Source of the DNA: a virus
Strand: one strand, 5' to 3'
IMG/VR virus record: IMGVR_UViG_3300025098_000162
Location: 1-33,002 of that record
DNA length: 33,002 nucleotides
Part shown: in pieces, positions 1-33,002 of the stretch
Layout: every line of letters starts with the position of its first letter
Numbering within the stretch: position 1 is the first letter of the stretch
Notes under the pieces: generated by a model
The model's database searches: none
What the model was told of the DNA's origin: nothing
What the model saw: the letters and a program-made list of their open reading frames with translations, nothing else
Position numbers and translations under genes: made by a program

Positions 1-666
1 ACCCCAAATAAATCGAGAGAAGATTATGAAGATGGTAAACCACAAAGAGATCGAGTTCTACCTTTACCTAGTGGACACCCCGAAGGTCGAGATGAGCAAA
101 GAGTTGGACCAGGAGTCATTAACTCACCTCCCGACTCTAGTGGTCAAGGTGGAGCGAACCGTCCAAAGAAAGACCCAAGTGCATTAAACGATCACCCCAA
201 TGGGAAAGCCCTCCATGAGCGTCCTAGATCAAGTGGTATTCCTGGAGATCAGTATGGAAACCCTTATATAGATCAATCCACATCTACAGGACTCAAGCGT
301 AGAGTCATGGGTAGCTCAGAGGAGTTTGAGTTTTGGGATGTAGATGGAGATGATCTCGTCAAAGTCGCCTTGTTTCGATATAACCATCGACCACCGAGAG
401 GGAACAAGAGACAGCGTTCTCAAAAAGGTCAAGCGAAACGCAAATCTCAAAAGTACAAGCGTAAGTATCGGGTTAAATACCGTAGAAATCTTTTAAAGCA
501 GAAGAGACGCTACAAGCGTAAAAAACACAACCCAACTTACAAGAAGTACAAGAAGAACTACGCTAAGAACCCAGAGAGGTACAAGCGTAGACCAGGTGGT
601 GTGTCCACAGTTAAACAGAAAAACAAACGAACAGAAAATCGTAGGAAGAAGGCAGATCATGAGTGA
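1..666 (+). CDS. polybasic phage protein, 5' end outside window
   Basis: The reading frame is open from base 1, so this is the last 221 codons of a gene that starts upstream; an ATG at 307 lacks a convincing ribosome binding site and is probably internal. The first ~100 visible residues are a polar, Pro/Gly-rich stretch (for example RVLPLPSGHPEG, INSPPDSSGQGG) with the look of a disordered linker. Residues from about base 390 on are extremely Lys/Arg-rich, with a repeating Tyr-Lys-Arg pattern (KYKRKYRVKYRR, RYKRKKHNPTYKKYKKNYAK). The basic part resembles the N-terminal arm of the next gene, so the two probably share an origin. The 3' end overlaps the next start by 8 bases, suggesting translational coupling. 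Inference: a nucleic-acid-binding, probably virion-associated protein; no enzymatic motif was seen. Confidence 0.75.
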   Translation, partial: TPNKSREDYEDGKPQRDRVLPLPSGHPEGRDEQRVGPGVINSPPDSSGQGGANRPKKDPSALNDHPNGKALHERPRSSGIPGDQYGNPYIDQSTSTGLKRRVMGSSEEFEFWDVDGDDLVKVALFRYNHRPPRGNKRQRSQKGQAKRKSQKYKRKYRVKYRRNLLKQKRRYKRKKHNPTYKKYKKNYAKNPERYKRRPGGVSTVKQKNKRTENRRKKADHE

Positions 667-1708
667 TTTATTAGCTGAAATACTTGCAGACGATATTTTT
701 GCCGAAGAGCTTCAAGCTGGACGAACTAAGCGTAGGACTAATCCTAAAATCAAACGCAGAAGGCGAATGAGGACTCAGACAAAGAACCTACGCAAGCGTA
801 ATACTAATCAATCTCAAAGACGAAAGAATAGAAAGAAGCACAGGAAGAAAATGAGAACCGACCCTAACTACAGGAAAAATCGCCAAGACTATCGCAAGAA
901 ATACTACAAGAGGCACAAAAAAAGCTCTGTAGGCTATTCTTTACCTTTCAACCTAGAGTTCGCTTATGAAGGTAAGCCTGCTTACTTGATGTCTTTATCC
1001 GAGATGTTTGATGCCATCAACATCTATGTAGATGGTGAGACAGCCATCGTAGTAGATCTTAACGATTTCTTAGATAGGGTCGAATGGTATGAGAGAGAGG
1101 ACATGGAAATGTTCTTCGATCTCATTGATGGATCTTACGCTGTCCTAGAAGAAGATCCCCAAGATGCTTGGGCTGAGTTCACTCTTGAGGAGAGTGATGC
1201 ACCAGCCAAGAGAAAGATAGACAAGAAATCAAGTGTTTGTAATAGGACTGACAATCTAGCTATCCTACAAATGCTATTAGCTGTTCTACGAGGTGCTCAT
1301 TTCGCACACTGGACTAGTCATTGGCAGGTTAAAGGGTCAAACTTTTATGGCGACCACGAGTTGATGGAGAGGGTTTACACATCTCTCATTGAAGAAATCG
1401 ACACACTAGCCGAGAAGATTGTTGGTACATACGGAGTAGAAGCTGTTAATGCTGTAGAACAGGCACAGCTTATGGCTAATCACCTCTTACCTTTAGCCGA
1501 GGCTCATAGTATGAATGACCCGATACGCAGAGCCTTCTTGATTGAGGAAGGTCTACAGGTCATCTTTAAGAATACTTATGATATGCTTAAGGAGCAGGGA
1601 GGTCTTACATTAGGTATGGACGACTTTATTATGTCTATGGCTAACGCACACGAGACTAACCTTTACCTTTTAAGGCAGAGATGCGATACCCGACCAAAGA
1701 TTAGATGA
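659..1708 (+). CDS. polybasic arm fused to Dps/ferritin-like ferroxidase domain
   Basis: 349 residues. The start at 659 is chosen because AGGAAGAAGG lies just upstream and it overlaps the preceding stop; the frame is open further upstream but without a binding site. Residues 22-88 are polybasic (KRRRRMR, RRKNRKKHRKK), residues ~100-185 are mixed and acidic, and residues ~198-342 are a four-helix ferritin-like domain. The Dps signature is complete: H221-W, G226, H233, E237, D248 and E252 have the same spacing as the ferroxidase ligands of Listeria Dps (H31, H43, D47, D58, E62). Known Dps proteins oxidise Fe(II) with peroxide and often bind DNA through a basic tail. Inference: an iron-oxidising, DNA-binding protein that could protect or package phage DNA, made during infection or carried in the virion. 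Function beyond the domain match is unproven. Confidence 0.8.
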   Translation: MSDLLAEILADDIFAEELQAGRTKRRTNPKIKRRRRMRTQTKNLRKRNTNQSQRRKNRKKHRKKMRTDPNYRKNRQDYRKKYYKRHKKSSVGYSLPFNLEFAYEGKPAYLMSLSEMFDAINIYVDGETAIVVDLNDFLDRVEWYEREDMEMFFDLIDGSYAVLEEDPQDAWAEFTLEESDAPAKRKIDKKSSVCNRTDNLAILQMLLAVLRGAHFAHWTSHWQVKGSNFYGDHELMERVYTSLIEEIDTLAEKIVGTYGVEAVNAVEQAQLMANHLLPLAEAHSMNDPIRRAFLIEEGLQVIFKNTYDMLKEQGGLTLGMDDFIMSMANAHETNLYLLRQRCDTRPKIR

Positions 1709-1886
1709 TTTTTCTCTATTTATTTCAGACACTTAGGTTTCCTCCGAAAGTTTTTTGAGAAAAGTTCGGCAACATCTTGTGTATATCGTATAAGAGTATG
1801 TGAGCAACAGAGCCAATCACTTCGGATGACTCGCTAACGCTCTTAACTTTAACTGCCGACAGGCAATATATACAGGAGAATGCCCT
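1709..1886 (+). promoter_or_regulatory. 178-base leader before the gp32-like gene
   Basis: No gene was found here on either strand. It holds a possible hairpin (CCGAA/TTCGG arms around 1743-1768), a short TGCC-GACA-GGCA stem at 1854-1865, then an AT-rich stretch and the AGGAGA binding site at 1874-1879. T4 gene 32 is autoregulated through a structured leader (established for T4); a similar role here is only inferred from the length and position. No confident promoter could be picked, although TATTTATT at about 1721 resembles the motif seen before other genes. Confidence 0.3.
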
Positions 1887-2603
1887 ATGGGTTTTTCAGA
1901 CTTTACACTCGGTTCTACTTCACCAATCCTTTCAGGTGGTAAGGTTCGTTGGAAGCCACAGAAGGGAAAGTTTCGTGTGACTTTCGTGGCTCTTCCAGGT
2001 CTTGAAGATAACGCTGTTAAGTTCTCGGACGATAATGGTAATCCTACCAATCCTTCTTTCAAGGGTGGTCGTAGGCTCTACCACAAGGATGTCGGATACT
2101 TCTTGGATCATGGACCAGAGTATCAGAAGATCGCAGGTAATCCTTCAAAGACTTCAATCGCTACTACGCTCATCTTTTGGCCTACAGATGCCAATGGTAC
2201 GCTTGATAAGGCTCGCTTCGCAAATGGTGAGTTCGAGATCAAGACTTGGGTGTTCTCACTCGACAAGTATCGTCAGCTTGAGTCCATCAACTCTGAGTTC
2301 CCTTTGAGTCAGCACGACATCTCAATCACTGTGACCGACCCACAGTTCCACAAGATGACATTCGCCCCTTGTAAAGAGTCTTTGTTCAAGACTTTGAGCG
2401 ACAAGGGTTCTGATATGTTCAAGACTTGTATGGAAGCGGCAAAGCCTATCCATCTGAACCTCCAAAATGACATCGCTCAAGACCTTACTCTCGATCAAAT
2501 TCGTGAGAAGATGAGTGGTTCGGTTGGTTCGCCTACAGGCAACAGTGGTGGAGGTTTCAACTCGTCCTTTGACGCTGATGAGATCCTTGACGGTATGCTT
2601 TAA
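1887..2603 (+). CDS. gp32-like single-stranded DNA-binding protein
   Basis: 238 residues, shorter than T4 gp32 (301). The N-terminal region has the basic strand KVRWKPQKGKFRVTFV, typical of the start of the OB-fold in phage gp32-type proteins, followed by YFLDHGPEYQKIAG and aromatic-rich segments (TLIFWPTDANG, KTWVFSLDKY). A Gly/Ser-rich linker (GSPTGNSGGGFNSS) leads to a short acidic tail ending DADEILDGML, the usual arrangement for recruiting replication partners. The zinc-binding Cys/His set of T4 gp32 is not evident. The start is supported by AGGAGA seven bases upstream. The gene stands alone between a long leader and a strong terminator, as expected for an abundant, separately regulated protein. 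Family assignment is by pattern recognition and is moderately sure; another OB-fold protein is possible. Confidence 0.62.
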   Translation: MGFSDFTLGSTSPILSGGKVRWKPQKGKFRVTFVALPGLEDNAVKFSDDNGNPTNPSFKGGRRLYHKDVGYFLDHGPEYQKIAGNPSKTSIATTLIFWPTDANGTLDKARFANGEFEIKTWVFSLDKYRQLESINSEFPLSQHDISITVTDPQFHKMTFAPCKESLFKTLSDKGSDMFKTCMEAAKPIHLNLQNDIAQDLTLDQIREKMSGSVGSPTGNSGGGFNSSFDADEILDGML

Positions 2604-2619
2604 GAAAAGCCTTGACCTT

Positions 2620-2631
2620 TGACTTAAGTCA
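2620..2631. repeat. 12-base perfect palindrome TGACTTAAGTCA
   Basis: A perfect dyad lying 16 bases after the stop of the gp32-like gene and upstream of the terminator. It could be a protein-binding site or a minor stem in the 3' end of the message. Nothing else supports a role. Confidence 0.35.
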
Positions 2632-2665
2632 TGGTTGAATACGCTTAATAGCCTGTAAAGGCTCA

Positions 2666-2723
2666 ATGCCTCTTAGACCCCTCACCAAGCCACAGAGGGT
2701 GTTTAAGGGGCATTAATTTTTTT
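2666..2723 (+). terminator. Rho-independent terminator after the gp32-like gene
   Basis: A long imperfect stem pairs ATGCCTCTTAGAC..CCTC (from 2666) with GAGGGTGTTTAAGGGGCAT (to 2713) across a loop around ACCAAGCCACA, with two G-T pairs and one bulge. It is followed by a run of seven T (2717-2723). It is the only textbook terminator I found in the window. Confidence 0.8.
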
Positions 2724-2731
2724 GTAGATCT

Positions 2732-2737
2732 TTTATA
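2732..2737 (+). promoter_or_regulatory. candidate phage promoter motif TTTATA
   Basis: TTTATAGG lies just after the terminator and 43 bases before the start at 2780. The same TTTATA core followed by C or G occurs at similar distances before several other starts in the window, which is the reason for listing it. No -35 element is evident. Confidence 0.4.
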
Positions 2738-2779
2738 GGTTCTTCATTGGTAGCCATATTAACCAAATGGAGAATTATT

Positions 2780-3886
2780 ATGAGAAGATCAGCAAGTTTT
2801 GGTGACATCCTCGTTGATGTCATCGAAAAATATGAAGATGAGCTAATGGCTCTTGATTCAGAGTATATTGATGGTGGTGATGACTACGCTAACCGAAAAC
2901 AAGATGCTCTTTTTGGAGGGGACCTAGATACAGCTCTTTTGTTCACTCGTGATCGCAGAGTCAAAGAAGTGTTGCTAACTATTCAATCAGATCTTGATCG
3001 TATCGAGAAAGGGGAGATTTCTATTAGAAGATCAGCATCCGATACCATCAGAAATCTTGAGGCTCGTGTAGCCCGACTCGAATATAATCGAGGACAAGCC
3101 TATATCAACCTCGATCTTGTGGGAGAAAACTTTCGCACAGGAGTTAATCTTGCTCACTATATTGTTGACGAAGGCTTTGATCATTTGATGGAGGGTAAGC
3201 TATTCATTAAGGATGGATTGAATCTTGTGGATTATCATATTGGTAGCAACCTTGAAAGGTTCGAGACTCTGTTGAAACAAGAGATGGTAATGACTCTTGA
3301 AGATGTTTCAATCGGGAATCATAGAAGCACGAGTAATGCTGATCCAGAAGAACTTGAAGATCTGAACCTTCCCGATGTCCAAGACCTCAATCGTTCAAGA
3401 GTGAGTGTGGAGCGAGTAATTTCTCCAACATCGGGTACTCCTGGATACCTTGTTAAAGTTAATGGTGGGTCGGGTATTAAAGTCGCTCGCTTTGAGAGGT
3501 CGGCAGGGACTATGGACTTTTTTAAGTCTTATAATCGCAGGGCAGGGGAGATCGTCAAAGAGATCAATGGTATCTTACCTATTGGTATCTTTGCGTCTAA
3601 GCCAGAGAAGGTAAGTAAGAAGTCTAGGCAAGCTAAGGCGATTTTCAGAGGTTATATTGGAACAGCCAACTCTCTTTCAGTTGATTTTGACTCAGACCGA
3701 CATTATAGGATTGTGTTTCTTTCTGATGACGATTATCGGTCGCCTTTAGAATACGGACTCGATGACTTATATACTCAGAGTTCTTTTACTTTTTACCTTG
3801 ATGGTAAAGCTGTGGCGACTGCAAAAAATGGGGAGATGGATCACACCTTTTTAAGTAAGGTTAAAAGAGCGTATAGATCTCAATAG
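2780..3886 (+). CDS. RRSAS-tagged protein with an internal second tag
   Basis: 368 residues, function not recognised. The start at 2780 rather than the upstream ATG at 2747 is chosen because GGAGA precedes it and because leader and N-terminus (MRRSAS) match the next two genes. Residues 83-101 contain a second copy of the tag (RRSASDTIRNLEARVARLE), a predicted short coiled coil with hydrophobics at a/d spacing. Immediately before it lies GGGGAG and an ATT codon at 3023 exactly where the sister genes have their binding site and ATG, so this gene looks like an in-frame fusion of two tagged genes. The central and C-terminal parts are soluble, mixed alpha/beta in appearance, with no catalytic motif seen. 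First of three tagged genes in a row. Confidence 0.75.
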   Translation: MRRSASFGDILVDVIEKYEDELMALDSEYIDGGDDYANRKQDALFGGDLDTALLFTRDRRVKEVLLTIQSDLDRIEKGEISIRRSASDTIRNLEARVARLEYNRGQAYINLDLVGENFRTGVNLAHYIVDEGFDHLMEGKLFIKDGLNLVDYHIGSNLERFETLLKQEMVMTLEDVSIGNHRSTSNADPEELEDLNLPDVQDLNRSRVSVERVISPTSGTPGYLVKVNGGSGIKVARFERSAGTMDFFKSYNRRAGEIVKEINGILPIGIFASKPEKVSKKSRQAKAIFRGYIGTANSLSVDFDSDRHYRIVFLSDDDYRSPLEYGLDDLYTQSSFTFYLDGKAVATAKNGEMDHTFLSKVKRAYRSQ

Positions 3887-3899
3887 TCTTTTTATCTCT

Positions 3900-3966
3900 T
3901 ATCAATAAGTGATCTCATTAACTACAAACCAAATGGAGAATACCCATGAGAAGATCAGCATCAGAA
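3900..3966 (+). repeat. leader + N-tag repeat, copy 1
   Basis: TATCAATAAGTGATCTC, a variable 12-base stretch, then ACCAAATGGAGAAT and the start codon with AGAAGATCAGCATCAGAA. The block recurs almost unchanged at 4309-4374; a degraded form lacking the first element precedes the gene at 2780. It carries the binding site and the coding sequence for the MRRSASE tag. Confidence 0.8.
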
Positions 3967-4263
3967 ACAATTCGTAATCTTGAATCAAGAATCGCTAAAC
4001 TTGAGAAATCATCTAGCAGAACAGATCGCTTAGAGGAAAAGCAAGATCACGCAAAGAAACTAGAACAAATCTTGAAGCCTGTTTTCGGTTCAAGTCTGCG
4101 AAGCGTGTACTTTGACTACAACAATAGTGATATGTTCATCGCAGAAGTAAGTGCAAGTTTTTGGGAGGAAACAGGTCTTAACAAAAATGGATTAAAGACA
4201 CTTGCAAAGTACACAGAAGGATTTACCCTTGACGGAAACAGAGTTTACTTAAACATTGATTGA
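3946..4263 (+). CDS. RRSAS-tagged small protein
   Basis: 105 residues. It begins MRRSASETIRNLESRIAKLEKSSS, the clearest form of the shared tag, with a coiled-coil pattern (I9, L12, I16, L19). A charged helix (RLEEKQDHAKKLEQIL) follows and then a small domain with mixed strands (VYFDYNNSDMFIAEVSASF). GGAGA lies six bases before the ATG. The middle gene of three; its body has only faint likeness to the bodies of its neighbours (both have ...ILxxx.SS-R...F/Y-strand). No function is recognised. The tag could serve to target the proteins to a common structure such as a prohead, or to make them assemble; this is inference. Confidence 0.75.
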   Translation: MRRSASETIRNLESRIAKLEKSSSRTDRLEEKQDHAKKLEQILKPVFGSSLRSVYFDYNNSDMFIAEVSASFWEETGLNKNGLKTLAKYTEGFTLDGNRVYLNID

Positions 4264-4265
4264 TC

Positions 4266-4282
4266 GAAGCCTTTAGGGTTGG
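4266..4282. repeat. 17-base scar repeat, copy 1
   Basis: GAAGCCTTTAGGGTTGG here is identical to 4818-4834, which encodes the C-terminal NPKGF of the amidohydrolase on the minus strand. Read on the minus strand this copy also gives NPKGF. It appears to be a leftover of the amidohydrolase 3' end created when the tagged gene was tandemly duplicated. Confidence 0.7.
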
Positions 4283-4299
4283 TAGTAATTTGTAGTTTA

Positions 4300-4305
4300 T
4301 TTATA
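4300..4305 (+). promoter_or_regulatory. candidate phage promoter motif TTTATACC
   Basis: GTTTATTTATACCC lies 48 bases before the start at 4354. The equivalent position before 3946 holds CTTTTTATCTC (from about 3889). The motif matches those at 5795, 12783, 20321 and 28500. Confidence 0.45.
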
Positions 4306-4308
4306 CCC

Positions 4309-4374
4309 TATCAATAAGTGATCTCTTTAACCTTAAACCAATGGAGAACTCCTATGAGAAGATCAGCATCAGAA
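4309..4374 (+). repeat. leader + N-tag repeat, copy 2
   Basis: Second copy of the block at 3900-3966: TATCAATAAGTGATCTC, then ACCAATGGAGAAC and the start codon with AGAAGATCAGCATCAGAA. The differences are concentrated between the first element and the ribosome binding site. Confidence 0.8.
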
Positions 4375-4812
4375 ATTATCAGTGAACTTGAGACTCGGAT
4401 TGCCCGTCTTGAAAGAAAAGCCTCACCCTACCGTCCAGACGGATATGACGCATATGAAACTGGAGAGTCAGAGCGACCTCTTGACATCTTTGAGTCTCGG
4501 AGTCGAGATGATGAGAGATGGAGAGATTCTGTCTCAACAGGAGAGAGGGCTGACAAGCAGATTAAGTCTATCCTTAATAGTTCTCGTATTAAGTACACTA
4601 ATAAATATGGTAGATTTATTTTTGCTGACAAAAGGACTTTGGTTAAAGCTCTTGAGGCTTTAGGTGAGAGTCGTTCAGACGCTCGGATTCTTGGTGAGAG
4701 AGGTACTGATCTTCAAGGAGACTTAATAAATCTGTTTGGTAAGTCTTATGAGGTTGCTGTTCCCGATTTGGAAGATGAGCAGTATGAGTACTACTTAGTA
4801 GCATCTTACTAA
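4354..4812 (+). CDS. RRSAS-tagged protein, third copy
   Basis: 152 residues. The start at 4354 is chosen by the GGAGA binding site and the conserved leader; an ATG at 4318 lies inside that leader. The N-terminus MRRSASEIISELETRIARLERKAS is the shared coiled-coil tag. A polar, charged stretch follows (residues ~25-65, ESRSRDDERWRDS), then a domain with KYGRFIFADKRTLVKALEAL and a C-terminal acidic/tyrosine end (DEQYEYYLVASY). No family is recognised. The stop overlaps the stop of the convergent amidohydrolase gene by exactly four bases (CTAA). Confidence 0.75.
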   Translation: MRRSASEIISELETRIARLERKASPYRPDGYDAYETGESERPLDIFESRSRDDERWRDSVSTGERADKQIKSILNSSRIKYTNKYGRFIFADKRTLVKALEALGESRSDARILGERGTDLQGDLINLFGKSYEVAVPDLEDEQYEYYLVASY

Positions 4813-5771
4813 GAAAAGAAGCCTTTAGGGTTGGAGGCGATTTTTGCGATCAAGTCGAGATCATAACACCTAATCGCTTCCATCATTAGGCGACATTCAA
4901 ACCACAGATCCCCATCAACAAGGGGCATGAACAGGTCATGGATGTTGTCTACACCTAACATAACATCGACCCCTCCCTCGATAAGCTCCATGACAGGGGC
5001 TATTGAGTTATGGATCGGTGCAAGTATATCAGAATGTTGTTTCATACTGATTGCCGCACTTGGGCAAACGACTACCCCGATCTCTGCTTCTTGTAGTTTA
5101 GAAATCACACGCTGACGATCTTCTTTTTGCTGACACGCAAGAGAGATCGCATGAACGAGCCTAACCCGACCCTCAAGACCATGTTCAAAGGTCTTATCTG
5201 CAACCATCTCAGACTCACGCTCTGAAGGGGTGTTGTTTTGCCCTACATGAACATCAACTGGCTTGTTCATATCTTTGGCTAGGTTAAAGATAAAGTCCAT
5301 GTGTGCGAGAGGATCTTCATCTCTGTCGGGGAGTCCACCGATCACATCTGCCATCTCACAGGCTTGTATAAACATTTTTTGAGCTTCGGGTTCAAGGACA
5401 CCTTCAAGTGGTTGAACAGCAAGTTGGAGGTCAAACCCTTTCTTTGCGTATTCTCTTTTAAGATTGACAGCGACTTGCATAGGTAGGAGTCCAACGATTT
5501 GGTCAGCATCAATAAATGTACGACACTTAGAGACACCTTGATAGATCAGATGTTCAATACACCGAGCCATTCGAGAGTGGAGTGTGTATTCGGTGTATTC
5601 TTCTTTGAGCTTACGATAAAGTTTCCATTTTTCTTGGAGGCTCGACTGAGAGAGTTTTAGACCTTCTTCGCTGATTAGATATGCCTTGTCAAAGTGTGCG
5701 TGGTGGCAAGCAAACCCACCTAGTTCATCTACTTTGTCCAAAAAAAAACTCTCAATGTGCCAATAGTTCAT
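4809..5771 (-). CDS. cytosine-deaminase-like amidohydrolase
   Basis: 320 residues. Metal-dependent hydrolase of the amidohydrolase superfamily: HxH at H24/H26 (HHAHFDK), H175 (VDVHVGQ), H207 (VRLVHAISLA) and D275 (LGVDNIHDLFMPLVDGD). The order and spacing match the CodA/AtzC group, which deaminates pyrimidine or triazine rings. The catalytic Glu three residues after the third His of CodA is Gln here (Q178), and the HxH is so near the start that the usual N-terminal beta domain is missing; total length is about 100 short of CodA. This may mean a different reaction, as in uncharacterised homologues with Gln at this place. The substrate is unknown; a nucleobase is plausible given purB and thyX in the window. 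AAAAGGAG precedes the start; it is transcribed divergently from the fibre gene. Confidence 0.75.
   Translation of the reverse strand: MNYWHIESFFLDKVDELGGFACHHAHFDKAYLISEEGLKLSQSSLQEKWKLYRKLKEEYTEYTLHSRMARCIEHLIYQGVSKCRTFIDADQIVGLLPMQVAVNLKREYAKKGFDLQLAVQPLEGVLEPEAQKMFIQACEMADVIGGLPDRDEDPLAHMDFIFNLAKDMNKPVDVHVGQNNTPSERESEMVADKTFEHGLEGRVRLVHAISLACQQKEDRQRVISKLQEAEIGVVVCPSAAISMKQHSDILAPIHNSIAPVMELIEGGVDVMLGVDNIHDLFMPLVDGDLWFECRLMMEAIRCYDLDLIAKIASNPKGFFS
4818..4834. repeat. 17-base scar repeat, copy 2 (inside amidohydrolase)
   Basis: Identical to 4266-4282. Here it is part of the coding 3' end of the amidohydrolase, so this is the presumed original and the other the duplicated fragment. Confidence 0.7.
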
Positions 5772-5794
5772 GTGCAGACTCCTTTTGTTTTCTT

Positions 5795-5800
5795 TTTATA
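5795..5800 (+). promoter_or_regulatory. candidate promoter for the first fibre gene
   Basis: CTTTTTATACCCC lies in the 68-base divergent gap, 39 bases before the start at 5840. It shares the TTTATACC core with the sites at 4300 and 12783. Confidence 0.45.
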
Positions 5801-5817
5801 CCCCGACATTTAATAGA

Positions 5818-5823
5818 TATAAA
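5818..5823 (-). promoter_or_regulatory. candidate promoter for the amidohydrolase
   Basis: On the minus strand the sequence reads TTTTTATATC, 47 bases before the start at 5771. It has the same TTTATA core as the plus-strand sites, but the flanks agree less well. Confidence 0.3.
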
Positions 5824-5839
5824 AATAAAGGAGTTCACC

Positions 5840-8800
5840 ATGAGTTCATTTGGTTCGGGTTCAACCACCACAGCAGGTGCGTCTATCACTCTTAGAAACT
5901 ACACAGGCACAGATGGAAATCAAGCAGGAACAGACGGTCTTGTACCAGGGCCAGGCATTGCACAGGCAGGCTATGTTCTAGGTGCAGGGGGCGATTGGAC
6001 ACTTGATGTCCTAGCCATCAACGACCTCGCAGATGCTACTAATCGGATTGCTACTACAGCTTTTGTTCAAAATCGAGTTGCACAGATTGTTGCAGGTGGT
6101 GGGGGTATTGTTCTTGGAGGACTCCAAGATGTTGATCTTGCAGGTCTAGCTGATGACCAACTCTTACAATACAATCTAGCTGATTTAGAGTGGCAACCTG
6201 TCACTCTCACTCTCTCTTTGATTTCAGATGTTGATCTTGCAGGACTCCAAGATGGAAACGCTCTTGTTTATGATGCAGCCGCTAATAATGGGAACGGTGG
6301 TTGGGTTCCTGGTGAGGGTGGTGGTGGAGGTGCAGGAAATCTTAATGAGTTGGGTGATGTGACGATCAATGGAGGTGCTGACAAGCATTTCCTAGTTCGG
6401 AACGCTCAAGGTCAATATGTAAACCGATTGATTTCTACTGCTGACCTTAGTGATGAGGCAGATCTCGTCTTAGAGACAAGAGGAGCTACCTTTGGAGCTT
6501 TTGACTATGACTTTACAGGTGCTAACTCTATTACAGTTAAAGCCCCTGTTGGAGCTAATGACGCTACTACTAAGACTTATGTCGATACACAAGTAGCTAC
6601 GAAACAACCGATTGATGCCACTTTAACAGCTCTTGCTGGAGTGGTGACTGTTGCTGATAAACTCATCTATGCGACAGGTGCTGATGTTTTTGCGACCACA
6701 GACTTTACAAACTTTGGTCGAACTCTTATAGCGAACGCAAACGCTGGTGAAGCTCGTACTGATCTAGGATTAGGTACTTCAGCAGTCGAGGATGTTGGGG
6801 TCTTTGCACAGGTAGCAAATAACCTCAATGATCTAGCTGATGCAGGTACAGCCCGAACGAACTTAGGTTTAGGTACTTCTGCTGTAGAGCCTGTAGGCAC
6901 ATTCGCCCAAGTAGCAAATAATCTTAATGATCTAGCTGATGCAGGCACAGCTCGTACTAATCTTGGCTTAGGTACAGCCGCTGAGAGTGAAGTTGGAGAT
7001 TTCTTAGCTTCTAATGCTGACATAGACGATCTTGGTGGTATCTCGACAGCTGGTAAGGCCGAAGGCAAAATCCTTAAGTTCAACGCTCAAAATAATCTTG
7101 TAGTTGCTGATGATGAGGGCAAGACTCAAGAAGAAATCGAGGACATCGTTGGAGGTATGGTTGATGGTAATACTGAGACAGGTATTACTGTAACCTATCA
7201 AGGTGCTGATAATACTCTTGACTTTGTGGTCGATAACACAGTTGTGGGCTTCCTCGCAGGTAATCAAACCTTCAATGGAGACAAGACTTTCACAGGTGCT
7301 GTCGATCTTACAGGTGCTACAGCGACTGGTGCTACTCAAAACGCTTCGGACAACTCTACAAGTTTAGCGACTACAGCCTATGTCGATGCTCAGATCGACA
7401 CCGACATAACTGCTCTTGATCTCCCTAATAACTATCAAGGGCTAAATACAAACCTCACAAGTATATCGGGACTCAACATTGTTGATGGGTCAATGGTGAT
7501 AGGTGATGGGAATAACTCTTTTGAGATCTTAACCATTCAACTTGGGGTTGAGAACTTCTTAAAGAGTACAGGTCGTGTAGCCGCTCTTTCTGATGTGACT
7601 GTTAATAACGATGCACTGAACAACGCTAATCATATTCTCGTTAGTACAGGAGCAGGTGGTTTTGAAAGTCAGACGATTTCTACAACTAATCTCTCTAACA
7701 GTGGGGATATAGTCTTAGAGACTGCCGATGCGACCTTTGGAGCTAACACCTATGACTTTACAGGTGCTACAGCGATTACAGTTCCTGCACCTAATAATGC
7801 TTCCGATGCTACAACCAAGACTTATGTAGACACTCAAGTCGCTACAAAGCAAACTTCAGATGCTACTTTAACTGCCCTTGCAGGACTTGCAACAGGAGCT
7901 AAAAAGCTCATCTACTCTAATACAGGGGATGACGACTTAGAGATGATTGGTCTTTCAGATAATGCCAAGACCTTCATCTCCTCAGATGCAGAGCTTGGTG
8001 ATCTTGATAAAGTCACTATCGCTGGAGACATTGGGAATGGAAATGATGGTGAAACACTAAGATGGGATGGTGCTAACCTCGAATGGAAGAACTCGAAACT
8101 CGCTTTTGGCGATCTAAATCAGAATGTTGCTTCGACTCAGAATGTTGCTCTTTTAAATGGAGAGCAAACATTCAGTAATAACATCACATTTACAGCAGAG
8201 GTAGACCTTACAGGGGCGACAGCGACAGCAGAAACAGTAGCTAATAATAATGTCGAGGGTAACTCAACTAGGATCGCTACTACAGCATTTGTTAAAAATG
8301 TAGTTAATCAAGTAGGTGGGGTTTCAGACCTTGCCGACCTTACAGATGTGGCTCTTGGTGCAGACAATGGGAATGGTGTCGCAGAAGAGGTAGGTCAGGT
8401 TTTAAGGGTAAGTGCTGTTGTAAACAATGTCGCTACCTTCAGAAATGCTTCGTTGTCATTTGATGACTTGTCCGACACAGGAAATGTAGTTGAGACAGAT
8501 GCGAACGCTACTTTCGGTGCTTTCTCATACGACTTTACAGGGGCTACGATTACAGTACCAGCTCCACAAAATGGAGCAGAGGCCACAACTAAGACTTATG
8601 TTGATACTGAAGTCGGCGGTAAGCAAGACTCCAATGCCCGTCTTGATGACATCGCTGGTCTTGGGGTTGATAACAACCACTTTATTGTTGCTGATGGTGC
8701 GAACTTTACTCTTGAAAGCCCGACAGATGCTATTACGAGCTTGGGTATGGGGGTCGGTAATAACGATCTCTTGATTGGTACAGGGGCGAACACTTTTGGA

Positions 8801-11800
8801 ACGATTGCTACCACAGCAAATGGTAGATCTTTCCTTGCTTCCGAAGCAGGTGTGAATGACCTTTCAGATGTTTTGATTGCAGGTGTCGCAAACGCTCAGA
8901 TCCTTGTCTATGATGCAGATGGTGGAGCGAACGATAACCAATGGAAGAATGTCTCGTTATCGGGAGACATCACAATCAGTAATGCAGGTGTCGCAACGAT
9001 TGGTGCTCTTGCTGTTGAAGAAGGTATGATTGCCAACAATGCGATCACTACTGATAAAATCAATAACGGTGCTGTAACCAATGCCAAGCTAGAAAACAGC
9101 TATGTTTCGATTACTGATGGTGCGAATACGGACACCCTTCCTCTTGGTCAGACCTTTACATTCAACAATGTGGAGAATGAGACAACCGTTGTTGTTTCAG
9201 CAGATCAAGGTGCTGGTGCAGACGGAGTTGAGATCACCATTGGGCTTCCCGATGATGTGACGATTGCTCAAGACCTCACAGTAACAAGAAATCTTATCGT
9301 CAATGGAACGACAACGACTCTTAATACTGCGACTCTTGATGTTGAAGATACAATCATTCGACTCAATAAAGGTGTGATGGATCTTAATGATGGTGCAGGT
9401 GGTGCTAACCCTAACGACATCGGATTGTTCTTTGAGAGAGGTACTACAGGAGATGACGCTATCTTCTATTGGGATGAAGGGGATGATTTCTTTAAACTTG
9501 GTCTAACAACCAATGACGACCATGAAGCTACAGATTTCGGAGCGACTACAACTCCAGGTGGATTACAGATCGGCTCGCTTGAGCTTAGAGATAATCTCGC
9601 AACTTCATTAGTAGTTAAAGAGGGAGCGAACGCTTATCTCACATTCGATACCTCTGATGGAACAGAGAAGGTTGTATTTGGTAAGGTCTTTGAAGCAGTT
9701 TCAGCTTCTAAGATTGGTAATGTAGAGATTTCAGATGGTCAGATCCAAACGACTGCTGGAAATAACAACCTCTCATTCAATGATAATAACTTAACCACAA
9801 CAGGTACAGCGAACTTCGGGGCGACCACAGTTGACTCCCTTGATGCTTCAAATGGTGGGATTACACAAGCAGGGGCGATCAGTGGGATTACAAGTCTTGC
9901 TGGTGCTTCGATGGATCTCCTACTAACAGATAATGATGCTGACGCACTTGACATTCGAGAAGCAGGTCTTGGTTCATATCTGACTTTTGATACTACCGAT
10001 GCTCAAGGGCAAGTTGTTGTAAATGAGGGTGGGGCTGACATCGACTTTAGAGTCGAGGGCGATAACTCCGACCACTTGATCTTTACTCAAGCGAGTACAG
10101 ATCGTGTGGGTATCAACACGAATAACCCGACAGCTCTTTTCCATGTAAACGGAAATAGCATACTTGTAGGAGACTTAACTCAAAGTGGTGGTGCTGTTGT
10201 TTTCAACAATGACCTTGGAGACAATGACTTCCGAGTAGCAGGCGACAATCAAGCCAATCTTTTATTTGTAGACGCTTCTGCCGACTCTGTTGGTATTGGT
10301 AAAAACAACCCAAGTAAGACCCTTGACATATCGGGTACTGTTGCGATTTCTAGCACTCTTGAGGTGGCAGGAAAGACAACTCTTGCAGGATCACTTGATC
10401 TCACAACAGGTTCAGCAACAGGTATTACCTTTAGGTCTGAGATTGCCGATGGTGGGGTAGATGCCGACCAAATTCTTCTAAGAGTAAATCAAGGGGGTGG
10501 AGGACCAGCATATAAGAGCATCAAGTGGGTAGCCGCTGACGATAGGTTCTCTGTTGAAAGCTCTCTCAAGTCCGAAGGCAACTTCATAGTGGGTGATAAT
10601 CAGTTTATCGCCAACGCTACAAACGGAAATCTTACGGTTGGCGGTACAGCTACCATTAATAATGCCGATGGTACAGCCGACCTTATCGTACAGAACAATG
10701 GGGTTGATGTCCTTAATGTAGATGCTTCGGCAGGTACAACCACAGTCACAGGTCAGCTCAAGACTGATGATCTAAGAGCTAAGACTGCTGACGGTGGTGG
10801 AGATGACTTCAAGATTCGCATTGAAGATAATGTTCCGAACGCTCTTGAGATTTCTGATGCTACCAACGCATTGTCCTTCATGGTGTTTGACACCTCAGAC
10901 AATGCAGAACTTATTAACCTTAATCAAGATACCTCATTCACGCTTGATGCTACTTTTAAGCGTGAGATTTCGATTGAGAATACGAACTCTAATGGTTTGT
11001 TTTTCAACTCAAATCGGGCAGGGGTTGCTTCGGAAGACGCTACCCTCATTACGATTGAGGGTGGTAATAACAAGAATGATGCAGTCCTTATTTGGGACAC
11101 ATCAGATAACGCTCTTAACCTCAATGCAGAAGCACAGGTTCACCTACAAGGTCTAAATGGATCAAACGCTCTAACGATTGGTGGTGCGTTGGTTGCCAAT
11201 GCGACCATCGTTATGACGACAGCAGGTGCAATCACTCTTGATGGTACGCTTGATTCCCCAACGATCAATACAGATAAGATCACAGATAAAACAGCAGATG
11301 GTCTTGTCATTGAACTTGCTGATGGTCTAAATGGTAGTGCCCTTTTAGTAAGTGATGCAGGTGGGGCTAACTATCTCACTATCAATACAGATGCACAGAC
11401 CCTTACATTTAATGAGGACGCAAACTTTGATGCTTCGGCTACCTTTGACACCACAGTAGAGGTCACAGGGATTACGACTCTTAATGACTCGCTCAAGGTC
11501 AACAAGGCAGGTTCTGATACAGGTATCATCTTCAATGCTGATCGTGGAGCAGGGGAGGACATCAACGCTCAAGACTTTGACGCACTCCTTCTCCATGTTG
11601 AGAATGGTGGGTCTAACGCTACAGATGCTTACTTCAAGTGGGATGACTCTGAAAGCTCATTCAAGATTGAGGGTGGTAAGCTATTCTCAGCGACCGAGAT
11701 TTCTATTGGGTCAGAAGCAGGTAATGCTCTCACCAAGAACCTCACGATTGGAACTGATGGTGCTGTCGGCACATCGGGTGCGATTACTACTAGCTCAGTA

Positions 11801-12775
11801 GTCAACTTTAGTACAGCTTCTCAAGGTGCGATTGTCTTTAACTCTGATCTTGGTGGAGGTGCTAATCCAGCTGACGATGATGACTTTGGTCTTACAGTTA
11901 ATCGTGGTGCAGAAGCAGACGCTAAACTTTATTGGGACGAGTCAGCAACCACATGGCAGTTTGAGACAGGTAATGTACAGGTTCAGAACTCGCTTGTGGT
12001 TGACTCAGATGCTAATGGTGCGATCACAGTATCAGATGGTTCTATCGTATCAGCTAGTGGTTCTATCAGCTTTGGTGATGACAACCTAACAACTACAGGT
12101 TCAATCACTTCTGCGAGTCCTGCCAACGCTACAGATGACACAACCGTAGCTACAACTGAGTGGGTTCGTGATCGTAGTATTGGCGATTTCTCTGATGTTA
12201 ATCTTGCCGACTTTGATGCCAACGATCAGATCCTCGTATGGGATCAAGTTAACCAAGAGTTTAAAAAGGGAACATCGGTCTATAACGCTGAACTGGCGAG
12301 AGATGATGTCGGTTCGGCTCTAGCAGGTGGTACACATACTTTCACAGGTGCAGATGGAACAATCGCATTTACGAATGATGACGCTAATGATGTGATTAAT
12401 CTCGCTCTAGGCATCACCACTGAAAACTTGAAAGATGTCTCGGCAGACCAAGCAACCAACAATCAAGTCTTGAGGTTTACGACAGCAGAGGGTGCGAACC
12501 AAAACAAGTATGTTCCTACTACACTTGGTACAGCGGCTGATGCAGACACAGGGCTTGATAATGGAGAAATACCAACACTAACAACTCACTATCTCTCAAA
12601 TCAAAGCGAGACAGCAGACCTTATCCTAACAGGTAGAGTTCTTGAGACTATTGACTATGGATTAGTATCCGAAGCCTTTGATGATGCTACCGATTACTCC
12701 ATTGACATGAATGGTACAGGTTTAGGTGATACCGTTATTTATGGCTCGGAGGATTATGGGATGCTTGTAGTTTAA
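5840..12775 (+). CDS. giant tail fibre protein 1
   Basis: 2311 residues. The start at 5840 (MSSFGSGSTTT) has AAAGGAG nine bases upstream; the open frame before it overlaps the divergent gene. The protein is low in Cys and rich in Gly, Asn, Asp, Thr and Ala, and is built of fibre repeats: three copies like ATKTYVDTQVATKQ, several of the form ST.IATTAFV, a 33-residue tandem (ARTNLGLGTSAVE..FAQVANNLNDLADAGT), and blocks around NGTTTTLNTATLDVEDTIIRLNKG and NGLFFNSNRAG. These are typical of trimeric beta-structured tail fibres. No intramolecular chaperone or enzymatic domain was seen; the C-terminus ends in YGSEDYGMLVV. With the next gene it probably forms a long adhesion fibre that recognises the host. 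Which end attaches to the baseplate is not evident. Confidence 0.9.
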   Translation: MSSFGSGSTTTAGASITLRNYTGTDGNQAGTDGLVPGPGIAQAGYVLGAGGDWTLDVLAINDLADATNRIATTAFVQNRVAQIVAGGGGIVLGGLQDVDLAGLADDQLLQYNLADLEWQPVTLTLSLISDVDLAGLQDGNALVYDAAANNGNGGWVPGEGGGGGAGNLNELGDVTINGGADKHFLVRNAQGQYVNRLISTADLSDEADLVLETRGATFGAFDYDFTGANSITVKAPVGANDATTKTYVDTQVATKQPIDATLTALAGVVTVADKLIYATGADVFATTDFTNFGRTLIANANAGEARTDLGLGTSAVEDVGVFAQVANNLNDLADAGTARTNLGLGTSAVEPVGTFAQVANNLNDLADAGTARTNLGLGTAAESEVGDFLASNADIDDLGGISTAGKAEGKILKFNAQNNLVVADDEGKTQEEIEDIVGGMVDGNTETGITVTYQGADNTLDFVVDNTVVGFLAGNQTFNGDKTFTGAVDLTGATATGATQNASDNSTSLATTAYVDAQIDTDITALDLPNNYQGLNTNLTSISGLNIVDGSMVIGDGNNSFEILTIQLGVENFLKSTGRVAALSDVTVNNDALNNANHILVSTGAGGFESQTISTTNLSNSGDIVLETADATFGANTYDFTGATAITVPAPNNASDATTKTYVDTQVATKQTSDATLTALAGLATGAKKLIYSNTGDDDLEMIGLSDNAKTFISSDAELGDLDKVTIAGDIGNGNDGETLRWDGANLEWKNSKLAFGDLNQNVASTQNVALLNGEQTFSNNITFTAEVDLTGATATAETVANNNVEGNSTRIATTAFVKNVVNQVGGVSDLADLTDVALGADNGNGVAEEVGQVLRVSAVVNNVATFRNASLSFDDLSDTGNVVETDANATFGAFSYDFTGATITVPAPQNGAEATTKTYVDTEVGGKQDSNARLDDIAGLGVDNNHFIVADGANFTLESPTDAITSLGMGVGNNDLLIGTGANTFGTIATTANGRSFLASEAGVNDLSDVLIAGVANAQILVYDADGGANDNQWKNVSLSGDITISNAGVATIGALAVEEGMIANNAITTDKINNGAVTNAKLENSYVSITDGANTDTLPLGQTFTFNNVENETTVVVSADQGAGADGVEITIGLPDDVTIAQDLTVTRNLIVNGTTTTLNTATLDVEDTIIRLNKGVMDLNDGAGGANPNDIGLFFERGTTGDDAIFYWDEGDDFFKLGLTTNDDHEATDFGATTTPGGLQIGSLELRDNLATSLVVKEGANAYLTFDTSDGTEKVVFGKVFEAVSASKIGNVEISDGQIQTTAGNNNLSFNDNNLTTTGTANFGATTVDSLDASNGGITQAGAISGITSLAGASMDLLLTDNDADALDIREAGLGSYLTFDTTDAQGQVVVNEGGADIDFRVEGDNSDHLIFTQASTDRVGINTNNPTALFHVNGNSILVGDLTQSGGAVVFNNDLGDNDFRVAGDNQANLLFVDASADSVGIGKNNPSKTLDISGTVAISSTLEVAGKTTLAGSLDLTTGSATGITFRSEIADGGVDADQILLRVNQGGGGPAYKSIKWVAADDRFSVESSLKSEGNFIVGDNQFIANATNGNLTVGGTATINNADGTADLIVQNNGVDVLNVDASAGTTTVTGQLKTDDLRAKTADGGGDDFKIRIEDNVPNALEISDATNALSFMVFDTSDNAELINLNQDTSFTLDATFKREISIENTNSNGLFFNSNRAGVASEDATLITIEGGNNKNDAVLIWDTSDNALNLNAEAQVHLQGLNGSNALTIGGALVANATIVMTTAGAITLDGTLDSPTINTDKITDKTADGLVIELADGLNGSALLVSDAGGANYLTINTDAQTLTFNEDANFDASATFDTTVEVTGITTLNDSLKVNKAGSDTGIIFNADRGAGEDINAQDFDALLLHVENGGSNATDAYFKWDDSESSFKIEGGKLFSATEISIGSEAGNALTKNLTIGTDGAVGTSGAITTSSVVNFSTASQGAIVFNSDLGGGANPADDDDFGLTVNRGAEADAKLYWDESATTWQFETGNVQVQNSLVVDSDANGAITVSDGSIVSASGSISFGDDNLTTTGSITSASPANATDDTTVATTEWVRDRSIGDFSDVNLADFDANDQILVWDQVNQEFKKGTSVYNAELARDDVGSALAGGTHTFTGADGTIAFTNDDANDVINLALGITTENLKDVSADQATNNQVLRFTTAEGANQNKYVPTTLGTAADADTGLDNGEIPTLTTHYLSNQSETADLILTGRVLETIDYGLVSEAFDDATDYSIDMNGTGLGDTVIYGSEDYGMLVV
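6752..7003 (+). repeat. 99-base tandem repeat in fibre gene 1
   Basis: About 2.5 units of a 33-residue repeat (ARTxLGLGTSAVExVGxFAQVANN / LNDLADAGT). The shared TGATCTAGCTGATGCAGG lies at 6829 and 6928, exactly 99 bases apart. Third positions differ between units, so the repeat is selected as protein rather than being a very recent duplication. Confidence 0.85.
11057..11226 (+). repeat. 170-base block shared by both fibre genes, copy 1
   Basis: This block (encoding EGGNNK...WDTSDNALNL...QVHLQGLNGSNALTIGGALVANA) matches 17529-17698 without gaps, with identical runs of 30, 26 and 22 bases. Most of the rest of the two fibre genes is similar only at protein level. Confidence 0.85.
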
Positions 12776-12782
12776 TAGTCTA

Positions 12783-12788
12783 TTTATA
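12783..12788 (+). promoter_or_regulatory. candidate promoter for the second fibre gene
   Basis: GTCTATTTATACC lies in the 58-base gap between the fibre genes, 45 bases before the start at 12834. It is nearly identical to the site at 4300. Confidence 0.45.
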
Positions 12789-12833
12789 CCTAACCAATAT
12801 AGAAACAGATAGTCCGATTTAAGGAGTCCAATC

Positions 12834-15800
12834 ATGGCTGTAAGAAGAGTCCAACTAAGAAGAGGCACTACCAATGACCACACAAATGGTGGTGGCTTTA
12901 CTGGTGCTGTAGGTGAGATCACCATAGACACAACCACTAAATCCATTCGTGTTCACGATGGTGGTCAAGCAGGTGGCTTCGACCTCATGCGAGCAGATAT
13001 GTCTAACAACCTCGCAGTCACCGGGGACATCAACTTCACTGATGATGCCCATGTGATTGGAGGGGCAATCAACACAGGTGGAGATGCCACACACATTCTC
13101 GATCTTGGTGCGGCTAATACCACTGTTCGTGTTCGAGGTACATTAAGTGTTGCGAACCAAACAACGCAAAATGACCTCCTTATCGAAAATAAGGTTATCG
13201 TTCTCGCTGATGGCGATGAGGGTGAACCAAACAGCAATGACTCTATTGGTATCCTCTTTACTAGAACCTTAGATACTCAAGATCCTGCTCAAGCCCAAGA
13301 CCCTGCATTGCTTTATTGGGACGAAGCGGCTGATCGCTTTAGGCTTGAAACCAACGATGTTACCGAAGCAGACGCGGATTGGAGAGCAGGAGCAACTGGT
13401 GCCGATTTAACTCTTAGGACTCTATATGCTCAGACTTCGGTTGATGTTAATGACGGAAACATCACCAATGTTGGACAGATTTCTTTGGCCTCAATCACTT
13501 TTGCTGACGCAGGTGCTTTCATTACGGTTACTGCCGAAGATGCTCTTGATGGTAAGGCATTTAATCTAAATGATGGAGGTGGTACTGAATACCTCACTAT
13601 CAACACAAATGCTGAGTCTACCACTCTAGGTGTACCTGCTAAGACAACGACTATTAGATCGAATACTGTAGATTTAGGAACAGACGCCGCTAATGATGTC
13701 GCTTTAGGTGTTGTAGCTCGAACAGGGGCTAATAATGCAGGTCAGTCTTTAACCATCTCAGCAGGTTCTGCTCCTACAGGTGGAGGTGAGAACCTTGATG
13801 GTGGTGATCTTATCCTTGCAACAGGTGCAGGTGATGGAACAGGTACAGCTTCTATTCAGTTCCAAACTAAAGTTTCTGGTACTGATACTGTAGCCGAGCG
13901 TATGCGTGTCCACACTAATGGTAATGTGGGTATCGGTGAAAATGCACCCGATACTCTCTTACACATTTCTGGTGCTGATACAGCGACTCTCACTCTTGAG
14001 AATACTACAGGTGGTAATGCTCAAGATGATGATCCCTCGACTATCTCATTTAAGGGTAATGCTCAAGTTAAGGCTCTAGCACAGATTGTAGGTGCTCACG
14101 ATGGGGTGGCAGATGACGATAAGGGTGTTCTTATCTTCAAGCCAAATAATGATGCCGACCCCACAGAAGCTCTTAGACTCGACTCGGCTCTTAAGGCTAC
14201 TTTTGCAGGTGCTGTAGAAATCGCTACCTCTCTCGATCTGACTGATGGTGCGATCAACAATGTGACTACTATTGATCTCGATAAAATTACAGATCGGGCG
14301 AATGATGGTATTGAGATTGAACTCCAAAACGGACAAGCTAGTGCGTTAGTTATTGATGACACAAATGGTGATACATTCTTAACAATTAACGCAGACGCTA
14401 ATACGATTACGCTTGGTCAAGCGACTACGCTTTCTTCGACACTCCAAGTGGACGGTGGTACTGCTACCATTCAAGGTGTTGAGGGTGGAACTGCTTCTCT
14501 TTTCCTCAATGCTGATGAAAGTGATGATGCAGGTGATAATTGGAGAGTCCAAGCTACAGATCATGCTACGAGAACTCTTGCCTTTGCAGGTGAGAATGAC
14601 GCTGGTAATGGTTATGTAGATGTTCTTACTCTTACAGGTGCGAATACAGAAGCGACTTCCTCTGCTACTGTTAAGGGAACACTTATTGTAAATGGAGAAA
14701 TCCAATCTGCGACAGACCTTGTTTTCCAAGTAGACAACGACAATAATGGAGACAACAAGTTCTCTTTCCAAGATGGTGATAACTCAGAGGTCGCTTCACT
14801 TACAGAAGCAGGTATCCTTACAGTCACAGGGTTATCCAACCTTAATGGTGGCATTGCAGTTGATACCAATAAGTTCACTGTTGCAGGTGATGACACTGGT
14901 AATACAGCGACTAAAGGAACGCTCACAGTTAGTGGCAATACAGTAGTTGGTGTTCAAGGTGAAGGTAGCCCGAACCTAAGCGTTATAAACAACGGAGGAA
15001 CGACCACCTTTAGCGTAACAGGTGCGACAGGGAATACGGCTGTCGCAGGTACGACTACTCTAAGCAACACCCTTAACATCGTTCAAGGTGTTGCTAGTGG
15101 TATCGTGTTCAACTCTGATCGTGCTAACGAGGCTGACCAAGATGCCTCTCTGATCTTAGTTAAAGACGCAGATGGTGGTACTGATGGTGCTTTTGCTTGG
15201 GATGATGGGTTAAACACCTTCTCATTCAGTGGTAGTAAGCTCAACTCTGTACTCGACTTTAGCGTTGGTACTCTCGCTACACCATCGACTACTATCAGTG
15301 CTACAACAGGTGCGATTGCTACAGCAGGTACAGCACCTGTTCTTACACTAAAGAACACTACAGGTGGTAATGGTGACGCTGATAGTCCAACACTAATTAA
15401 CTTCCAAGATGACGATGGTGCAGACCTCGCTCGTATTCAAGGCTCTCACGATGGTGGGGTTGACGATACTAAGGGTGATTTGATCTTCTCTACCAATGGT
15501 GGTGGGGGTCTTTCAGAAGCTCTTAGACTTGACTCGGCTAATCTTGCAACTTTTGCAGGGAACATCACAGCTCAAGACATCACAGCGAGTAATGGCACAA
15601 TCACTGTAGGTGCTAGTGGAGCTTCGATTGTAGCGACTGACGCTGATACACTTACGATCACAGAAACTACCATCGTAGCCGCAGGCAATCTCCAAGTTAA
15701 TGGAAACATTACAGGTGCTAATGAGGCTAAAGAAATCTTTGTGGCGAGTGTGGCTGAAGCAAGCACCATTACACTTGGTGGAGGTGGTACAGTCGTTTCG

Positions 15801-18800
15801 GGTGGTAAACTACGACTCGGTTCAAACATCATCGAGAACTCTGCTTCGGAGACTACGATCACTCTTGATGCCAATCAGAGAACTACTCTATCGGGTGATC
15901 TTGCTGTAGTCGGTGGTGCTAATGGTGGTTTAGGGGCGACCACAATCTTACTTGGTGCAGATGCGGCTAGACACTCAGCGATTAAAGTTGTGGCTCGTAC
16001 AGGGGCTAATGATGGTCAAGACCTCACTATCGAAGCAGGTTCAAGTGCTACCAATCAAGTAGACCAAGATGGTGGTGATCTCATCCTTTCATCTGGTGGC
16101 GGTGATGGTACAGGTACATCAGATATGGTCTTTAAGACTAAGATTACCAATGTAGACGCACCGACTACAAAGATGACTCTCAAGGGTAGTGGTAGATTGG
16201 GTCTTGGAGAGACAGCTCCAGACACTCTCTTACACTTGTCTAACGCATCTTCTCCAACCATCACTTTACAGAACCTCACAGCTTCTCAAGCAGAAGATGG
16301 TCGTTCGAGTGTGATTAAGTTTGTTGGTCAGAACAATGCAAACACAGAGGGCGAACTCGGAAACATTACCACAGCTCACGATGTGGGTAATGCGACAGCC
16401 GCAGGTAAGATGGTCTTTAGCTTGTTCAACAGTGTTGATAATGCTGTAGGCTCGGTCTTGACCCTCGACTCTGCTAAGAAAGCTACCTTTGCTAAAGATG
16501 TTGAGATCACAGGTGACCTCATCGTACAGGGGGATACCACTACGATTAATACTGCAACTCTCGATGTTGAGGATGCAGTTATTCGTATTAACAAGGGTGT
16601 AGCAGGTGGGGCTAATGCCAACGACATCGGTATCTTCTTTGAGAGAGGTACTGATGGAAATGACGGTATCTTCTTTTGGGGTGATGATGAGAGCTATTTC
16701 ATTCTCGGTACGACTACAGCCGCTCACACAGCAGTAGACTTTGCAGGTTCTACAACACCTAGTGGGTTGCAGATTGCTTCTCTTGAACTAAGAGATGATA
16801 ACGCAACCTCCCTCGTCATTAAAGAGGGAGCGAACGCATACATTACCTTTAACACACTCAATGCCGATCCGGGTGCAGGTAATGAGCAAGTAGAGTTCGG
16901 AAAGATCTTCACAGCCATTACAGGCTCAAAGATTGGTAATCTTACTCTTGCTAATGGGTCAATCACAGATAGTGGCAGTGCTATCAGCTTCGGTGATAAC
17001 ACACTAACCACAAGTGGTCTTGCGAGTCTTGACGGTGGTATTGATGTCAATGGTGAAGTGTTCACAGTATCAAATCTTGGTGCGACTGTTATCAAGAATA
17101 CTTTGACGCTTAACAACGCAGGGTCTACCTCTGACCTTGATGTTCAAGCTAACGGAACATCAGTCTTTAAGGTAGATGTGTCAGCACTAGACGCTATTGT
17201 TGGTGCAACTTCAACGCTCTTTACGAATAAGATCCAAGCTACCTCAGATGCTGACGATTCGCTCCAACTTTACCTCAAAGACAATACAGCTCTTGGTCTT
17301 GTTGTTTCAAATGTGAGCGACGATGTTGACTTTATCACAGTTAAGACAACGACAAACTCGGAGCTTATCACTCTTGTTCAAGCAACCTCTATCAGCGAGA
17401 CTTTAGAAGTTGTTGGTAATGCGACCTTTGATGCTGAAGTAAACATCGAGCAGGCGAATACCAATGGTATCTTCTTCAACTCGGATCTTGGAGCGAACCC
17501 TTCAATAGACGCTACTCTTATTACAGTTGAGGGTGGTAATAACAAGGGTGATGTGGTTCTCGCTTGGGACACATCAGATAACGCTCTTAACCTTAACGGG
17601 AACTCACAGGTTCACCTACAAGGTCTGAATGGATCAAATGCTCTAACGATTGGTGGTGCGTTGGTAGCTAACGCTACAATCACTATGACTACAGCCGGTG
17701 CGATTACAGCGACCTCAGCGACTTCGGCTTTTGCTTCGGGAACTACCATTGGTAATGTGACTTACAGCAATAATGAGATTGCAGGTGCGACTGATACCAC
17801 TCTAACGATTAAAGCTGAGACTGATCTGATCTTCCAGATTGACTCTGACAACGATGGTGGAGATGTTCAAAAGTTCTCGTTCCTAGATGGTGCAGGAACA
17901 GAAATCGCTAACCTCAGTGAAGTTGGTGATCTTCAGATTGATGGCGATCTTAGTGTTGATGGTGGAGACATTACCCTTACAGGTGGTCAAGACACCAACG
18001 CTGAGATTGAACTTAAGTCTGATGCAGGTGATGACGCTGGTGATAGTTGGAACATTTTAGCGACAGCTAATAGCGATCAACTCACCATTGGTAATGACAA
18101 GGCAGATAAGGGTACTTACGAACCAATTCTTACCCTTGTTGGCAATGCGACAGCGACTGACACTACAGCGACTTTTGCAGGTGATGTACTACTTAATGGT
18201 GGTGATCTTACTGTAAGGAACAAAGTAAACGCAGGTCATGCTGTAATCACTTTGATCGCTGACTCAGCAGGTGACGCTGACGGTGATGATAACGGAGATG
18301 TTTGGAAACTTGATGCCTCAGATGACTCGCAAACTCTTACAGTTTTCAATAACATTTCGGGTGGTGATGTTGCACAGCTTACCCTTGTTGGTAATGGGAC
18401 AGCGACATCGGGTCTAGCAACCTTCGCAGGTGATGTAACGCTCAATGGTAGTGATCTCACAATCACTTCACCAGACGCTACAGCGATTATCAACATTCAA
18501 TCACACTTAGGTGATGCGAATGGTGATAGTTGGAAGATTACAGGTTCAGATGAGAATAATCGTACTTTGACCTTTAGTGGTCAGAATACAGGTAATGCGA
18601 ACTATCAAAATGTACTTGTTTTAACTGCTAACGACACCTTGACTGACTCATTGGCTACCTTTGGTGGTGAGGTGACGATTTCGGGTACAGGCACTAACGC
18701 ACTTGATTTCTCGGCTAATAACATCACCATCGGTAATGCGATTGCAGGTAATACTCTTACTCTCGGTGCGAGTGCTTCGACAGTTGCTATCCCAGGTGAT

Positions 18801-19793
18801 CTTACTGTAGCGACTACTAAGAGCATTACGCTCAATAATGGAGTCGCAAACGCGGCTGCTGATGTTGACGCTTATATCTATGTAGATCGTGGTGCTGATG
18901 ACGATGTGGCTATCCGATGGGATGAGGGTACTGATCGTTGGATGCACACTCTTGATGGCACTAACTATTATAACATTGTCAATGAGAACGATGTCCTATT
19001 CATCATAAATGGTGATAAGGCAGGTACAGACACGATCTCTATTAAAGAGACTGACGAGAGAACAGTTCAGTTCAAGGGTCTGACCGTTGGTACAAATCGT
19101 GGGTTCCAGTTCGATGTTGATAATGCCAATAACACTGTCGAGTTGAGCTTTGAAGATCAAGTTATCATGCCCGACTCTCTCACAGTAAAGGGCATCTCGA
19201 CAATTGAGGGTCAGCTTTTTGTCGAGTCAAATGACATTGACTTTGACTCGGAAAACGCAACTATCGGTGCTAGTATTGGTGCAAATACGATTACCCTCGG
19301 TGGTGCTAACTCTACTGTGGCTGTTGCAGGTTCACTCGTAGTTAATGGAACATCTATTGATGTAGATGGAGCTTCGGCTCTTACTGTTGGTGCAACCGTA
19401 GGTGCGAATGATCTTACACTTGGTGGTGCGACTTCTACTGTTGTTTCAGCAGGTGATCTCAAGGTTGAGGGTAATCTCGTATATGACTCATCAACTCTTA
19501 CGCTTGACGGTAATGGTGAGATTACAGTAACGAAGCCTTACCATAAGGTTGAGGTTAACAACCAAGCTAATAACTCTGAGGATCTTGTATCAATCAACGC
19601 CGCAGGTGTGGTTGCAGGTACTGTTTTGGTCTTACAAGCTAACCATACGGATCGCTCTGTTGTGGTAAAGAACACCAACTTCAAGTTAGCAGGTGATGCA
19701 GACTTTACCCTCGATAATACTGAGGACACCATTTCGTTGATCTATAACGGAACTCATTGGTGTGAGTTGACTCGATCAAGCAATAACGCTTAA
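12834..19793 (+). CDS. giant tail fibre protein 2 with Mtd-type N-terminus
   Basis: 2319 residues. TTTAAGGAG precedes the ATG. The first ~45 residues (VRRVQLRRGTTNDH, GAVGEITIDTTTKSIRVHDG) match the N-terminal domain shared with the major tropism determinant and many fibre or baseplate proteins. The shaft is repetitive: NTATLDVEDAVIRINKG, DSANLATFAG- and LRLDSALKATFAG-type units, and about three ~77-residue units with GDxWK and LTLVGN.TAT. The last ~85 residues (from TVTKPYHKVEVNN) form a non-repetitive end with VLVLQANHTDRSVVVK and LIYNGTHWCELTRS, probably the C-terminal trimer or binding tip. The stop overlaps the convergent membrane protein gene by four bases. Structural role is sure; the receptor is unknown. 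Confidence 0.9.
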   Translation: MAVRRVQLRRGTTNDHTNGGGFTGAVGEITIDTTTKSIRVHDGGQAGGFDLMRADMSNNLAVTGDINFTDDAHVIGGAINTGGDATHILDLGAANTTVRVRGTLSVANQTTQNDLLIENKVIVLADGDEGEPNSNDSIGILFTRTLDTQDPAQAQDPALLYWDEAADRFRLETNDVTEADADWRAGATGADLTLRTLYAQTSVDVNDGNITNVGQISLASITFADAGAFITVTAEDALDGKAFNLNDGGGTEYLTINTNAESTTLGVPAKTTTIRSNTVDLGTDAANDVALGVVARTGANNAGQSLTISAGSAPTGGGENLDGGDLILATGAGDGTGTASIQFQTKVSGTDTVAERMRVHTNGNVGIGENAPDTLLHISGADTATLTLENTTGGNAQDDDPSTISFKGNAQVKALAQIVGAHDGVADDDKGVLIFKPNNDADPTEALRLDSALKATFAGAVEIATSLDLTDGAINNVTTIDLDKITDRANDGIEIELQNGQASALVIDDTNGDTFLTINADANTITLGQATTLSSTLQVDGGTATIQGVEGGTASLFLNADESDDAGDNWRVQATDHATRTLAFAGENDAGNGYVDVLTLTGANTEATSSATVKGTLIVNGEIQSATDLVFQVDNDNNGDNKFSFQDGDNSEVASLTEAGILTVTGLSNLNGGIAVDTNKFTVAGDDTGNTATKGTLTVSGNTVVGVQGEGSPNLSVINNGGTTTFSVTGATGNTAVAGTTTLSNTLNIVQGVASGIVFNSDRANEADQDASLILVKDADGGTDGAFAWDDGLNTFSFSGSKLNSVLDFSVGTLATPSTTISATTGAIATAGTAPVLTLKNTTGGNGDADSPTLINFQDDDGADLARIQGSHDGGVDDTKGDLIFSTNGGGGLSEALRLDSANLATFAGNITAQDITASNGTITVGASGASIVATDADTLTITETTIVAAGNLQVNGNITGANEAKEIFVASVAEASTITLGGGGTVVSGGKLRLGSNIIENSASETTITLDANQRTTLSGDLAVVGGANGGLGATTILLGADAARHSAIKVVARTGANDGQDLTIEAGSSATNQVDQDGGDLILSSGGGDGTGTSDMVFKTKITNVDAPTTKMTLKGSGRLGLGETAPDTLLHLSNASSPTITLQNLTASQAEDGRSSVIKFVGQNNANTEGELGNITTAHDVGNATAAGKMVFSLFNSVDNAVGSVLTLDSAKKATFAKDVEITGDLIVQGDTTTINTATLDVEDAVIRINKGVAGGANANDIGIFFERGTDGNDGIFFWGDDESYFILGTTTAAHTAVDFAGSTTPSGLQIASLELRDDNATSLVIKEGANAYITFNTLNADPGAGNEQVEFGKIFTAITGSKIGNLTLANGSITDSGSAISFGDNTLTTSGLASLDGGIDVNGEVFTVSNLGATVIKNTLTLNNAGSTSDLDVQANGTSVFKVDVSALDAIVGATSTLFTNKIQATSDADDSLQLYLKDNTALGLVVSNVSDDVDFITVKTTTNSELITLVQATSISETLEVVGNATFDAEVNIEQANTNGIFFNSDLGANPSIDATLITVEGGNNKGDVVLAWDTSDNALNLNGNSQVHLQGLNGSNALTIGGALVANATITMTTAGAITATSATSAFASGTTIGNVTYSNNEIAGATDTTLTIKAETDLIFQIDSDNDGGDVQKFSFLDGAGTEIANLSEVGDLQIDGDLSVDGGDITLTGGQDTNAEIELKSDAGDDAGDSWNILATANSDQLTIGNDKADKGTYEPILTLVGNATATDTTATFAGDVLLNGGDLTVRNKVNAGHAVITLIADSAGDADGDDNGDVWKLDASDDSQTLTVFNNISGGDVAQLTLVGNGTATSGLATFAGDVTLNGSDLTITSPDATAIINIQSHLGDANGDSWKITGSDENNRTLTFSGQNTGNANYQNVLVLTANDTLTDSLATFGGEVTISGTGTNALDFSANNITIGNAIAGNTLTLGASASTVAIPGDLTVATTKSITLNNGVANAAADVDAYIYVDRGADDDVAIRWDEGTDRWMHTLDGTNYYNIVNENDVLFIINGDKAGTDTISIKETDERTVQFKGLTVGTNRGFQFDVDNANNTVELSFEDQVIMPDSLTVKGISTIEGQLFVESNDIDFDSENATIGASIGANTITLGGANSTVAVAGSLVVNGTSIDVDGASALTVGATVGANDLTLGGATSTVVSAGDLKVEGNLVYDSSTLTLDGNGEITVTKPYHKVEVNNQANNSEDLVSINAAGVVAGTVLVLQANHTDRSVVVKNTNFKLAGDADFTLDNTEDTISLIYNGTHWCELTRSSNNA
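17529..17698 (+). repeat. 170-base block shared by both fibre genes, copy 2
   Basis: Matches 11057-11226 without gaps and encodes nearly the same peptide (WDTSDNALNLNGNSQVHLQG). The high DNA identity in an otherwise diverged pair suggests gene conversion or recent exchange between the fibre genes. Confidence 0.85.
17941..18690 (+). repeat. ~77-residue tandem repeats in fibre 2
   Basis: Three to four imperfect units of about 230 bases, each carrying LNGGDLT-type, SDAGDxxGDSW-type and LTLVGNxTAT..ATFAGDV-type segments. The edges are approximate. They look like shaft modules that can change in number. Confidence 0.6.
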
Positions 19794-20257
19794 TAGCTAA
19801 TAGATCCTAGCAGGAAGATTGAAGCACTTAGTCCTACAAGCAACAGTTGAGCGTTTCTGACATGGGGATAGCTTAATCCCCAAGCATCACAGTATCTCTT
19901 GATGTCGCTTGTAGGACTAAAGATAAATGAGCCTCTGATTGTATCGACCAAACCACCTCCGACCAAGATGATCCAAAAGATGTTGAGGTCGGCTGTGAAA
20001 GGTAATGCGATCAGAGCTATTGCGTCTGGTATTCGTGGTGCAAAAGAAATCCATGCCCTTTGGTCTAGGGTGATGGTTTCTTTTTCATATTCGTAGCTCA
20101 CAGAGGCGAACACAAAGCCGAGTCTTGGGTGGTTATGAGGATAGATCCTCATGGAGTAAGATTTGACACCCACGAGCTTTTTAGCAGTTAGTAGGTGAGC
20201 GTACTCATGTATGTAAGCCCAGACGAAATAGGATAGGATAGCGTACAAAACGAACAT
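19790..20257 (-). CDS. small HExxH membrane protein, M50/site-2-protease-like
   Basis: 155 residues. An HExxH zinc motif (H17-E18-Y-A-H21) sits inside the first hydrophobic segment (MFVLYAILSYFVWAYIHEYAHLL), as in site-2 proteases (M50). Further hydrophobic segments occur near residues 78-88, 92-110 and 136-155, giving about four membrane passes. A possible third ligand is D104 (GGGLVDTIRG), in the position where M50 enzymes have their Asp; this is a guess. It is short for the family (usually over 200), so it would be a minimal core. AAGGAG precedes the start. It lies divergent to the 20373 gene and its stop overlaps the fibre 2 stop. The role in infection is unknown: processing of a membrane or virion protein, or an inactive relative. 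Confidence 0.6.
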   Translation of the reverse strand: MFVLYAILSYFVWAYIHEYAHLLTAKKLVGVKSYSMRIYPHNHPRLGFVFASVSYEYEKETITLDQRAWISFAPRIPDAIALIALPFTADLNIFWIILVGGGLVDTIRGSFIFSPTSDIKRYCDAWGLSYPHVRNAQLLLVGLSASIFLLGSISY

Positions 20258-20320
20258 GGGATCTCCTTTTTGTTTGGTTTTGTAGATATGATGGTAATAT
20301 GGGGTGCGATTTTTAGTTTG

Positions 20321-20326
20321 TTTATA
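20321..20326 (+). promoter_or_regulatory. candidate promoter before the 20373 gene
   Basis: GTTTATAGG lies 46 bases before the start at 20373, within the 115-base divergent gap. Its downstream flank (GG) matches the site at 2732. Nothing else in the gap (20258-20372) was recognised. Confidence 0.4.
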
Positions 20327-20372
20327 GGTAGAGTATAGACAACACTAATCTACACCAATGGAGTATAAATAA

Positions 20373-21308
20373 ATGAGTGACTTTACATTCAAAAAAGGAA
20401 CATTCGTTCAACTCAAGGCAAACTCAACCATTCATCTCGGTCGCCTTGAGAGGAACATCTATGAGGGAGACATCGTTGAGTTTGACGGTTTTTCACTCAA
20501 GTTCAATGGTCAGCAGACAGATATGCCAGAGCTTAAGGCAGGTTTAAAGCGAGGTTGGTTGGCTCTTGTCGAGGGTGATGTGAGTGAGCCTGTAGCAGAA
20601 GTCGCTCCTGCTCCTGTCCCTGCTAAGAAAGAGATGCCTGTTCAGACTGTTTATGACGAGGAGAGAGCAGTTGCAGAGGTTAAACCAAAGGCAGTGAAAG
20701 CCCCTAAGAAGTTCCCTCTCGTGGTCGAAAACCAAGATAACGACATTCGTCCTGTCGCTAAGGTAGAAAACAAGTCTGGTGCTGACATTGCTGGTGCTTC
20801 TAGTGCAGGCGATGGAATTGCTGAGTCTCAAGGAGCAGAGTCTGTAAGCACAATCAAGCTCAAGACAGCGGCTAATACTAAGACTGTGATCTCAGACGGT
20901 TCACAGGCGAGTGAAGAGATTTCTAAACTCGACAATATACAAGTTCCTGTGACCAAGACTGCTAATGAAGATCCTGTGGTTGAGGAAGAAGAAGCTGACG
21001 ATCTTTTTGAAATCGAGATTGAGGAAGAAGATGAGCAAGATGAGCAAGACTTAGAAAACGCTCAAATCCTTCAAGCGATTGATGGGGATGTTGATCCTGC
21101 ACAGGGAGCTGTTGCTGTCGGTAAGGACAACTCAAAGATCAAAGTTCTTCCTGGTGGGATCGAGTGGGATACCTCTAAGCATTGGAGCAAGAGAGCGAAG
21201 ATTGCCCTAGAGATGTACGGTGATGACCAAGCAACTCTTGAAGCAATCATGGCTGTTGAGACTAAGGGAGTCATCACAGCGATCCAAAAAGGCATCGAAG
21301 AAGGCTAA
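20373..21308 (+). CDS. phage protein with acidic linker, probably virion-associated
   Basis: 311 residues, no enzyme motif. Residues 1-70 form a compact N-terminal domain (FKKGTFVQLKANSTIHLGRLER, IYEGDIVEFDGFSLKFNG) resembling small beta-barrel domains in hypothetical proteins of large phages. Residues ~72-195 are an Ala/Pro/Val/Lys-rich linker, ~200-232 a very acidic run (VVEEEEADDLFEIEIEEEDEQ), and ~255-311 a helical C-terminal domain (WDTSKHWSKRAKIALEMYG, LEAIMAVETKGVI). Such a two-domain, flexible-linker layout suits a structural or scaffold-bridging protein; this is inference. GGAG lies nine bases before the ATG. The stop overlaps the convergent gene by four bases (CTAA). Confidence 0.7.
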   Translation: MSDFTFKKGTFVQLKANSTIHLGRLERNIYEGDIVEFDGFSLKFNGQQTDMPELKAGLKRGWLALVEGDVSEPVAEVAPAPVPAKKEMPVQTVYDEERAVAEVKPKAVKAPKKFPLVVENQDNDIRPVAKVENKSGADIAGASSAGDGIAESQGAESVSTIKLKTAANTKTVISDGSQASEEISKLDNIQVPVTKTANEDPVVEEEEADDLFEIEIEEEDEQDEQDLENAQILQAIDGDVDPAQGAVAVGKDNSKIKVLPGGIEWDTSKHWSKRAKIALEMYGDDQATLEAIMAVETKGVITAIQKGIEEG

Positions 21309-21676
21309 ACTCCTGTGTCTGCTCTGTATTGTTTATACCATACATCCCTTATGTTCCTTAAAAACTCTTGGAAATAAGGGATGTGGAGATCGGACTCTTG
21401 AGCGTTAAGAGATACCCAATCATGTTTTGCTGATTGGCATCTTATTTTAGTCTTGACAGCTTTAGGGTCTGAGTAATCAACGGTGATCTCGACTCCATGC
21501 ATGGAGCATGAGATCACTTGAGAGATGTCATCAAAGAGTGGTGGGTCGGGTGATCCACACTCTTTGCATATTTTCTCTAATACATCCTTAAAGGAAGGGC
21601 TTTCCATTTGCCACCAACGATAATATGAGTGTTCACATATAACCCTCTTCTTGTCCTCTACTGTAGTTATGTTCAT
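21305..21676 (-). CDS. hypothetical protein, Cys-containing
   Basis: 123 residues from the ATG at 21676, preceded by GAGAGGGG; a TTG at 21700 has no binding site. It holds ICKEC near residue 36 plus scattered Cys/His (VICEH, SCSMHG, RCQSAKH) that could bind a metal, though no known finger pattern fits. The segment SMHGVEITVDY...EFLRNIRDVW resembles LHGVHVSATFN...KFIETYREGW in the upstream gene, so the two may be diverged duplicates. The start lies inside the preceding gene (44-base overlap), suggesting coupled translation. Function not recognised. Confidence 0.6.
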   Translation of the reverse strand: MNITTVEDKKRVICEHSYYRWWQMESPSFKDVLEKICKECGSPDPPLFDDISQVISCSMHGVEITVDYSDPKAVKTKIRCQSAKHDWVSLNAQESDLHIPYFQEFLRNIRDVWYKQYRADTGV

Positions 21677-21983
21677 TCCACCCCTCTCTATAAGTTTCAA
21701 TGAATTTGTTTAGAGTATCTTTCATTGAACCCTTATATGACACACGCTTGTCAAGGACGCTTAGGGTGATGTTTTCGTAGGTGTTGAAAGTTGCAGAGAC
21801 ATGAACCCCATGTAAATTTCCTTTGATGTACCAAGGGTCGTTGCCCCTTAGAGGTTCGACCCCTTCCGAATCTTCCATCCCTAGCTCGTAAAAGAGCTGT
21901 TCTGCATAAGCGTACTTAAAGCAGTCCGAGTCTAGTAAATCGCTATCAATAAGTGTTTTTCCATTTTTCTTCGTGGTAATCAT
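21633..21983 (-). CDS. hypothetical protein, paired with the next gene
   Basis: 116 residues from the ATG at 21983, which has AAGGAGG six bases upstream; the frame is open further upstream but would run over the divergent purB start. The composition is ordinary soluble, with LHGVHVSATFNTYENITLSV looking like a beta hairpin and a C-terminal helix (DTLNKFIETYREGWNEH). It is first of a two-gene minus-strand unit, divergent from purB with a 42-base gap. The gap carries GTGTA.CC and GG.TACAC arms that could fold over the binding site. No family recognised. Confidence 0.6.
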   Translation of the reverse strand: MITTKKNGKTLIDSDLLDSDCFKYAYAEQLFYELGMEDSEGVEPLRGNDPWYIKGNLHGVHVSATFNTYENITLSVLDKRVSYKGSMKDTLNKFIETYREGWNEHNYSRGQEEGYM

Positions 21984-22025
21984 GTGTACCTCCTTATGAT
22001 TTATTATAGATAAAGGGTTACACAC

Positions 22026-23300
22026 ATGATAGCTCGATATGCTTGTCCTCAGATTGAAAACATCTTCAGCCCGATCCATCGTTTGAGGGTCTTTGTCGAA
22101 ATCGAAAGACTTTTTTGTTCAAGTCAAGGGTGTACAGACTCAATTCTTGAGGACTTCTCGAAGGTAGACCTTGATCTTCTCCTTAAAGATTTGGCTGTTA
22201 AAGAAAAAGAGACTAGGCATGAGACTGTTGCCTTCATACAGGCTCTAGGGCTTCAGATGAGTGAGGGGTCTTTGCCTTATCTTCATAAGGGAGCGACCTC
22301 ATCTGATATACTAGACACCTGTCTTGCAACACAGATGTCCACAGCTTCTGATGTTGTTATTCAAAAGATTGGGTCTCTACTTGAAACGCTCAAAAATAAG
22401 GCGATTGAGCATAAAGACACACCGATACTAGGTCGCTCTCATGGGATGTCGGGAGAGATCACGAGTTTTGGGGTTATCCTGCTTGGTTTTTATTCTGAGT
22501 GGACTCGAAACTTAGAACGCATGAAGAGAGCCAAAGAAGAAATATCTTTTGGGAAGTTTTCGGGAGCGATGGGGAACTATGTTCATGTAGACCCAAAAAT
22601 AGAACACACTATATGTAAGTCTTTAGGGCTTGATTTTGAGCCTGTTTCGACACAAGTAGTACCAAGAGATAGACACGCATACTTTATGAGCGTGTTAGGC
22701 ATTTTAGGGGCTTCTATGGAGCGTCTGTCTATAGAGGTGAGAAACTTATCTCAATCTCTCATACAAGAAGTGGCAGAAGGGTTCGGTAAAGACCAAACAG
22801 GATCATCAGCTATGCCTCATAAAAGAAATCCAATCTTGTCCGAGAACTTAACAGGATTAGCTCGTATGATCCGATCTTATGTTCAGCCTAGCCTTGAGAA
22901 TGTGTCTCTTTGGTATGAGCGAGACATGAGTCATTCGTCAGTAGAGCGTATCGCCATAGAGGACTCACTGCATCTTGTTTGCTTCGGCTTGAGCAGACTT
23001 AATGGGGTTATCGAGAACCTTTATGTAGATACAGACCGAATGGCTCATAACATAGACCAAGTTAAAGGGTCTTATTTGAGTCAGACTTGCCTACTGTTCC
23101 TCATGGAAAAAGGGTACGCTAGAAATGATGCGTATAAAGTAGTCCAAGAGATGACATTGTATGGGAAGAAAGACCTCTTTGATGTTTTACAAGGGATCAA
23201 AGAGGCAGGTCATTTGACGCAAGAGGAGTTGGATCAAATCACTTCGAGAGATCGCTTTTTAGCTAGGACTAGTTTGATCTTTTCTAGGTTCGGTCTTTGA
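22026..23300 (+). CDS. purB: adenylosuccinate lyase
   Basis: 424 residues, full length for the family. It splits adenylosuccinate to AMP and SAICAR to AICAR in purine synthesis, as a homotetramer in the cytoplasm. Diagnostic sequence: RHET (H65), GATSSDILDT (89-98), GRSHGMSGEITSFG with the catalytic-region H139, and the fumarase-superfamily loop GSSAMPHKRNP (259-269) carrying the catalytic Ser. The key residues appear intact, so it should be active. The ATG at 22026 has a modest AAAGGG site eight bases upstream. It stands alone on the plus strand; its 3' end overlaps a possible tiny convergent gene. A phage-borne copy may boost purine supply or act on a modified-purine intermediate; no purA/purZ-like gene is present in the window. 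Confidence 0.95.
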   Translation: MIARYACPQIENIFSPIHRLRVFVEIERLFCSSQGCTDSILEDFSKVDLDLLLKDLAVKEKETRHETVAFIQALGLQMSEGSLPYLHKGATSSDILDTCLATQMSTASDVVIQKIGSLLETLKNKAIEHKDTPILGRSHGMSGEITSFGVILLGFYSEWTRNLERMKRAKEEISFGKFSGAMGNYVHVDPKIEHTICKSLGLDFEPVSTQVVPRDRHAYFMSVLGILGASMERLSIEVRNLSQSLIQEVAEGFGKDQTGSSAMPHKRNPILSENLTGLARMIRSYVQPSLENVSLWYERDMSHSSVERIAIEDSLHLVCFGLSRLNGVIENLYVDTDRMAHNIDQVKGSYLSQTCLLFLMEKGYARNDAYKVVQEMTLYGKKDLFDVLQGIKEAGHLTQEELDQITSRDRFLARTSLIFSRFGL

Positions 23301-23372
23301 CTCCTCTTCTTTTTTTGGCACCTCTTCTTTTTTAGGTTTGTTCATGTGCTTAATAACTTCAAGACACCACAT
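23259..23372 (-). CDS. tiny Lys/Glu-rich protein
   Basis: 37 residues (MWCLEVIKHMNKPKKEEVPK, then KEEESKTEP...). AAGAGG lies five bases before the ATG at 23372, which is good support for so small a frame. It is the last gene of the minus-strand series after the methyltransferase. Its 3' end overlaps the end of purB by 42 bases. The charged C-terminal part has two KKEE(V/E) repeats and is probably disordered. The region between it and the methyltransferase stop (23373-23457) has two TTTATAATCT repeats on the minus strand that resemble the window's promoter motif. No function known; it could be a spurious frame. Confidence 0.35.
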   Translation of the reverse strand: MWCLEVIKHMNKPKKEEVPKKEEESKTEPRKDQTSPS

Positions 23373-23457
23373 AACGACCTCTTTTCTTCAGATTGGTTCT
23401 CTGTCTTTAAATACAGATTATAAATGAGTTATAGATTATAAAAGACTTATAAGGATC

Positions 23458-25962
23458 TTACTTTAAGAATCCGAATGAATAGACACCATGCTCAAGGCTA
23501 ATAGCAAGTTGTTGATGTTTTACTCTTAAGGACTCCCACTTTGCTTTAAGTGTTGGGTCAGTGTACCACATCTTTTTGTGTTGATAGACACTCGCATCCC
23601 AAGCGTTGAGATGGAGATAAATCTCCTTACCTTTCTCAATGACTTTTGATGTCTTAGACCTTAACTCAAAGCTCTCAACAAAAAGATCGTTTAGATCGCT
23701 CATGATCTCTTGAGCAAGAGGTGAAAGGTTAAGTGAGGGTAAGACATGGGAAAAGTAAGGGTCGCCATTTTTTGCCCATTCTGATGCGTCTACGAGATCT
23801 CCCTCATGGTGGTAGGGGATCGGATTACTCTTAGCATCTCGATAGAGGCTTCTAGCACTCTTATGCGAACCATAAAGATCAAGAGCTTCTTTACGAGTCA
23901 GCCAGAAGAAGTGATTGTGAATGTTATGGTTCTTACCTTTGTATTCAACACCCCTCATAGCAGTCATGTTATTCTTATTATCAAGGAGGGCGTAAATGTG
24001 GCAATCATCAACCCATTGTCTATAACCTTCTTTCTCAGTCTGAGGAACTAGATACTCATCATTATGGGTGATCCATGTGTCTTTACTTAATTTACGAGCA
24101 GAGTAAAGAGATATAGATCTTCTCCACCCCTCTCCTACTAAGACTGAAATGCCATGAGCATTAGAGAATGTAGTTGAAAAAAGTCCTGTCATTTGACTAG
24201 AGTTTTGAAGACTATTACCTCCACTAAGCATATAGCAGATACCCTCTTTGGCTCTATTACCACATCCTTTTTGTGCTATGGATAGTCCAGACTTCATCTG
24301 TGGCAGATCAAAGTTCTTCAACCCCTTAACTGGTTCTCGTACCCATTCAGAAGCCTTTCTTTTATCTGATGAATACAGGTATTTCTCCCCAAGAGAAACA
24401 ACTGTCTCCCCTACAGTATCTTTCAGAGTGAATTGTAGGCTTTGATTAGATTCCGTAGTACCCTCATTCCAAAGAGTAAAACTAATAGCCCAAGACCCCT
24501 TAACATCTGCAAAATGAGATGCTTGTAGCATAAATCCTCTAGCATAAGAATAACGAGCATACCAAAAAGGGCGAAACTTAGCGTAAGAACCACTCACCAT
24601 ATAAAGAATGGGTGAGAACACACCCACGCTCTTTTGCTTGAAATCGTACTCCGAAGCTACCTGCTCACATTGATAGAGAAACTGAGCATACAATTGTTGA
24701 GAACAAGCCCCTAACTTAGAACCTTTCATTGCTTGATTTACAGTCGTTCTCGCTACTCCCTTTCGGGAACTCGATCCTTTTATACAAGATGTAGCATAAG
24801 GAGGGTTGACAAGAAAAACTAATCGCTTCCCACTCTCTGCACCCTCTTTTAAGAGTTTCTTAACTGAAAGTGGAAGCACATTGTCTGTGCCTTCAAAGAA
24901 TGGACTATCCGATTCGGGATTCAGAAAGTCATACTGAAAGACCTCTGCTCCATTATTGTAATCTTCTCTTTTCATTGCCTTTACATCTGATTCTTCAGCA
25001 GTGGATAAGATCAGATCCTTAAAGTCATAGTCTCTAGTTAAGTTACCTGTACCTGCACAACAATCCCATACGATACAGTCATCTCTCCAGTTTGATCCTA
25101 GAGCCTCTTCGATAGATTTATGAGCTTCATCTACCCATAAAGTAGGTGTATAGAACGCACCTTGCCTCCTGCGTGTGTCATCTTCAATAATGCGATCTCT
25201 CATTGATAATAACTTATCAATGTCTTTTGCAGATAAACCACGCTCTCTACGCTCAAAGAATGCCCTCATAGAAGAAAGTTTTAAGGTGTACTCTTTACCT
25301 CCCAAGATGATGGTGTCTTTCTTTGAAGGATGTTCATAAGCATAGTTGCCATCTTCCTCAGAGTAAAACACACACCCAAAGAAAAGGTCTATCATCTCTA
25401 CAGGCTGATAACGATCTTTAGGGAAGATATGATCAACCCAATACTGATACATCGCACTGATGTTCTTCTCCGAAGGCTTTACCTTAATAATAGCCCCCTC
25501 AGATAGTTGCTCACAAAGTTGTTTGAGCTTCTTCCCATCTACTTCAAAAACAGACTCAAGATGCACATCAACAGATACCTTTAGATCGGGATCGGGTGAA
25601 CTAGGCCGCCTCCCCCAATCTATGTTAGCGTCTAAGAAACTTTTGATAGACTCAAAACTCACCACAAAGCAAAACTTTTCATCTCCAATGAAAATGACGC
25701 TAGGTAGATCATGCCCATTTTCTTCAAACCTCTTGCAGTAATAGAGAGCTTGAGCAAGAACACTTGATCGAGCAGTTTCAATCGTTAAGTCTGTGCCATA
25801 CTTAGCCTCAAGTAAAACCCTTACAGGTGTCTTACTTGGTGTTTCCCAATCTAAAACACCATCCGTAGCCCAATTTTGACCAGAGATTGTTGTGAAGCTA
25901 TCTCCGACCTCTTTTTCAAGAATGCCTCTTAGGAACGCATTTACATCTTGTTCTTTTCTCAT
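23458..25962 (-). CDS. type IIG-like restriction endonuclease-methyltransferase fusion
   Basis: 834 residues. N-terminal nuclease-like region: D34 and E52-A-K54 (TDGVLDW...LLEAKYG) fit a PD-(D/E)xK site. A helical spacer leads to RQGAFYTP (266-273), then an N6-adenine methyltransferase core with motif I DCCAGTGNL (300-308) and motif IV NPPY (386-389). The remaining ~440 residues would hold target recognition. This order is that of type IIG enzymes, which methylate and cut from one chain and need no partner; AAGGA precedes the start. It follows the endonuclease-like gene by 49 bases containing a perfect hairpin. Known phage uses are self-methylation against host restriction, or attack on host or rival DNA. 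If the nuclease is inactive it would be a solitary methylase. The recognition site cannot be read from sequence. Confidence 0.85.
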   Translation of the reverse strand: MRKEQDVNAFLRGILEKEVGDSFTTISGQNWATDGVLDWETPSKTPVRVLLEAKYGTDLTIETARSSVLAQALYYCKRFEENGHDLPSVIFIGDEKFCFVVSFESIKSFLDANIDWGRRPSSPDPDLKVSVDVHLESVFEVDGKKLKQLCEQLSEGAIIKVKPSEKNISAMYQYWVDHIFPKDRYQPVEMIDLFFGCVFYSEEDGNYAYEHPSKKDTIILGGKEYTLKLSSMRAFFERRERGLSAKDIDKLLSMRDRIIEDDTRRRQGAFYTPTLWVDEAHKSIEEALGSNWRDDCIVWDCCAGTGNLTRDYDFKDLILSTAEESDVKAMKREDYNNGAEVFQYDFLNPESDSPFFEGTDNVLPLSVKKLLKEGAESGKRLVFLVNPPYATSCIKGSSSRKGVARTTVNQAMKGSKLGACSQQLYAQFLYQCEQVASEYDFKQKSVGVFSPILYMVSGSYAKFRPFWYARYSYARGFMLQASHFADVKGSWAISFTLWNEGTTESNQSLQFTLKDTVGETVVSLGEKYLYSSDKRKASEWVREPVKGLKNFDLPQMKSGLSIAQKGCGNRAKEGICYMLSGGNSLQNSSQMTGLFSTTFSNAHGISVLVGEGWRRSISLYSARKLSKDTWITHNDEYLVPQTEKEGYRQWVDDCHIYALLDNKNNMTAMRGVEYKGKNHNIHNHFFWLTRKEALDLYGSHKSARSLYRDAKSNPIPYHHEGDLVDASEWAKNGDPYFSHVLPSLNLSPLAQEIMSDLNDLFVESFELRSKTSKVIEKGKEIYLHLNAWDASVYQHKKMWYTDPTLKAKWESLRVKHQQLAISLEHGVYSFGFLK

Positions 25963-25980
25963 CTTGCTTTTCCTTATATC

Positions 25981-26017
25981 TCGTAATCATACCCTGTCGG
26001 TCTTTATATGATTACGA
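25981..26017 (-). repeat. perfect 11-base inverted repeat, 15-base loop
   Basis: TCGTAATCATA (25981-25991) and TATGATTACGA (26007-26017) pair perfectly around a 15-base loop. The hairpin includes the stop codon of the endonuclease-like gene and ends about 11 bases before the binding site of the methyltransferase. There is no T run, so it is unlikely to be a terminator; it may protect or process the message. Its geometry equals that of the hairpin at 27352. Confidence 0.8.
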
Positions 26018-27352
26018 AAGGAAACTCTGCACACCCTCAATCACAGACTCCTCGTCTGAACGAATCTCCCCCTCCCAAATCACAAGGCAATCAAGCCCGA
26101 CCTCTGCATAAGCCTCTATCGTATTACGCTCATGCTCCTCTTTACTCATCCCCGTCTTAGACTCACCATGCCAATAATCGCCAAAACACTCCACCACCTT
26201 TGTAGCACCCCTATAAGGATGTTCGGGATCATCACTCACACAAACTACAAAGTCTGGGTTCTTATAGCCACCAATCGAACCGTCAAAGTTCTTCTTGCTT
26301 GGAAGAAATCTCCAATATGCCCCATTACCTGTAAAAGTGAGTTTGTCGGTATATGTGGCTACCCTTGACTCAAATCCGTTCATGTCATTTGCAACTAGAC
26401 CCAAGAAAGGTGTGCCATACCTTTCCATGTTGGTTGCGTACTGCTTCTCTCTAAACTCTTGGAGTTGTAGTGGATGTTCGACACCATAACGCTCAAGGTT
26501 GGTTTTCTTGACTTTATCCCAATGATCATCAATAGCACCAGAAAACTCAACACCATATCTGTCCATCATCGTATCCCTAATCTCCCTCTTGCCTTGCTCG
26601 GACGCAAAATAGTGGCTTCCATAGTTCTCGATCATCGTCTTGAGTTGCTTCTGCCTAAACTCCTCTACAGCACTTGTGTAAGGCACACCATATCTCTCCA
26701 TGTTAGTCGCTACAATCTTCTCCATTATTTCTTCACTCATACTAGGAATAGGCACACCATAACGCTCTATATTTGTTGCCTCAATCTTAGCCCTAATCTC
26801 TGGTGATCCCAATAGCGTTCCACCATACCTCTCAAGATTAGTAGCCTCTGTCTTAGCCTTGACCTCATCATTCTGTTGAGGGTTGACCACACCATATATC
26901 TCAAGGTTCGTCTGCTTGATCTTATCCTGTACGCTCTCCCAAGCAAAAGGATTATCCTTACCCTTTAATATAGGACGCTTACCCTCAAGGGCATCTTGTA
27001 CCTTTTCAAAGACACTACTCTCTTTTGAAAAAGGGTTTTCAGCACCATAACGCTTGAGGTTAGTCTGTTTACGCTTCTCTACCGACTCTTTGTTGTGAGC
27101 AGGGTTCTCAACCCCATAACGCTTGAGGTAAGTATTCTTCCTCCTCGCATTAGCGATAGCTTTTTTATCCCGACCTTGCCATACCTCACACCCACTCTTA
27201 TGTCTTTTCATCTGTGTGCTTGATGTAGCTTGATGTCCACAGATACATGGTGAGATTGGTTCGGGTTTCCAATCTGGCCAACAAACCTTGCGATGCCGAC
27301 CACTAATTGTTGCTGTTTTGAACACTCTTTTACAATGAGGGCAAGTAGCCAT
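26012..27352 (-). CDS. zinc-finger, DUF7487-type repeat, VSR-like endonuclease (possible homing endonuclease)
   Basis: 446 residues in three parts. Residues 1-58 hold two zinc-finger-like motifs (CPHCKRVFKTATISGRHRKVC; CICGHQATSSTQMKRHKSGC). Residues ~70-325 hold ten clear units and one degenerate unit of about 22 residues with the core TNLERYGVxxP, a repeat found in phage homing-endonuclease-like proteins. The C-terminal ~110 residues look like a VSR/PD-(D/E)xK nuclease: NPDFVV, then VVECFGDYWHG, then a helix (HERNTIEAYAEVGLD) and CLVIWEGEI. The acidic residue in PDF, the Glu in VECFGDYWH and the His are the likely catalytic set. The repeats probably read DNA in series. The gene sits alone between connector and methyltransferase genes, bounded by hairpins; the upstream one covers its binding site and start. 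Function as a mobile selfish endonuclease is inferred. Confidence 0.75.
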   Translation of the reverse strand: MATCPHCKRVFKTATISGRHRKVCWPDWKPEPISPCICGHQATSSTQMKRHKSGCEVWQGRDKKAIANARRKNTYLKRYGVENPAHNKESVEKRKQTNLKRYGAENPFSKESSVFEKVQDALEGKRPILKGKDNPFAWESVQDKIKQTNLEIYGVVNPQQNDEVKAKTEATNLERYGGTLLGSPEIRAKIEATNIERYGVPIPSMSEEIMEKIVATNMERYGVPYTSAVEEFRQKQLKTMIENYGSHYFASEQGKREIRDTMMDRYGVEFSGAIDDHWDKVKKTNLERYGVEHPLQLQEFREKQYATNMERYGTPFLGLVANDMNGFESRVATYTDKLTFTGNGAYWRFLPSKKNFDGSIGGYKNPDFVVCVSDDPEHPYRGATKVVECFGDYWHGESKTGMSKEEHERNTIEAYAEVGLDCLVIWEGEIRSDEESVIEGVQSFLS

Positions 27353-27388
27353 AAGTTAATCCTTTCTGCTTGAGTTGGGATTAACTTA
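27352..27388 (-). promoter_or_regulatory. hairpin covering the RBS and start of the endonuclease-like gene
   Basis: TAAGTTAATCC and GGATTAACTTA (11 bases, perfect) surround a 15-base loop. In the message the second arm contains the GGA of the AAAGGA binding site and runs to the first base of the start codon, so folding would hide the ribosome site. T4 I-TevI and some other T4 homing endonuclease genes are silenced early by such hairpins (established for T4); the same use here is inferred. Confidence 0.75.
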
Positions 27389-27482
27389 CACCACAGCCTA
27401 CATTAAGTCCAAATGTTTTTTGGGCTTTTACTAACACCAACCCCCCATACTTTCGCTGTTTGAGGGAGGTATTTGAGGGTTC
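27389..27482 (-). other. gap between connector and endonuclease-like gene
   Basis: 94 bases with no gene seen. On the minus strand it starts with two CCTCAAA-type direct repeats (ACCCTCAAAT, CCTCCCTCAAAC) just after the connector stop and later has a run of six G. Several weak pairings are possible (AACCC/GGGTT), but no clear terminator. Confidence 0.3.
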
Positions 27483-28448
27483 TCAGATGACCCCTTGAGC
27501 CACATTCAAAAAGCTCGAAATCATCTCGTAACTACCTATAAATAAAGGCAAAACCAGAAAGTTTCTGGGTGCGAGAACGCCCCGACCAACATGAGGTCCG
27601 AAGGCACTCCTTATCCCCACACCATACTTGGGTTGTTTTAATCCACGCATATACTTTGTAGTTCTTGCTTTAGCTTCAACAGACATCGACCACATCTGCT
27701 CGGCAGAGGATTTGAGTCCTTCATACTTGCCTGACCTGTCAATGTTAAGAGAAATACCTCCAATGGAGTAATCGAACTCATCAACAATCCAATTTGCTTG
27801 TAGAGCCATAGCCGCAAACTGTATTGCACCTTGAAGAATAGGAGTTCTCCAAGCAGGTTTCTGATTTACGAGTGAATCTAGGTTTTGTAGTTCTTCGGTT
27901 TCGGGTGGTTGCATATTCCACCAATCTAAAGCTCTTTCAAGATACTCTAGGAACTCCTCGTCCTCCCACACTTGACCGAAGACTCTGTTGTACGAACCAA
28001 TGTTAGCTTCATGCTCTGGTGGTCTAAAGTGATAATACTTGTCTGGATTTTGATCTCTAAGGAGCATACGCAACTTGTAGATCATAGACTTCTGACCCTC
28101 TGTAAGTTGTAGTCCAAGTACAGCGTTCTCTGCGACTACCCCAAACTCTTGAACGACAGTTTGGGGTTGGCTGTTGACTAGCTCTTTGAGAGTCCATCTG
28201 ATCCGATAGCGACCATAGGTAGCTGTGGTAGGTATACGAACAGAGGCATAGTATTCACCGACCGATGGGTTTTCGGGTATGCGAGCAGGATCACCGATGA
28301 GTACATCAGTTTCGGGTGGACCAGGATCGACATAATATAGTGCGTAAGTGATCTCAGCGGCGTTTGCGACATTTCCATTTGAGTTTGTGAGGAAGATGTC
28401 AAGATCGCCACGAGAGAGGATCTGATTTCTTTTAAATGCTACAGCCAT
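27483..28448 (-). CDS. head-tail connector / neck-type structural protein
   Basis: 321 residues. Residues ~10-110 resemble an Ig-like beta sandwich (DLDIFLTNSNGNV, YYASVRIPTTATYGRYRIRW). From ~118 on it is mostly helical, with patterns common in neck or connector proteins of large phages: YKLRMLLRDQNPDKYYHFRPP, WEDEEFLEYLERALDWWNM, WIVDEFDYSIGGISLNIDRS and KQPKYGVGIRSAFGPHVGRG. The C-terminal end is hydrophobic (FLVLPLFIGSYEMISSFL) and may insert into a joint. AAGGAGG lies upstream of the ATG. It is the first gene of the minus-strand series and is divergent from the CapA-CHAP gene. Assignment as connector comes from recalled resemblance, not a named motif; that it is a virion protein is likely. 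Confidence 0.55.
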   Translation of the reverse strand: MAVAFKRNQILSRGDLDIFLTNSNGNVANAAEITYALYYVDPGPPETDVLIGDPARIPENPSVGEYYASVRIPTTATYGRYRIRWTLKELVNSQPQTVVQEFGVVAENAVLGLQLTEGQKSMIYKLRMLLRDQNPDKYYHFRPPEHEANIGSYNRVFGQVWEDEEFLEYLERALDWWNMQPPETEELQNLDSLVNQKPAWRTPILQGAIQFAAMALQANWIVDEFDYSIGGISLNIDRSGKYEGLKSSAEQMWSMSVEAKARTTKYMRGLKQPKYGVGIRSAFGPHVGRGVLAPRNFLVLPLFIGSYEMISSFLNVAQGVI

Positions 28449-28478
28449 AGTGTGAGCCTCCTTTATATAGAGTGGGGA

Positions 28479-28484
28479 TATAAA
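28479..28484 (-). promoter_or_regulatory. candidate promoter for the connector gene
   Basis: On the minus strand CGTTTATATCCCC lies 31 bases before the start at 28448, matching the TTTATA-plus-C motif seen elsewhere. Confidence 0.4.
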
Positions 28485-28499
28485 CGACTTAATACTTTT

Positions 28500-28505
28500 T
28501 TTATA
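28500..28505 (+). promoter_or_regulatory. candidate promoter for the CapA-CHAP gene
   Basis: CTTTTTTTATACTC lies 31 bases before the ATG at 28536. With the oppositely directed motif at 28479 it makes a compact divergent promoter pair in an 87-base gap. Confidence 0.45.
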
Positions 28506-28535
28506 CTCATGTAGGTAAACGAAGGAGAATGACTT

Positions 28536-29915
28536 ATGAAAATACTTGTAGGAGGAGATGTCAGCTTTGGGAGAATCTATGAAGGTCAGAGGATTTCTTA
28601 TTCAGCACCTTTGTGTTTAGCTTCCATAGGTGAGTTAGAGCGAGATTATTGTATCTTTAACCTTGAGAGCCTTTTTTGCGATGATTGGAAAGCAAATAAA
28701 AGGGATGTGGATGATAAGTGGGGTACGAGTTACACTCATGCTAATCCAGAAGATGTGAAGCATCTCATTGAGTGTGATGTAGATCATGTTTCCCTAGCTA
28801 ACAACCACACACTTGATTGGGGCGATGTAGGGGTCGAACAGACCTGTAAAGTCCTCAACGAGTTTGGTATTTCACATTCGGGGTGTGGTTCTGATGATAG
28901 GACGCATATAGATAAAGAGAAGAAATTAATTGTATTTTCGATAGATACGGTTGAGTGCCACTACAAAAAAGAAGATCCATTAAACTGCAAAGAGGACATT
29001 AAAGACTTCTTTAAAGAGGTTAAAGAGTTTAGAGCAAAGTATGATGACTACCTTCTGATCTGTTGTGTTCATTGGGGTCGATTTAGGGTGAGTCCGAACA
29101 AAGGTCAGAAATCTATGGGTCGGAAGCTCATCGACTGTGGCATTGATGTTGTTTTAGGTAATCACTCACATAAGGTTCAATACTTCGAGATGTATAAGGG
29201 TAGACCTTTATTTTACTCGTTAGGGAACTTGTACTTTACTCACAGAAATCCCGAATATAATAAACTCCCAAATGTTCATTACGCTTACCTTTCAACTCTT
29301 ATCTTTGAGGGGCGAGACTTTAAGGGTGTAGATCACCATCAAACTTGGTGTGATGATAAAAAGGTGATTCTTAAAGATGAGAAGGCTTCTCATCTTGGTT
29401 TAGAAGCGTTGAGATTTGCTCGGAGCTATATTGGATTCGGTGAGTCAGAGCATACAACTAATGTTGGTTGGTTTATGAAGCACATAGACGCTCCCAATGT
29501 AGAGACAGCGGCCTGGTGTGCAAGGTTTGTATTTTTCTGTATCAAGAAAGCCTGTGAGGAGAATGGCATTGATCCTGTTTTGAAGAAGAATGAAGGAACA
29601 GGATACGCTAAAGAGATTTATAAGCAGATTGCAGAGATCGGGTATGTGTCTTTAAACCCGATGGCAGGAGACATTATTGTTTGGGATAGGAAAGAGGAAG
29701 GAAACAAGAATGGACACATTGGGATAATAGAGTATGTAGAGGGAGATAAGATCACAGTGATTGAAGGAAATAGAGCACCAAATCCTGGTTCAAAGGTTGA
29801 TCGCTTTACTTACTCTTTGAATGATCTTTTAAACTACAAAAATTGGGACACAAGCGATCCACACTTCCATCTCTTTGAAGGGTTTGCTCGGTTGCCTCAT
29901 ATAAAGGGTTTCTAG
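28536..29915 (+). CDS. CapA-type phosphoesterase fused to CHAP hydrolase
   Basis: 459 residues, two domains. Residues 1-~255 match the CapA/PgsA family, a calcineurin-like metallophosphatase fold: GGDVSFGR (D8), NLE (42-44), SLANNHTLDWG (N90, H91), CCVHWG (H179), GNHSH (208-212) and YSLGNLYF. All the usual metal-ligand motifs are present. Residues ~285-459 match CHAP/NlpC-P60 amidases: ETAAWCARF with C328, MAGDIIVW (376-383) and NGHIGIIEY with H394. CHAP domains cut peptidoglycan peptides; CapA proteins act in poly-gamma-glutamate capsule synthesis or release. There is no signal peptide or membrane segment, so it would be cytoplasmic until released, like an endolysin. AAGGAG precedes the start. 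It is followed one base later by a membrane micro-protein, which supports a lysis or wall-related role; the exact substrate is unknown. Confidence 0.85.
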   Translation: MKILVGGDVSFGRIYEGQRISYSAPLCLASIGELERDYCIFNLESLFCDDWKANKRDVDDKWGTSYTHANPEDVKHLIECDVDHVSLANNHTLDWGDVGVEQTCKVLNEFGISHSGCGSDDRTHIDKEKKLIVFSIDTVECHYKKEDPLNCKEDIKDFFKEVKEFRAKYDDYLLICCVHWGRFRVSPNKGQKSMGRKLIDCGIDVVLGNHSHKVQYFEMYKGRPLFYSLGNLYFTHRNPEYNKLPNVHYAYLSTLIFEGRDFKGVDHHQTWCDDKKVILKDEKASHLGLEALRFARSYIGFGESEHTTNVGWFMKHIDAPNVETAAWCARFVFFCIKKACEENGIDPVLKKNEGTGYAKEIYKQIAEIGYVSLNPMAGDIIVWDRKEEGNKNGHIGIIEYVEGDKITVIEGNRAPNPGSKVDRFTYSLNDLLNYKNWDTSDPHFHLFEGFARLPHIKGF

Positions 29916-29916
29916 T

Positions 29917-30015
29917 ATGTGGCTTTTGCCCTTAATAATAGCTTTGACCTTTTTCTTACCTGTTCCTGTGGAAGATCCAGACGATAAAAGGGAGCGTTGG
30001 TATAACAAGTATTAA
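29917..30015 (+). CDS. 32-residue membrane micro-protein
   Basis: MWLLPLIIALTFFLPVPV followed by a charged tail (EDPDDKRERWYNKY). The ATG lies one base after the CapA-CHAP stop, with AAAGGG eight bases upstream, and its stop TAA overlaps the AAGGAG binding site of the next gene: a tight operon arrangement. The protein would have one membrane helix or a signal-anchor. Its position directly after a wall hydrolase suggests a lysis helper such as a minimal holin or spanin-like piece, but there is no Cys lipobox and the size is very small. Chance frame cannot be excluded. Confidence 0.5.
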   Translation: MWLLPLIIALTFFLPVPVEDPDDKRERWYNKY

Positions 30016-30024
30016 GGAGTTTAT

Positions 30025-30252
30025 ATGAGTAAAAAGCAAAAGTTTGAGAAAGTAGACCACCCCGACCATTATCAAGCAACGGGGATGGAAGCGATTGATG
30101 TGATCGAGGCTTATAACCTCAACTTTTCGCTCGGATCAGCGATTAAGTATATTTTACGAGCAGGTAAAAAGCCTGGTGAGAGTTCTATTGAGGATCTCAA
30201 TAAAGCGATTTGGTATCTTCAACGAGAGGTAGAGAGAAACGCAGAGGGATGA
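30025..30252 (+). CDS. DUF3310 family protein
   Basis: 75 residues. The family pattern is clear: VDHPDHYQ at the start, MEAIDVIEAYNLNF, LGSAIKYILRAGKK, then EDLNKAIWYLQREVE. Many tailed phages carry this small domain, sometimes labelled as nucleotide kinase-like, but the activity is not established. The His/Asp start (DHPDHY) and the conserved Arg-Ala-Gly-Lys-Lys are the likely functional residues. TTAAGGAG lies ten bases before the ATG. It is in the run of closely spaced plus-strand genes behind CapA-CHAP; the nucleotide-metabolism genes nearby fit, but do not prove, a link. Confidence 0.85.
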   Translation: MSKKQKFEKVDHPDHYQATGMEAIDVIEAYNLNFSLGSAIKYILRAGKKPGESSIEDLNKAIWYLQREVERNAEG

Positions 30253-30301
30253 TTTCATATAAGGGGTTATTATCTGACCTCTTTTTATGAAAGGACTGCT
30301 C

Positions 30302-30754
30302 ATGTCTAATATGGAGACATCTCGTGAAGCACTTGAGTCTATTGAGCCTCAAATCACAAACATAACAGATCGGGTCTACCGACACATACTCTCTAAAGGC
30401 GAACAAGGTATTACAGACGATGAAGGATTTAGATCTTTGGGTATGAATCCAAACACATATCGCCCTTGTCGTATCAACCTTATGGATAAGGGTCTTGTCC
30501 TTAATACCAATACAAAGGGCATTACCGATTCTGGTCGTAAAGCATGGAGATGGAGGGCTGTTCCTGCATCAGAAGCTATTCCACCAAAGCGTGTTAAGAA
30601 GAGGCAAAGAAAGACGCTACCCTCAGTTGATCCTATACCTTTACCCGAAGGATATAACATCAGTCTTAGAGATGCGAGGGATCGTATGTTAGCTAAATTA
30701 AATGAGGTAGATGAGTGTCGTTGTCCATGTTGTGGAGTGAGCGTCACCAAATAA
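30302..30754 (+). CDS. winged-helix protein with C-terminal Cys cluster
   Basis: 150 residues from the ATG at 30302, chosen because AAAGGA lies six bases upstream; ATGs at 30287 and 30311 are less well placed. Residues ~17-80 read as a winged helix: RVYRHILSKGEQGITDDEGF (helix 1 and turn), NPNTYRPCRINLMDKGLV (recognition helix) and a Gly-containing wing (NTKGITDSGRKAWRW). A basic linker follows (PKRVKKRQRKTL), then a C-terminal CRCPCCGVS cluster that could hold a metal. Such proteins usually bind DNA as regulators. Likely a phage transcription or replication regulator; target unknown. Confidence 0.65.
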   Translation: MSNMETSREALESIEPQITNITDRVYRHILSKGEQGITDDEGFRSLGMNPNTYRPCRINLMDKGLVLNTNTKGITDSGRKAWRWRAVPASEAIPPKRVKKRQRKTLPSVDPIPLPEGYNISLRDARDRMLAKLNEVDECRCPCCGVSVTK

Positions 30755-30763
30755 GGATCACAA

Positions 30764-30937
30764 ATGAACCATAAGCTCTATTGTTCTTTAGTTAGCCTCG
30801 CCTGTTTTTTCTACGCTAGGTATCTGAACTCTTTACCTAAAAAAGATCTCACAGAAGATGAGCTTAGGGGTAGGGTGAATGACATTACATTCTATTCCCT
30901 GTTTGGGGTCACTGCTTTGTTAATGAGCTACTTTTAA
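30764..30937 (+). CDS. 57-residue membrane protein with two helices
   Basis: Two hydrophobic segments (LYCSLVSLACFFYARYL at 5-21 and ITFYSLFGVTALLMSYF at 41-57) flank a charged loop (KKDLTEDELRGRVND). AAGGA lies six bases before the ATG and nine bases separate it from the preceding gene. Its stop overlaps the thyX stop by four bases (TTAA). Two-helix proteins of this size include class II holins, and the gene lies downstream of a wall hydrolase, so a lysis role is possible. A small inner-membrane protein of other function is equally compatible. Confidence 0.6.
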   Translation: MNHKLYCSLVSLACFFYARYLNSLPKKDLTEDELRGRVNDITFYSLFGVTALLMSYF

Positions 30938-31677
30938 GGTAGGGGTGGGATCTTGCCATGCTTCACAAAGTTAGCGTGAGCTAGGGGCCAGAGCTTTTGG
31001 ATTTGCCTAGAAATCTCACGAGCGAGTAGTTTAATCTCCCACTGAGCATCGGGATGATCTCGCTTTGCGATGAAGCTATTGATCCAGTTATGTAGAGAAC
31101 CTGTAGCCCAATAAGTGGTATAAAGGTTCTGTGGGAGAACCATACGAGCTTGATCCCTTGCTACCCCTTTTTCGACTAACTCATTGTAGAGTCGGATAGA
31201 GTCTGTAGCGTGGCTCTTGATGGCAGATACTGCATCGAGTTTGATGTGTTTAGGGAAGTCAGTTGGGTCGAACTCAACTACGGGGTTGAAAGTATCATCA
31301 AGACTAGCTTGTCGGTTCTTGGTGTCCTGCTTACGCATTTCGCTTGGGAAATAAAACTCAATGTCAGAGCTTGTGTATCTTCGAGAAATCTCATTGTAAG
31401 AGAATGTCCTGTGCCTCATCTGCTGTCTAGCTACGAACAGAGGTGCTTTGATCCAAAATGATACGACATTGTGTTCTGTGGTAGAGGTATGTCCTTCTTT
31501 GATGAGGAAGTTGCAGAGTCGTTCCTCTCGCTCTCCCATCTCAGTGCTGACTTGCCCTAGACTCGCTCTAGCACTGTTGACGATAGTAAGGTCATCGCCC
31601 ATAGCTTGAATGAGGGCTACCCCTCCGATACCATCCTCATAAATACTGACCATCTCAGATCTAAAGTCATTCGTCAT
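30934..31677 (-). CDS. thyX: flavin-dependent thymidylate synthase
   Basis: 247 residues, normal length. ThyX makes dTMP from dUMP using methylene-tetrahydrofolate, NADPH and FAD, as a homotetramer. The diagnostic motif RHRTFSYNEISRRY is at 88-101. Also present are GHTSTTEH (62-69), in the flavin-binding region, and a C-terminal GVARDQARMVLPQ followed by YTTYWATGSLHNWINF-like sequence with the substrate-binding Arg/Gln. All look intact. AAAGGA lies 11 bases before the ATG. Phages carry thyX to keep DNA precursors flowing. It is divergent from a small zinc protein gene, with TTTTTATGG about 50 bases upstream as a weak version of the promoter motif. Confidence 0.97.
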   Translation of the reverse strand: MTNDFRSEMVSIYEDGIGGVALIQAMGDDLTIVNSARASLGQVSTEMGEREERLCNFLIKEGHTSTTEHNVVSFWIKAPLFVARQQMRHRTFSYNEISRRYTSSDIEFYFPSEMRKQDTKNRQASLDDTFNPVVEFDPTDFPKHIKLDAVSAIKSHATDSIRLYNELVEKGVARDQARMVLPQNLYTTYWATGSLHNWINSFIAKRDHPDAQWEIKLLAREISRQIQKLWPLAHANFVKHGKIPPLP

Positions 31678-31748
31678 AAGTCCACGATCCTTTCGCTATT
31701 TGTGGTATTCTTATCTATACCGACAGACCATAAAAAGGAAAGTGAATA

Positions 31749-31928
31749 ATGCCTTGTTTTTATCCAGACTTAGACAAACGAAATATAGATCTTAAATGTA
31801 AAAGATGTAAGTCGCCTTTGCCTTTAAAGGGAGACTTTGCTATTTGCCAAGAGAGTGGGTTTACAGTTCCTTGTTTGTCTCGTTGTAATCGAACACATCA
31901 GAAGGAAACGCAGGTTGAGTCGGTTTGA
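31749..31928 (+). CDS. small Cys-rich protein
   Basis: 59 residues (MPCFYPDLDKRN...). AAGGAA lies eight bases before the ATG. Cys at 3, 17, 20 (CKRC), 33, 42 and 46 (CLSRC) suggest one or two zinc sites. The last 68 bases run antisense to the end of the convergent small gene, an unusually long overlap, so one of the two may not be real or both ends may be genuinely shared. No family recognised. Confidence 0.45.
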   Translation: MPCFYPDLDKRNIDLKCKRCKSPLPLKGDFAICQESGFTVPCLSRCNRTHQKETQVESV

Positions 31929-32106
31929 GGATGCTCTTGACAGCCGACAGTCTTTTTTCATAGAGCTTCTTGAACTGAACCTTTGATAGAGGTACAGGTG
32001 TCTTCCTCTCACAATCAGTTGGAGAACATTCAATGCAAATGTTTTCTTTAAAATCTTGAACCAAGTAGTACAATCTGCAAGACGCACAACGCTCATAACC
32101 AAACAT
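31861..32106 (-). CDS. small zinc-ribbon-like protein
   Basis: 81 residues from the ATG at 32106, which has TTTGGAG six bases upstream; a TTG at 32118 overlaps that site and is rejected. An N-terminal ribbon with CASC (8-11) and CIEC (25-28) spaced by 13 residues is a good four-Cys zinc ribbon. A basic helical stretch (SKVQFKKLYEKRLSAVKSI) and a polar tail follow. It is divergent from the next plus-strand zinc protein and convergent with the small gene at 31749. Function unknown; nucleic-acid binding is likely for such a ribbon. Confidence 0.55.
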   Translation of the reverse strand: MFGYERCASCRLYYLVQDFKENICIECSPTDCERKTPVPLSKVQFKKLYEKRLSAVKSILKPTQPAFPSDVFDYNETNKEL

Positions 32107-32128
32107 ATATAACTCCAAAGGACAAATG

Positions 32129-32707
32129 ATGCGAAGAGATGGAACAGGGAAGTGTCCTGTAAAGTGGTATATAGATGATCTAGGGAAAAAGAGGTGGGTG
32201 TGCTTTGTCCACCTTGCCCCTTACACAAAACATATTGAAACATCGGAGCAGTGTTGGTACACAAACTGTCCAGGTAGGAGCATGGTCGGATACCCTTTGA
32301 CCGACCAAGAGATTGAGGATCAAAAAGCAGAGCAAGCCCGAAAGACCATCAAAGAGGTCGAAGAGGTCATTCAGATTGATGACCTTAAGAAATCGACTAA
32401 GGAGTGTGCTAACTATGGATGCACAAACGAGGTCGCTTTAGGACGCAAGAGGTACTGTTCGGACAAATGTCGTATGCAAAAGGCTCGTGCTGACTATGAG
32501 GCACGAAACCCTAAGCGAACTCGCAAAGTGAAGACATCAGAGAAGAAGCAAACTCCGATCACTCCACCCCGACCTGTTGCACCAGAGCCGAGTAATATAT
32601 GTACCTCGATCACTTGCTCGAACGAAGTACCTAAGAACCGAAAGGCTTATTGCTCAGATCCATGTAGGAAGAGAGCATATGTGCAGAGGAAGAGAGGACT
32701 ACTTTAA
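32129..32707 (+). CDS. triple zinc-finger protein
   Basis: 192 residues from 32129; ATG at 32126 is adjacent, but AAAGGA is better spaced (six bases) from the second. Three Cys-rich modules: residues ~8-50 with CPVKW, CFVH and CWYTNCPG, then two homologous C-terminal fingers, CANYGCTNEV...RYCSDKCR and CTSITCSNEV...AYCSDPCR, separated by a basic, Pro-rich linker. The two fingers share the C-x4-C-x(10-11)-YCSDxCR pattern found in small phage and bacterial zinc-finger proteins. The basic tails (MQKARADYEARNPKRTRK, RKRAYVQRKRG) suggest nucleic-acid binding. No catalytic residues seen. The internal finger duplication is clear at protein level. Confidence 0.65.
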   Translation: MRRDGTGKCPVKWYIDDLGKKRWVCFVHLAPYTKHIETSEQCWYTNCPGRSMVGYPLTDQEIEDQKAEQARKTIKEVEEVIQIDDLKKSTKECANYGCTNEVALGRKRYCSDKCRMQKARADYEARNPKRTRKVKTSEKKQTPITPPRPVAPEPSNICTSITCSNEVPKNRKAYCSDPCRKRAYVQRKRGLL

Positions 32708-32815
32708 CCAAGGTTTGGGTCTTTGAGACTCATCTCCCCTCTTATATGCTTTATATGCTTCTATAAAGTAAACTGAATAGATGAAGACGGTACAAGTGAT
32801 AGCAATAACTGTCAT
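32699..32815 (-). CDS. 38-residue single-helix membrane protein
   Basis: MTVIAITCTVFIYSVYFIEAY is one membrane helix, followed by a short basic tail (KAYKRGDESQRPKPWLK), so the C-terminus is probably cytoplasmic. AAAGGAG lies seven bases before the ATG at 32815; an upstream ATG in frame at 32905 has no good site. The 3' end overlaps the preceding plus-strand stop by nine bases. Function unknown; small phage membrane proteins often act in superinfection exclusion or lysis. Confidence 0.5.
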   Translation of the reverse strand: MTVIAITCTVFIYSVYFIEAYKAYKRGDESQRPKPWLK

Positions 32816-32820
32816 TTTAA

Positions 32821-32845
32821 GCTCCTTTGATGTATTTAAGGGAGC
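32821..32845 (-). promoter_or_regulatory. hairpin over the RBS of the 38-residue membrane protein
   Basis: On the minus strand GCTCC...GGAGC (five perfect pairs, extendable with two A-T pairs beyond a mismatch) closes a short loop and takes up the GGAG of the binding site. It could hold down translation. Short, so moderate support only. Confidence 0.35.
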
Positions 32846-32896
32846 GTATATACCACTGACAGTACCCCCTAGCAAAAAAAAAGTTAGGTTTGAACT

Positions 32897-33002
32897 ATGC
32901 TTCATCTTTTAGATCCCATTACAGCTCATAAAATAGCTATTTCTTTACTAAAAAGACCTTTTCCGTACCCGAAAATCTTCGACCCACATAAGGTCTTTGG
33001 GT
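32897..33002 (+). CDS. possible gene start running off the window
   Basis: The frame from ATG 32897 (MLHLLDPITAHKIAISLLKR...) is open to the last base, 35 codons. Only a weak TTAGG site lies upstream, and the minus strand is also open over part of this stretch. The first residues look protein-like, but the evidence is thin. A run of nine A (32874-32882) lies just upstream. Confidence 0.3.
   Translation, partial: MLHLLDPITAHKIAISLLKRPFPYPKIFDPHKVFG

Follow-up and report, generated by a model that had tools for sequence, protein, structure and literature searches.

A genome-specific coiled-coil tag on unrelated proteins of a jumbo-phage clade is a candidate prohead-loading signal

Why do three adjacent phage genes with unrelated bodies begin with the same residues, MRRSAS, and what would such a common start do for their products? 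A first-pass annotation of the locus described a promoter-leader-tag cassette common to the three genes and proposed that it sends different cargo proteins to the same place, such as the prohead, or serves as a shared oligomerisation handle. We followed this proposal through the stretch itself, termed the window, and through related virus records in IMG/VR.

Three tagged genes in a fragment of a jumbo phage

The window is a virus record of 33,002 bases, most genes of which match G010, an IMG/VR record of 375,691 bases, at roughly 75 to 97% identity. The portal protein of another relative, G006, is 71% identical to that of LR745208.1 (an uncultured phage of 485 kb), 37% to that of Tunturiibacter phage Tunturi_5, and 26.5% to that of Bacillus phage G. 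These portal identities make the clade a jumbo-phage group with a distant relationship to phage G, and the window is a fragment of such a phage. Relatives of the clade's capsid protein are encoded in 537 IMG/VR stretches.

Open reading frames starting with MRRSAS were found at all three places where the annotation had read them (Table 1). The genes at 3946 and 4354 start with MRRSASExIRNLExRIARLE and, with the tag at 3946 as the query, exactly two other copies were recovered in the window, at 3023 within the first gene (E = 7e-5) and at 4354 (E = 5e-4). The first codon of the internal copy is ATT in place of ATG. The leader TATCAATAAGTGATCTC is indeed repeated at the DNA level before the second and third genes, and ACCAA(A)TGGAGAA precedes all three. 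That one cassette is common to the three genes holds for those at 3946 and 4354 but not for that at 2780, in which the cassette is incomplete: the promoter-like stretch has diverged, the leader is represented by its ribosome-binding end, and the protein start carries only MRRSAS, the coiled-coil copy being internal. The N-terminal ~100 amino acids of the first gene are 47% identical to L145:4335-5393(-). None of the three window proteins was assigned to a Pfam or PHROG family and searches of IMG/VR with the 2780 and 4354 bodies found no relatives, in line with the earlier description of the bodies as largely unrelated. Structure predictions were of low confidence (pLDDT 60 and 50), and a search for viral folds returned nothing significant; in the low-confidence model of the 3946 protein, a helix is predicted from residue 5.

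Table 1. Positions of the tagged genes and of their cassette elements in the window
Feature	Position	Strand	Basis
Promoter-like TAGATCTTTTATA of first gene, diverged form of TAGTTTATTTATA	2725..2737	+	sequence; near-identical at same locus in G010
Leader end and ribosome-binding site ACCAAATGGAGAA, first gene	2762..2774	+	sequence
First gene, 368 aa, starts MRRSAS without coiled coil; orphan body	2780..3886	+	
Internal full tag IRRSASDTIRNLEARVARLEYNRG within first gene	3023..3094	+	
Promoter-like AATAGTCTTTTTA, second gene	3882..3894	+	sequence
Leader TATCAATAAGTGATCTC, second gene	3900..3916	+	
Ribosome-binding site ACCAAATGGAGAA, second gene	3928..3940	+	
Second tagged gene, 105 aa; tag codons 3946-4017	3946..4263	+	
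Promoter box TAGTTTATTTAT, third gene; exact consensus	4293..4304	+	
Leader TATCAATAAGTGATCTC, third gene	4309..4325	+	
Ribosome-binding site AACCAATGGAGAA, third gene	4336..4348	+	
Third tagged gene, 152 aa; tag codons 4354-4425; orphan body	4354..4812	+	

The tag is a peptide family found throughout the clade

Absence of further tagged genes from relatives had been named beforehand as evidence against the proposal; they are plentiful. A profile built from 20 tags and searched against IMG/VR found the tag encoded in at least 177 stretches, with 31 matches in G010 (376 kb), 25 in G011 (312 kb), 12 in G006 (227 kb), 12 in G003 (83 kb), and 15 in G015 (107 kb). Across the loci fetched, 143 distinct tagged proteins were collected, in 132 of which the tag stands at the start methionine, and 139 tagged bodies fell into 90 clusters. 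The idea of a reusable cassette with differing cargo is thus well supported, with 143 tagged proteins and about 90 unrelated bodies. The tag, with the consensus MRRSASEIIRNLEMRIARLERQAS, is 24 amino acids long and basic (median pI 10.8). L12, E13, R15, L19, and E20 are kept nearly without exception in the aligned tags, an S/T-x-x-E capping box occupies residues 4 to 7, and [RK]QA occupies residues 21 to 23, beyond which there is no conservation.

Coiled coils have a biased composition and strings resembling RIARLE occur widely, and the likeness could in principle be due to chance or low complexity. This explanation, to which we assign a negligible probability, is refuted by genome-wide recurrence: the tag sits at the start methionine in nearly all tagged proteins, these have a leader in common, and among 84,980 prokaryote genomes none of 592 pattern matches was confirmed as a tag. 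A tblastn search of catalogued phages with the 24-residue tag, a weak search given so short a query, gave no match, and profiles of the tag and its core found nothing in LR745208.1, Tunturi_5, or phage G. No description of the tag was found in open-access papers.

Tag versions follow the genome rather than the body

Genomes differ in the version of the tag that they carry: MNKVSAQQIRSLEMRIARLEKEAG in G011, MRTASEVLRSLExRIARLE in G026, MRQLTASQKIAQLENRIARLEKQA in G024, MRRTASEILSDLEIRIARLE in G012, and MISQKLASLEARIAKLE in G038. Tags on unrelated bodies were more alike within a lineage (identity of 0.64) than between lineages (0.49), a difference reached in none of 300 shuffles of the lineage labels, and tags on related bodies in different lineages were 0.54 identical (only 0.34 in the variable half). 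As read from these comparisons, the tag goes with the genome and not with the body and is homogenised within lineages, an unusual natural case of what would be an address code homogenised over unrelated genes. The LR745208.1 orthologue of one tagged body begins straight at the body, without a tag.

A shared promoter and conservation of both DNA and peptide

Upstream of the tagged genes stand, in order, TAATAGTTTATTTATA, CATAAGTGATCTCTTTAACC, and AAATGGAGAA. At up to one mismatch, G010 contains 51 copies of the box TAGTTTATTTAT, where 3 are expected, and G006 contains 31 (1.7 expected). Copies stand before the decoration-capsid operon, the WGR gene, and fibre-like genes, and also before a gene named by eye as glutamine synthetase-like, so that use of the box is not exclusive to virion genes. 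Tagged genes were strongly associated with the box (Fisher P = 1e-7 in G010, and 2e-5 and 2e-3), the gene totals in these tests being approximate ORF counts. Its use before the capsid operon suggests a promoter of the late type. A reading of TATCAATA as a T4 late promoter was dropped, as the most conserved box in the relatives is TAGTTTATTTATA, directly upstream.

R2 and R3 are encoded by AGA in 62 of 65 and 65 of 67 tags, respectively, compared with 30% in the genome, and the start of the tag is therefore common as DNA. R15 is arginine in 72 of 72 tags, with a codon homozygosity of 0.26 (0.21 in the rest of the genome); an invariant residue with near-random codons indicates that selection acts on the peptide. 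Conservation thus operates at both the peptide and the DNA level, in different places. These data bear on the alternative that leader and tag serve expression or recombination as DNA or RNA, with the peptide a passive hitch-hiker. The conservation of leader and first codons as DNA and the swapping of bodies at that junction would fit it, but the varied codons of the invariant R15 do not, nor does the LExRIAxLE core, which is kept in lineages with a wholly changed first half, e.g., MISQKLASLEARIAKLE. The alternative is largely refuted, and we regard it as very improbable.

Tagged bodies turn over rapidly and are exchanged at the tag

Only 4 of 12 tagged bodies of G006 have a homologue in G010, versus 150 of 164 untagged genes of up to 300 aa, and in G015 2 of 11 tagged bodies are conserved versus 64 of 69 other genes. 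At the locus in G010 that corresponds to the first gene of the window, the same leader and ATGAGAAGATCAGC are followed by a different tagged protein. This locus is direct evidence, at the level of sequence, that bodies are exchanged with the joint in leader and tag.

Most tagged bodies are without assignment; those with recognisable content include a WGR domain, a JmjC/cupin-like hydroxylase, and a pentapeptide-repeat protein, and hydrophobic, membrane-like segments were seen in one cargo family. The cargo lacks the basic charge of T4 cargo (median pI of 6.4 versus 6.1), and a search with a defence-protein library gave only single, weak matches. Could the tag instead be an anchor to the tail, the baseplate, the whiskers, or the surface of the capsid, and not to the prohead core? 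The tagged genes have the same class of promoter as fibre-like genes, and diverse bodies could be adsorption modules; small soluble bodies and DNA-binding-type WGR, hydroxylase, and pentapeptide domains are unlike adhesins, however, and no fibre-like repeats were noticed in the bodies. We consider an attachment of this kind improbable.

Internal tags were found in the first gene of the window, in a WGR protein near the portal gene, and in one G015 protein with three copies, and probably arose by fusion of tagged units. In the WGR protein (L142:14555-16330 (-), L116:18091-19824, and G003 35451-37205), the tag lies some 310 residues in; immediately upstream of it, an ATG and an AAAGGA resembling a ribosome-binding site are conserved, so that a second, short tagged product of this gene is possible. 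The G015 protein (G015_44957; L146:4957-6255 (-)) is encoded by one ORF with three tags about 145 aa apart, an arrangement also seen in G018.

Head genes and a candidate cleavage motif

The gene order in G006 runs from a protein of 1083 aa through the head maturation protease (PHROG 18299), the scaffold-like, decoration-like, and capsid proteins, and an endonuclease-like protein to a tagged gene; the names scaffold, decoration, and capsid are based on gene order and on resemblance to gp26 and gp27 of phage G. The middle of the scaffold-like protein is acidic and hypervariable. The motif [RK]xAS occurs 148 times in the G010 proteome, against about 57 to 60, and 84 times in that of G006, against about 33 to 36, tags being included in these counts. 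It is enriched in the scaffold-like proteins, where it keeps the same positions although the middles of these proteins are unalignable, and in the head protease, where it is conserved at residue 25 and just past the catalytic part; the capsid protein has no exact [RK]xAS site. Within 18 residues past the tag, [RK]xA is found in 77% of tagged proteins, compared with about 10% at positions deeper in the protein and 26% after shuffling, and the strict [RK]xAS in 18%, compared with 0 to 3%. We infer from this distribution that [RK]xA(S) is a site of the head protease, at which tags would be removed.

A coil in the middle of the scaffold-like protein, LAEEIAMLKAANARLxRxxRxLA, is retained in tagged genomes and absent from the tagless LR745208.1 and L280. 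A related coil persists in L273 and L232, in which no tag was detected, and the coil was for that reason not adopted as a certain docking partner. The opposite charges of the basic tag and the acidic scaffold middle would favour contact.

Two further observations were made on these proteins. The capsid protein (L140:9307-10188 and relatives) is 98 to 100% identical between lineages whose scaffold-like middles are unalignable. A second terminal motif, RVASRYM or [RK]VAx[RK][YF], lies near the N or C termini of unrelated proteins in the proteomes of G010, G006, G011, and W01 (L113-L143, L154-L194), with 10 occurrences versus 0.6 expected in G010 and 9 versus 0.2 in G006; it may be another address or cleavage signal.

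Loading into the prohead as the preferred function

A repeated, selected, and genome-specific tag, a shared promoter, and fast-changing cargo are, on the sequence evidence, established. The most likely function of the tag, in our judgment a probable one, is that of a prohead-loading signal. The prohead target named in the first-pass annotation has thus become the best-supported reading, with the capsid promoter, the scaffold and protease motif, and the turnover of the cargo pointing to it. The oligomerisation handle offered beside it need not be a rival, as a two-heptad coiled coil could do the docking.

Under the loading model, the cassette would be the cargo-loading module of the jumbo-phage clade. 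A promoter shared with the capsid genes would express many unrelated tagged proteins, each beginning with a short, basic, N-capped helix of two heptads (the S/TxxE cap, IxxLExRIARLE, and [RK]QA). This helix would dock the protein into the assembling prohead, plausibly on coiled-coil or acidic segments of the scaffold-like protein, the gene of which adjoins that of the head protease, and the protease may cut at the [RK]xA(S) sites that flank the tag. Once freed, the bodies would stay within the head and pass into the next host together with the DNA, like the internal proteins of T4, and conserved leader and tag DNA would make cargo bodies exchangeable by recombination. More tentatively, and with slightly less than even confidence, we propose a genome-specific address system in which a homogenised coiled-coil tag, a co-evolving scaffold reader, and about 30 exchangeable effectors per virion are combined, with leader and tag DNA as the recombination joint.

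The same helix might instead be an oligomerisation or docking handle for a site other than the head, binding tagged proteins to each other or to a host or phage partner (replication compartment, membrane, or RNA polymerase). Its core has the form of an ideal short coiled coil in which R15 and E20 do not vary, some proteins carry several tags (G015_44957) or internal ones, and the membrane-like segments of one cargo family would suit such a site. The promoter is, however, common to capsid genes, the [RK]xA(S) motif is common to the scaffold-like protein and the head protease and so points to head assembly, and hypervariable bodies suit injected proteins better. A handle for a non-head site is thus unlikely.

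Loading of proteins by short N-terminal peptides has precedents. In T4, the internal proteins are a diverse set of defence proteins in which only the capsid targeting sequence (CTS) is conserved (PMC3012670); the CTS of IPI-III and Alt directs these proteins into the scaffold core, after which it is cleaved off (PMC3012670, PMC5694885). In both systems a short N-terminal peptide is common to diverse, fast-evolving proteins. The tag of the present clade is, however, unrelated in sequence to the CTS and longer (24 versus 10 to 20 residues), is carried by up to about 30 proteins per genome, and exists in lineage-specific versions, and the clade's capsid protein appears phage G-like rather than T4-like, its gene order and size resembling those of phage G gp27. 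PF07068 (Gp23) and PF03420 (Peptidase_S77) had no matches in 13 records, the control genomes likewise being without a match. In phage P1, DarB has an N-terminal packaging signal of >9 and <30 residues, and its first 30 residues suffice for loading of a reporter into the capsid (PMC9024508); that signal was shown for DarB, whereas the clade tag is found on dozens of bodies with a shared promoter. In phiKZ and SPN3US, jumbo phages like those of the tag clade, N-terminal propeptides (mostly >100 residues) are cut by the head protease at A/S-x-E; the ejection proteins of SPN3US have propeptides, and gp53 and gp54 have identical first 15 residues (PMC5694885). In these phages, unlike in the tag clade, no single peptide is reused across dozens of unrelated bodies.

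The T4 protease site [LI]xE is absent from the consensus tag, and T4-type cleavage was dropped. Cleavage of the phiKZ type at [SAG]xE was also rejected: ASE is present in the RRSAS lineage and lost in the tags of G011, G024, and G038. The tag system would work like the T4 CTS, DarB, and SPN3US signals and, judged by sequence and cleavage motif, belongs to none of them; it also appears to carry far more kinds of cargo.

If the loading model is true, one short peptide points to dozens of candidate injected proteins in each genome of these abundant uncultured jumbo phages, mostly of unassigned function and plausibly acting against host defences. The tag would then be a search handle for new effectors, recognition between scaffold and cargo would become testable, and chosen proteins could be loaded into very large capsids. 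The address system, if true, would be the largest capsid-loading set known to us and a modular delivery arsenal.

Other genes of the window

The protein encoded at 596-1708 is modular and ends in a Dps/ferritin-like domain (PHROG 3636). Its homologue in G010 has the same flanks and an additional block of ~178 aa, and homologues in G006 have a metallopeptidase-like HELVHA block, which suggests block swapping in this protein and its homologues. At 28536-29915, a CHAP domain is fused to a PGA_cap domain, and in G010 the PGA_cap part has a second paralogue in tandem. A DUF7487/homing-endonuclease-like protein with several matched stretches is encoded at 26012-27352 (-). The region 5681-19793 holds two giant fibre-like ORFs, of 2364 and 2319 aa, which have segments in common with each other's G010 homologues, as if parts had been exchanged.
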